Shown in pieces: positions 1-64,000 of a stretch of DNA of 64,000 nucleotides; the first letter of the stretch is position 1, and every line of letters begins with the position of its first letter. The notes beneath the pieces were generated by a model. The model saw nothing but the letters and a program-made list of their open reading frames with translations. It was not told the origin of the DNA and did no database searches. Location: contig JAODTK010005586.1 in assembly GCA_026419785.1 (NCBI GenBank), positions 91,360 through 155,359 on the forward strand, written 5' to 3'. Position numbers and translations under genes: made by a program. This stretch comes from Sclerodactyla briareus (lineage: Eukaryota; Echinodermata; Holothuroidea; Dendrochirotida; Sclerodactylidae).

Positions 1-1556
1 TTCTGTTTTTTGTGATTTCTTATATCCCGTATATTTTAGGAAACGCAAACCTCGAAAAATTCATTCAACCTCTTCCACTTTACCGTATAGGCCTATGTAA
101 TGCTTGTCCTACGGGTCCTCTAATTAGATCGCTTGTGGTAAAGAAAAGAGGATGCCACTTTTCTCTCAACAGGGGACAACTTGACTCAAGCGTGATTGTT
201 GGGGAGGGGGTGAGGTATTTTCTCATTCGAAATAATGAATAATCAGTCATTGCCTATAATATTCATCCACAGTGCTGAATATCAGAGTTTACCATCTCGC
301 TTTGAGTAAAAATACATACTCACAAGGGAACATGCTAGAACGCCAAATTTTGTCTGGGGTTTTTGACATGTCCTCCTTTCATCTGACCAGTTTTATGGAT
401 AATCTGGTTGCATGTCATTGTACTTCAAGTCGTCGTCCCGGGTGTTGGGCTCCCTCCTGACTTGCCATCTGCCTTCATTATGATCTGTCACTTTTTGCGG
501 TCCATGTAGCTATTCTTTTCCTGCTTCGGTCAGCGCTGCCCAACCGCTATTGACTGCAGTCTTCTTTGAGGCACTCTTCTCAGCGTTCGCGTGGTCCACC
601 TCTGATTTTTTTTCTTTCATCCACCCTTCAATCAAATAGTAGCTTTGGGTATCTTTGCGATGGCATTCCCGGTGTGTCCAAAATAGCGCATTCTCCGAAT
701 TGCATTTCTGTGGAGGACAGTGAGATTGGGGCTAACGGATTGTCTGATAGCCTGATGTTACGGTACGGCAAGGGCGGCGATCACGGGAGGGGGGAGTCCG
801 TCCCCAGTATTTTGGTTGGGGACGCAATGTATTTTGCCTCCCCCTTCCCTCCCCATGTTTGATCCCGACTAATATTTCGCTGACACTGTATCCGTCATAT
901 CCGCAGCGACGTGTTTAAAACAAAAATTTAAGAATAATGACCTAAATGATTCAGATGAAGTCGATTTTGTGCTGCTCCCCTTTATTTCAGGTACCGGTAG
1001 TGTTCAGCCATATGATGTGCAGTGTACGTGCAGACAATTGGTGTTCCTTAATAATATGAAATGCCTGAAATTTGGTATCAATTTATGTGTGCGACACGTG
1101 TTGAAAGTTGGGTGTGTGCACGGTGCACGGTGCACTAAGGAGGCAGGCACACGGTGCGGGTGAACACCCCTTAAAATGCGAAATGGCCATCGAAGATTCG
1201 GTCAGAAACGTCACAAATTCGTGCTAAGACACGATTCGAAATTCAGGTGAAGGTTTCATTTTTTTTAGTTTTAACTTTTAAGTTTATATCCAAAGAGTGC
1301 CTGACTTTTCGATGAATATGTCCAAACGTGTAAAATCCCACACTTCACCAGCGACGCGCCCCCCGCGCCTTTCAGCCGCGCAATTGCCGGTCTTACTCAG
1401 TGGCGTCGTGCCCCCCGACTGGGGCCGCCCCGGTCACCCACAAAAAAATTTTCAGAGGTGTCATAAATTTTGTCATAATTTAAATTTAAAAAGGTATTCT
1501 CGAAATTGAAAAATAGTCTGTATAGTCAATTGATCTTTGATAATCGTTGCGTATTG
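1..1556. other. No gene recognised; AT/GC-mixed unique-looking DNA
   Basis: I see no exon with convincing splice sites and no known repeat here. The short open frames have no recognisable composition. At 1398-1408 the word CAGTGGCGTC, followed by a C-rich run, resembles the end of an hAT-type inverted repeat, but no partner end is visible. Confidence 0.5.
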
Positions 1557-1579
1557 CCCCCCCCCCCCCCCCCCCCCCC
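1557..1579. repeat. Poly-C tract
   Basis: About 23 uninterrupted C residues. The exact length is unreliable in any assembly. The glycine-rich frame on the minus strand across it is an artefact of this run. Confidence 0.9.
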
Positions 1580-2212
1580 GCCCTCCCCAACCCCAAACCC
1601 CCAACAACATAAAACTAACATGATATCGAAGATTAGTAGGCCCACCTGCATCCAATAGGCCTTACTGTTTTTCCTAAGCTCGCGCTAAATATTTGATATC
1701 AAATATACATCGCGCCACCAAAGACCACCTGAGGTCATTAAAACTCAAGATTTCTACCGGCCAAGGAAATGCGAGCATTAACATTTGCGCAAATTTCCGC
1801 TGAATCCCTTGATATTGTAGGTTGTATTTGTTCTGTTCATGGAAGTATATTTAAACATACACAAATTGCAGTCCGCGGGACGAAATCGGTCCCGCAGATT
1901 ATAACTTAAAGGTTTTCCAGACAAGAAAAGGTAGGAATAACGAGCGTTCATGAACACTGGAAAACGTCGATGCATGTATTAAAATGTCACTACAGAAAAT
2001 AAAAATCAATTTAAGTCAATTAATATTGTGACCACTATAACAGTCCCGGCTATATGAATGTTTTTTTGTGTGATATTAATGCTCATCTAGAACTATCATT
2101 TGCGACCCACAAGTATCCCTTCTTTGACAATTTTATGCTACGCTGCTTGACAAATCGTGGTGCCACCTGCCCCCTCACAGGATCACTTATTCTCAAATCG
2201 CATGAACTGCTA
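1580..2212. other. No feature recognised
   Basis: Unique-looking AT-rich DNA without convincing exons or repeats. Confidence 0.5.
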
Positions 2213-2213
2213 T

Positions 2214-2215
<2 letters not shown>

Positions 2216-2246
<31 letters not shown>
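2216..2246. repeat. (TA)n microsatellite
   Basis: About 15 TA units in a row, visible directly. The open frames that run through it encode an Ile/Tyr run and are not genes. Confidence 0.9.
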
Positions 2247-2252
<6 letters not shown>

Positions 2253-2335
2253 TTTTTTTTAATGAGGGAAGTTATCTATTTATTGAATATGAAAATGGCC
2301 CATGTGACTTATGTATGTTTTTTTTTTCAGATAAA

Positions 2336-3215
2336 CAATGGCATTGGCAATCACCATTTGGCATATGCAAAAGACCTTACTTTAATAGATTTGCTACGCT
2401 GCACAAAAAACCAATTATGCCGCTTCGCATTTTATACCCAAATTTGCATGAACCTAGAGAGGCTAAGGTGAAATTCATTATAATTTGTAAAGTTAACTTT
2501 TAATTTACTTATTGAAATGGTCATCTGGAAATCACCATTTGGCATTTAGGCCTATAATGATTAATTTTAACAAATTTGCTAGCTGCGCGGCAACCAATGG
2601 TGCCGCTTCGCTTGGATAGCCTTGAAATCGCAAGAACATAAAGTGGCTGAGGTGAAATTCAATTATGCTTCAGGTTATCTGTGAATATAACAGGAAAATA
2701 GCCATCTGGTGATCACTATTTGGTATTTGAGAAGACCTGATTTCGAAAATTTCACCACGCTTCGATTGGATAGTACGAAGCCGCTTGAAACATACGGCGG
2801 TTAAGAAGATATTCATTTTAATTGGCTAAGTTCATTTTTCAAGGTACTAAATGAAAAATGACCATCTGGGGCCCCCCGTGCGTCTGAGAAAGACCATATT
2901 TGAAGCTTTCGTTCGAGCTTCGCGGCAACCAATGTGCCGCCCTTCTTCCATAGGATCTAATTTATCAACATACTGTTGGTTTAAGTGAAATTCCCTTTTT
3001 TTTCATTCCAAACTTTGATGTTTCAATCTTTCGAATGAAAAATGGCCATCTGGTGCTCCCATGGCACCGAGAACCTTACTCTAAATTCGAACGCGGCAAA
3101 TACTGGTTGTCGCAGCTTAGACAGGTCACGACATGAAGTCAGAGGGGCATTGATAATTTGTTTCACATATTTCCCGGCCCATCTGAAACCCATCGTGGGA
3201 TTGGAAACCCCTGGT
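2336..3215 (+). repeat. Diverged tandem array, unit about 180 bp, five copies
   Basis: Units start with ATGGxCATCTGG-like words near 2338, 2517, 2698, 2858 and 3041, giving steps of about 179, 181, 160 and 183 bp. Each unit repeats the order: CCATTTGG-like block, AAGACCTTA-like block, 'GGCAACCAATGxTGCCGC' block, then AAGTGAAATTC and a T-rich stretch. Copies are heavily diverged and the last is truncated. The length is nucleosome-like, as in a satellite remnant. No coding potential is evident. Confidence 0.7.
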
Positions 3216-5022
3216 AATCCTCGTGAGCTTAAACTAAAGAGGGAGTAAAAGAAGGGAATTGTAACCGGAAGGCCATCAAATGAATAATTTTTTGAGGTGT
3301 AAAAGAAGTGGAAGTTGTGCCAGACGACTGTCAACTGAATATTCGAGATGAATTAACCGGCATAAATAAGGGCGAAGTTTTTAGGTGTGTGTAAATTGTA
3401 AGGGGTGTTGCTTCACTTATATGGGGAACGTGGGAAGTGTTTTTCCTGCTATCTGACGAAGTTTTGTATGCGCGCTGAATGTGGTGGCGCTCGGCCCCAA
3501 GGTACGTAACCCGTCCCGAATAGTAGTAAAAACCTGCTGATGGGCCTCCCAAAATGTTATTTTCACGACGACCCTGGTCTGCACCATGTGGGTACACTCA
3601 TTTGACGACCCTGTCTGGCCCCATTAGAAGTTGCCCTCCCGGCGCCTGGGTTGCGCACAGAAGATTAAAATGGGGGCCGTAATCTTCGAGTCAAAAACAT
3701 CAGGCCTAGGACCGTCAGAGAGAGGTCAGGCAACGGTAACGCGCTGGTCAAAAATTCGTTCCCCGCTAAATCTCGCGGCTACGCAGCGAAAGTATAGTGG
3801 ATGTTGCCATCTGCCATGCATTTCCATGCTCCTTTCATGACCCCCCCGTAACCCACTTGCATCGCTTTTTTAGAAGTCACAAACCCCCAACGCGAAAACT
3901 GGAAGTGATCTAACACGGCGATAAGTTTCAGAAGAAGAAACCTTCATTTTTTTTTTTTGTCAATATAGGAATGCTGCTTAAAGGCACGGGAAGTGCCGTT
4001 CCTGCAATCGGAGGCGTCTGTCAAACGAAAAATTTTCGGGATGCTACGCGCAACCCGTAGTGGCGCTCACTGGAGACTATTAATCTGGCCCTTACTCCCA
4101 ATCGCCAACAAAATCACCGCCTTTGCCCTCTGAGCAGTTGAATGGAGCTGTGAGGCCGAGTAATTGGGAGGATATTGGCTTGATAGACTGTGAGACGTCA
4201 CTCAGCTTCCGTGATAAAGATATCGTTGTTACAACCGTTTACGCAACATTTCTGTTCCAAGTATGAACTCCTTTACTTACCGTATCGAAAGATAAAAAGG
4301 TAATTGAAAATGTTCGAGAGGGCTACTAGAGTAAGACTTACCTACGAGGAAAGATTAAAGCGTCGCGATCTCGCGGAGAGTTATTAATGAGCGGAATAGC
4401 CTTCTAGGATATTGTTCTGTCGAGAGTGTGAAGCGTTCAAAAACAGGTTCTTCATGTATTTTTCAGAATTGTGGCGAATTGAATTCTTTAGGCATCTGGA
4501 TTATTCTTTGGTGTTGTGGCTTCAGGTCTTTCATGAAGTTTTGTCCTCCTGACCCTTTTCACTAAACTATCACGATTATCGTTAGTTCTTGGAGGGAAAA
4601 GCCTATGATTTTAAATAAATCAGTCCATTTAAGTCTTTTGGCCCTCGGAAAATACAGGATTCAGGTAATTGGGAATGATGAAACACGGACAAAAAACTTG
4701 GAAATTCAGGTCCCTTCGCGTCATTGAGATCTCCTATGACCTCTGGCAGAGAAATCGTGGTATTTAAATGATAGGCCGGCAGGCCTTCTCATATTTAAGT
4801 GATCACCACCATTCATGTGCCCACCAAACATGCCTTGACGGGATTACGATAACATTCGTGAAAACCACGAGGGAGGAGATTGAATGGATTTGAAAGGAAA
4901 TGTAATTGACCGAATGCAGTTCTTGGTCAAGAAGGAATGGTGAGGTTACCGTAACGGGTCGGGGCGTGCATGTGCCCCCACCCCCCACATTCTTGCGGGT
5001 CATCAGGCGCATGCCCCGCAAA
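3216..5022. other. No gene recognised
   Basis: Mixed unique-looking DNA with a T-run near 3950. No frame looks like a protein. Minus-strand GTAAGT-like words near 4280 and 4341 look like splice donors but sit beside no coding-like sequence. Confidence 0.4.
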
Positions 5023-5040
5023 ACTCTGGCGCCACCCCTG
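5023..5040 (-). mobile_element. Possible terminus of an hAT-like element
   Basis: The word TCTGGCGCCACCCCTG ends at 5040. Its reverse complement begins CAGGGGTGGCGCCAGA, in the style of hAT-family terminal repeats, which commonly start CAGxGG. A related end is seen at 54838-54854. I could not find the matching opposite end, so only a terminus is claimed. Confidence 0.3.
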
Positions 5041-6800
5041 GGGGGTTCTATAACAGGTGGTAATTAAAGAGTTATACTACAAAACTATCAGCTTATATGG
5101 TTGGATTACTTTGAAGGCCAACTGCCAGGATGAATATAAGAGGAAATATATTAGCTAGAGCCAATTGAATGCGTCGTTAAAACCGAAGTTCATACGCCGT
5201 TCCGTACGGAGTTACATTCCTTGAGGGTGCACGTGTACGTGTATTACGCAAGAGCGAAATGCATCCCATTATGCAATATTAAATGATGTCATACTTGACA
5301 CAACCCTGCAAACAATCTGTTTTCTATGGAAATCGCACATTATTTACTTCGAAGCATTTAGGTATACGAGAAGGATTGCATGCTGTAAGGGTTGGGAGGT
5401 TTTGAGGGTTAATTTGGTGAAGACGACAACAGAACTTCGCCCTAACTGTTGACTCATTCAACGAGGCCTATTTCGAAAATGAGGATCCCCAGATCACAGA
5501 AGAAGGCTCCCCACTGCCACGAAGTATCACCCCGCATGCCAACAATCACATGCACTGTTCCGATTAGAAGGCCCTGTACTTTACGTGCATTTCTAAATAG
5601 CGCCGCGCTCTAGGCTGTTAGACCCTGATCGATCGCAAGGAACGAGATAAATGCCTGTATAACTAAGTAGTGCTAAAAATAGACGGGAGAGTCCATGAAC
5701 AATGCGGGTGCAGTAGGTACACATCATTTCGAGGTGATTTGAATAAGGATGGATAGGCAAATTACCGGTCTGTTCCATATTTCACCCAAACTCTAGTAAT
5801 GCCTAATTTCCCTATCAGTTTATTCGATTTCTGCATTACATAAAAAAACGAGCATCCGGGCTTTTATTCAGTCCGACTGCTTTCAGAGTAGGCCTATTAG
5901 GCCAGTTGCCAGTTTTGATCAGTGTGGGTTGTGGGGGCGCCGTGGTGACGGTGGTTCTAGCTAAATATGACAGTTCGGTTAACCATATTGATTTTTCCGC
6001 TAAGACTGTCATGTTTTTGAGAATGATAATTCGGGTAGAACCTTGAACGACCATTGAGAAGTTCCGCAATGAATAGTTGAATATTCAGTGAAAATAATTT
6101 TTTTAGTATAGATGAAGCGAAGGCGTGGAAGGATCGCCACCTTTTCGCCAGGGTTTCCCGATGAAAGTGCAAACATTCATCGGGGAGTAGCCGGATACTT
6201 CCGTGAGTCCCATTTTCTCACAAAACAAATACAACTAACTTATAAACGCAACACAAAAACACCGTTACCGATGGGCCAAACTATTTTCTCCCGCCCTAAT
6301 TTCAGATGGTCCCGTCTATAACCTTTGGACGGATAAGGCCTATAACTCGTTTCCATAAGAAAACATGCAACCAATAGCGAAAATGTACTGAAAACTGCAG
6401 GAGGCAAGACATCTTCATCGCCACGAGGGTCGGCGCCGATGGATATACGTCCCAGGTCCGTACCGATAGATTTGTCTTGGTGGGAGGGGGTAGAGGTCGG
6501 AACCCATGGGGAAGTTCGTCCTCATTAATGGCCTCACCCTCTCTATTTTCAAATAAGTACAATTTCTGTCCAATTTTCTGTGAGATCGTGTTTTTACCAA
6601 ATGTGCAGGGAAAACCAGAAAAAATTGTGCACAGTAGTGTGGCGCACAGTTTATTGAACATTCTGGCCAAAGTCTGGGGCAGCGATTTATAAAACCAAGG
6701 TCTACGACTGTTAAAAGTTTTCCAAAAAAACCGATTACAGGATTTGTGATCACAAAATGCCCAGATTTGAAGCTGGGACATGCATCTACATCAGCGCGGG
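5041..6800. other. No gene recognised
   Basis: No exon or known repeat recognised. The longest frames on the minus strand (6302-7002) have a random-looking composition and lead into the C/G-rich transposon-like end at 6965-6979. Confidence 0.4.
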
Positions 6801-6819
6801 AGAGGTCATTTCCGCCATC

Positions 6820-6979
6820 TAGGAGGGGGTGGGGGGGGTGCGCAACCAAAAAATTCCTTGTACGATCCGCGCCAAACCATGGTGGCGCTCCTTTTAGATA
6901 TGTTCCGTGTCCCCCCACAAAAATGTTGTGCCCTCCTTGTGCCCCCCCCCAAGTTTTGGAAAGTCTGGTGACGCCACTG
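6820..6979 (-). mobile_element. Possible hAT-like terminus with G/C runs
   Basis: CTGGTGACGCCACTG ends at 6979; read on the minus strand it begins CAGTGGCGTCACCAG, a form often seen at hAT-type ends. It is followed inward by poly-G/poly-C stretches. The other end is not identified. Confidence 0.35.
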
Positions 6980-7185
6980 TCCAAGGGTTCCACGTAGGGC
7001 AAGGGAAGCTAGGCCTGTGCATTTGTGGTTGTCATGGAACCCCCCCCCCCCCACTGTGTGCTCTGCCGCCTCGCCGTTGGACAGATACTGCCACGGACTC
7101 GGACGTTTCGAAACTCGAACGCGCAAAATTTTAGTGGACGATGAAGCCTTAGCCTGGCCTTTACAGGCCCACGACGTTTAACATT

Positions 7186-7772
7186 CCCAGCAACACCCAA
7201 CGTTTTAACAATATTTTGCATATTTTTCGCCAAATGTTTTTTTAAACTATTTTCTTTTGATAACACCAATGGGTAGGAAAATGTTTCTAAAAGCGTTTGG
7301 TACAAAACATTTTTGCACCATCCGTTTTTGAAAACTGTTTTTTTTCGAAAAAAAAATCACTTCTGAATTGGTCTTAATAGGTTTGGCGGAATTTTTGGGG
7401 GTAAAATGCTCCTTACACTGTTCTCAAAATATTTTCTCAAACGTTTTTGACTGGGGGCATGAGAACGTTTTGCAAACATTAATGTTCCTCAACTGCTCAA
7501 CGTACAACATTTTTCTGAAACAGTAGGGAAAATATTGTTCGGGAAAAAAGTTTTTGAATGGTAGAAAATGTTTGTCAAAACATTTAGTTACTCATGGCTG
7601 CTCAACATAAAACATTTTTCTGGAACATTAGGGAAATATTTTCCGAAAAAAACACGTTTTTTTTTATTGGTATGAAGTTTTTTCAACATTTATGTTACTC
7701 ACTGCTCAACATAAAACATTTTTCTGAAACATTAGGAAAATATTTTCGAAAAACGTTTCGTGTTTGCTGGGT
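7186..7772. mobile_element. MITE with CCCAGCAA-type inverted ends and internal 100-bp repeats
   Basis: The left end reads CCCAGCAACACCCAACGTTT and the right end, reverse-complemented, reads CCCAGCAAACACGAAACGTT, an imperfect terminal inverted repeat of about 20 bp. Inside, the block TGCTCAACATAAAACATTTT recurs near 7493, 7592 and 7692, a 100-bp period, each followed by CTGAAACATTAGGGAAAATA-like sequence. There is no transposase, so it is a non-autonomous element. Similar ends with AAACGTTT-rich interiors are, to my knowledge, widespread in aquatic invertebrates; I could not check a repeat library. Confidence 0.7.
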
Positions 7773-7837
7773 AGTTTAATTCGACACTCTTAATAATTGG
7801 ACACATTCCAAAAACTTGAAACCTGAAGAACGGAATA

Positions 7838-7953
7838 TAATATATAATAATAATAATAATAATAATATAATAATAATAATAATTAATAATAATAATATAA
7901 TAATAATAATAATATAATAATAATAATATAATAATAATAATAATAATAATAAT
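7838..7953. repeat. (TAA)n microsatellite
   Basis: About 115 bp of ATAATAATA with occasional single-unit slips. Confidence 0.95.
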
Positions 7954-8042
7954 ATGGCCTACATCTTCTCAACAACAACCGTTCATTGGACTGGGACATT
8001 CCTAAACTGTTTCTCATTTACTCATCTCATCAGAAAATGTAA

Positions 8043-8068
8043 CCCCCCCTCCCCCCCCCCCCCCCACC

Positions 8069-8099
<31 letters not shown>

Positions 8100-8110
8100 A
8101 CACTCACACT
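8043..8110. repeat. Poly-C tract followed by (CA)n
   Basis: Runs of C interrupted by a few T/A, then about nine CA units. Length is probably polymorphic and poorly assembled. Confidence 0.9.
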
Positions 8111-10560
8111 GACTCTTCTAGAGCCTGATTATCCTCAAATTGGGAATGTTGCATTGATTTAGCCCTGTGTGCTACTACTCCTCCCTTATTATTCCTTTCC
8201 TCAAATCATCTTCCTGCGACTGCAATTTCATTTCATTCACCTCCGTCTAGAAATATTATGGAATATATCCCATCTGAAGAGATGGAAACCTACGACATCG
8301 ACGTCTACATCTTGTACTCGTTCCATACATCCAGCGCTCTATGGTTGTTGTTGAAATACCAATTGCAGATTTCGTATTGGTCATGTTTGCTCATTCGGTC
8401 AGTATACGCAATCGGTCTCTTGGGTAAATGATAAAGGATTGTCTCGTAGTCGTAGATTGTGTATGCGGGATGTACGTCGTGAGTACTAAAAATAGCCGCA
8501 TACAGCGATTCATGCAGCAAGAACATAACATACGCGTATGTGTGTACTGCATGATATGCATGCACAATTCCGAGAGCTAGCTAGCTAGCTAGAGAGATCG
8601 AGAGAGTACGAGTCGAGCTAGCACTAGTAGCTAGACGCATTTTCGCAAGCAATTACTTACATAACCAACTGAACAGGTGAAGAGGAAGGAAAACCATTCA
8701 GAAGTATGTCATTCGTAAGCCTTACTTGAATGCATTTATTGGCAGCTAGTATGGGATTTCTATTTAGAGGGAATTTCGTAAATGGTAGCGAGAAACCGGG
8801 AGCAATCGTTGTATAATTGGTATCCTATCGCCTATCGAGCTTGAGTGACCAAACAAACAGGTTGATGTGTTGATCACTGTGTGCTCGTTGTATTTCGTAA
8901 TACACTTGATATTAATATTAGGTGAGTACCCACCGCACAGTTTTGGCTACCTGTATTTACCTTTATTCACATAAAGGAATTGGAGAATGACGGAGCAGGG
9001 AGCGAGTATGGCTTGTATGACCCTCGATAGTCTGTTAAAAACCTTGACTTGATTGATTACTGAATACGATATTCAATAATAAATTGCACAGATAGAGGTC
9101 TTAGAGTATCGGTCAACGTACCGAATGTGCGCACCTTTCCTATACCTAGCTACACTAAATTCGTAGCCTAAGCTAGTAGCCTATAACTCCGAGAATCGCG
9201 AATTGTTTTTAGTATTCGTGACTGTTTCCAGCATTCTTCATTAGTCAAATCGCAATTTTTCAGTAGAAATTGAGTATCTTCTTGTACCGGTTATATTTAC
9301 TTCCTGAGGAAAAAGTCTGAAATTGTGCAAGGTCGATTAGTCCGTCTCGAAGAATTTTACGTAGCACAATTCCCATTGAGGTGACAAAATCCGTAACCTC
9401 ATGCCTCCAAACTTTCCCCCCGATTACACAGCCCTCTATAACCTTCAAAACATCATTCAAGAACATTCCCATCCACTACAAGGTTAAAATTTCATTAGTA
9501 TCAGTTGATACTTACAAATACCTAATTTTGACCGTACTGATTGGGAAAAAAAAATCACCACCTGTTTTTCTCCAGCTAGTCTTGTTTGAAACATAGTTTT
9601 GTAGACAGGAGTGTTGCCACTCGGCTCATTTTGGCAATCTATATTTATATTGGACACATGCAGACATTCTACGAAATCGCATGATTATTTCTATTTAGAA
9701 GTGGCACGCGTAACACAGACACAACCGTGAACTTGGTTGAAGGCATTTTAGTATCTTGGGGGTTCCTGCTGATTTTTGGTCATCTTCGTTGAATTCTCAC
9801 CTACCAAGACCAATATGAGGAATGAATAAGTTCTGAACCTTTTCTTAACTACAATCTTGGTCTTTCTTTGGGTATTTAATTGAGATGCAAGCTTGTCAGA
9901 AACTGAAGTTGAAACAGAAGTTGGTCGCTTAGTGCTAGCCTTATAAACAGCCTAGGCCTTGAAGTTTTGAACGCAGGCTTTAGTACAGGTACCTAAGCCC
10001 TGTGAGCGCAGGCTAGTCCGACTCGGTTTCGAATGCACAAATTGAGGAGGGCTTCAAATAAAATTACTGATTTTGTTATTCTACAATTTTTCTATTTTCC
10101 TCGGTCTGGCTCGTTTATGTATCATTTTTGAGAGTGATTCCATGGTTGTATTATTTAGGATCGGAGGTCATACAAGGCATTATTGCCGTCAGTGCCGGTG
10201 CGCAAATTGAGGATGAACCATGCTACTACCACTTCAAGTATGATATTCTAATCTAATTCTGCCGGCCCAAGGCCTGGTCCACTTGTAAGTTGGTATAAAC
10301 AGTACAGCCTAACCAAGCTCACAGGCTGTAACTAGCTAGCCTATGCAGATTACATTAAGCCTAGCTGAAGGCCTTTTTGCAACGTTAGGCTAAATGTTCG
10401 GAGCACTCAAAATACGGATGAAAAAGGTTTGATAAGATGCAGAAGAGTAAAGAAACTGTCTCATGCCTGGAGTTCCCCTTTAAACATTCTGGGAATGCAG
10501 ATAGGCTACATTCGGGGGCAGTTTGGTAGAGCAACATGAATGTGCTAATCTATGTGAATG
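8111..10560. other. No gene recognised; contains a short (CTAG)n run
   Basis: GCTAGCTAGCTAGCTAG lies at about 8576-8592. The rest looks unique. No frame is convincing, and no splice-site-flanked exon could be supported. Confidence 0.45.
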
Positions 10561-10562
10561 TG

Positions 10563-10586
10563 CTATCTATCTATCTATCTATCTAT
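10563..10586. repeat. (TATC)n microsatellite
   Basis: Six TATC units followed by TATATA and TGTCTGTCTG, visible directly. Confidence 0.9.
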
Positions 10587-10589
10587 ATA

Positions 10590-10988
10590 TTTGTCTGTCT
10601 GTTCATCAATTGCCTTTTTTGCCCTTGAGCAGTCATCTTTTGATGGATGTTGACCAAACTTGTACCCAATGTTTATTGACCCATGGAATATGTTTGACTT
10701 CATGGAGGTCAAGGTGATATAGGCCATTATATGTAACATCTTAAAAATCGATGGATCATTGCTGCTACAAAGTACTTTTTTTGTAAAACTGGGGTCATAA
10801 TGTGCCGTGGGAGGTGTCCTTAAGTGTTTGCAGATTTTGGATGCAACGTCATACAGTGCCGTCAGAATTGAAATAGTAACATCTGATGAAAGAAGCATCA
10901 CAGACCCCAAAACAGTCATTCCTTGATGGATGTTGACCAAACTTGGACCCAATGTTCATTGACCTTTAGGACATCTTTGACCATGTCA
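10590..10988 (+). repeat. Dispersed repeat, 'GATGGATGTTGACCAAACTT' family
   Basis: The block TGATGGATGTTGACCAAACT plus GGACCCAATGTTCATTGACC occurs near 10640, 10924 and again at 11859, with AGGTCA-like words between. It is part of a larger repeat field that continues to about 12.9 kb after the SINE insertion. No coding function is seen. Confidence 0.6.
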
Positions 10989-10990
10989 TT

Positions 10991-11375
10991 TAATCGAGTG
11001 GTTGGCACAGTGGTAGAGCGTTGGCCTTCCACCCGGGAGACCAGAATTTGATATCCCGGTCGGGTCGTACCAAAAACTTAAAAATGGAACCTGTTGCTTT
11101 TGCGATTAGAGCAGGGACAAACGAGGGTAGACAATTTGGGCGTTTGCCATCTGCGTGTGAATACCACCATACCAACCCCCACCCCCCCCACAGTTAGGTA
11201 TCTGGCCAAGAGGCCACACAAATGCCATCTATTCCACACCAGTACCTGGGGAGGGATTCGCCGCTGACAATTTGTGCAGTATCCAGGTCTGCACCCTTGC
11301 TGGGCCTCGAATAGGATCGATTCTCTGCTCGGCAAGTATATCATAAAAAAAATATATATAAAAAAAAAGGTGAAA
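10991..11375 (+). mobile_element. tRNA-derived SINE, copy 1
   Basis: The 5' part resembles a tRNA. GTTGGCACAGTGGTAGAGCG matches a pol III A box (TRGCNNAGNGG) and continues as a tRNA-like anticodon arm, TTGGCCTTCCACCCGG; the B-box region GAATTTGATATCCC is degenerate. A roughly 300-bp tRNA-unrelated body follows, ending with GGCAAGTATATCATAA and an A-rich tail. The body and end align with a second copy in the opposite direction at 17217-17500, which proves it is a dispersed family. SINEs of this type are transcribed by RNA polymerase III and moved by LINE machinery. It interrupts the 10.6-12.9 kb repeat field. Target-site duplications are unclear. Confidence 0.8.
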
Positions 11376-11379
11376 ATCA

Positions 11380-12895
11380 AAGTCAAAGGTCATTAGAGGT
11401 TAATATGTGTGAGATTGTTTTTTCTCTCCATTGGGTCTTTGTTGAATGTTAACCAAACTGAGTTCATAAGCCATGTTATTGATGCTAAGAAGGTTTGGCC
11501 ATATCAATGATCAAGTCAAAATGTCATTACGAGGGCAACAATAGGCCATTGTTGAAACAGCCTTTTTGGCCTGATGATCTTGATAACATAATTGTACATT
11601 TTGCATTAGTACATTTGTGTGGTTGAGTACGCACTATTGGTGCTCAAGTTTTACTCTGTTCGCCACCACAAGAATATTTTAAATTGTTTTCTAAATGTAT
11701 TTATGAAATTGTACCTGACAGGAATTAATTGAACTGATTAGATTTAGATCTTTAACTCACATCAGCTATGCTGGTTGAGCTAGTGGATATGCATGTCATT
11801 CAATCTATTCTATCCAGTGTGTCAACAATTGCCTTCTTTGCTCCCAAATGTTCACTCTCTGATGGACGTTGACCAAACTTGGACTAAATGTTAATTGACC
11901 TCGGGGTGACCTTTTAACACTCAAAGGACTTGGTCAAAGGTCGTTGAATGAGTCTAATGGGCCATTGTGTGGAGAACTGTGAAATGTATCTCCTCCAATA
12001 AAGTTGCCAAGTTGGATTTTCATAATGCTCACTCAGTGTCACTAGTGTAACTTCCAGGTTGTTCAGTTGAACAAAATGTTCATCAACTGCTGGGTGACCC
12101 TTGACCACTTGAAGGTCAAGGTCAGAGGTATTCAGGTAGAGGAGCCTAATGGGTCATTGAGTTTAAAACTGCCAATTGTATCTCCACCTGTTACAAAACC
12201 CTGTTTGGGATTTCCATGATGCTCACTCAGTGTCACTAGTGTAACTTCCAGGTTGTTCAGTTGAACAAAATGTTCATCAACTGCTGGGTGACCCTTGACC
12301 ACTTGAAGGTCAAGGTCAGAGGTATTCAGGTAGAGGAGCCTAATGGGTCATTGAGTTTAAGACTGGCCATTGTATCTCCTGTTACAAAACATGTGGATTT
12401 CCATGATGCTCACTCAATGTTTTGTCATAGACCAGTCATAGACTAGTAGTACCTTTGGTGTGTCCCAAAATTTCAGGTCAGAGGTCAATTAAAAGGGCAT
12501 TAGAAGCATTAGACTCCTTGGTGACCATCAACCACTTAAGGATTGCAGATCAAAGGGATTAATAGGGGCAATCATATAGTTAAATTCTGTTCAAAGTATG
12601 TGCAAATTACATCCATCACATAATTTTGTCTTTTTTGGATCACGATCGCGATGGTCCCCTTTCTGCGGAGTGTGGTTTGTGTGGACACAATTTTAAATGA
12701 CTATTGGTGCATCCTTCCTTGGTAAGGGCATGGTCAAAAGTAATGAAGGGGCATATTGGGCTTGGTGTGGAAAACTAACGGAAGTAATTCTTTCAAATCA
12801 AGTGGTTTTCACGAGGTTAGGTTATTATTCAGATGGAATAGTATTACCTTCAGCTGTTTGGGAATTTTCAGGCAAAGGTCAGTAAAGAAGGCCTA
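11380..12895 (+). repeat. Dispersed AGGTCA-type repeat field
   Basis: This continues the family before the SINE, with repeated 'GTTGACCAAACTTGGAC', 'TGACCxTTGACCACTTGAAGG' and 'GAGCCTAATGGGTCATTGAG' blocks. Open frames here (such as 11914-12108 and 12261-12446) lie within repeat units and are not genes. Confidence 0.6.
12024..12410 (+). repeat. Recent 194-bp tandem duplication
   Basis: Two units, 12024-12217 and 12218-12410, are nearly identical over the stretch from CTCACTCAGTGTCACTAG through GAGCCTAATGGGTCATTGAG, with ACTAGT at 12041 and 12235. Each contains a direct AGGTCAAGGTCA word. A third, broken start (GCTCACTCAATG) follows near 12409. The high identity contrasts with its diverged surroundings. 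Confidence 0.85.
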
Positions 12896-13825
12896 ATGTT
12901 AAAATTTTTTGCTGTATGATCCATAAATATATTACATTTTTGTCATGTTTTTCAGAATTGTTACATCATACTGTATTACTTCAAAATTACTCCCAACAAG
13001 AGCGGTTATGGACAAGAGACAACTACGACCTAGGGACTGTCATTGGGCTGTGTGATCGAATATAACATTAAATAGGGGAGCCGTTGGTAAACAATTTTGT
13101 GCAGGTGCTCAGATTTTTTTAGTCCAACACAGTACACCCAACTGCTCTGGGCACCACGCCAAAAATTGCCTCAATTTTGAAGCGGAGAGGACAGGGCATG
13201 GAAAATGTTTTAAATGATTGGAACATGCTACAGTAAAGATGTTAAATAACATTCATAGTTGCTTCAACTGCCCAGTGAATAGAGTCCTTTCATTCATGGA
13301 ATTGCCTACAATCACAGCATCATTTATAGACTAAATCGATAACGCTCAACTGTCAATCCCAAACCCCGATAAAATCAAGTGGTCGTTGAGGAGATGATCG
13401 AGCGGCGCTAGCACATACAAACTCGTGTGAGTGGCCGACCGAAAATGGTGGACTTGGGTATGTGCAGTATACACATCTGCGTAGTGCAGTGTGTGATGAC
13501 GTGTGTTGAGCCAGGAATGGGCTGTGATTGAAACCTGTGGGTGTTTGAAGGGCTGTGCCCTCACGTTCAATCCATCAATCGAGTAATCAATTTTAATAAA
13601 GTACTAAATTGATAAAATTCAAATTTTGTATTGTTTCTGGTAGGTGATAGTACAGTATGTATTACAGGGAGGGCTGCTGAACAGTATTTTCCGCACATTA
13701 CATGTAATAATCACATGACTAAGGCGGGACGGACTATATTAAAATTAGTAAGTGTGTGATCTAGACTCGCGTTCTAGAGTTGGAGCATGGTCTGAACAGG
13801 AAAAGAAGAACGAAACATGTTCCGT
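12896..13825. other. No gene recognised
   Basis: Unique-looking DNA; no supported exon or repeat. Confidence 0.4.
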
Positions 13826-13905
13826 TAATCGGATTGATATTCTTAAACGATTAATCATTGTGCAAATAATAATCGATTAATCTTTAGTTGAGCACCAGCC
13901 CCTAG
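13826..13905. mobile_element. hAT-like terminal fragment with AATCGATTAATC words
   Basis: ACGATTAATCATTG and AATCGATTAATCTTTAG precede GAGCACCAGCCCCTAG. Read on the minus strand this is CTAGGGGCTGGTGCTC followed by ATTAATCGATT words, a layout I associate with hAT non-autonomous elements. Only one end is evident. Confidence 0.4.
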
Positions 13906-14039
13906 TTGTGTAAAGGTGGTTGACATTTTGCAAAACGGAAACACACACACGTTCCCTGTAGATAAACATTTCTTTCAGTCACCGTCGCTGCAGGTGACTG
14001 CGTAATTAGATCCACTGGAAGGTCCAGGGTACCATGGTG

Positions 14040-14392
14040 TAACGGGGTGGGTAGGTACTTAGTTGTCCCGAAAATGTGGAGGTCATTTCAAGGTCATGGA
14101 GGTCAAATTTGCGATTTTCCAACTGTCAGATTGAAGTGAAATTGGTGGATGGGAGATACATTTGTTCCGACACAAAAGTAAACGCATTTCAAGGCATCGT
14201 GGGTCAATTTGCATCATTTATGTGACTGTTCGTCAACTTCCATGGATTACAAACAAAAAAACTTAGGGATGAAGGCTATCTTGGTTGCTGACGAAATGGA
14301 GGTCTTTATGGGATGTTAGACATGTCTTCCCAATGATTGCACAAGAGCGGGGATATACACGTGGGTGGTTTACCACCTGCACGTGTTCCTGG
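14040..14392 (+). mobile_element. Helitron-like fragment with intact 3' hairpin
   Basis: The terminus from 14347 reads GCGGGGATATACACGTGG, then GGTGG-TTTA-CCACC as hairpin core within CACGTG arms, then TTCCTGG, giving a CTGG end that fits the Helitron CTRR rule. The interior has the 'AGGTCATTTCAAGGTCATGG' and 'GGTCAAATTTGC' blocks shared with the copy at 49.3-49.8 kb. The 5' limit is uncertain and no Rep/helicase is encoded. Confidence 0.6.
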
Positions 14393-14509
14393 ATTGTATT
14401 TGTGTGCTCCCAATAGCGCCCCCTTTAAAAAATTGCAATTGCCTGCAAATCTAGTGAGATATGTATGATAAGAGAAACACTCTTGGGCAGGCGAATAGCA
14501 TCTCGTAAT

Positions 14510-14901
14510 CGTGCTGGAGTTGATCCTCTCAATCCAGTCTTAGTTCATTGGCTTAGAGTCCGGTCCCAGTGTCCAAGTCCGAGTCCCGAATCCTTATGCA
14601 AATTTGACCTGTCCTATTAGGTACACTTTAAGGTACAACTCAGGCAACTGCTGTAGTGCTTGCTACTGGCAATGTTGTGAAATGCAGTGGCTACTAATTA
14701 CAAGTAATTTCGTGTAATGACATACAATTACGAAGACTAAATAGATGACGTGGCAGGTCCTACAGTCCTCATACTGGGCCAAATATCAATGTCTAGGCCT
14801 ACTGATTTTAACCCCTGTAGATAGCTTCGAGCCCTGATTCCTGAAAATGGGGACCTCAAGTCCGAGTCACGACTCGAGTCCGACTTGAGTCCTCCAGCAC
14901 G
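14510..14901. mobile_element. Non-autonomous DNA element rich in GAGTCC words
   Basis: Inverted ends CGTGCTGGAG (14510) and CTCCAGCACG (14892-14901) enclose about 390 bp. Near both ends are iterated GAGTCC/AAGTCCGAGTC words, for example GTCCAAGTCCGAGTCCC on the left and CTCAAGTCCGAGTCACGACT on the right. This is typical of a hAT-like MITE. Target-site duplications are not clear. Confidence 0.55.
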
Positions 14902-14904
14902 CTA

Positions 14905-15995
14905 TGTATTCCCGTCAGATTTTCAGACCTTATTTGCCAACAAGCGAATACTCTCCTTCACCTCCAAGAAGGATGATGAGGATGAAGATTAAATTTATAT
15001 TTTTGACAGAAGCAAGCCATTCTTGGAATCCAGGCAAGACTATTGGTCAAGAACTCATCATATCTTTAAATGTGTGGTTCGAGTCTGCTGCACTATTAAG
15101 TAAATTGTAGATTGATTTTACATAAATTATATATCATACTTTCAGTTTGCACTGTGCACCATCACTTCCATGCCGTTCTGAAATGTCATTCTTGCCACCG
15201 CTTTGACATAGTTGCTTTTGTTTACCTTCGTTTGTTATGTTTTATATGTTTGTGTTATATTGCCATGGGTGATATCAACCATGCTGCCATGACAGCGCAG
15301 TCTGTCCACGGCAAGTATCCTACTCAGAAGCGATACAAAATCAATATCTCACCAGTGCTATTTTGGGAATCTGGGCAAGCGTGTAGATGGGCGACTCTTG
15401 ATCCATGCAGGGCGCGTTATCTCTCCGCATCCCCCTGTTGATTTTGACGTAAAATCGTCTCCAGGTGAAATCAGAGAACTGCTGTGCTGATAATTTGGCT
15501 CTTATCGAATTGGAAATCTTTGATTGTGCATGGATGGCCTCAAGGCCCTGAGAGAGGTCTGTTCAGGCATATGACATCTTTAGGTTGCATGAGATGAATA
15601 AATAACATCTCATCTCCGTATTAAAATGAATTAGGGTGAAATTTAAATGTGGATGTTCTCAGTTCCATCTGAATTTCGAGGTGTATAATGTTACTCCTCC
15701 TCTAGTCTGGGTGTATTTTATGATGCTGCCGCATTCTTTTGTCTGTCTGTCTGTTGATTGTTGAAACTTGGTCACATGATGACTAAGTGAGGGTCATCCT
15801 CTAGTGTCAAGAAATCAGAGTTGTTTGATTAAATCACATCGGTTGAAAATCAGGTTTCCATTCATATTACAATCATTTAAATTTAATATTTTTGAGTAAA
15901 AATCAACTGATTCAATGCACTGTATTCGATTTTCAGCAGAAAATGTATGATTGTAACCAAACTGACTATTGGAATCTAAACCGTTACCCCCACTC
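14905..15995. other. No gene recognised
   Basis: Short frames (for example 15112-15441) lack recognisable domains or good splice sites. A TCTGTCTGTCTG run lies at about 15740. Confidence 0.4.
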
Positions 15996-16009
15996 CCATC
16001 CCCTCTGAA

Positions 16010-16335
16010 AGGTTGGATGATCAGTGAACGTAAGGACCGGACCACTTTCCTTGGAACCTGGAGTATTGAAGTTCAAGTTCAACGTGACTGCCCTTGAGCC
16101 TACTGACGAGACTTATTGTTATTGCAAACACTCCTCGTAACCCTAAACTCCCAGTATGTCCGTGCTTACAAGTGAACCTCAAAGACCAAGACCTCTCTAC
16201 CATCGCCCTGCAGTACGCACCTCGAGAAAAAAAACATTCATGTAACGGACTGGGAATTCGAACTCTAAATGTTTGCTTGCAAATCGTCATTGATGCCACT
16301 CTGCTATTCTTCGGCCTCTGGTGCCCAGGTGACTG
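16010..16335 (-). mobile_element. Probable tRNA-derived SINE (second family)
   Basis: On the minus strand, AGCAGAGTGGCATCAATGAC gives an A-box-like stretch and GAGTTCGAATTCCC a good B box (GGTTCGANTCC type), about 40 bp apart, in tRNA order. A T-rich stretch and a roughly 200-bp body follow, containing GCAATAACAATAAG. No second copy of this family is in the window, so the family status is inferred from the tRNA-like head. Confidence 0.55.
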
Positions 16336-16339
16336 TAGA

Positions 16340-17215
16340 TTGTGGTAGGTGGGGTACTCCTATTTGAACTTTGACCCATAGACAAGAAGGTGAAAGGTAT
16401 TTTATGTAACAGTGTACATTAGAATAAAATAGAACTGGTCTATATGGCTGGTATATTATAGGGAGATTCAAGTAGGTTTTCTGTGTATAGTGGGACCTGG
16501 TTCTAGAATCAAAGTTACTGTAAGCATTGTGCCCATTGCTTGTCTTGTTGATTTATACATTTAGGCAAACAAAGTTTGTATTTCTAAATACAATGAGGTC
16601 CTTTCAATGCAGATATTGTGTGAAATCAAAGATCAAACATAATTGGGTCTACATAGAGTGTGTCAGTGTACATGCTCCCGAACATTCCTTAAGGGAATTT
16701 TGAAGCCATTCTTGACACTGTGGCTTGGTTTCTTGTTGATAATGCAGATTGGTAATATGAGTATTAGTGCTTGTGGGTGAAGAAAACTAACTGCGAAACC
16801 CTGTTTTTTCTTAATAAAAAAACATCAACAAGGTCATCCAATGTCACAACTAGCCATTTTGTTCGGCTTTACAAAATATCCGTGATCATCCATCCATGAA
16901 AGTGGTCTGTATTATCTTTGACTTTAGATACCATATGGCATGTCAAGAGTTTGCATACAAAATTTTAGCTCTTGGGGTTAATTTGGGCAGCATTTTGAAC
17001 ATCAAGCCATTGTCAATTGTTTCTAACGGGTGTACTGGTATTCAATTCAGACTGTTCTTGGGGGTAACGACTGACCACTCAATATTCAGCCTGACTGATC
17101 ACGTACAACATCTGCCTGACTCAGTATTGTGCATATGGGTAACGAGGACTCTTTAAGTATAATAGAAGTTTGATTTTAATTTTTTTCCTTATTATTATTC
17201 CCCCCTTTTTTTGTT
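16340..17215. other. No gene recognised
   Basis: Unique-looking DNA; a T-rich stretch near 17180 abuts the tail of the SINE that follows on the minus strand. Confidence 0.4.
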
Positions 17216-17216
17216 A

Positions 17217-17500
17217 TGGTATACTTGCCAAGAAGAGGTTCAATCCTATTCAAAGCCAGTCAAGGGTGCAAGAACTGGATACTGCACCTGATTGTCAGCT
17301 GCGAATCCTCCCAGGTACACGGAATAACTTGTGAATTGCCTACCCCTGGTTTTGTCCCTCGCCAACTCTTGTGCTGACGTCGCCAGCGAGAAGGCAGCAG
17401 GTTCCATTTTTCAAAGTCGTTGGTATGAAACCCGACCAGGATCAACCAGGTCCCCGGGTTAGCGATGCCCTACCATGTGCCAACCCTCGTTGGTTAACCT
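17217..17500 (-). mobile_element. tRNA-derived SINE, copy 2 (same family as 10991-11375)
   Basis: Read on the minus strand, GGTTGGCACATGGTAGGGC corresponds to the A-box region and GTTGATCCTGGTCGGGT to the B-box region. The body then matches copy 1 in order: AAATGGAACCTG, GAGGGACAAA, GGATTCGCAGCTGACAAT, GTGCAGTATCCAG, TTGCACCCTTG, GAATAGGATTGA and GGCAAGTATACC, ending beside an A-rich tail that appears as T-rich sequence at 17180-17216. It lacks part of the middle relative to copy 1. Confidence 0.8.
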
Positions 17501-17504
17501 ACAC

Positions 17505-20400
17505 TCTAAATGCGTTCACTCCATGCATTGGAGTGACACACCTGTGCTGTTTTACTGATCTTCCATCAAACTTTGCTCGTGCAACATCAGGACATGTTAA
17601 AAGTATTCATGCCTTGACATAACGACTGATAAGTTTAACATTTTGCTTGACTCCTGCATCCCTGAAAGTTCATCAGATGTTGATAAAAGAAAAGATTTCA
17701 TGGCAAACAAATTGAAATGTTTCAAATCACACCTGACTGACTGTAGAATTGATAGGTGAAGCAGCTACTGTGCCACTGGTACTCTTGTTTGATTTGATTA
17801 CAGCGCACTGAGCGGTTTTGTAAACACTTAGGGGAAAGCTAGGCCAGCAGTCCACAGATAAACTGATTTTTCTCGCACTTCAGGAAGATGTTTTGCAGGC
17901 TGTTATTCAGCGAATATTGCAGCAGCATGTGTCTCAGGGGGCCCATAAATTGTACTTCTTTGCCATAGGGAGGGTTAGGCAAGAATGAGTAATGAGGGTG
18001 ACTTCTCTTGGGTTCCGACCTCAACCCCCACCCCCCCTCCCCCTTCCCCCCCACAATCTCTCGGTACGGCGCCTGGCTCCCACTAGTCGTCTGGGTAATC
18101 ACCTATGATGTATCCATCGCAAACTCTCTCTGTGTGTTAATACTGTATCTGGGAAGAATACTTTATCATTCCCAATTCCCACCCATCACTGTTCTATAAA
18201 CACTACATACATCATATCCGTACGTACATTGTGCTGCAATATTCACATAGCAATATCTCATTGTGAGTTCAATTTAAGGTGACCATACATCCCTGATTTT
18301 GAGGACAGTAGCTAATTACACTGTGTGCCATTTCCTAAAAAGAAATGTCCCTGAAAATTGCAGTATTCTTTGAAATGTTCAGGATTAGAAAATATATATA
18401 TTCCACATTATTATATGCTCAGATCCATTGACGAGTATGTACTGAAGAAAATACACCCTTTAGCGAAGTACATTGGAACTCCATAGAGGCATTATAGTAT
18501 TACAACAGTTTCAATCTCATCCAAGCGCACCCCAAGTGATTTGTCTTGTGGGCGGTGTTTGAGGTTTTGGAGACCCCAGGTAAGTCGCCCTCCATAATTT
18601 GGGCTTCATCATCAACCCTCGCCTATTGACAATAAGTACAATTTATATTTCATTTTGTAGGGGGGCGGTCTTCTGAACCCCCCCCCCTTGCTGACCCCCC
18701 CCCCCCATTGATCTCATTCTATTGTAATATTAACATTTAAACAGACAATATCATGTCACAACATACACCTCAGACAGCAAATATTGTATGCTTCTTTTTG
18801 TATTTCACATCTAAGCAGTAAACACCTTGAACATTTTCTGAGGGTCACACAAGTTGCCCTTAGACTAAAGGCTCTCCCCTTCAACAGTCATCAATGATGG
18901 TTTTTTTTTTTTTTTCCGCCATGAAGGATGGTCACCCTTCGTTTAATTTAAAGCGTTATTTCTTTAATTTTTTTTTTTTTCTCATTACCTTCTCATCAAT
19001 TTTCAAAGGGACATTTTTGTATTTTAAAATATAAATTAGGAAACACCCATCTCCTTTCGATTTCATCAACTCTAGTCGTCAGCAGTCGCTCCTGCTGCAG
19101 TGCACATACTGGCGACACCTTGAATTTTAATGGTCACAAATTTCATATCTCATGCGAGCTGCCATTATGTAGTTAAAGGCTTGTACAATGTTCTCGTTTT
19201 GCTCTGCACTGATCCCTAGAAATGCTAGCCTTCATATACAATCCTTTTGGCTTGCTCAGTAATTGCTAATCGCTGTTTTCCATTGTTCACACTTCCATTC
19301 TGATTTCCAATAAAGCCAGTACCACTGACTCTGGTTCTCTGTTAATCAACCACCCTCTTATAAGTTGAATCGTAGAGCTCTATGGCTTCTATACTACACT
19401 GTCCCAGGGGCGATATTTCGGAAGAACTTTGGGTTTGTTTATCCGCTCATGCTCTGGCGCTCCGACGCTGCACAGCAACTTCGTTATCATAATCATATCC
19501 ACATGCCCATGCACCAGGTTAATGCATCCGTCGTGGGGATAACTTGGGGATTGGTAAATTTATTTGGATTTTGAATCATATGACTCGTGGTTGAAGCGCG
19601 TTAGTACTGGAAAATCACTCTCCAATCTTCCTTGGTGTATGGTTTTATGCTCGTTTACTCAGAACACAATACATTATTTGTGCATCTTATGAAAAGGAGA
19701 AGAGTTTGAGTCTGTATTGAGTTAGAAGGCCTAATATTATAAATCTGTAATGGAGAATTGTTTCTTGAGGAAAAATGCTCATGAAGATGGAAGGATTTGT
19801 TTTCATCACACTCGTCGTCAGCGGTATACAGTACCGACCTGCAGCAGTTCAGTACCACCTTCAAATGAGTGGGGAAAAACAATGCAGCCTGAAAATCCTT
19901 CAATCCTTCTATCCACCAGAATGGCAAATTCTGATTTGGGAGGGGGGGGGGGGTCGGAGTGGAGTTGTGTTGTGAACACTGCACTCAGTGTGTTATATGT
20001 CCTCTATGGACTATTAGACAAGTATAGAACTCACACACACTTGGAATCCTTATGTATGTTCAGGTTGACCATTTTATTGTGGTCTGTCATCACTCTATTA
20101 TCTGTCTGTCCTGTCCCTCCTTCATCTTCTACTGCAAGAAACCTATGTAGTAAGGTTGGTGATGTAATGTGTGTGTGTGACGCTGCTTGGGGACACTGTA
20201 ACTCAGGAATTGAAAAAGTTGAAAACAGGACTGCACTTGTAAGGTCTGCCATGGGCATGGATGGAAGGTGTGGTGCTTCTAGATATTTTTTGTGCCGATT
20301 TCATATATCATGAGTGGGCTCAGAAAGAAAAAAAAAATAGCAATCTCTCGGCACCGCTGGTTTGATTTGTCAAACTTGTTTTGGGGTACATTAGTGGAGT
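17505..20400. other. No gene recognised; several homopolymer runs
   Basis: Poly-C at about 18679-18707, poly-T at 18901-18916 and 18968-18981, and poly-G at about 19940-19953. The frames at 19750-20313 cross the poly-G run and resemble nothing known. Confidence 0.45.
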
Positions 20401-20404
20401 TGCT

Positions 20405-21545
20405 AACTTAGCAAATCTAGGTATGTAGTTTGAACTGATTGTTTTGTTTGTGATGTAACTGGACTTGATTGATTGTAGATGCAGTGGTGGTAACTGGTCA
20501 TAATAATCGATTGTAGTAGCGGCCGTGATGTACTGGACTGATTGATTGTAGTGGTGCAGTGATTGTACTGGACTGATGATGGCAGTGGTGCCTGGGACTG
20601 ATAGTGTCGTGGTGCAGGGATGTACTCGACTGATTGATTGTAGTGGTGCAGGTGATTGTACTGGCTGATGGTTGTAGTGGTGCAGTGATGTACTGGAGCT
20701 GATGGATTGTAGTGGTACAGTGATGTACTGGAATGATTGAGTGTAGTGTCTGCAGTGATGACTAAATGGTCGGATTTGTAGTGGTTTTCGCCTTGATGTA
20801 CTCCACTGATGATTGTTGTGGTGCAGTAAGTACTCGATGATCGATCGTAGTGGTGCAGTGATGTACTACTCTCGACTGATATGATTGTAGTGGCCTGCAG
20901 TGATGGTATCAACTGATTGATGATTGAAGTGGTGTACTGGACTGTTTGATTGTTGTGGTGCAGTGGTGGGTACTAGACTAATTGATTGTAGTGGTGCAAT
21001 GATGTATGGACTGTTGATTATAGTGGTTCAGGCGATGTACGGACTGATTTATTGTTGGGTTCAGTAATGTACTCGAATGGTTGATTGTAGTGATGCAGTG
21101 GTGTACTGGTCTAATTGATTGTAATGGTGCAGTGATGTTACTGTAACTCGCTGTTGATTAGTGTTGCAGTGATCTACTTGCCTGATTGATTGTAGGGTGG
21201 TGTCAGTGAGTATGGGCTATTGATTGTGTGGTGCATTAATGTGCTTGATGGTTTGATTTGTAGTATGCAGTGTTACTGGTCTAATTGATTGTAGTGGTGC
21301 AGTGAATATTGGACTGATTGATTGTAGTGGTGTAGTGATGTACTGGACTGACTGATTGCAGTGGTGTACTGGACGATGATTGGTAAGTGGTGCAGTGATC
21401 ATGAGTTATGTACTTACTGATTGATTGTAGTGGTGCAGTGCCTGTACTGGACTGATTGATTATAGTTGTCACTGTGTATGGACTGAATTGATTTTTGGTG
21501 GGTTGCGAGTGTGTACTGGACTTGTATTTATTGTTTGTGGTGTAG
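20405..21545 (+). repeat. Minisatellite, 34-35-bp unit, roughly 30 copies
   Basis: The unit is approximately GATTGATTGTAGTGG + TGCAGTGATGTACTGGACT. AGTGGTGCA words at 20642, 20676 and 20711 fix the period at 34-35 bp. Almost every unit carries a one- or two-base insertion or deletion. The minus-strand frames are Thr/His/Tyr/Ser-rich translations of the repeat, not genes. Confidence 0.9.
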
Positions 21546-21623
21546 ACATCAGTGATGTGATGGAAGGCTTGCTTCTGGTGGTTCCTGGTTAAAGTCCTGA
21601 GTGATTTACTAGCTGGGCTTTTT

Positions 21624-22345
21624 GTCTCGCCTGAATGAAATTCAGGATTAGACTAGTGGTCACTATGGCGTGTTGTGTGTGGGCTGTGTGTGGTGTGTAT
21701 GTCACACGTTCTTGTGGATGTGGTCTCCCATGGTTCCCGAGAAATTAAAAGTGAGTCGGGTCACTAGAGGTCATTTAATGTGTCTAATTGCATATTTTAT
21801 GCAATTTTTGAAAGTTTGTTGGACTTCCACAGAAATTGGTAGATGTGATCCACCTTTGACTCCATATCATTGTGAAGGTACAGCTGGGGTCAGTAGAGGT
21901 CATTGTATGTGCCTAATTTGCATAATATATTCCAATTTCCACTTGTTAAGAATTTCGCCAAACTCAGTAGGTATGGTCCGTTAACATTTTCGGATCTGAT
22001 GTTTTTGATGTTCAGAAATGTGAATTCCAGAATTCCATCATATAATACCTTCTGTCAGAATAAAGCACTGAGGAACGAGTAAACCATAGCTCCTGTGACA
22101 ATTTCACTGCTGTTATAAGTCATCGTATGTGCCTAGTTTGCATATTTTTATTTCCAGATTTTCCAACTTGGGTAAGAATTTCGCCAAACTCAGTAGGTAT
22201 GGTCCGTTACCATTTCTGAATCTGATGTGTTTGATGTTTCCTGAATTTGATTGAAGTCCATCATATAATTAGCTTCTGTTAGAATAAGCACTGAGGAACG
22301 AGTAAACCATAGCTCCTGTGACCATCGTGCTGTTATAAGCTGCAC
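21624..22345 (+). mobile_element. Helitron-like 5' end with 226-bp tandem units
   Basis: At 21624 the sequence GTCTCGCCTGAATG pairs with ATTCAGGATTAGAC to form a hairpin, followed by TAGTGGTCACTATGG. The same hairpin start recurs at 44749 and 47525. Downstream, two diverged units (AAGAATTTCGCCAAACTCAG near 21948 and 22174, 226 bp apart) share GAGGAACGAGTAAACCATAG, and a third, weaker unit starts near 21740. No 3' hairpin follows, so the copy is truncated or its end was lost. Confidence 0.5.
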
Positions 22346-22349
22346 ACAA

Positions 22350-23277
22350 GCAACCCTCTCTTACCCAACCAATTTGATTAGGTTGATTAGCCTTCAAAAA
22401 GCTGTAACCTTTTTCTTTTCCCTCTTTTCATTTCCTCTCTTCATCCTGGGGACGGGGACAAATGTGAGGTTTCCTAATCTATATTGGGACAAATCCTTGA
22501 CTGCTTTGCTTGGGGATAGTTGTGTGGTGTTGGGGAGCAAGGGAGGTGTTTTTTAGCGCTAGCAGGGGGGGGGGGTGGCAGGTCCTGGGCTGCTTGGAAA
22601 ATTAAAGGCAACGAAAAATGAAAGAAATGATTTAAAAGGCAAAGAAGCCCTGGCTGCTGAGGGGATTTAGAACATTTCAAGTTGGATTTTGGGTCAAAGA
22701 AGTATTTTACTGTGGCGATAAAACTTTCCTCAAATTTGGGTATTTATGGAGAGAAGAGTGGGGGGGGGCATGGAGAAGAAAAAAACAATTAAGGTTCTTT
22801 TGTAATAAGAGTCAAACTTATTGGTCAGTTATTTTAGAAATTTGTATGTGTTAAATGTGAAAATATGTGAGGTTAGTGTTTGACATGCCGATAGTCCCCT
22901 GCAGAACTATTTTGGTTTGTAATACGTGGTTTATGTGAGTGGATAAAAGAAACCACCGATTGCGCAACCAGGCGTGATACTTTTTGGCAATGGCCTTGTT
23001 ATTATTTCTGCTTTCACAAGCATGTTGATGTAATTGATGGTTCCCAGAGAAAAGTAACCCCTGCCTTAATGGCATTAAGGTGTATGTTTTGGATTCATCC
23101 CCCAATCTGAGAGTATAAAAGTGGGATGTTTGAAGTCCCACATGTATTCCAGTTTGTCAAGAGTGTCTTCGAAGCCCATTGATCTGGTGACAGATTTCCG
23201 TCAAACTAGTGCAGGAGAATAGAGGACATACAGTATCATAACACTAATATTCTGTTCTTTGGTGTCTTTTCTGGTAG
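22350..23277. other. No gene recognised; weak TATA-like word
   Basis: Poly-G at about 22565-22575 and 22751-22757. TATAAAAG near 23112 lies about 165 bp before the candidate exon and could belong to a promoter or be chance. Confidence 0.3.
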
Positions 23278-23439
23278 ATAGGATGAGCGGGGACATCAGT
23301 CAAAGCCCCCACACCAGAAGACAGCGGATGTCCAGCTCAGAGACTCGGAACAGACCGACCGTGTCCTCGATTCCTGGGCTCACTGTCAAGGCCGTCCAGA
23401 TGGAGCAGCTTCGCTGCTACACATGCGTTGAGTTCTTTG
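23278..23439 (+). CDS. Candidate first coding exon of an unknown host gene
   Basis: A 162-bp segment is bounded by a good acceptor (pyrimidine-rich TTTTCTGGTAG ending at 23277) and a strong donor (TTTG|GTAAGTCTTTC at 23440). An ATG at 23283 opens 52 codons starting MSGDISQSP, with a Ser/Arg-rich first half and a second half containing PGLTVKAV and RCYTCVEFF; the frame leaves in phase 1 at the donor. Codon choice is balanced, unlike the surrounding random frames. I do not recognise the protein. No following exon is evident before the transposons at 24.0 and 24.6 kb, so the intron would be long. The main alternative is chance splice sites around an open stretch. Confidence 0.45.
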
Positions 23440-23970
23440 GTAAGTCTTTCATCAACTGGGCCACAGCGGAGCTTAAGCTTTGGTATAAATGCAGCTACTC
23501 CTACTCCAATTTACTGCGCTGACTGGGTAAAAATCATGCATTTTTGCTTGTTTAGTAGACAGAAACACCCCTCCCTATTTGGAAATATGGATTTCCAGGG
23601 CACTCTATATCTAAGCTCAATATAGCCCACCTAAACACCTCAGGATTTTCACTTGGTCAGAAAATTAGGCCTCATTTTTTCAGTGTATAAAAAAAACCCT
23701 TAACTGTGAGGTGTACAGGTACTGATTTTTGAAGAACTTGTATTTACCAACACGCATATATATTGTGGTCTGGAACCTGGGCAAGACAGCGTAAATTACA
23801 ACTAGAATTGCATTTGCTGCATAAACACTATAGTATCCCGACACATCGGAGGAACTTTGGGGACCTATTGAAGGACCTTAACATTTGTCATGAACCTAAT
23901 GTAGTCTACATCTAAGTTTCATTCAATATTTCAAAGTTCAGAAAATCGCACAATCTATTTCAGATATTCA
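23440..23970. other. Probable intron; no feature recognised
   Basis: This lies between the candidate exon and the fold-back element. No further exon was recognised. Confidence 0.35.
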
Positions 23971-24163
23971 ACTTACCCATATGGACCCTGCACTCCACCC
24001 CCAAGCCATTGAACATCTGGCACTAACACAAAAGTCAGGGTCTAGACGCCTTCGCTGGAAAAAGAGAGAAAAGGGCCGATGGGGTGGCCAACCCGGACTT
24101 TTGTGTTATGCCGCAAAATGTTCAATGGCGCGGGGTGGGTGCAGGGTCCAATATGGGGTAAGT
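23971..24163. mobile_element. Fold-back MITE (long palindrome)
   Basis: The left arm reads ACTTACCCATATGGACCCTG, then CCACCCC, GCCATTGAACAT, AACACAAAAGTC. The right arm is its near-complete inverse: GACTTTTGTGTT, ATGTTCAATGGC, GGGGTGG, CAGGGTCCAATATGGGGTAAG. Arms of about 70-80 bp enclose a short loop around 24050-24085. Single arms recur at 61831-61945 and 62602-62705, so it is a dispersed family. It has no coding content. Confidence 0.8.
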
Positions 24164-24636
24164 ATTCATACTTCACAGATTCACAAACCAGTGAATTTTG
24201 TTGAATCTATGCAAATTCTACTCCGATGACCTTAAAGTGACCTACACTCCTGTTGAGACCAATAGTCTACTTCCAACAAGTTTTATGAAAATCCAACAAA
24301 CTTGAAATATTAGTAGGGCACCATTCATGTGGTGGCAACCCCAATATTTGATCCCATCAGGCTTATCAGGAAAACGTTGGAGAGTTTGCACTCACCTATG
24401 TTTCTTTCTGGAGGAGGCTGTGGTGGTGAGGGTGGCTAGGTACCCTGAAACCATAGTATCCACTGAAACTTGCTTCGCTGAGAATCAGGCAGTGCTGGGT
24501 GGGAAGCAGGGGAGCAATTATTGCCACTCTTAATATTCAGAGATATAAAAAAAAAAAATTGTGCAGTGAACAAATTAAAATAATAAGTACAATCAGTCTG
24601 TTCACAGTAATAGTTGATGAGATTGAAAGGTCGTAG

Positions 24637-27140
24637 GGCCGGGTACACTGGCTGTTTGAAGTTGCACGAATAGTGCGCGAAACCTCTTCTTTCGAAAACT
24701 ACGTCGTCCTACATCCAACACTTCAGGTTTCTCCTTCCTTCCTCTTCCTCCCATACTTATCAACAATGAGCATCCGAAAAGATAAGATGAATTGGTTGCG
24801 TTCTCAGAAAGCATGTGAAAGTTTAACACTAGGCGATGAATAGAACGATGGGAGAATCTCGTCTATAAAAGCTATGTAATATATAATAGTAATATCTCGT
24901 TCGTGTATAACGCTTTTCCACATCAAAGACATGCTCAAAGGGCTAATGTGTTGAGCTGTCATTCAACTCTCCAATAGCCTATGGGCTGGCTCATAATAAT
25001 GAATTATAACACACACATTGTGCCATACAGTCTCCATCCAGCTTTGACTGCTAGAAGCTGCAGTATTGCAATGTACACTACTGTACAAAGATGATCTTCT
25101 TCATATCTATATCGATCGTCATTCTACATTCCCATGGTAGTGCGCTGATGTCTAGCTCAGAAAATCAATTCCAGCTTCTGGATATTGACTCAGAGTTCAT
25201 CTTGAGGTGAATTACGTCAATCCCTGATTGTAAAGAAGCTCTGAAACTGTATGATTAGGTCCTACTTACTGCAGAGGCGATATAACTAGAATTTTGCCAC
25301 TGTGATGACCGCGATCCGATCTGGTTACCTCATTGTTCCCCTATTAGGCCACTATATGAAGTATTTGGAGTGGTTAGAAATTGTTTTATTAACCTTTACC
25401 AATGCGATATGTGAACCACATGTTCTAATGAGGCAAATTCTAGACCCTTTGATCTTCTTTGACTCTATTAGTACTAAGTTCCGCACGCTAGTAAAAAAAA
25501 AAGTACTGTTGACAAAGAGTGTATTCACTGCAGTCCGTCATTACCTGTAATACCATAATGCCGAATTCATATTTTCCGTCACAACATGTTAGCTCGCTCC
25601 AAGTTTTGGCGTTGGGATTCATTCTTCTGAAATCTCTCCTTCTCATCCTCGTCAATGAGTTTGAGAGATTCTTCTGTGGTGCCCTTGTCAACTATCCTGC
25701 AATGTTTTGTTTTTCCGATTACACATCATTATCTTACCAGGTACTATATCGACCTGAGTATTTTGGATCATTCAATTGTGTCTGACCATAACACAAGTGC
25801 TTGCCTGGGATATATGTAAACAAATATTGGCAGTGCACTTAGAGCTAATACATTAGGCCTCTGCCATTCTTCTTGTTACAGTGTCACAGAGGCACACTTT
25901 TCCATTGGTTTTGCTTTGAATATATACCATATCATCTTAGAAAATCAGACCCCCCCCCCCTGACCCCTCCATAGAGAATAATGTTAATCTTTATTCTGAA
26001 GAACCACAATTCCGTGTTGAAGATCACTACTGCAGAAATGAAATTATATGGAATTCATTGCCGTGCAAACATTGTACCTGTGATTAGGAGCATGTATGGG
26101 GAATACCACTCAAAGCACACAGATTCATGGGATTTTATTGAAATTAAGATGCAGCCTGGTCGCATCAATCAACCTCCATCAGGACTAGAATGTAGGACAC
26201 ATATGTTGAAGTACCAATGGTCGTAAACAAGCTTCTGCTATTTTGGTGTTCTATACTCAAGCTATTTCGCCAAAACTCAAACCTCAGGAAGAATTTAAGG
26301 CGAATTCGAGTGTGAAAAGGAGGAAATTTTCTATTGCACAAAGTGCTCTGTGATGTCACCAGAGGAACTGGGGACCCTGTGTAAATGTAATACAAAGTTA
26401 TCCAAAATATGTATTTTTACCAACCTGATGACAGAAAAGGTAACAATGGGATCTGATTGAAAACTTACAGATTGTTCACAAGATATGTAGAAAAATTCCA
26501 TTAATGTCAACTATGAGTATCAACTAATATTTTTCCTGCTATAATGGAGCAAACTATCAGCATTTACTGTGTCAAGTCAATGGTCGAACCTTTGCATTGT
26601 TACTCTGGTGACGTCATAGCATTGGTGAATGCCGTATCGCCAAATGGTTGTGAGGTTTTGGCAATGGCTCTTCGGCCAGTCATGAAGATGATCCGTTGCA
26701 TGAATGTGCTGTTAGTTCTGTTGAAATTCAATGATATTACAATATCACCTGAAGTTTTCCTACCTTGCACATCACTCACATTCCCCAAGCTGTAAATTAT
26801 GTCCGCTTCTGTGCCAAGGGCACTCAAACTCTTGTTGGTACTCAGATATAAATAAGTTTTATCACGGTGGTACCATGTGGGTGGGTTGTTCACCCCCTAA
26901 ACAGTCGGGGGTATAGACGAGATTCGCCCCATAGATCTCCTATTACAGCCTATTTTTAGACAGTCACCGCTCGTCGAGAACACACACATTTATCCCATCA
27001 TTTTGGATGTTATTGTTGATAAGTATGGGAGCGGGAATCTGTAACATGTTGTGTGTGCTGGTAGGATGTGTAGTTTTCATCAGGAAGTTCCAAAATATTG
27101 TTTTGCAACGTGTGTGCAATGACGAGCGGCCAGGACTATG
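24637..27140. mobile_element. 2.5-kb element with about 200-bp imperfect terminal inverted repeats
   Basis: The left arm (24637-24867) and the inverted right arm (26912-27140) match in order: GAAAACTAC near the outer part, CCCATACTTATCAACAAT (24750; inverse ending 27030), CATCC, GTTCTC, ATGGG, and GAATCTCGTCTATA (ending 24867; inverse from 26912). About 2 kb lies between. No transposase motif is recognised inside; a minus-strand frame at 26600-26893 and a plus-strand frame at 25981-26226 are the only coding-like stretches. It is best read as a non-autonomous or decayed DNA transposon. Confidence 0.6.
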
Positions 27141-29830
27141 ACCTTCGCCACAATAGCATTTTCATCTCATTGGCGGTAACCATGAACAGGCTTATTTATT
27201 GCCAGATATTGTACAAAACCAAGTGTATTCCTGGAAAAAGTCCCTGAGTGGCCATCGATCTGGCAAGCCGCTTGGGTGTAGATGGGAGCCTTCATTTCGA
27301 CATGGGAACCTCCATATTCCGCCGAATTGATATCATTCCAGCTAGTATTCAAAGTCCATCGAGATATCTGTCGCTAAGTTAACCCAAATGTAAACATGTT
27401 TGTTTTTTGTTGCAACTGTTCAATGGCACGCTTGACATCATATATCACTCCTTCAGGTCTCTCCTGACTGTACCCCATCATTGCATGTCCTTGAACCCTT
27501 TGGCATGCTATTGACATTCTCAAGTACTCCAGTGAAGCCAGTCTGTGTCAAACCAGTAACCATCCGCCAAGAGTTCGTACCTTTTGCTTCATTATGACCA
27601 GACAACATTCTGCAGAGCTTGTTTTAGGACCTAGCATGAAATGGCTAATTTCTCTTGGTAATTCAGACCTTTCCCTCCAAAATTGTGATTCCAGTCTCAT
27701 TCCTAATGAACTTCTTACTAGTGCTGAAAGTAAAATACATAAAGAGCAAAGAATTTGGCAGCAACTTGGCGTTTAATTGTGTGGAGCATTAGCCATGTTA
27801 TAAATATAGCTCCCAGGCAAGTTAACCTGTCTGGATTGACGATAACATGTCGGCGGACAAAGCAAAACATCTCTCATCCAGGCACCGCGTTCTTGATGTC
27901 TCGTTTTCTCCCGTCCCCATGGACTATTGCTACGCAATCCTCGAAAAACACCTCCTTACTATGTTGTATAAACTGACAATTTTTTCAACTGCTGCTGCCC
28001 GCCCGCTGGCCTGCCTTGCCGCTTCTTATTGCTATGACTCAGTACACAACAACTAGCCGTGTCCAATAGCAGAGGACTCATTAATTGACAATCCTTTTTC
28101 TTGTGTGGGGGGGAGGGGGTGCTTTCCTGCCTTCCACGAATTTCCATGGCTAATTAAGAGAAGTGTTCGCAGATGGCTGGGAGACTACAACCTCTGGGGC
28201 TTACTGTCCTGGAGATACTTGGTGATTCATGATCAGTGTTAATCACCCCCCAAATTGCTTTGTTTCTTTCCAATGTACCTTAGGATGAGTTATCTTGGAC
28301 AGTAACAGTGCCTTGGTGTTTCCTCGCTGGGCATCCAAAGGGTCAAAAGAAGTAGTATAGGAGAGAGCAGATCTGGTGCTAGAGACACAATTCCTGTGGT
28401 TTCTTCTTTTGGGGGGAGGGGAGGGGTGGGGGGTGGGCCTGAATATGTGCATTGGGTTGGGCAGAGTGTCGAGGAAAATTCAGCTAAGTTAGGACCGTAA
28501 ATGACTAGAAGTGGTCATATGATCGTGGTTGATTTATGGCTGTCATGGACCAAATTTGATGCAGCTTTGGGGGTGGGGGTGGGGCTTAAAGAATTGGGGG
28601 TTCAAGCCCCCAGCCCCCTATTGAAACTGCACGGGAAGGGGGTGATATCATACAGGGTAACGGGGGAGGGTGTGTTAGAAAACTTGCAATATCTAATACT
28701 CTTTACCACCATCCTATTTCCAAATATTGAATGCCCTCTTCTGTTATAGAGCGTTTTACAGTACTGTTTAAAATAAACAAAAATCAATCTCTACTTGTGA
28801 TCAGATTCTCAGTGATTCCTTGAAAGTTATAGAGACTCTCAGAATTTCCTGCTGCATTATTTTCATGATCAAAAACATTCCATCCAGTGAATCAGAAGAG
28901 CTCCTATAACATAGAGTTAAATTACAACCAAAGACCTCATGACGCACTTATTGGGGAAATTTCCATTGGTATAAAAAGGGACTTGATTGGTTTGTTTTGG
29001 ATTTTGAGAATGTGACACAATGATGCAAGCATATCAAGTCTTAGAGTTTGAGGAGTATGAGACTGTTTTGCCCATGTATTAATAATCGGTAACAGATTAC
29101 GTCCATCTAGTATACTGTCCATGTAGCTACAGCAGGGGTACAGTGAAACATACTGTGTATTCAAAGTGCCTGAGGACATGCTCATTTTATGAATCTAGGT
29201 ACAGGATGATTACTGTATTCTTAAAGGGCCTCCGTGCTTCTACCCCCGACGCGTTTTCGAGTGTTCATGCTTCCATGATTGGACATATGGCTGGTGCTTT
29301 CACACGGATTATGGTTAGCCTCGGAGGCACACTTTGGTCGTAATGGGTCATTTGAAACGTTTCGTTGATACAAGTATGTAAATTTCTACCTTTTGCAGCC
29401 AATATGATTGCAATTGGTCAACCTTAGCTAGAGGGTGATCATATTAAAAATCCCAATTTCAAGCAGTTTTTTTGTGGCACGCTTTTTGTATCATTCAATC
29501 CATTTAAATTTGGGGTGAATTAGGTATTTTCGTTAATAGCGCTGTAATTGAACCATTATCGATGATGATATTATTATCGTTGTAATTATTACACACAGAG
29601 TAATTATATCCCCGCAACACTGTAAGTGTTCGGGATCTTATGTTTTGGCGTTGGTTGCCCGGCCGTCTCCGCCGCCGCCGGAATTTAGGCTTAGCGCTCT
29701 CATTCTTTAACAACTTCTCCGATTGACCCAAACTAGTACACATGTCCGTATGAGTAAAACTCTGATTCAGTTCGAAAATTGGGCTATATCTTATATTTGG
29801 TTTGCCCTCTATTTTGCAGGTTTTTCGCAA
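27141..29830. other. No gene recognised
   Basis: Unique-looking DNA with G-rich runs near 28105 and 28411 and GGGTGGGGGTGGGG near 28570. No supported exon. Confidence 0.4.
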
Positions 29831-29834
29831 ATTT

Positions 29835-32275
29835 CTTCATGTGGGTAGTTGTTGGAGCCCGAAAAACATGGTGACAATTTCAAGTTCATCCGAGGTCCAA
29901 GTTTGCATTTCTTTGGCCATTAGCTAATTATGCATAATGTAATGTTATATTCAACTTCATTGATGACACTGGTGAATCGGGCCAACTATCATGCCGATGA
30001 ATTTTTTCCCAATTTGGATGAGTCACTGGAGGTCATCTTGCATGCCTAATTTGCATAAATAGTTGGCCCAATTAGCAATTAGGCAAATTTCTAAACTTTG
30101 TGTGATCTTTCACCTCACGAACTTTGTGAGTAGGGACCTTCTAACAGTCCGATAAATTTATTACATTGCGTTGAAATCACTGAAGGTCATTATGTGTGTT
30201 TATATTTATTAATTTAAATATTCGTTAGCATAATTTAGAATAATTAATTGCAATTAATTACCCCAACTTTTCGGGATTTGACGAAACTGTTGTGAATCGG
30301 ACCTACGTCACCGATCCTGATAAATTTAGTCATAGCATCAAGATCAGGAGGTGAATTTGTTGGGCTAATTTGCATATTAGTTGTCCTGATCAGTCAAAAT
30401 GATGAGTTTTAAATCTTTTTTTTTCGCAATAACATTGAACATGTGCATTGGAATGGCATATGCTTCTAGGAGTTTATTCATCACATGGAGTGTAACAATT
30501 TTTATAAAGTCCGCCATGTCATTGAAGGTCATTAAAGTCACTTAGGGGTCAAAACTGAATTTTAGAGTACTTTTTCCGGCAATAGCACTGGGTGTGTTCA
30601 TCAGAATGCAAAATGCTCCTGGGAGTTAATGTATCAACATGGATAGTAACACTTCTCATAAATTCTGTCATATCATTAAGGTCATTCGGGGTCACTTAAG
30701 GGTCAAAAACTGTGTTGGGGCTATAATCGGAGAATTGAATATCTGCGAAGGCTGGATGGTTCACCATTGCTATATGATTGTTGACCGCTGCATGTGTGTG
30801 ACCTCTGACCTAATTTGACCTCTGTCGGGGGGTCATGTATGCTGAAGGTCGAATCTTGAAATCAAATGTGCTGAGTTAAGGAGTTACGGGCAAAAAAATA
30901 GAAACGGTTAATTTTAGTGTATATGTGATTGCTGCGTTGTGCTTTATTGATAGAAACAACTCCCGCTTCGATCGGTTACTTTGGTAGTTACAAGGGGTCA
31001 AAGTTCAAATTTTCTACCTTTTCGCAAATAACATATGGACATGTTCATTGGAATCAATTGCTCTATGGTTGGATGCATCAACATGGAGTGTACAATTTCA
31101 TAAAAACCTCCATGTCAGTGAAGGTCCAAGGTCACTTAGGGGTGAAACTGATTTAGTACTTTTTTCGGCAATAAAGCACGGGGGTGTTTCATCAGAATGC
31201 AAAATGCTCCTAGGAGTGGATGTCTCACGTGGAGAGTAACTTTCCATGAAATCTGTCATATCATTAAAGACCGTCTAGGTCACTTAGGTCAATAACTGTT
31301 TTTTTGGCTGTAAGCGGATATTGAATATCTCTGCGAGCTCTGGTTCCCATTGTGATATAATTGTTGACCTGCTGTGTGTGTGACTACTGACCTGAATTTG
31401 ACCCTTTCTGTGTCTGTGGGTGAAGTCCAAATCTGTGAAATAAATGTGCTTATGTAAGGAGTTACGGGTGCAAAAAAAATAGAAACTGTTTATTTTGTAT
31501 ATGTGAATTGAGATTTTTGTGCTTTATGAGAGAAAAAAACTCACCCTTCGATCGGACACTACTTTTGTAGTTTACAAGGGTCAAGTTCAATTTTATATAC
31601 CTAATTTTTCGCAATAACATTGGACATGTTCATTTGGAATGCCATAATCTTCTAGGGGTGGATGGCTCACATGGCGTGTAAAATTTTCATAAAACCCCGC
31701 CATGTCCATTGAAGGTCATAAGGTCACTTCACTTAGGGTCAAAACTGATTTTTAGTACTTTTCACGGCAATAGCACTGGGTGTGTCATCAGAATGCAAAA
31801 TGCTCCTAGGCTAGGAGTGGATGTATCACATGGAGATAACATTTTTTGCATTTCATGAAACTGTCCCATATCATTACCGGCATTCGAGGTCACTTAGGGT
31901 CAATACCGTTTTTTGGCTATAAGCGAGATTGATATCTGCTAATCTGGAAGGGTTCACCATTGTGATATAATTGTTGACCATGCATTGTGTGACCTCTGAC
32001 CTGGAATTTGACCTCTGTCTTGTGAGCCCATGTGTTTAAAGGCGAATCGTGAATAAATGTGCTTTATTTAAAGGTACGCACCTTGCCCGGGCTGTAGGGA
32101 TGCCTCCTATAATTAACAAGTTCATTATGGAATGACCCATTTACCGTAAACGTTGTCGCTTCACAAGTCTATAAATGTCTTCCTTTTCAAGATTTGGTCC
32201 GTTGCATTTCACGCAAATTCTTGAATCAGATGCGGGGATATATGTCTGGCGGGTTTACCGCCCGACATTTTCTAG
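29835..32275 (+). mobile_element. Helitron-like element carrying a 600-bp tandem array, plus orientation
   Basis: The 3' end is diagnostic: TGCGGGGATATATGTCT (32231), hairpin GGCGGG-TTTA-CCGCC, then GACATTTTCTAG ending at 32275 with T following, matching the Helitron rule of a 3' hairpin about 10 bp before CTRR and insertion before T. Inside, GAGTTACGGGCAAAAAAATA-type markers near 30880, 31460 and 32050 set a period near 600 bp. Each unit contains several AGGTCACTTAGGGGTCAAAA blocks. The 5' limit (a GGTCAAGTTTGCATTTCTTT region near 29.9 kb) is uncertain. No Rep/helicase frame exists, so it is non-autonomous. Confidence 0.75.
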
Positions 32276-32512
32276 TTAATTTTGTTTTCCCAATGTCCTG
32301 AACGTCCCTTTTGTATGCATTCATCGTCAAGACGGTAAATTTGTTTAAAGGATTCACAAGTCTTTTTCGGCCCTATCAAGGTCCTGGGCCGATAACCTAT
32401 AGATCGGCTACTGGGTCCTTACTCCCAGTTGGTGACGTTGTGACATCTAATTGGCTCATGTCTGCAGGTGTTTTCATTGTGGGTCCGTCACCACAATTGT
32501 AGTGCATCTTCG
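32276..32512. other. No feature recognised
   Basis: Short spacer between the Helitron 3' end and the minisatellite. Confidence 0.4.
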
Positions 32513-33615
32513 TTCATAGTTGTTCCCATGCTGTAGACCAGTAGAGACCCGACCTCTGGGATTTCCTCTGATACCTCTGTCCCGCGGCCTGTCAGAGGGG
32601 TGGTGGTATGATCCCTTGGGTGATGACGTAGACCAGTAGAGACCCTACCCACCCCCCCCCCCCCGCTGTGTATTCCCTCTGTTAACTGTACCTCTGTCCT
32701 GGCTGTCCGAGTGGTGGTGGTATGATCCCTTGGGTGATGGCGTAGACCAGTAGAAACCCGACCTCTGGTGATTACCTCTGTCCTAGTCTTGCGTTGAGAC
32801 GATTATTGTTTAGCGCTTCTTGGAGCTGGATTGTTCTTATCTTTCTACACAAAATATGAGCCCACCTGGCTGAAATAATCGTCTTGTCCAAATTACACAA
32901 ATGTGGACCACAAATGTGGACGTGGTCATTGAGAAGATTTATGTTTGAATTGTCAAGCGCTTGGAACAGCAATTCTCGATGTCAAGTGTGGTGACAGCTT
33001 ATACAGTCCAACCATTCCAACGGACATTTTTGAATCTCCGAGCGGGGGTGTGTTCCCTATCTTTGTTGTGATTTGGCCTCCCTCCATATTGAAAGGATTG
33101 CCATTTGGGGGGGGGGGGGAGGGGGGGACAAGACGATGATACAGATACAAACACGAACATATTGATGAGCACTGCAGAAATTCCGCATGTGTACATGAAG
33201 CCAGCAGGTATCGGGAATATCAAGTATCATCGTCTTAACACAAGACTAACCCTGACCCCTGTCCCAGCTTCAGGAGGGGGTGGTGGTATGTCCCTTGGTG
33301 GTGATTACGTAGACCAGTAAACCCGACCTCTGGTGATTCCCTCTGTTACTGTACCTCTGTCCTGGCTGTCCGAGTGGTGGTGGTATGAGCCCTTGTGTGA
33401 TGGCGTAGACCAGGAGAGACCCGACCTCTGGTGATTCCCTCTGTTACTGTACCTCTTTACTGTACCTCTTCCCGACTGTCAAAGTGGTGGTGGTATGATC
33501 CCTTGTGTGATGGCGTACACCAGGAGAGACCCGACCTCTAGTGATTCCCTCTGTTACTGTACCTCTGTCCTGGCTGTCCGAGTGGTGGTGGTATGATCCC
33601 TTGTGTGATAACCGT
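32513..33615 (+). repeat. Minisatellite, 95-115-bp unit, split by a transposon
   Basis: The unit includes GTAGACCAGTAGAGACCCGA, CCTCTGTTACTGTACCTCTG and GAGTGGTGGTGGTATGATCC. GTAGACC markers lie near 32533, 32628 and 32742 before the insertion, and 33308, 33404 and 33515 after it. The array is continuous if 32784-33249 is removed. Confidence 0.85.
32784..33249. mobile_element. TA-flanked palindromic DNA transposon (Tc1/mariner-like MITE) inside the minisatellite
   Basis: Left end TA|GTCTTGCGTTGAGACGAT and right end ATCGTCTTAACACAAGAC|TA are inverted repeats of about 19 bp flanked by TA, as expected for Tc1/mariner-type insertion. Each end is itself a smaller palindrome: AATAATCGTCTTGTCC (about 32873) inverts the left end, and GGACAAGACGATGATA (about 33118) inverts the right. 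No transposase is present. A poly-G run lies at 33109-33127. Confidence 0.75.
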
Positions 33616-33927
33616 CGGAACGTCCTGAATGTCTTCGAGCCCTCCCTTACTGTAGATTCGATAACAGAGATCTGTTTGCTAGACACACTGGACCTAATTT
33701 AGAAAAGTGCTGCAGTAGCTTTGTAGTTTCCGTTTGGCTGAGGTGGACTTCGTCTGCGAACAAGGAGTCTTCTACTTCACCATCCACGTATGTAGAGGCT
33801 GCAATGTTGTCAAAGTATTTACAAGCATCATTTCTATCTCACTGTTTTTATTCCTTGACGAAGTCAGAGGAATCTGTGTTAGTCATGATAGTGTGTGTGT
33901 GTGTATGTGTGTATGTAATGCTGGCTT
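33616..33927. other. No gene recognised; short (TG)n run
   Basis: GTGTGTGTGTGTATGTGTG lies at about 33891-33909; otherwise unique-looking. Confidence 0.5.
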
Positions 33928-34850
33928 GTTAACACGATAACTAGACCCCACCTGGATGGATGAAGCTCATACTTGGTATGTGTGTCCCCTGATGAGTACA
34001 TGAACCCTATTGTTTTGGGGTCAGGTCAGAGGTCAAAGTCTGAAAACCTTGTAAACACGATAAGTCCAGAATGGTTGGTCTGATCAGATTGAAATTTGGT
34101 GTATAGCTTTCTTATGGGGAGTACAGGAGCCGCCCTATGTTTTGGTTCAGGGCAGGGGGTGAATTTTGGTCCAAAATAGAACATTGTGAAAAGTCGATAT
34201 TTTGGCAAGTTGTCAACAGAGGGTTCCCCAAAGACTGAAAACCTTGTAAAACGATAAGTCCAGAATGGTTGGTCTGATCAGATTGAAATTTGGTGTATAG
34301 CTTTCTTATGAAGAGTACAGGGACCCTATTGTTTTTGGTTCAGGTTGGGGGTGAATTATGGTCAAAATAGAAAAAGTGTGAAAAGTCAATATTTTAGATT
34401 AGCCATTTTGGCTTGTAATCACGATAACTCAACCCCACCAGATGGATGAAGCTCATACTTGGTATGTGTGTTCCCTTGATGAGTACAACCCCATTGTTTT
34501 GAGGGTCATGTCAGATGTCATCTGAGGTCAACAGAGGTCAAAACCTTGTAAACACGATAAGTCCAGAACGGTTGTTTGTCTTATCAAGTTGAAATTTAGT
34601 GTATAGCATTCTTTTGGGGAGTACAGTACAAAATACAAAGTACAAAAGAGGAGTGCTATTTTAAGTTCACAAGAGGTCAGAGTCTGAAAACCTTGAAATT
34701 TAGTGTGTAGCTTCCTTATCAAGAGTAATGGAACCCTATTGGTTGGTTGGGGAAAAATGGGATGTAATGTTGCCCATAATGAGCTGGTACAATCTCCCCT
34801 TTGTCCTTTGTGTCTGGCTAGGTTGTAAGAAAGAGTCATGGAATCACTAA
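33928..34850 (+). repeat. Dispersed/tandem repeat, 'AACACGATAA' family, 486-bp period
   Basis: The block CACGATAACTxxACCCCACC with GATGAAGCTCATACTTGGTA starts near 33931 and again near 34417. Each is followed by AACACGATAAGTCCAGAA and TTGAAATTTGGTGTATAGC sub-units. AGGTCAGAGGTCA occurs at 34023. A single diverged copy is at 62140-62360. Confidence 0.7.
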
Positions 34851-34861
34851 GCCTTTTGGCT

Positions 34862-35226
34862 CTCTGGTCTGTGATTTTATATAAGATTAAGATTTGGGTT
34901 TATAGTCTTGTATCAAGGCAGCGCCTCTTCACACGACTAGTGACTTAATCCATTGGTCTTCGCGTAACCTGATGAAGACCTTGCCCTCACCACCCAGGGT
35001 GCACGTTCACTCCCATGACCTAATACACCCCTGGCAGCCAACGCAGCGGCGCCTACTTCCGTTACCTCGCAGGTACCCACTTTTACACGTGGGTAGCGTG
35101 CGTGAGACATTCGAGGACACATACCTTGTCTAACAGCACTGCGGAAAGCACTCGGCTTTCACTGGGATTCGAACTCGCAATCTATTGAATTAAAGTCCGG
35201 AGATCTACCGACTGAGCTGATTCGCC
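34862..35226 (-). mobile_element. tRNA-derived SINE (third family) abutting a LINE remnant
   Basis: On the minus strand the head reads AATCAGCTCAGTCGGTAGA (A box), then GGACTTTAATTCAATAG and GCGAGTTCGAATCCCAGT (B box, matching GGTTCGANTCC closely). The anticodon stem no longer pairs properly, so it is not a functional tRNA gene. A body of about 290 bp contains CACGTGTAAAAGTGGGTACC and GGGTGTATTAGGTCATGGGA, and ends in an AATCTTAATCTTATATAAA-type tail. Such elements are pol III transcribed and depend on a LINE in trans. It ends only about 10 bp from the ORF1 relic at 35236. Confidence 0.75.
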
Positions 35227-35235
35227 TCTTAACGT

Positions 35236-35870
35236 GTCAATGGTTGCACCTCAAACGCATTCCATGATTACATTTGCCATGGCAAAGTCCTTTTCAGATA
35301 TGTTCCGAAGTATAGAGTCCCCAACGTTGAACATCTTAGGGTTGGTCAGAATCGGCTGCGAGTGGTTTAATGCCTTGAGGGTCTGTGCTTACTCAAACGC
35401 GTTTTCCTCAGGTTGGTCCTCCGTTGGCGGATTTTCCCATATGTTTTGTATAGACGTCGTTCTCATTGTTAGGTCTGATAATCTCTTCTGCAGTTTGATG
35501 ATTTTTAAGAGACGGTTTGTAGTTCCTCTTGGATTGTTCGTAGTTGTCCAGGCGTTTCCGGACATTCGAACAAAAACCATCTTGGCTTTGGGCCCTTTGG
35601 ATCGGTGGACTTATCCAAACCGACGCATTGAATATGGTAGTTAATTCCCACCCCAGAAGTCGCAAATGACAGGCTTAGCTCCGTCTTCCAGTGGAAAAAC
35701 ACAATTGCTGTAGCACTCTGTAAGCTGGATTACTCTGGGATCGTTTGACTGGATGCACTCGAGGCGGTGAACTGTGTTATCAGTTTCCATGTCGGGTAAT
35801 GGTAGAGTTTGTCTACACTGTACTGGGTTAATAAATCCACATTGGCCTACTCCGCAGTCAGACACGTAAA
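35236..35870 (-). pseudogene. Decayed ORF1 of a CR1-like non-LTR retrotransposon (PHD finger, coiled coil, start of esterase)
   Basis: Reading the minus strand across frames: a Cys-rich stretch (35641-35865) with ECYSNC, PVICDFWG, then after a frameshift NYHIQCVGLD and PRWFLFEC; this is the C..C / C / H..C-V-G-L / W..C spacing of a PHD finger, with some zinc ligands lost. A Lys/Gln/Glu-rich, coiled-coil-like linker follows in shifting frames (35389-35600). Then comes PKMFNVGDSILRNI, whose GDS fits block I (nucleophile Ser) of SGNH esterases. PHD, coiled coil, esterase is the known order in ORF1 of CR1-like elements, which bind RNA and assist retrotransposition. At least two frameshifts, and a stop shortly after the esterase start, make it dead. 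No reverse transcriptase is nearby. Confidence 0.6.
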
Positions 35871-38240
35871 AAAAATTGATTCAAATTCAAAAGGTCTCCA
35901 ATCCCAGATGATAAAAATGAAATGAACAAGTAATCCAGCATCGTAAAAAGGCTGTAAACATTGTTAAAAAATGGATGATAGAATGTGTCAAATATAGAAG
36001 ACTTCAAATTGTGAAAATAAGAGGTCCTGTTCCTGAGCTTGACGTTCCTTTCATGGGTTGCCGCTTGAGTTCTGATTCAGCTTGGTTCAGCGGCACAGTT
36101 GGCAATATTCATTGCAAACATTGATAGATATCGTAATGTAGGCAGTTAAATTCTGGTTACAGCTCGTCTACCTGGTAAAAAAAAACACATGCCTAACTTC
36201 TCCAATGACCAATAGGTATGTAATTATCTAGTGTTAACAATGGGCCTGATGTTAGCCTACTGTGCGTGGTTATCATAACCTATTGCTTCGTGCATTGTTC
36301 TGGGTCTAATTCGCAGCCCCATTCGAAAGTTTTTTTGGAAGTTCCCAGGCAGTATTTAGAAGATAGTTACAAATATTCTCTGGAAGATTCAACATCATTA
36401 ACATATAGACCTACTTTCCATCAATGCTGTTAACTTATTGCAAAACCCTGAGTGCTTGAATGCTTTAGCCAGAGAGCAGTCCAGGAGTCATTTGGACTCC
36501 TCATTCTAGATTGCTACATATGTGTTCACCTTACGTACAAATTTAATGGAACCACCTATTTGGACAGCCTGTACCCACCATCCTGGATAATCCCCTGGAA
36601 AAACACCAACCGTGAGGGCTGGATCCTTATACATTCTTTCATGGACCACCACCTCTCGTTGAGAATGCTAGTACTTGGAACAAATCTCCCTCTCAAATCT
36701 CCCTCTCCCACTTGACCTGCCTGCAATCCCTTTAAAATTTTGAACAAGACCCAAACGGTTGTCGTGATTCCTTGCATAGCGACAACTAGTGGCTACTAGG
36801 CCAAACTGAAAACTTGTATCACCCTCATTGGATATTGTCGGTTTACTTAAAATTAATTTTCTATATATTTGCACACTTTTTTCAATATTATCTTGCTTTC
36901 CTTCCTCTGCCCTCCCCTTCCTTCTGCTACTTTTGTGAACCAAATGACCTCCTCATTCACCAAGTATTATTCAATTCTGACGAAGTTTGAAAAATCTGAA
37001 AAAGTATCAAATTTAACGCTCCAGATGACTTCAAAATGACCCTGACATTTGTCAGGAACAAATGAAGTCCTCATTCGGCAATTTTTGTTCACATATGTAA
37101 TAGGGCAAACTTCAAATTTCGCACATTTAATTATGCACATTATGGGCTTAACATACATACAAGAGTCATATGGGTCAACCAATGGTATTGGCAACATACA
37201 GTCTCCAGTCTCCAAAAATAACCATAAAAACAGAATTTGGCCCAAAAATTAGACGTTTTGTGTGGAGAAAACCCATTATGTACAACCGATGGTTTCAACA
37301 TTAAAGGAACGAACTCCTCCTTTGACTCGCCCATTGGGGGTCCTGACCCCTTCCCCCTCCCGACCCCTTCCCCCGGTGGCCCTTCACTCTTGGCATGGCA
37401 TAATGAGAATAGTATTCAACAATATACTAAATTTCTTGACAAAACCTAAAACATGAAAAGGGATCTAGCTTCCTCCCTAATGCATACTAAAGGGGCTCGA
37501 CTTCTCCCAGCATGCACATGAACCTTTCTCTGATAACTTCAAAATTGTGAAGAGATTCAATCTGGCAGTATAACTCCTCTGATTTTAATGTTATGCACCC
37601 ACGCAGAGAGTCAGCAGATTGTAATATAAAGCAAGGGGAATCAGATCCGAGAGCATGGCATTACATGAAAGACCCGGTAGATACATAAATAAAGATTGAG
37701 AATCACATGGTAAACCAGTACAGCCATAACATCTTAGGCCTAGTTCTCACCCACATGAAAACATAGGCTGCATTTGAGTTTACAATCCATATCCGTTTAG
37801 GTCTATGCTAAGGCTTTAACGTTAGGCCAAATTTTGTATGACTACACAACAACCTATGCCTGCTGCCTGGCTAGCACAATTACGATTTGGTTGGATGGAT
37901 TGTATACACCCAAGTCTATGAGTTCTCAATCTGGAGACAGAGCACATGAATCAGGAGCACAGGAATTCGAACACAAGGGAGGGGGGCTTAATTGGACTGT
38001 CATTTCTATATAGGCCTGACTTATTTTGCTCCTTTTGCTGGTGCTCACAGACTGACTACAGGGATCAACCCTCTCTCAACGTGCCACACACAGATTACTC
38101 CGTATTTACACTCAATTTGCACATGGTGAGGCTCGATTACATAAACAGATAAATGTTGTTCTTAGTATTGGACCTACGCCCAATTTGCAAGTTGCCCAGA
38201 AGGTTAACTGACTGTCGGACCTGGTTTAAGGGTAGTTCAA
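35871..38240. other. No gene recognised
   Basis: Unique-looking DNA. Overlapping short frames on both strands near 36452-37456 have no recognisable domains. Confidence 0.4.
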
Positions 38241-40225
38241 CTAGAAAGTGTCGGGCGGGTAAACCGCCCAGACATATAATCCCCGCATCTCTTATTCAAG
38301 AATTTGGTGGACATGAACCCGGACAATAGTCGTGGAAAGAAGACATTATACCACTGTTGAAGAGGGACAAGTGTACAGGAAATGGGTCATTAATACGTGC
38401 ACGGGTAATTTTGAGGCACCCCTACAGCCCCGGACACGGGCGTCCGAAATAAGCACATTTATTCAGATTCGACTTTAACCACATGGACACTGACAGAGGT
38501 CAAATCAGGTCAGAGGTCACACACATGAGGTCAAAACAATTAATCACAAATGGTGACACCGATCAGCCTTCGCAGATATTCAATTCTCCGATTATAGCAA
38601 AAAACAGGTTTGGACCTAGTGACCTCGAATGACCGTCAATGATATGACAGTTTTTATGAGAATGGTTACTCGCCATGTGATACATCCACTCCATGGAGCA
38701 TTTTGCATTATGAGAACACACCCCAGTGCTATTGAGGAAAAAAGTACTAAAATCAGTTTTTGACCCCGAAGTGACCTTTAATGACCTTCATGACATGGCA
38801 GTTTTTATGAAAATTGTTAAACTAAATGTGAGCATCCACTCCTGGAAGCATATGGCATTCCAATGAACATGTCCCAAGTTATTGCGAAAAAAAGGTATAA
38901 AATGAAGTTAGTTTGACCATTGTAAAATACCAAAGTAAGTGTTCGATCGAAGCAGGAGTTGTTCCCTCATAGAGCACACAAAGCTATATCACATATCAAA
39001 AATAACCAGTCCAGTTTAGATTTTTTTTGCCCGTAACTCCTTAAATAAAATAAGCACATTTATTAAGATTCGACCTTATTTAACACAGGAACACCCGACA
39101 GAGGTCAATAAGGTCAGAGTCACACTCACCTGCAGGTCAACAATTATTCACCCAATGGTGAACCATCCAAGCCTTCGAGAAATTCAATTCTCTGATTATA
39201 GCCCAAAATCAGTTTTTGACACCTAAGTGACCTCAATACCTTTAATGATATGCCAGTTTTTTATAGTTGAAAATTTAGATTTCCTCTCCAGGCGATACAT
39301 CCACTCCTAGGGAGCTTTTGCATTCTGAATGACACACCATTGCTATTGTGCCATAAAAGTACTAAAATCAGTTTTTGACCCCTAGTGCCTTTAAATGACC
39401 TTCAATGACATGGCGGACTTTATAAAAATTGTTACACTCCATGTGATGCCACCCTTCTAGCTACATATTGCATCCAATGAACATGTCCAATGTTATTGCT
39501 AAAAGTAAAAAATTTAACTTTGACCCCTTGTAATACCAAATAAGTGTCCGATTGAAGCGGAGTTGTCCCCCCCATAAAGCAAACAAATCTCTCTCACATA
39601 TCCAATGACCAGTTTCTATTTCTATTTTTATTACCCGTAACTCCTTAAATAAAATAAGCACATTTATTCAAGATTTGCCCTTTAACCACATGACCATCCA
39701 GCCTTCGCAGATATTCAATTCTTCTATTATAGAGCCCAAAACAGTTTTTTGACCCCTAGTGACCTCGAATGACCTCAAATTGATATGAACAGTTTTATGA
39801 GAATTTTAATACTCTCCATGTGATACATCCCGTCCCAGGAGCATTTTGCATTCTGATGAACACACCCAGTGCTATTGCCGAAAAAGTTAACTAAAATCAG
39901 TTTTTGACCCCTAAGTGACTCGATGACCGGTCAAATATATGACAGTTTTTATGAGAATTGTTTACTCTCCAGTGATACATCCCTCCCAGGAGCATTTTGC
40001 ATTCTGATGAACACACCCAGTGCTATTGCCGAAAAAGTACTAAAATCAGTTTTTGACCCCTATTGACATTTAATGACCTTCAATTATCATGGCGGTTTTA
40101 TGGACATTAGTTTACAACTCCATGTGATGCATCCACTCCTAGTCGCATATTGCATTCCAATGAACATTCCATGTATATTGCGCAAAAGTATTAAACTCAT
40201 CATTTTGACTGATCAAAAAATCTCA
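38241..40225 (-). mobile_element. Helitron-like element carrying a 600-bp tandem array, minus orientation
   Basis: The 3' end lies at the left: CTAG at 38241 after host A, then AAAGTGTCGGGCGGGTAAAC, CGCCC, and ATCCCCGCATCT, the inverse of the 32.2-kb terminus, including the hairpin and CTAG followed by T on the minus strand. Interior units are marked by AATAAGCACATTTATT near 38450, 39048 and 39650, a period of about 600 bp, each with repeated TTTTTGACCCCTAAGTGACC. The last 200 bp before the array align with those of the plus-strand copy. The 5' end is not recognisable after 40.2 kb. Confidence 0.75.
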
Positions 40226-40718
40226 AAATGCAGCAAAATAAGTTGACCGAACCTGTCCAGCAGGCTGTCCAGTTGGAACTGGATGCTTCCTTGTACATAG
40301 TTTCTGACTGAGATGTACCCAATGTCTATTCAATTAAGTGGAAGCACAACTGAAGGTAGTATTAAGCGATGTGAAACATCGGCCCCTGCCCCCGTCATCC
40401 ACTAGACCCACACTCTCGCCAACCTGAACCTTCCCACCTTACCCGACCCACCAACCCTCCCCCCCCCCCACCCTCCCGTTAGCAATCCTTTCATGAGTTC
40501 TCATACGCACGTACGACAACATAAAGCGCACTGGAATTTTTGGATTTTACAGTATACGATCTCGTGTAATTATAATAAAAATATTTCCCCAATCACAATC
40601 CTAGAGCATGTTTTCTGCATCGAATGAATCAACGTGTGACAGTTCCCAATAGCACAGGGCTACCGGACGGCGTGATTTCATTGATAGCTGTGGTATTGAA
40701 CTGTTGATTCAGCATTGG
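40226..40718. other. No gene recognised; C-rich run
   Basis: C-rich run near 40458-40474. Part may be the body of the tRNA-related unit that follows on the minus strand. Confidence 0.4.
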
Positions 40719-40787
40719 TTTATGCGGACTCGAACCGCTGGCATTCGATCTAGTGATTTACAAATGTCTCAACCAGTGCTGGCTAAT
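40719..40787 (-). mobile_element. tRNA-like SINE head
   Basis: Minus strand: TTAGCCAGCACTGGTTGAGA resembles an A box and GGTTCGAGTCC at 40726-40736 is a perfect pol III B box, about 45 bp apart. The cloverleaf stems do not pair well, so a tRNA-derived SINE or tRNA pseudogene is more likely than a working tRNA. Confidence 0.5.
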
Positions 40788-43700
40788 TGACATCTTTGGG
40801 CTTTGACTTTCTGGTGCATTAACTCTTCCCATATTTCTCCACTCTCCATATAAAATACATCAGAGCCTACCGCGAGTGACAGACCGGCTGCATTCAATTC
40901 TCAGACATCGGCTGTTTTTCCGAATACCTTCCTTTTCAAGTGATTTTTTTCTCTTATAAAATTTGGAAACATTTAGACATCATGTAGTGTTTCAACCTAT
41001 CACAGTTACAGCGAGTTCGGTATCAGAATTGGTCCGATATCGCATGATTGGAATCGGTATCAGTAAATTGCCCATCGAAAAGTTCTACATAAACATACAA
41101 AGAAAAAAAAAAAAAAAAGATGATTGTCAAACCTTTAGAGCGACCTACCTGGAACAATTACTGCTCAAAATGACCGACTGTCGATCGCTAAATATCGTGT
41201 ACGCTGATTGCTGAAACAACAATGTTTTGTAGTTTGCTTGCTGCATGTTTTCGGCACGTAGCCCCCCTCTCCTTTCCGATAATTGCAACTCCCACTGAAC
41301 ACATCATTCACTGCAATGTACAATTAGCCTACAACAGCCCAATTAAAACTGCATGCATGCTGTTACGTAACGATTGCCTCAATTTAGCATAAATACCGAA
41401 TCAAATCACAACCTAAATTTGTTGTAAATTTGATAAAAACCATTGCTAAAGCTGTTAATTACAATTCTTGCTCCGATTATTCAGTAAAATAAGTCCATTT
41501 GATTGAAGGCGTTGTATGTAGGACCTACCAACTAACAGTTGATTTTACAACAAATCGGCGCTCCCTGATCCCCGTGTTCCGAGATTCCGTCCTAACTATG
41601 TGTCAATACAAAATCCCATTGTACGTTATGTGAGCGAAGCGATCTGATGTGAGCGACCGTCTAAAATTCATAGCAAGATGTAGTGCATGCATAACCGTGT
41701 TGGTCTATATGAATCATGTGTAGTTGACGACCTATGGTGTATGCACTCGGATGAACGAGCATGTAGCGCTCGCACTTGGATGCGGGGATATTTTCTTGCT
41801 TCTGTGTAATAGACTGTACTGTGGAAATCGAACTTGGGAGTCCAGTTTTATGTCATGAGTGTAGTTTTAGAGACTCGACAAACATGCAGGATGAAGACCG
41901 CAGCAAAACAAACTTTTAATAGTAAATCCCTTTTGAGTGACCATTCGTAACAGGTGCCTGGTCGTTGTTTTTTGGGTCCAGAGCGGTCAGGTTTTTGTCC
42001 GGCGCTAGCTTTCTGTCCGGCGCTTGTGGACCATTTCAATTTTTGTCCGGCAGCGCGCCGCACAAAACCCGTAGTGGAGACACTGCTGCTATAACTGCTG
42101 TTTGTTCGTTCAGCGTTTCGAGCAAATTCAAAAGTTTGGCATTACACCGGTGTAGAATATTTGAGCAATCATCACATGTCTCCCATTTGCTTTGACTGTG
42201 CTGGCTGTTTCAAAACACCTGAATGTTGTATTGAAAGGTTCATCACTTATGCTCACAGTTGTAAAGTCAACTTTGAGTAGTTTAACTCATTGCAATGCCA
42301 TGGAGAGGTGATGGCCATGAGCATGCTTTGTTACTATTAAAAGAGACACAGTCGCAGGTGTGCATTACACCCAATGACAGGCGAGTGCATTTGACATGTG
42401 TATTGTACCAGAAGCTCACTGCTAGTTGTGTTTACGTCTAATTGGATTGTCCCCCATTTAGGTACTGGGATGATACAAAAAGTCATTTGTAAATGCCTGG
42501 CAGGTAGACATGGAAAAGTGAAAAACGCATGACTATTCTACATACCAGTGCCGGTTCAGTCGGATTGCTGGGGTCATAACCAAGATTATGTAAGGAGAAA
42601 CCCTTTGAAGCGAGCAAGGAACAACCACTATGTGATTCCTGATTTTACTGGGGATTATTTCTGCTGGTAGTATTGATGCTCACCATTGGCCTGTTGCTAA
42701 CTGGTGCTGGGGGCCTTGTTTGTATTCCCATTAAAATTGATAGGACAGAAACCACATGAAATTGTGGATCCATTCCTTCCTGATCTATCAGTGGGGATTT
42801 GACTTGCTCAGCAGTGTCTTGGGAAACTTGTGAAGCGCCCAATCAGTTCATCATTCATGGTATGAATATTCAGGGGCTTCACTGCCGATTCGACTGTTCA
42901 AAACCACACTGTGCAGTGTGCGCATGCAAAGGATTGAGTTGTTGTCCCTAGGGAGTGCGTTTATATTACAAAGTCAAGTGTAACTCACATGTGATGGTTT
43001 AATGTAATCTCATGAAGCAAGCAACAGCCAAATGAGTACTTGGAATCAGACCTTTGTGATTGCAAACACCCCGAGGCGGGACTAGGAGGTACTTGAAAAC
43101 TGCATCATTTGTAACAAAAGTAGCGAGACTTTTACACACAGATGGATCATTGATGTATAGATTATTAGTGCAGAAAGGCTCACGTGGTGCTAGATGAGTG
43201 GACAGAAAAAGAAAAAAGCAAGAGTCACTTCAGCTAAACTTGGATTATGGCCATTTAGTTTTCAGAATTTTAAATTTTGTCTAATAATGATTGGGTTATT
43301 AGGGGTTGAGGTCTAGAAAGCTCATATGCGTGATATCTTTTCTGTATGAAATGTGGTGGGCTCACATTTGGCAGGAGGTTGGTCATATATGGAGAAGGAT
43401 AGATGACTTTTGGTCTGTCATATGTCAGCCAAGGTAAAAGTTTATAACTGTGATAGCTCACATGTGTTACAGAATGGAGGTATGATAATTAGGGCTGATT
43501 CCCGTTTCTTTCAGGTTCAGGAAATTAGTCGTTTGAGGTCAGGAGCAGTCCGTTAAAATCCTAGGATTAAACAGCTGGGCAGTGGAGTGCTTGGAATGAA
43601 TGTTGATGATGTATCATCCAAAATATTAAACCTAATGAAGAAGGATAAATGTTTAGGTATAAATTGAAAGAAAATTTAAATTCTGAGCTGTTATGTTTGT

Positions 43701-43810
43701 TGGTAATGGAATGCTATTGCACTTCATATTCGTTTTTAAATTATATTCACTGGTAATGGTTACATGGTACAGATATCATTTTATTTGTTGATCATTCCTT
43801 TTTTTTCCAG
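40788..43810. other. Mostly unrecognised DNA
   Basis: Poly-A at 41104-41118. Between about 41970 and 42060 the word TTTTTGTCCGGCGC or close variants recurs three to four times. At 42650-42760 the plus strand has a hydrophobic frame (LFLLVVLMLTIGLLL...) after a stop codon, while the minus strand has an exon-like frame with a GTGAGC donor (about 42690-42832). I could not decide for either. Confidence 0.35.
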
Positions 43811-44006
43811 ATGCGAAGGGCAAATGTTCTCGATGAGTCTTCAGTTTCCCAAGACTACTCTTCCTGATGCACAGAGGTTCATGCCTTCAGAGGGAGGTAG
43901 CACAGCAGTTGGTCAGCTAATCCTTTCAAATGGCAAATCTGAAAATAGCCCGGCCTTGTATGGTCTTTCTACCTATAGCTTGAGTCAGTTTAACAGCATG
44001 AAATAA
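43811..44006 (+). CDS. Candidate terminal coding exon of an unknown host gene
   Basis: A textbook acceptor (CCTTTTTTTTTCCAG ending at 43810) is followed by an open frame of about 64 codons that enters with one base of a split codon and ends at TAA (44004-44006). The translation, with CEGQMFSMS near the start, GGSTAVGQL in the middle and SQFNSMK at the end, has the balanced Ser/Gly/Pro composition of a disordered C-terminus. I do not recognise the family. No AATAAA signal is obvious directly downstream. Upstream exons on the plus strand are not identified; a weak acceptor at 43514 precedes only a short frame. Confidence 0.45.
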
Positions 44007-44009
44007 TGA

Positions 44010-44747
44010 CTAGGTACCGTTAACATATACGGGCCAACTAACGCAACTTTACACAAACTTAGACGACTCATGCTCACGAACTCAGGATTGCCTGAGCTTG
44101 TTCTCTGCAGGTTCGTCTATGGTTTATTTTAAGTTTCAGTTTCAGTTAAAGGGGGGGGGGCTCCCAAAAATTGTCCTGAGCATCCCCCCCCCCAAAGTAA
44201 TTAAAAACCAAATTGTCGTGGAATGCATCTATAACAAGGGTGCCAGCCTACCTGGAAAGAGTCATGGAATTTGGAAAACAGATGCTTTAAAATTCTAGAA
44301 AGGCAGGGGGGAATTTGAGGCAAAATGTTTCAGATCCTGGCAAAACCTCTGGAATTGGATTGGCAAAGACAGGACAAGGAAGACTTGTTTGGCTATGATG
44401 GCGTTTTAGTGTTGCTTAGGTGGTTTGGTTTTTTTTTTGGTAAAACTAGATGGGAAACTAAAGAATCTCTGCATTAAAATTGCCCTAAGGGAATAGTGAC
44501 ATTTTGAAATTTCATATGATAAAATAGGAAAATATCATGGAATTCATTCTTTGGAATTATGGGTACCCTGTTATGTATTCCTGCTGAGTAGGCGCAATAT
44601 GCTATGAATGCAAAACATATGAGCATACACATTAACACCTTTCATTTGACTTATAGACCTATGTGCCTGCTCCGAACATTAAAAAAGATGGGGCCCAGGC
44701 CTATCACAGGTCACAGACACATTCCACGTGATGTTTCCTTCTTATTT
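44010..44747. other. No gene recognised
   Basis: Poly-G at 44151-44160 and poly-C near 44185-44193; otherwise unique-looking. Confidence 0.4.
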
Positions 44748-44748
44748 T

Positions 44749-47522
44749 GTCTCGCCCTGAACTTTGTTCAAGGAGATGACATAGTGGTCACTTATTGTGT
44801 GTTGTCTGTGGTCTGTCTGTCCGTCTGCCTGTCCGTAGTGCGGTTGATATTCTCCTGTGAACCGTGGAAGCCATCCTGCTGGGACCTTCTTGTGGAGGTG
44901 CGCTTTGAAGAGTTGCCGAGGTTGTGTCATCACTTTTCGTCCCAAAGACCATTCTCATTTGCATAACATTTGTCATATTTAATGAAAATTGGCCCGGAAG
45001 CTTGTTGTGTACAAGATACGCTCTTGATCGGTTAGAGCATTGGTGATGCCGTCAGGGATTTATAAAAACTATTAAGAGTACACAAATCGATCAGATTCCT
45101 GGCATGATATATAGCTAATTAAGTAGTCTAACTTGCTTAATTCTGACGAGAATTTTTGAGTTTGTTGGAGTTTTGAAGAAACTGGTGGAGATGGTAGCAT
45201 AGGCCCAATGAATGTTACAGTAGCGAAGAGGGCCCCAGAGGTCATTTAAGTTTACTAATCTGTCATTCCAGGTCACTTAGGGGTCGAAAAACTGTTTTAT
45301 GGCATATCGGAGAATTGATCCGTGAAGGCGGAGGTTCCCCATTTGATAATTGTTGACTGCATGTGTGGACCTCTGACCTCAATTTGACTCTGTCGGGTGG
45401 GCATGGGGTTTTAAAGGTGAGTCTTGCTAAATGTGCTTATTTAGGAGATACAGGCAAACAAAAAAATTGGAAACTGGGTATTTGGATATGTGATAACCTT
45501 GGGGGGCTTTATGGGAGGAGACCAACTCCCCGCTGCGATCGGACACTTGGTAGTTACAAGGGGTCAAAGTTGTAATTTAATAGTTTTTCGAATATAACAT
45601 TGAGCGTGTTCAGTGGAATGCAATATGCGTCCAGGAGTGGCAGTGGATGCATCACATGGAGAGTAAGTAACAATTTTTATAAAAACCGCGTTGTCATTGA
45701 AGGTCACAAAGGTCACTTAGGGGTCAAAACTGATTTTAGTACTTTTTGGCAATTAGAATGGGCATGTTCATCAGAATCAAAAATGCTCCTAGGAGTGGAT
45801 TGATCACATGGAGAGTTACAATTTTCATAAAAAACTGCGCCATGTCATCAAAGGGTCATCAAGGTCACTTAGGGGTCAAAATCTGTTTTGTTGCCATAAT
45901 CGGAGAATTGAATATCTGGAAGGCTGGTAGGTTCAACTATTGTTGATATAATGTTGACATGCATGTGTGTGACCTCTGACATCAATTTGACCTCGGTCAG
46001 GTGGTCATGTGTTAAAGGTTAGGGTGAATAAATGTGCTTATTTAAGGAGTTTACGGGCCAAAAAAATCAGAAATGGTTAGTTATTTTTGGATATGGGATA
46101 GACATTGGTTGTGCGCATGTGAGGAAACCAACTCCCGCTGCGATCGGCCGCATAATTTGGTAGTTACAAAGGTGTCACAACAAAGTTTAATTTAAAGCTT
46201 TTTCTGCAATAACATTAGGCATGTTCATTGGAATGCAATATGCGCCTTCTAGGAGTGGATGCAGCACATGGAGAGTAACAAGTTTATATAAACCCGTAAT
46301 GTGTCATTGAAGGTCATCAAAGTCACGTAGGGTAAAAAAACTGATTTTAGTACTTTTTGGCAATAGCATGGCATGTAATCAGAATGCCACAAGAATTTGC
46401 TTCTAGGAGTAGATGTATTACAGGGAGAGTTACAATTTCATAAAACTGCCATGTCATTAAAGGTCATTCAAGGTCACTTAATAGGGGTCAAAAAATGTTT
46501 CTGGCATATCGGAGAATTGAAATCTGTGAAGGATGGAAGGTCCCATTGTTATATAATTGTTGACCGGCATGTGTTGTGAACTCTGACCTCAATTGACTCT
46601 GTCGGGTGGTCATGTGGTTAAAGCGTTGAGTCTTGAATAAATGTGCTTATTTAAGGGTTACGGGCAAAAAAAATAGAAACTGGTTCTTTTGGATATGTGA
46701 TAGACCTTTTGTGCTTTATGGAGGGGACCAACTCTTGACCGCTTCGATCGGACTTGACTTCGGTAGTTACAAGGGGCCAAAGAGCTTTTTCACAATAACA
46801 GTGGGCGTGTTCATCGGAAAGGCAATATGCTTCTAGGAGCGGATGAATCAAATGGAGAGTAAGCACTTTTATTAAAGCCGCCATGTCATTGAATTTCTCA
46901 AAGGTCACGTAGGGTCAAAAACTGATCTTATTACTTTTTTGGCATCGCACTGGGGCATGTTCATAAATGCACAAATGCTCCAGATTGGATATATCACAGG
47001 CGAGTTTACAATGTTTCATAAAAACTGCCATGTCATTACAGGTCATCAAAGGTCACTTAGGATTCAAAAACTGTTTTCTGGCCATATCGGAGAATTGACT
47101 ATTCTTGTGAAGACTGGAAAGGTTTCCCATTGTGATATAATTGTTGACCTGCATGTCTGTTACCTCTGACCTCAATTTGACCTCTGTGGGTTGGTCATGT
47201 GGTTAAAGTGTAGTCTTGAATAAATGTCTTTATTTAAGGAGTTATGGGCAAAAAAAATAGAAACTGGTCTTCTTGGTTTGTGAATAGACCTTTGTGTGCT
47301 TTATGGAGGGACAACTACCCGCTTCGATCGGACACTTACTTTGGTAGTTTACAAGGGGTCAAAGTTTAATTTAATGCCTTTTCGCAATACATTGGGCGTG
47401 GTTCAATGGAATGCCATATGCTTCTAGGAGTGGATGCTCAACATGGAGTGTCACAATTTTCTTAAAAACCGCTATGTCATTGAAGGTCATCAAAAGGTCA
47501 CGTAGGGGTCAAAATGTGATTT
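44749..47522 (+). mobile_element. Helitron-like element: 5' hairpin plus 600-bp tandem array, 3' truncated
   Basis: The start GTCTCGCCCTGAAC with TTGTTCA forms a hairpin, followed by GACATAGTGGTCAC, as at 21624 and 47525. From about 45.25 kb the same AGGTCACTTAGGGGTCAAAA units as at 30-32 kb appear. AATGTGCTTATTTAAGG-like markers near 45428, 46029, 46636 and 47220 give steps of about 601, 607 and 584 bp. The array breaks off where another Helitron 5' hairpin starts (47525), so its own 3' end is missing. Confidence 0.7.
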
Positions 47523-47524
47523 TT

Positions 47525-48160
47525 GTTTCGGCCTGAACTTGTTCAAAGATAGACATAGTGGTCACGTTGTCATTACACCTGCAGTAGCTCTGGTGTGTGA
47601 GATAGCTGGGGTGGGGGTGGGTGGAGTACTCCCTTGGGATAGCTGGTATTAAATGGAATCTTATGGGTGACACTGACTATATACATACAACTTCATAGAT
47701 AGGACCAGTTTTCAGCTAGATCCTGGTCTACCTTTATCTCGCCAAAATGTTAACATGAAATCAAGGCTCACTAGGGGTTATGTAGTGTTTATAAATTGCT
47801 TCATTCATCCAATTTTTCAAGTTTGGTTGAATTCCAAGAAATGTATTAAGTGTGTTCACCATTTTGTCTGAGATAGGTGACTGATAATGGTCTCAAAAGA
47901 AAGTTGATTATTGTCCTATTTGCATACTTTAGGCAATCCTAGTCCCCTTTCCACAAAATTATATTAGCACATGTCAATAATCAGTCCTTTATGGATTTGA
48001 AATGGTCACTGATTATTAGGGCGTTTCTGTCAATGCTAATACCAGACTCTTAAAGCAACTCATTAAATGCCTCTTAATTGTTTGCATAGTGATTAATATA
48101 TGAAAACACTGATGGCGCAATCGGCGAGAAACTGGGGGCGGTCGCCTTTTTTATTCCTCT
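47525..48160 (+). mobile_element. Short Helitron-like element with a GGGGGCG-type 3' end
   Basis: It starts GTTTCGGCCTGAACTTGTTC with the hairpin and GACATAGTGGTCAC of the shared 5' end. The interior (GGTTATGTAGTGTTTATAAA, TTCAAGTTTGGTTGAATTCC, TTTGCATACTTTAGGCA) matches 51.9-52.3 kb. It ends near 48150 with GGGGGCGGTCGCC, a small hairpin, then a T-run. No coding content. Confidence 0.6.
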
Positions 48161-49300
48161 AATGAGGCACGTTTGCAGCAATATTCTAATCATCTTCAAT
48201 CAAATCACTGTATAATTCTGCCTTAACGATAGTCTCTCTTACATATGAGAAGTTCATGGTCAGATTGCAAGACCCTTATTGTGCCCACACAGAATACAGC
48301 AACTCAGTGTCGTGGAATGCAGACAATGAAAGAATGCCTGCCTTGAGGTAAAGGTTCAAACCATATCCCATGCTTCTTACTTCTCCTATCATCAGAGTTA
48401 ATGGGCTACTGCCTGATCCCTATTAAGACGTTAATATAACATTGAGGAAGGACTTGACGGGTCAGTCCAATTTCATGCAATCTCCGTGCCTTCAAAGTTT
48501 TTTCATGTGCATTGCGCTATGATCGAAGAGCATCCCATCATGCCAAAAAATTGCACGACTCTGTGCAAATATTCTTTGTTTCCGTATCCAATGAACATGT
48601 TAATTTCACTTGAACAAGCGTGATAACTTTACCCTTGATACCTCCCATGACCCTTCTAATATTCATGACCACCAGCTGACTGTATGTACCATGTTTCATT
48701 CAAATTGGTACATGTTCCTCATTTGAACTCTGACCTCACATGACCTTGATGTTCTAAAAATGACCTTCACAATTTTCCCACTGAAATGTTTTGACCACAT
48801 ATCCCACCTTCAACACCATAGTTCTACGTTTGAATGATATAATTTTGAGCATATTCGGACCTCAAATGACCTTGAAGACGCACAGTGACCCTCAAAAATT
48901 TTGCCAATAGTCGTTGACTCCACGCATTTCCCAACTTCAACCTCTCATAGCATCTACGGTTTTTGAATTATATTGACTTTTGGGAAATTCCAGCTCATTC
49001 CACACAAATTTGTGATTATGTGAACCACTCAAACAGTGAGTTCCATTATCGGAATAACAGTCAATGCTCAGTTGGCAGCTATGTTATCCCTCACTGTTGT
49101 ATCTAATCTGGAACTGCGACTGATAAAAAACCTTCTCCTGCTACTGCTGCCTTCTCTCATAGATAGGGAGTAATGTAAAAAACCCTCTCTCACAGAGAGC
49201 TCAATGGGAAGGCCTGTGGGAAGATTACTGTCTTTGGTAATTAATTGGATTTAATTAAAATCTAATCACTATGTAAACAAAAGTAACTCCGCGCTAGTGT
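48161..49300. other. Diverged repeat remnants; no gene
   Basis: Blocks such as CATGACCTTGATGTTCTAAA and CAAATGACCTTGAAGACGCA (48740-48900) belong to the AGGTCA-type repeat style. Nothing coding is supported. Confidence 0.4.
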
Positions 49301-49329
49301 GCATGCTTCATCCACCAGCCAAGTTTTAC

Positions 49330-49834
49330 CTGATCGCATGTACGTTAGAATTATGAGTAAAGTGACGAGCAGATTAAATGAACGAACTGACGGAGAGACG
49401 AACGAAAAACAGAGTTGGTCTGATTAACATGAAACTTGGTGGTGGGGACAAAAAATGGTCCCGACAAACATGACGGGTATTTGTCAAGGTCACTGGAGTT
49501 CTAATTTGTTTTTTTTTTGCGAAAATACAGAGTTGCTGATTTACATGAACCTTGAGAGTGGGGACAAATGTGGGTCCCGAAAAACATGACGGTAATTTCA
49601 AGGTCCACCAAGGTCAGATTTGCATTTTATTGCGAGAATTTTTTCTAACTTTCTGTCCATTCTAACAAACTTGGAGAATGTGAATTACAGTTGGTCTTGA
49701 AACATGTAGGGCATTTCAACGTCACCAGATGTCAAATGGCATGAACTCAATGTGCTTTCTTCAAACCAGAGTCAACAAAGGCCATTTCTGCCGGGGTATA
49801 TACTCGGCGGTGTTACCGCGCCTGCACATGTCGA
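49330..49834 (+). mobile_element. Helitron-like fragment with diverged 3' hairpin
   Basis: Two diverged 'GGGGACAAAxxxTGGTCCCGA...ACATGACGG' sub-units (near 49445 and 49560) are followed by CGGGGTATATACTCGGCGG-TGTTA-CCGCG and TGTCGAGTTTTT at 49794-49834. The hairpin and GGGGATATA preamble of the other 3' ends are recognisable, but CTAG has become CGAG. Confidence 0.55.
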
Positions 49835-50736
49835 GTTTTTGTAAGAGATCGGCCGTGATCTCCTGTGGAATATTGAGTTAATTGAATCAATAAATCAATT
49901 AAATACATGGAATATTTTGTTGTTCAACTGTTTACGTCACATTGCGCTATAGACCATCTCCTCTGGTATTGGTACTGTACATGTCTAATCTGGGCAAAAG
50001 ATCAATATGTGATAAAACCAATTTGGTTCCTAGATAACAAAGTGTTACCTTAGAGAGACAATCAAAGCATCCTACTACAATTGATGCTTGTGCCATGTTA
50101 CCATTCTATTGCTTAACAATTTTGTGAAAGTACTACTGGGCATACCAGTTTAACCTAGTTAATAGTGGTGGGGGCCTCATAAAAAAGGAATGGTTCAACA
50201 GTACTTTGATTCATTCAGCAAAACATCTATTTTAGGTTTGGGAATTGGGTAGGTTCAAAATTTTGAATGCTTATAAACAAAAAAAAAAAAAATAAAACAT
50301 CAGCACTTTACAGTGTGTACCTTTAATGTGAACGCTTTTCAAAATGATGTTGGAGAAGTCCTTTCTTATTAGTTTGTATATAGAGATGCCCATAGTAGTA
50401 TCATACGACCCACAGTGCAATAACCCTGCTCATTGAACGTTACCTGTGATGTATGCAGAGACGAGTTCCATCATGAATACACTTCTGCGTGAACTAATTG
50501 ATATGAAATCAGTCGTGACCTGTTAATTGGTTTGTACTGCCTGAAGCAGTCATATACATAAACATCCCTTGATTGTTTTATTGATCTCTGTGGAATCCAT
50601 TAATCAGTTCATACCACAGACTATATCCGTTGCACTGATTGCATTTTTATTTTATGTTCCCTGTTAGGCTTGGCAAACCAAACTGTCAGATGGGTGAGCT
50701 TAGGCATATAACATTAATCCTTTCTTCAAAACAAAA
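49835..50736. other. No gene recognised
   Basis: Poly-A near 50279-50294; otherwise unique-looking. Confidence 0.4.
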
Positions 50737-50778
50737 AAGCGGCCTGAGCGGGAAAACTGCCAACATGTATATCCCCGC
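50737..50778 (-). mobile_element. Possible decayed Helitron 3' terminus, minus orientation
   Basis: GCGGGAAAACTGCC followed by AACATGTATATCCCCGCA is the inverse of the TGCGGGGATATA + hairpin preamble. The hairpin and CTRR are degraded and no interior is recognised. Confidence 0.35.
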
Positions 50779-51655
50779 ACTTTAACAATTGATGACCATG
50801 ACTGGATTATTTAGGATTTTATACCAAAAGGTGACCTCCTTGGCAAAAGCAAGGGGCATGGTCACAGGAGAGGAGGAGGAGGGGGGAAAGGAAAGTTCCA
50901 CACCTGGGCCAGTGTCCCATAATGTGGGTCATTGTCAAATCCGAGGCCCCCTGTGTCATGATTTTTCTTCTCTGGAGTGTGTCATTGTATTAGGTATAAT
51001 AGGAGACTCTGTCTACCCAGTGGTATTTGAAGAATTACAAGGCATCTAAGTGCTGTGTGGGTGTGTCAAATTAGATGACCCACTTTTGGCATTGACCACC
51101 CTGTCTGGTGGTATCGTGCATGCGATGTACAGTTGACAAGTTCATGAAGACAGTCTTGACTTGCAGCTCACTAGCAATGGTGTTGATTACCTGGATCCAA
51201 TTATAGTAACGAGTGGCAGCAGCCTGCTGACCGGCCAGCACTGTCCCTAGTAGTAGTCATGGCCTTTACTGCTATTCAGGACCATTTAACTAACCTTAAC
51301 GACCAGAGAGGTAACTCTCAACCTTTGACCTGAGATTCTCTGAAATCTGTATAGCTGTATTGGTTATAGCTCCAACCTATGAGACTTCTGTCCTTCCTTC
51401 TTTCCCCTTCATGCTTTAGTGAGTCGCAGATGTCAGTCAATGTCCAACAATAACAGTAGAGGGGGAGAGGGGTACATGACGGTCTGCCCCGCCCTAGTGC
51501 CTATAATGAGAACTGAGGGACTATCAAGTAATAGAGTCAAAAAATATTCCTTTACCTTCTCATGCAGTCTGTAGTGAAGGAGCAACAAAAAAGTTGATGC
51601 AAAAATAGTGATTTGTGTGTAAATGGAGGACTATTTTTTTTAATGAAATTAGTTC
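50779..51655. other. No gene recognised
   Basis: Unique-looking DNA, including a GGAGGAGGAGGGGGG run near 50870. Confidence 0.4.
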
Positions 51656-51659
51656 AGAT

Positions 51660-52322
51660 AAAAAGATGTTGTTTTTTTTTGTCTTGCAATTCAGGAATAT
51701 ACTTAGCGTTCACCTTGTCATGTGTGTGTTTGTGGTGTGTGTGATGTGTGTCCCACTTATTCATATCAGGATTTTCTCTGAAACGGTAAGATGTTTTATG
51801 GAGGTTCACTTGAGGTCATTCAGTGTGTAATTTGGACTGGTTTAATTTCTCAAATTTTCAAAGTTGGTTTCGATTTTATGACTTTGATGGATATCGTCTA
51901 CTTTTAGTCCTCCCCAAATTTTTTGAAATCGACTCTAGTCACTGGGGGTTATTCCGTGTGTATAATTTGCTTCATTCTTGCGAATGTTCAAGTTTGGTTG
52001 GATTCCCATGAAACGTAATAAGTAAGTTCCACTATTGGTCCTGAGATATTTTAGTCTGTGGCAATTGGAAGTTCTTGTGTCTATTTGCAAAATTTAGGCA
52101 TTCATTCACATTTCACAAAACGTACTTCATTTCGTAGACATGGTCTATTCATTCCTTACAAATTTGAGATTGGTCCATTGATTAGTCGCTGTCTCTTTAA
52201 ATGCTAATAACCGAAAGTCTGAAAGCATCACATGGAATGTACTTGTTTGCATAGTAACCTGATGGAATAAACCCCTGATCACACCACCAGTCGATACAGT
52301 GGGGGCGAATCGCCTTGTATTA
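51660..52322 (+). mobile_element. Helitron-like element, second copy of the 47.5-48.2 kb family, 5' truncated
   Basis: It shares TTCAAGTTTGGTTGGATTCC, TATTTGCAAAATTTAGGCA, TTTGCATAGTAACCTGATGG-like and terminal GGGGGCGAATCGCC (52301-52314) blocks with 47525-48160. The perfect small palindrome GGCGAATCGCC marks the 3' end. The first 250 bp are a diverged duplicate of the internal unit. Confidence 0.55.
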
Positions 52323-54533
52323 ATATTGCCAGTGAAGAAAATGTTTATCTTGCTGTTGTAGCGTTGCAGTTAATACGTCAGAAGTTGAGAAGCTCTCATT
52401 GAATATAAAGTTTATACCCTTACAGTCTTGACTTGATGATCCTCACACTCATTTCATGTAAATCAACGTTCATTCCTGCCTTGCCCAAATGCATTCTGTT
52501 TGTTCGATTTCATTTATTAGAACCACAGGAAATGACAATGGAAATGAATAACTTTTGATTGCCAATGAACGGTTTCAGTGAACTCTTCCACAACCAGCTA
52601 CGAGCAGTTAGGATTGGTTCTTTGGAACTAGTTACTGGTCATTGATTGGATGCCTGACCTAATCCGTGTGATCCCCACCATGAGTGCTATTTCTTGAGAA
52701 GCCCATGTGCACTGCAGCTGTGAACTAGATTTCACAAGACAGTATACACTTATCCAATTTTCAATTTGTCTGAGTGAGAAGAGTTGTTCCAACAGTTATA
52801 TAACATGCAGTCAACTCTTCTCTGAAGGAGCGCGTGGAGGTGCATCGAAGTGAAGGCATGGAAGGCCTCGGCTTATGCAAGGATAGACCCCCCCCTCAAC
52901 ATAGATATAGCATAGGTAATTGTGTATATAGTAGTCCATTCCTCATTGAGGGTGCTACAGTTAGTCGTGTTTTTGTATTTTCTTTGTAATTTGTGAATAC
53001 ATGGCAGACTGTTTTAATTCTATTATCGCTCTGCACGTAGCATGCAATCAAGCAGGAAACTATGATTACATGTATATATATCGGAGCAAGAACGTACCTA
53101 CACAAAAGGTTGAAAAAATACTTCTCCTAATGTAACAAATGCTGGACGCTCTGGTCGCCTCATTGTCAAGTTACATTTTGACAAAACATTGTTCTAGAAG
53201 CCCTGTCTGATTTTGCACTGTGCTTCTGATAGGTGTGTTTTCATTAGAGCATCAGTATGTTTAGAATGAATATGGCGTAGGAAGGATTTTTCAGTGGGAT
53301 TTCTGCTCTTCTGGATGCTTTGGATGCAATTTGTTGCAATAAACATTAATACACCTAAACACCCACTCTGTTTTGGAAACAATTTCTTGTTTTCATCTGG
53401 CCTTGATGTATTCTTGTGCTCCAATGAATTTTTGCCTGCCCAAATGTGTCGTGAACAGAGGGTAGTTAGGTTCTTTTTTCTCTGCCAAAATATGTTGTGA
53501 ACATAGAACAGTTAAGTATTGGTGGTTGGGCGGAATTATATTCCCGCCCCCACAATGTTGCCTCACCCTCACTCCTGCTTCTTATGCCTTGAATGTGGGA
53601 TGATCAGTATACTCATGTATGTGAAGTTTTGAAGTAAATATCAATTGAGTGTTTCAATGATGGGCAGGAGATAAAACTACCTGGTAAAATCTAACTGCAT
53701 TACCTATAAATTGAAGTGCGATTTCTGTTTTTACGAGACACTAAGCCATCGTCTTCCACTATGAAGGAAGTTGACAATAAAGTGGATGACGCAGATCATT
53801 CCACAATGACTTAAATGTTTGTCGCGAACCCACTCATAGACCGAGTTAAGGAATGGCAGACCTCCCGTAACAACCTTGCCTGCACGACTGATAATGTCAT
53901 CAGTAAGCCAGTTCGGAGTTCCAGCATGCACAATATGCCCATTAGTGATAACTTTCTCAACAGGCTGTCCCCTTCCATAAGCTTATTGTGTGACTCGCCG
54001 AATTAGTCCTTAAGGACGTTGCATCAATAATTTTGTTAAAACTGGCTGATTCCGACAAATAAATATAGGAATCTGTCAAAATTATTCCCAGGAAAGTATT
54101 AGGTCACCATAAACAAACTATGAGAACCTTCTGAGTAAACAGTGATTATATCACCTCCCCGGACTGCCATATCCTAAGATGCCAGCCAATCAACACTGCT
54201 TGCTTAATTGATATTGTGCTGTATATTAACAGTTTAAGGAGTACTAATTCTTCCATTCTACACAGGGTTACCAAAATATTAGGAAATTTCAAACCTGTGG
54301 AGATAACAATAAACAAGTCTATCAGTTATTAAATTTGGCAGAGTGTATCTTGTTTTCTGATTTAATCATCATACAGTAGATGCTAAAACTAATATAAAAC
54401 TTGTTTCCTCAATGTGGAGCCCGATTTGAAATTATATTGTTGAACTTGTTGAGGGATTGATGATGTGAGGTTTCTAAAAAATCACAGTCACTCCATCTAG
54501 GTAGCCAAGCAGTATGGAATTTGTCCCGTATGG
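52323..54533. other. No gene recognised
   Basis: Unique-looking DNA; short frames on both strands (52896-54006) show no domain or good splice sites. Confidence 0.4.
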
Positions 54534-54854
54534 CAGCGCCAGGAGACAATGATGCATGCGCAGAGGCTACCTCCCGTCGGGGAAAAATTGAGATGGTGTC
54601 GGGGAGGCGAGGAGTAAAAAACTGGGCGAATGCGAGAAAAAGAAAAAAAAGAGGAGAATGAAAAATGAAAATGAAAACATGAAAACTGAAGGTTTTGTGT
54701 ATATGGATGGTGAGGTGCACTATGGCGAACGATACTGCTGAACTTTCGTGGGGGAACTCTGGCCCCCTCGTTGGGGAACTGGCCTCTCGCAGAGGAACTC
54801 TGGCCTCATCAGGGACTCTGCCCCCTCGTCGGGGAAATCCTGGCGCCGCCCCTG
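54534..54854. mobile_element. MITE-like insertion with CAGxGGCGCCAGGA ends
   Basis: The left end CAGCGCCAGGA and the right end TCCTGGCGCCGCCCCTG are short inverted repeats. Inside are several CCCTCGTxGGGGAA-like palindromic words and an A-rich centre. The right boundary at 54854 coincides exactly with the start of a sequence duplicated at 55347 that lacks this element, which supports a true insertion edge. Minus-strand frame 54409-54873 is a by-product. Confidence 0.5.
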
Positions 54855-55051
54855 GTACCTGTGTGATCCACATTATCCATCACAATTCACATGCAGTATT
54901 TGTCCTTGCCCTCTATTACATCTGCTGTTCTGTGGGTAGTAACCTCCTGGGAAAGCCCTCCCCCCCTTAGTGAAGTGTAATGACACCATCCCCAGTAGTC
55001 TGACGTGCCCCCAAGGAGCCATAAAATTCTGCATTTTGTACCTGATTATGC
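54855..55051 (+). repeat. Direct duplication, copy A
   Basis: It begins GTACCTGTGTGATCCACA and contains GCAGTATTTGTCCTTGCCCT, CTGCTGTTCTGTGGGTAGTA and AATGACACCATCCCCAGTAG. It matches 55347-55531 over about 190 bp with small indels. Confidence 0.85.
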
Positions 55052-55346
55052 TTTTAAATACCACTGTTATTATCTGCTAATTGGCAGTTTGCCCTCTTTT
55101 AACCTCTGAAATTCAGGTTGTTGAAACGTACTATGGCCAAAATGAAACAACCACTGATCGCAAAAGGAGGCAAGACTAGCAGTTCGTGACCCCAATTGTA
55201 TTTCTGCCTCATCTCTGTTGCCTATACGCCACTCGGATTTAGATGGTTTTCAGCAGCCACATTTTTCATTTACAAAGATTCAGGGGGACATTCCCTCTCC
55301 GCACCTCCTCCACCACCCCACACCTCCCCACCCCACCCTCTCCTTT

Positions 55347-55531
55347 GTACCTGTGGATCCACATGTATCCATCACATGCAGTATTTGTCCTTGCCCTCTA
55401 TTACATCTGCTGTTCTGTGGGCAGTAACCTCCTGGAGCTCAGTGAAGTGTAATGACACCATCCCCAGTAGTCCAATGTCCCCTCAAGGGGCCATTAATTG
55501 TGAATTCTGCATATTTTGTACCTGATTATGC
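55347..55531 (+). repeat. Direct duplication, copy B
   Basis: Second copy of 54855-55051, about 490 bp downstream in the same direction, preceded by a CACC-rich tract instead of the MITE-like element. Both copies end at TTTTGTACCTGATTATGC. Confidence 0.85.
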
Positions 55532-56387
55532 CTGTTGCTACATGCTCCTCAACATTTTATCCTGAGCCTGTCGTAATTCTTAATGGTTCTCAACCTTTGG
55601 GGAGGCAATATTAGGTTGCTGCATCATGCTGTTTCCATTCCTTAATGCAGTTTTGGTATCATTTATGTATTCAATCATGGGGGTAGCAAGGATTGGCTAA
55701 CTATAGTCAGGCCAGGAATGGTTTCTAATTTAATGGCCTACCCATTTATTCCTGGTAAAGGGATCTGAGGTGCTCTGAAGTGATAATATATGCCCAAAAT
55801 CCAGCAGTGTTGTAGTATATTCGACCTTTCCCAGGCCCAATATGTAATGAAGATGACTCATGGAGGATTAGCTCAAGAGCAGTTTTTTACCAACACTGAA
55901 CAAAAATGTGGCATACTTTGGGGTCACATGGGGCTACACCACTGCTTAACCATGTGTAACATTGTTATTATTCCGATTGGCATCACGGATTGTTGACAAT
56001 GACATGACACGTACCAAGTGTCGAGGGAGATGAGTGGGGGGGGGGAACCATCTGAGCTAGTAATCTAGTAGATGATATGCAGTAACTAGAAAGAGGGATA
56101 CAGGACATAGGTTCAACTTTCATGGGACGCTGCCGGTAGGTGGATAAAATGGAAAGATTCAAGTGGGCGGACTTCTCCAAGCAGTTTACTACTATAATTG
56201 TGAATAATAAATTACTCCTCTGGGGATCAAGTACATTATGTAATATTGGTATAACCAGTGGGCAACATAGGATGATTGCCAAGAGTTCAAAGTATAAGGA
56301 ACTAGGGCAGTATAGGTTAGATTATGCCAGAATTATGCCAATCTATGCACGGGTAAATACAAAGACAGTGGTGACTTATCCGCTGGG
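55532..56387. other. No gene recognised
   Basis: Poly-G at about 56037-56046. No supported exon; the plus-strand frame from 56140 runs into the minisatellite. Confidence 0.4.
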
Positions 56388-57893
56388 AGGGGAAGCACAA
56401 CACGGGGGCATGTCGTTTGGTGGGGGGAGGGGGAAGGAGGGGAAGCACAACAAGGGCATGTCGTTGGTTTGTGGTGGGGGGGTTAGAGGGGGAGGGGAGG
56501 ACGGGAAGCACAACAAGAGGGCATGTCTGTTTGGTAGGGGAGAGGGGGAAGGAGGGGAAGCACAACAATCGGGGGCATGTCGGTTTGGTGGGGGAGAGGG
56601 GGAAGGAGTGAAAGCACAACAAGGGGATGTCTGGGTTGGTGGAGAGAGGGGGACGGAGGGAGGAAACACAACAAGGGGGCAGTGTCGTTGGCAGGGGAGA
56701 GGGGGAAGGAGGGGAAGCACAACAAGGGGGCATGTATGTTTGGTGGGGGAGAGGGGGAAGGAGGGGAAAGAAAACAAGGGGGAGTCGTGTTGAAGGGGAG
56801 GCGGGGGAAGGGGGAGAAGCACAACAAGGGGGCATGTCTGTTTGGGGGGGAAGAGGGGGAAGGAGGGGAAGCACAACAAGGGGGCACATGTCTGGTGGTG
56901 GGAGAGGGGGAAAGGGAAGCAAACAAGGGGGCATGTCTGTTTGGTGGGGGAGATGGGGGTAAAGGAGGAAGCACAACAAGGGGGGGAATGTCTGTTTGGG
57001 GGGGCGGAGAGGGGGACGGAGGGGAAGCACAACAAGGGGCAGTCTGGTTGGTGGGAGGAAGAGAGGGGGGGGAGAAGGAGGGGAAGCACAACAAGAGGGC
57101 ATGTTGTTTGGTGGGGGAGAGGGGGAAGGAGGGGAAGAAAAACAAGGGGGCATGTCTGTTTGGTGGGGGAGAGGGGGGGAAGGAGGGGAAGCACAACAAG
57201 GGGGCATCTCTGTTTGGTGTGAGAGAGGGGGAAGGAGGGGAAGCACAACAAGGGGGCATGTCTGTTTGGCAGGGGAGAGGGGGAAGGAGGGGAAGACAAC
57301 AAGGGGGCATGTGTTTTAAGTGGGGGAGGGGGAAGCAGGGGAAGCACCACAAGGGGGATGTCTGTTTGTTGCGGGGAGGAGGGGGACGGGGCAAGGAGGG
57401 GAGCACAACAACGGGGGGCATGTCTGTTGGTGGGAGAGAGGGGGAAGGAGGGGAAGCACAACAGGGGCCATTGTCGGTTGGTGGGGGAGAGGGGGAAGGA
57501 GGGGGAAAGGCACAAACAGGGCATCATGTCTGTTGGTGGGGGAGAGGGGGAGGAAGGATGGGGGAAAGCACACAAGGGGGCATGTCTGTTTGGTGGGAGA
57601 GAAGGAGGGGAAGGAGGGGAAGCCCAAAAGGGGGCATGTCGTTGCGCAGGGCCGAGAGCGTGGAAGTGTAGGGGAAAGCCAAAACAGGGGGCAGGCTGTT
57701 TGGTGGGGCTGAGAGGGGGGAGCAGGCGGACGCACAAACGTTGCCCAGCAGCTTGCAATGCTGTTGGCGGGGGACTGGTCGACGCAGGGCCCTCTCGGCC
57801 CACCATGTCCGCAGGGGACCTCCTTTCCTTCTCCCCGCGAAGCACACCTTTGAGTCCACAAGTGGGCATGTCTGTTTGGTGGGGGAGCGGGAA
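56388..57893 (+). repeat. G-rich minisatellite, 52-bp unit, about 25 copies
   Basis: The unit is GGGGAAGCACAACAAGGG + GGCATGTCTGTTTGGTGG + GGGAGAGGGGGAAGGA. Starts at 56711 and 56763 give exactly 52 bp. One separated partial unit lies at 57858-57893 after about 125 bp of other sequence. Each unit has three to four G-runs of four or more. Because 52 is not a multiple of 3, frames rotate between units, and because the unit contains no stop in most frames, very long frames appear on both strands (up to about 497 codons on the minus strand, Pro/Ser/Leu/Cys-rich). These are not genes. Confidence 0.92.
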
Positions 57894-60800
57894 TAGATGA
57901 CTATATGAGCGAAGTCCCTCATGGGATTGCCGAACGACACAATTTCGGTTGTAGCGTACAAGAAAATCTTGGTTTTAATCCCAACGATGCTGGAAATAGC
58001 TCTTCTGAATGTTTTAAGCTGCATTACTTGGACCTTCAAAGTGGTTCTCATGCCTCAACGAATGGAGAGTATTTATTCATGAAAAAAATTGAACACAGGT
58101 TGATGAATGGTTTCATTGAGTTGTCTAATATGCACTGTACTGCAATGAAACAAGTTGCACTTTGACAATGCCACCACATGTGGAAAGCACATTTCAGATG
58201 CTTCCTGGAATCTCACAGGAGGCTAATTGTTCTATGAAAACCTAGCAAAATATGGCAGTGCGTGCGCATGGTCAGTGCATGTAGGATGCCTTTGAAATGT
58301 CAGGGACATGAGTAAGGGCGAAGCATTCAGTATAGCTACAATATGTCATTAGGAGATCTAAGGGAACTACGTATACTTGCACATGGGATTAACATTTCAA
58401 ACTGGTTTTGCTGGTCAAGATTAATTACCAAACAGTCCAGTTTGAGCAGAAAATAAAAGTGAGTTGTGCCCCCTATGTTGGAAGCTGGTCCATGGTCAAT
58501 CAATGCAAATTATGGTCATCAACAAGAAACTTTATGTTTCTCTGTCTGCTACTTCAATCAAGTCATTTTTCAGTGATAACTGATTGACCACTGAAACCTA
58601 TCACCGTACATGCGTAAAAGGTCTGGTGATCCTTGTTAGTTTAGCTGAGGTTGTGTGTACTTTCAGGTGTTGTTTGCCATAATAAATGTCAAATTCACAA
58701 TATTGATTCAGAACATAGGAAAAGAGGTAGAGGAGTCTTCTGGGGGGTTAATGTCTATCATTCCCAGTTGTCTGTCAGCTGGATATACATGAACTAACAA
58801 CATCTACCCACAAATTGGGATGTGCTGTCTGTGTAACAGTTGGTTATTAACTGCTATCACCATAGTAACTTAACAAATATCTACCACTATAAATCAGAGC
58901 TGAACACATAAATCTTCTAGTTTGTAGTGGGGTGGTGCCAGTGATTTCATGGCATCAATCCATGTTCAATCATGAGGGAAACTCATTGCCTAACAGGCTT
59001 CAGATGAGGTTCATGAAGCACTTATACACACTGCAATATTGTCATTACCAGTACATAGAGAGCCCTAAGTCATATTTCCTAGCCTTCTCGTCGGCCAGGC
59101 TGGAGCTTAGGACATTTTGTGTATGAATGAGTATCCTCTAAAGCCCTGGTCACACCTTCGTGACTAAGGATAGCGAATTACCGTGATTCAGTACGTATTC
59201 AGCAATTGCTGACATTCGCCATCATTCGAACTGGGTTCGTGTTGGTTCTGGTTGGGAGTAACAGCGATGATTCTTGGTGTTCACTCTTCTACCGGCCTAC
59301 TGTGTTCGTACCGGTTCCTACTGGGTATCGTTGGGAATTCACATGGTGACTGTCCAATATTTCCCTGTGCTACCCAAAGAATGGAGTACACTGTACCATG
59401 GACTACTATGCATCCCGTACGAACCCGATACAAACAATAGCAAACTCAGTACGAATCAGAAAGAATGCAGTATGTGAGAGAACTGCTATGCATCAGTACG
59501 AACCACCGCGAATCAGTACCCTGAATGCACACACGCACGCTGCACCATGCACTCTAGAATAGGGGAGGCTGAACCTTCAAGCTAGAACCTCCAACCCCGC
59601 AATTTGTACTGGTTCGCAAATATTCTCATTGCATTTGTAGTGAATTCCTACTGCAGTCTCACTGTATTCTTGTTGCAATTCATACCACGCAACTGCATAG
59701 AGCATCACTGGAGAACATAACTCAGGTTTGCTAATCATCGGGACTTTTCAATATTCTCTATTCACTGACATGTTTACTACATTACTAGTTTATATTACAA
59801 AGCTGCTTCGCAATGCCGAGATGGTTAAGCCCACCTTTGTTCCCCACAGTCTACCCCAAAGGAGTAGCATGTGTCATTAATTATGTTTATACTGATTCAT
59901 ATCTGTACAGGATTGCAGAATTTTTGTTAGCAACACTTCAGTTATATTTAGTGTATGTCATTGCATATATTACAAACATTAGCAACGTCCCTGAAAACTG
60001 GCAACCCAGATGTTGAAGATCCTCTAAATGCATGCAATCAAATCACCTGTCTCTCTCTCGTACTTGTATTTATCGGGTACATGTAGCTGCTATTCTGGTT
60101 GCGTCTGTAATTGACTTTGATTAACGCTGACGACGCTGTTCACTGTCCCAGATTAGTTCTGTGGCAGATTTTGATCATTGTGAGTGGATTGGTGGTGGAC
60201 ATATTCAAATCTGTCTAGCTTCAGTTAGCATTGAGGAGGCTTCTCTTATAACACATCAATACTATGGAAGCACTGCTCTCGCTAAGTGGAACAGTTGGGT
60301 AGAGCAAGTACGTAGGCTGCAGCTTAGCATGTATGGCTATGAACTAATTGTAGTGCATCGCAAGACTGTAAACTTGAGAAAGAGGGGGGGGGGGATTGTT
60401 CAGTGGTGGAGCATAGGTTTTGCAAAAGGCTCCACACTGTTTTCTCTGTCTATGGGGGGCAAGATCTTCTCCTAGAGGGCCCTCCTCCTGGCTAATTGAG
60501 AGTATAATTGTGACATGATTAGACAAAATTAAAAGAAGAAAAAAAAAAAAAACCTGCAGTACACGTCACTCTAGTGGACTTCACTTGCAGATATTTTTTT
60601 TCTATATGCATAACTTTTACATCTTATGTCATTATTTTAAGAAAACCTCATCTCCTTGTCAACTCCTAATTTTTCCAGTGCACACTGACTCACTGAGGAA
60701 GAATATGATGACACAATACATACTTTCATTGCAACAATACATGTTCTTATTGGAAAATACATAGTATCAATGGCCCTACATTGATGTTGTATGGTACTGT

Positions 60801-61830
60801 GTCGCTTAGGCACACAAATGCCAATTGACCCTTCCCCCATTTTGCCTGAAACACCCAGCCATGATGATCAACCTCTGGCCTTTTCCCCAATTGGAAAACC
60901 ACCTGATGTTAGAAAACCCTTCCTAATTTTGATTATTCGCTCAAGATGACTCTCTATATCTTGTGTGGATCAGATGTCCAAACTGACAAACTTCAGAATA
61001 AGCAAGTCACAAAGGTACCCACTTTTGAACCTATCCAAGATGCTTCTCTGACAAACTGTTTATCATTTGAAACCTATTTGACATGGCATCGGAACGTGAT
61101 ACACTATTGAAACAAAGAAGTATTCCTCCAACAAAACCATTTTGAACTAATGACAGGACACTATTTTCTTTCGAGTTCCCATGCACAGAGCATCACTCAG
61201 AACATGTCTTCAAAAATTGAGGACATGGAGTCATGGTCCACTAATTCTTATACACTTCCATTGTAGAATCCATTAACAATTCTTAAAGACTGCATCCACA
61301 TTTATCGATATGTGCATTCGTATTGGCATATCATATCCACTCTAATATAACAGGGGGCTAATAATAGCAGCTTGTTACACATGCGTCAACTCTGATCATA
61401 AAAATAGTCTGGGAAAGAATCACCTCTCTGGCGTAATTGCAAGTCCTGGGTATAATAAGGCAGAGACGCAGCAGCCTCAGGCATTCCCTAACAATGAGCC
61501 ATGATCGAAATATGGCGTCAGAGTCCGGGGGTAACTTTTCAAAAGGAAGAGTCCCTGGTTCATGGAATCTGGCATTTGACCAGAAGGTTCTTTTGGTAGG
61601 ACCCCGGGGCTCTGATTCTTTGCTCGACTTCTGCATTGAAGAGGATCAGGGCTTCAAATGAGTAAGTCGATCCCAGAAGCTATAAACGTAGCTAACATAC
61701 CTTACTACATACAATGAAGTGTCATCTGCCAACAAAACATTGAAATAGTTCTTGCTGCATTATATACTAAGGCCTACCTCATGGACAAGTGAAGACCAAG
61801 GGGCTATTTCCCCCTACAAATAAACATACA
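57894..61830. other. No gene clearly recognised
   Basis: Poly-A at about 60538-60552. At 59150-59520 words such as GTTCGTACCGG, CCCGTACGAACC and AGTACGAATCAG recur in both orientations, hinting at a decayed inverted-repeat element. The minus strand at 61440-61650 has an exon-like frame (HEPGTLPFEKLPPDSD) with a GTGATT donor-like site, and the plus strand is also open there; support is too thin for a gene call. Confidence 0.35.
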
Positions 61831-61945
61831 CACCCTAATTGGCAACCCTGCACCATCCCCAAATTATGTCAAGACCTGGAACTTCCTTTTTAACCACAGC
61901 CCGTGTTGGCAACCCCACCCGCCCTTCCTCATTTTGGCCAGCCAA
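61831..61945 (+). mobile_element. Single arm of the fold-back MITE family (diverged)
   Basis: CACCCTAATTGGCAACCCTG, CACCATCCCC, then GTTGGCAACCCCACCCGCCC and TTCCTCATTTTGGCCAG match the arm at 62602 and the palindrome at 23971. The opposite arm is absent. Confidence 0.55.
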
Positions 61946-62139
61946 ACTGTCTGGTTTAGCCGACTTGGTTCAGAGAATTTCGCTTTTTGTCAGCGTTTGT
62001 GCTCTAAAAAAACTCACCAAATTGTCCTAGAATTTATAATCTTTCTATCTCCCTAACGCCTCTCGGCTTCATTCTGGAATTTTTGATAGAAAAAAAATAG
62101 GAATGTGAAATGCAATATTTCGAGGGCAAATTCAGCTTG

Positions 62140-62360
62140 TGGGCAGGATACTCGAACCCAGATGGATCAAGCTCATACTTGTATGTCTGTTCCCCATTAT
62201 GAGCACACGAACCCTTATTAGTTCAAGGGGTCAGGACCGAGGCCACCTGAGGTCACTGCAGGCAAGCCAATCAAACCTTAAACCTAAAATGTATGCTTGG
62301 CCTGATCTGGTAGGTGTGTGGCTTCCTCATCTAGAGCAAAGGTACTCTGTGTAGTAGCTG
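62140..62360 (+). repeat. Diverged copy of the 33.9-34.8 kb repeat
   Basis: CCCAGATGGATCAAGCTCATAC, TATGTCTGTTCCCC, GAGCACACGAACCC and GGGTCAGGACCGAGG follow the same order as at 33940-34040. Confidence 0.6.
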
Positions 62361-62601
62361 GTGGGTGGGTGGGTGTTGTTCAGGAATTTTAGGTCGGTGT
62401 CATCTAGGTGTCATTTTTAGTTAAAAAAAAAAAAAGGGACTTCTATCCAAATGGAATAACTGCAATTGTGTGGTTTGAGCTACAGCACCATTATTGCTTT
62501 ACTGCCCTAGTCACATGAGTCGCTGGAAGGGGTGTCTGGTAATAAAATTGATAGCCTGCATGGTTTGTGACATATCTAATCTAGTTCACTAATACAACTT
62601 G
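62361..62601. other. No feature recognised
   Basis: Contains GGTGGGTGGGTGGGTG and a poly-A run near 62421-62434. Confidence 0.4.
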
Positions 62602-62705
62602 CCCCATATTGGACCTGCACCCCACCCCCTGAGCATTTGTCAATACACGAAAGCTGAGGTTGGCAGCCCCATCGCCTTCCTCATTCTGCCAGACACCATG
62701 TCTGA
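62602..62705 (+). mobile_element. Single arm of the fold-back MITE family
   Basis: CCCCATATTGGACCTGCACC, CCACCCCCTGAGCATTTGTC, then GAGGTTGGCAGCCCCATCG and TTCCTCATTCTGCCAG. It matches one arm of 23971-24163; the other arm is missing. Confidence 0.65.
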
Positions 62706-62821
62706 AATTGAGTATCTCAGCTCCAATAACATTACGAAGCAAAATGTTTTCACTTTGCGTTTGCCTGGAAATTGCTAACAAACGGTCAGTAGCTGCAATT
62801 AACCTTGCCCTCAAGCTGCTG

Positions 62822-63004
62822 TTAGAACCCAAGGAATATTGTCACTTCCATATCATTGATTTCCCCCACTTTCCCATTGGTGTCTTCCATGGCATTGAAA
62901 TACTCTATGTGCTTGATGTTTACTCTGGTTTTTTTTCTTCCCGTCCCATGAATACATCCTTTAACGGTTACATACTGCCCTGGATGGCAGTTAGGAGGAG
63001 ACAT
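62822..63004 (-). CDS. Candidate exon with OB-fold (RPA32/RPA2-like) resemblance
   Basis: On the minus strand an acceptor-like GGATTGAGCCTCAG ends at 63005 and a frame of 60 codons follows to a TAA at 62822. It includes PGQYVTVKGCIHG, RKKTRVNIKHIEY and AMEDTNGKVGEIND. The Y-V-x-V-x-G strand, the KK loop, a K-[hydrophobic] strand and an ME-D-x-N turn followed by an EIND segment follow the order of the last strands of the RPA32 OB fold, which binds single-stranded DNA. No winged-helix or N-terminal exons are seen, and the frame ends in a stop soon after. It could be one exon of a host gene, a processed fragment, or chance similarity. Confidence 0.3.
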   Translation of the reverse strand: MSPPNCHPGQYVTVKGCIHGTGRKKTRVNIKHIEYFNAMEDTNGKVGEINDMEVTIFLGF

Positions 63005-63688
63005 CTGAGGCTCAATCCAATCACACAAGGTGGAACCAAAAGCACTACTGTGTTAAACTGGCTGGTGCATGACTGGTGGTTCATCACAGCTTACTAGCCA
63101 AAGCGAAAGTATGTATTCAGCAAGCAGTGACACAGCTAGACATGGTGGGGGGAGGGGGTGTGAAGTTCGGCATGATCCACTGATTGGCTCATAGATCCTA
63201 CACTATTGTTCTCAGTAATTACATCTGGGGTGCATGACGGCTTACTAGCATGAGTGACAGCCAGACAGTAGCGGGTGGGGAGAGAGACCGTGGAAGGTTG
63301 ATCATTCGGAAGGTTGGGGCACTATCACTGATAGACCGACCCTACATTATTTTTCCCAGTCATGATTACAGAGTTTGATAGTGGAGGATGTAAGTGGAGC
63401 TACCTAGAGGGCTCCAACCCTCTCTCTGTTCCCCCTCCTCGGTCTGCTCCTCTTTTAGCTATGTAACACTAAGCTATAAATGGCCATACCGCTTTCCAGA
63501 GTGAGTTTCATGGAATATTGAATGACTCTTGCTGATCACAGAATGTCTTCTGCCAATTACATGATGACATTAGAGGATGACATATGCAGAGTCCACTTTT
63601 GACTTTTCATTTCTGCCACTGCTGAATACAAGCCCAAATAACAGTCCTATAGGTTAGAAGGTCACCAATCTGCATCAGTCTACATTAA
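63005..63688. other. No gene recognised
   Basis: Unique-looking DNA; a G-rich run near 63149-63160. Confidence 0.4.
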
Positions 63689-64000
63689 GTATTTTCATCA
63701 CGATTTTGTATTCCTAGGTATTGTCATCACGATTCTGTGTTCCTAGTATTGTCATCACGATTTTGTATTCCTATGTTGTCATCATGATTTTGTATTCCTA
63801 GGTATTGTCCATCAGATTTTGTATTCCTAGGTATGTCATCACGATTTTGTATTCTAGGTATTGTCATCACGATTCTGTGTTCCTAGAATTGTCATCACGA
63901 TTTTGTATTCCTAGGTATTGTCATCACGGTTCTGTGTTCCTAGGTATTGTCATCACGATTCTGTATTCCTAGGTATTGTCATCACGATTCTGTGTTCCTA
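63689..64000 (+). repeat. Minisatellite, 29-bp unit, continues beyond window
   Basis: The unit is TTGTCATCACGATTCTGTG + TTCCTAGGTA, with alternating variants CGATTCTGTG and CGATTTTGTA. About 11 copies are visible, several with single-base losses, and the array is cut by the window end. Confidence 0.92.

Follow-up and report, generated by a model that had tools for sequence, protein, structure and literature searches.

Two scenarios have been discussed for the entry of satellite DNA into rolling-circle elements, namely that an existing satellite is captured or that the array grows out of sequence belonging to the element itself (PMC7492417). The account of Cg_HINE of the oyster Crassostrea gigas gives a 5' subterminal inverted repeat (subTIR), an inverted repeat, a microsatellite, a short satellite array at the centre that always has one orientation, and a 3' subTIR with a palindrome, without target-site duplication (TSD) (PMC7492417). 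The DINE-1/HINE elements of flies and mites are described with subTIRs, an inverted repeat, a microsatellite, central repeats and T-rich ends, while proto-Helentron-Pi of Phytophthora infestans, which is about 14 kb long, protein-coding and Helitron-like in structure, starts with TT, ends with CTAG and lies between A and T without TSD (both PMC4067079). The target of the Helitron2 group (PMC3627910) is given as lying between TTTT and T or C (PMC5148889). Further, the CgiSat series of C. gigas comprises satellites of many monomer lengths in a Helitron context, the 622 bp CgiSat06 included, and one of the 11 inspected is reported as exclusively element-associated (PMC8268682).

The window, a stretch of 64,000 nucleotides from the sea cucumber Sclerodactyla briareus, holds three satellite blocks that compare closely with these systems. 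Very probably, the first two blocks represent one family (F1) and the third sits inside another (X), both being non-autonomous, presumably rolling-circle transposons of the Helitron2/Helentron group with a central satellite array. The listed features of Cg_HINE recur here, whereas the TT-rich targets of the latter differ from the A and T flanks and CTAG end of F1, flanks that also depart from the Helitron2 target. Moreover, each satellite cluster of Cg_HINE has one consistent flank pair; here one unit occurs in two families and in two phases. X is likened, by description, to DINE-1/HINE. F1 has the termini and insertion habit of proto-Helentron-Pi but is non-coding and carries subTIRs, a 5' hairpin and a satellite. 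As in the CgiSat series, a satellite stands in a Helitron context, yet 38 of the 39 arrays among our best matches are tied to an element. The kind of carrier is already known from oysters; the composite X element and the sharing of one satellite by two families are new here.

Self-comparison of the window bore out the proposal of a sequence-only reading that one unit of about 600 bp (more closely, about 594 bp) is common to all three blocks, whose copies are mostly 74-84% alike (E down to 0):

30387-32071, + strand: block 1, satellite unit of about 600 bp
38447-40215, - strand: block 2, satellite unit of about 600 bp
45262-47527, + strand: block 3, satellite unit of about 600 bp

Block 2 is indeed inverted relative to block 1, with 39695-38239 aligning to 30831-32277 at 76.7% identity, and this alignment takes in the 3' segment and the hairpin/CTAG end that had been noted for two of the blocks. 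Given the identity of about 77% and the many indels, blocks 1 and 2 look like poor substrates for inversion. Scans of the whole window for tRNA and Rfam families gave no matches. The two F1 copies are laid out as follows:

29604..32275, + strand: F1 copy 1, Helitron2/HINE-like, both ends present, two full units and a partial one; 5' TTATATCCCCGCA after A (29603), 3' CTAG before T
29604..30419, + strand: left (5') module, by alignment across F1 copies
29605..29616, + strand: 5' subTIR TATATCCCCGCA, exact reverse complement of 32231-32242
29611..29634, + strand: 5' hairpin, an inverted repeat paired with the subTIR; -8.1 kcal/mol, z -3.07, equalled by 1 of 200 shuffles
29658..29681, + strand: CCG-rich microsatellite in the 5' module; most of the other F1 copies have a longer one
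30420..32071, + strand: satellite array, units 30420-31018 and 31019-31604, terminal partial unit 31605-32071
32072..32275, + strand: right (3') module, by genome search with 32080-32276
32231..32242, + strand: 3' subTIR TGCGGGGATATA, pairing with 29605-29616
32242..32268, + strand: 3' hairpin, ending 7 nt before CTAG; -9.9 kcal/mol, z -3.22, equalled by none of 200 shuffles
38241..40215, - strand: F1 copy 2, 5'-truncated and inverted, with an extra B sub-repeat, by comparison with copy 1

The 5' end had been placed at 29835, but element 1 begins at about 29604, and its subTIR, 5' hairpin and CCG repeats had been overlooked. In 17 of the 22 F1 copies read, the alignment to 29835-30419 starts close to the first base of that stretch, and aligning those 17 defined the module upstream of it. 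The subTIR pair of the window copy agrees in 12 of 12 bases, in keeping with the asymmetric repeats of 8-15 bp of Helitron2, Helentron and HINE elements, and the 5' hairpin and 3' palindrome typical of the same groups are both present with z of about -3. F1 starts with TTATATCCCC, that is with TT, and not with the TC of canonical Helitrons. In copy 2 the 5' module is reduced to the last ~20-40 bp ahead of the array. No open frame of at least 120 aa lies inside either F1 copy of the window. Because of their subTIRs, 5' hairpins, microsatellites and central satellite arrays, F1 and X are by structure HINE-like rather than canonical Helitrons. The suggestion of Helitron-like carriers is supported in that rolling-circle-type elements bear the satellite and spread it; membership in the canonical Helitrons is not supported, given the absent 5' TC and the presence of subTIRs and a 5' hairpin.

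Across the genome, the 3' query 32080-32276 gave 749 first-look candidates, 40 of which were scored and match at 80% or more, and the left module of X gave 1395, again with 40 scored; copy numbers for both families are such first-look counts only. The CTAG end is kept in 19 of 22 F1 copies, and the 3' CTRR of canonical Helitrons, with a hairpin ~11 bp upstream of it, has a counterpart in F1 only. The preceding base is A in 18 of 19 copies and the following base T in 22 of 22, in agreement with the proposed A^T insertion. This placement between A and T without TSD, another canonical trait, is likewise seen in F1 only, and the single paralogous empty site (L018 against L024, 79% alike) shows insertion without duplication, though the T that a strict A^T target calls for is missing from it. 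A hairpin/CTAG-type 3' end bounds all 22 copies read, which is no test by itself because the copies were found through that end. In all 22 the array stops at unit position 450-466 and lies centrally in one orientation, some copies holding a single partial unit. Instead of the three to four units envisaged per element, 20 fetched copies contain 0-5 complete units and a partial one.

Block 3 had been counted with the same kind of element, yet neither end of F1 is found there, and it sits in a different element at about 44743-48152:

44743..48152, + strand: X element (composite HINE), carrier of block 3; ends and phases shared with genomic copies
44743..45262, + strand: left module with T-rich end, subTIR TGTCTCGCCTG (one extra C in the window copy), hairpin and TCTG repeats, by genome search
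45262..47520, + strand: satellite array, with entry at unit ~262 and exit at unit ~144
47521..47565, + strand: internal second X 5' end, directly after unit CTGATTTT, 87% to 44745-44791
47566..48152, + strand: right module with degenerate 3' subTIR CGGCGAGAA and end GGTCGCCTTTTTT, by comparison with other X copies

The 5' hairpin of X has a z of -2.11 (7 of 200 shuffles equally good), whereas for the 3' end of the window copy shuffled sequences fold just as well (z 0.21). Its subTIRs (5' TGTCTCGCCTG, 3' CAGGCGAGACA) keep 11 exact bases at both ends in two of five copies and are recognisable in the other three. All five carry terminal T-runs, which may reflect the TT or T-rich target of Helentrons and HINEs, and the flanks of F1 are A and T; X begins with a T-run and ends with GGTCGCCTTGTT, and hence has neither 5' TC nor CTRR. 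In the three copies read through (window, L041, L044), the entry and exit phases of the central array are identical and its orientation constant, and all three pass at the exit straight into the internal X 5' end. The internal 5' end recurs at unit ~144 in 19 of 20 further junctions, which were drawn from matches ordered by their similarity to the window's X copy; in the odd one, L054, the junction falls at the equivalent position in sub-repeat B. Two X copies whose interior differs (L042, L043) have no internal 5' end, and that of L043 contains a stretch distantly related to part of the unit (70% over unit 445-592). An X left module precedes the arrays of C684 and C3092:106 kb, but their exits are different, and C1271 has no more of the X right module than a 61-base piece.

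Could a single canonical Helitron family nevertheless account for all three blocks? The common unit, the CTAG and hairpin of blocks 1 and 2, and the A and T flanks point that way, but the ends and unit phase of block 3 differ and have many genomic relatives, which refutes the idea for that block, and F1 begins with TT and has subTIRs and a 5' hairpin; we regard it as scarcely credible. It is also very unlikely that the unit is an ordinary satellite, with elements merely inserted beside or into existing arrays. With the unit as query, 38 of the 39 arrays among the best-scored matches are assignable to one of the two families, and for 25 of these the assignment is by end phase only. Of these 39, 32 end at unit 438-464 (30 by unit search, two by fetched loci), six of the other seven have F1 or X sequence, and orientation is constant in all 22 F1 copies. 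On the other side stand the one array not tied to either family (C3092:125 kb, judged on one side read), the apparent insertion of X into a unit, and the under-representation of long arrays in assemblies.

Judging from the ends and the known group, a Rep/helicase from elsewhere would nick the 5' end and copy a strand to the 3' hairpin, and that strand would insert at A^T (F1) or into T-rich DNA (X), with the array riding as cargo in fixed orientation and phase. The double 5' end of X is read as an X derivative inserted into the satellite and mobilised together with it. An internally deleted copy, in which the 5' end is followed by the right module from GTCAGGTTA, may have inserted into TTTT near unit position 144, after which the upstream X 5' end would have mobilised this derivative plus the satellite between the two; the junction is observed, and the order of steps is our reconstruction. 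The same structure could also have come, though less probably, from recombination or template switching among X copies within the satellite. Exchange between sub-repeats A and B is observed (L054, block 2) and other exits exist (C684), but the internal copy begins with the terminal T-run and lies within the TTTT of the unit, which is what an insertion would give. We tentatively suggest that, by such insertion of a deletion derivative and co-mobilisation, the satellite passed between two rolling-circle types of different end chemistry (A^T/CTAG and T-rich), that the composite, bearing two 5' ends, went on to succeed as a separate family, and that F1 and X may also scatter nuclear-receptor binding arrays.

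The last of these possibilities is raised because AGGTCA is ~7-9 times denser in both F1 and X than in their flanks, partly as direct repeats. Conservation of AGGTCA was considered as proof of function and rejected (0.938 against 0.912 in columns that lie outside a broader set of half-sites; 227 of 5000 random block sets reached the same level), and among the papers listed by a literature query on nuclear-receptor sites in Helitron satellites none mentions 'helitron'.

As to an autonomous partner, which for Helentrons and HINEs should have a Rep/helicase plus endonuclease and matching ends, genome profile searches found none with an intact Rep/helicase for F1 or X; three fragmentary Rep-domain matches (PF14214) lie on two contigs, and one fragmentary PIF1 match (PF05970) has two stops. 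Around the Rep remnant of C2413 (97.5-115.4 kb read), neither an F1 end nor an X 3' end was found, but about 5.5 kb upstream, in the same orientation, there is a left module of X type at 67-70% identity.

Finally, the array very probably also expands and contracts through duplication within single elements, and the F1 and X units would have diverged separately after the transfer; they separate at 100/97 in a tree whose bootstrap had not settled. For 22 of 45 units the closest relative lies in the same element, against 1.8 in shuffles. Two units of L013 differ by 2.1%, and L012 has a new period of ~860 bp made of the unit and a piece of the left module. While the base-by-base structure of the X junction resembles an event of the capture type, L012, L013 and L028 show growth inside single elements, and from these, together with the unit relative in L043, one genome may show both capture and growth. 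Ancestry by position, comparing terminal with internal units, gave no clear signal, with 33 of 51 where shuffling gave 26 and, in 500 rounds, at most 38.

The three arrays of a common satellite unit claimed for this stretch were indeed recovered by self-comparison of the window, which is a portion of one contig of the genome searched here (assembly G000, 319 Mb, 3171 contigs). These arrays and further tandem repeats of the window lie as follows:

30387-32071, plus strand: block 1, satellite array in an element of family F1
38447-40215, minus strand: block 2, satellite array in an element of family F1
45262-47527, plus strand: block 3, satellite array in an element of the composite family X
20509-21486: 34-bp minisatellite, about 29 diverged copies
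56385-57739: G-rich minisatellite, period ~52, about 23 copies
63689-64000: 29-bp tandem repeat, continuing to the window end

The unit profile, built on 26 full units, is 594 bases long and comprises two sub-repeats of ~146 bases each (85.6% alike) and then ~300 bases of different sequence. Per-site divergence from the majority sequence amounts to 0.080 substitutions and 0.033 indel events; part of this high indel share may be assembly error. The sequence-only reading was a sound observation, of a type already known, and clearly erred on one point: block 3, which it assigned to the same kind of element as blocks 1 and 2, lacks both the 5' (left) and the 3' (right) non-satellite modules of F1.

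When the F1 3' segment (32080-32276) was searched against the genome, the best 40 of 749 first-look candidates were scored and matched at 80-100% across most of its length. Twenty of the 39 places outside the window were fetched with their surroundings, giving 22 copies together with blocks 1 and 2. In all 22, the array ends at unit position 450-466 and passes into the 3' module; zero to five complete units stand ahead of the terminal partial unit, with none passing the cut in 7 of the 20 fetched copies. The left module was detected from near its beginning in 17/22 copies and reaches further 5' than the boundary placed earlier. F1 begins with TTATATCCCCGCAACACTGTAAGTGTTCGGGGATAT and CCG repeats and ends with TGCGGGGATATATACGTCTGGCGGTTTACCCGCC(C)GACATTTTCTAG, and a 12-base subterminal inverted repeat, TATATCCCCGCA, has its reverse complement immediately upstream of the 3' hairpin. 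The terminal CTAG is exact in 19 of the 22 (deviating in loci L012, L024 and L028), and neither F1 copy of the window contains an open frame of at least 120 aa.

An A precedes TTATATCC in 18 of the 19 F1 copies with a placeable 5' end (12/13 among good matches alone), position -2 varies (10 A, 6 T, 3 C), and a T follows the 3' end in every one of the 22 copies, including L028 with its degenerate end. Precise empty sites showing insertion between A and T had been expected, and this is borne out in part. Comparison of the joined flanks of 17 copies with 276 kb of loci and the window gave a single match across a junction, L018 against L024 (168/213 columns): in the filled site the element stands between TGTTGATCA and TGTC, and the empty paralogue has TGTTGATCA-GTC, an insertion without duplication in which the T is missing from the empty paralogue. 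Locus L018 (C2980:346500-356400) also carries two F1 5' ends, at ~1440-1660 and 3500-3700, situated at roughly equivalent points in two copies of a single host repeat, which looks like a tandem duplication including the element.

For X, the left flank (44740-45262) and the right flank (47524-47700) served as genome queries, with the best 40 of 1395 and the best 40 of 288 candidates scored, respectively. Among four left-flank places fetched, L041 and L044 match the window copy throughout: left module, satellite entered at unit position ~262 and left at ~144, right module. The other two, L042 and L043, have that left module and a portion of the right module around different interiors, which hold just short or diverged unit-like pieces. 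The 5' end is TTTTTGTCTCGCCTGAACTTTGTTCAAGGAGA with TCTG repeats and the 3' end CCAGGCGAGACACTGGGGGGCGGTCGCCTTGTT. X is structurally a HINE: its termini are T-rich, and its ends contain an 11-base inverted repeat, which L042 and L043 carry exactly on both sides and the other three of five copies in altered form. In the window copy, the 3' end is degenerate, and its fold does not surpass those of shuffled sequences. The interior of the L043 element (C2454:739000-745000, at 1841-3211) is a different tandem repeat of ~310 bp, with related pieces in the window at 33927-34483 and in loci L020 and L046.

The one point worth specialist attention is the composite structure of X, in which the X 5' end occurs again immediately after the satellite (...GGGGTCAAAATCTGATTTT followed directly by TGTTTCGCCTGAACTTTG). 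The upstream sides of 20 among the best 40 of 288 right-flank candidates were read, a sample biased towards composites by its ranking on similarity to the window copy. The profile match to the unit stops at position 142-150 in 18/20 junctions; in L048 it extends to 179, yet the junction reads CTGATTTTTG, which brings the count to 19/20, and in L054 it stops at 287, the corresponding place of sub-repeat B. The internal 5' end passes the pattern in 19/20 loci and is recognisable by eye in the exception, L061. L043 is without such an internal end, and similarity in its right module sets in at GTCAGGTTA, about where the 45-base 5' end copy stops in composites. On the reading preferred here, an internally deleted X copy probably inserted into the T-run of a satellite unit and was later mobilised together with an upstream X 5' end. 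HINEs and the proto-Helentron (PMC4067079), HINE satellites of oysters (PMC7492417, PMC8268682, PMC11136912) and Helitron2 (PMC3627910, PMC5148889) are described in the parts of the literature consulted; none of these parts reports two HINE families that have a satellite in common and are linked by an internal 5' end.

How the units relate to one another bears on their history. Mean distance is 0.133 within elements and 0.145 between them (51 units, first 440 columns). For 22 of the 45 units of multi-unit elements, the closest relative is another unit of the same element, against a mean of 1.8 and a maximum of 8 in 2000 shuffles. Moreover, complete units differ by 2-6% in L013 and L028, and L012 (C2975:29500-39400) has a new tandem period of ~860 bp, formed by the unit and the final ~250 bases of the left module, with repeats 4-6% apart; array growth thus takes place within individual elements as well. 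A tree of 56 rows (bootstrap unsettled, correlation 0.867) sets the 48 F1 units apart from the 7 X units at 100/97, and the diverged unit-like piece of L043 falls on the X side. One transfer of the satellite from one family to the other suffices; a direction from X to F1 is no more than a suggestion, the tree being rooted at its midpoint.

A unit search of the genome, scoring the best 40 of 1969 candidates, gave 143 matches that were grouped by hand into 39 arrays. Among these, the last listed unit ends at 438-464, as in F1, in 30/39, and two more (C2975:32 kb and C2389) do so in fetched loci, making 32/39; the F1 3' module was seen directly beside 7 of the 32, the other 25 being assigned by end phase alone. 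Right flanks were examined for all seven remaining arrays and left flanks for two. In three, a deletion precedes F1 3' sequence (C3076, judged by eye; C2495; and C2900:64 kb, a 40-base match only), two have the X left module (C684 and C3092:106 kb), C1271 has 61 bases of the X right module, and C3092:125 kb showed nothing known on the one side read. Long satellite arrays are under-represented in assemblies, and free arrays may exist elsewhere in the genome, the 39 being among the best 40 of 1969 candidates.

As for an autonomous partner, genome profile searches gave three matches to PF14214 on two contigs and one to PF05970, containing two stops; on C2926, 1.5 kb was read on each side. Interrupted Helitron Rep-like open frames lie at C2413:103101-103575, and the stretch following them appears endonuclease-like by eye. 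Neither F1 ends nor the X 3' end occur around this remnant (97.5-115.4 kb read). A diverged X-type left module (67-70%; L045 108-386, C2413:97607-97885) lies ~5.5 kb upstream on the same strand. This may be chance, since the X left module is abundant; alternatively, it may mark an old X-related autonomous element.

Finally, each block holds 15-19 copies of AGGTCA, which we take to be a nuclear-receptor half-site, against ~1 expected; outside the blocks, 54 occur in the window where 33 are expected. Density is 5.87 per kb in 16 F1 elements and 0.83 in their flanks, and interiors exceed downstream sequence in L043 (5.4 vs 0.6) and L042 (3.5 vs 0.5), each downstream value being a count of one. 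By eye, AGGTCA and near variants form direct repeats in the unit majority sequence with spacers of 1, 4 and 5, which would suit nuclear receptors. Conservation of AGGTCA barely exceeds that of the rest of the unit. Heat-shock elements borne by Helitrons in Caenorhabditis (PMC6927752) are a precedent for the idea that such elements scatter AGGTCA, not evidence for it. The motif is strongly enriched in both families, at 29604-32275, 38241-40215 and 44743-48152 of the window and in loci L009-L028, L042 and L043.
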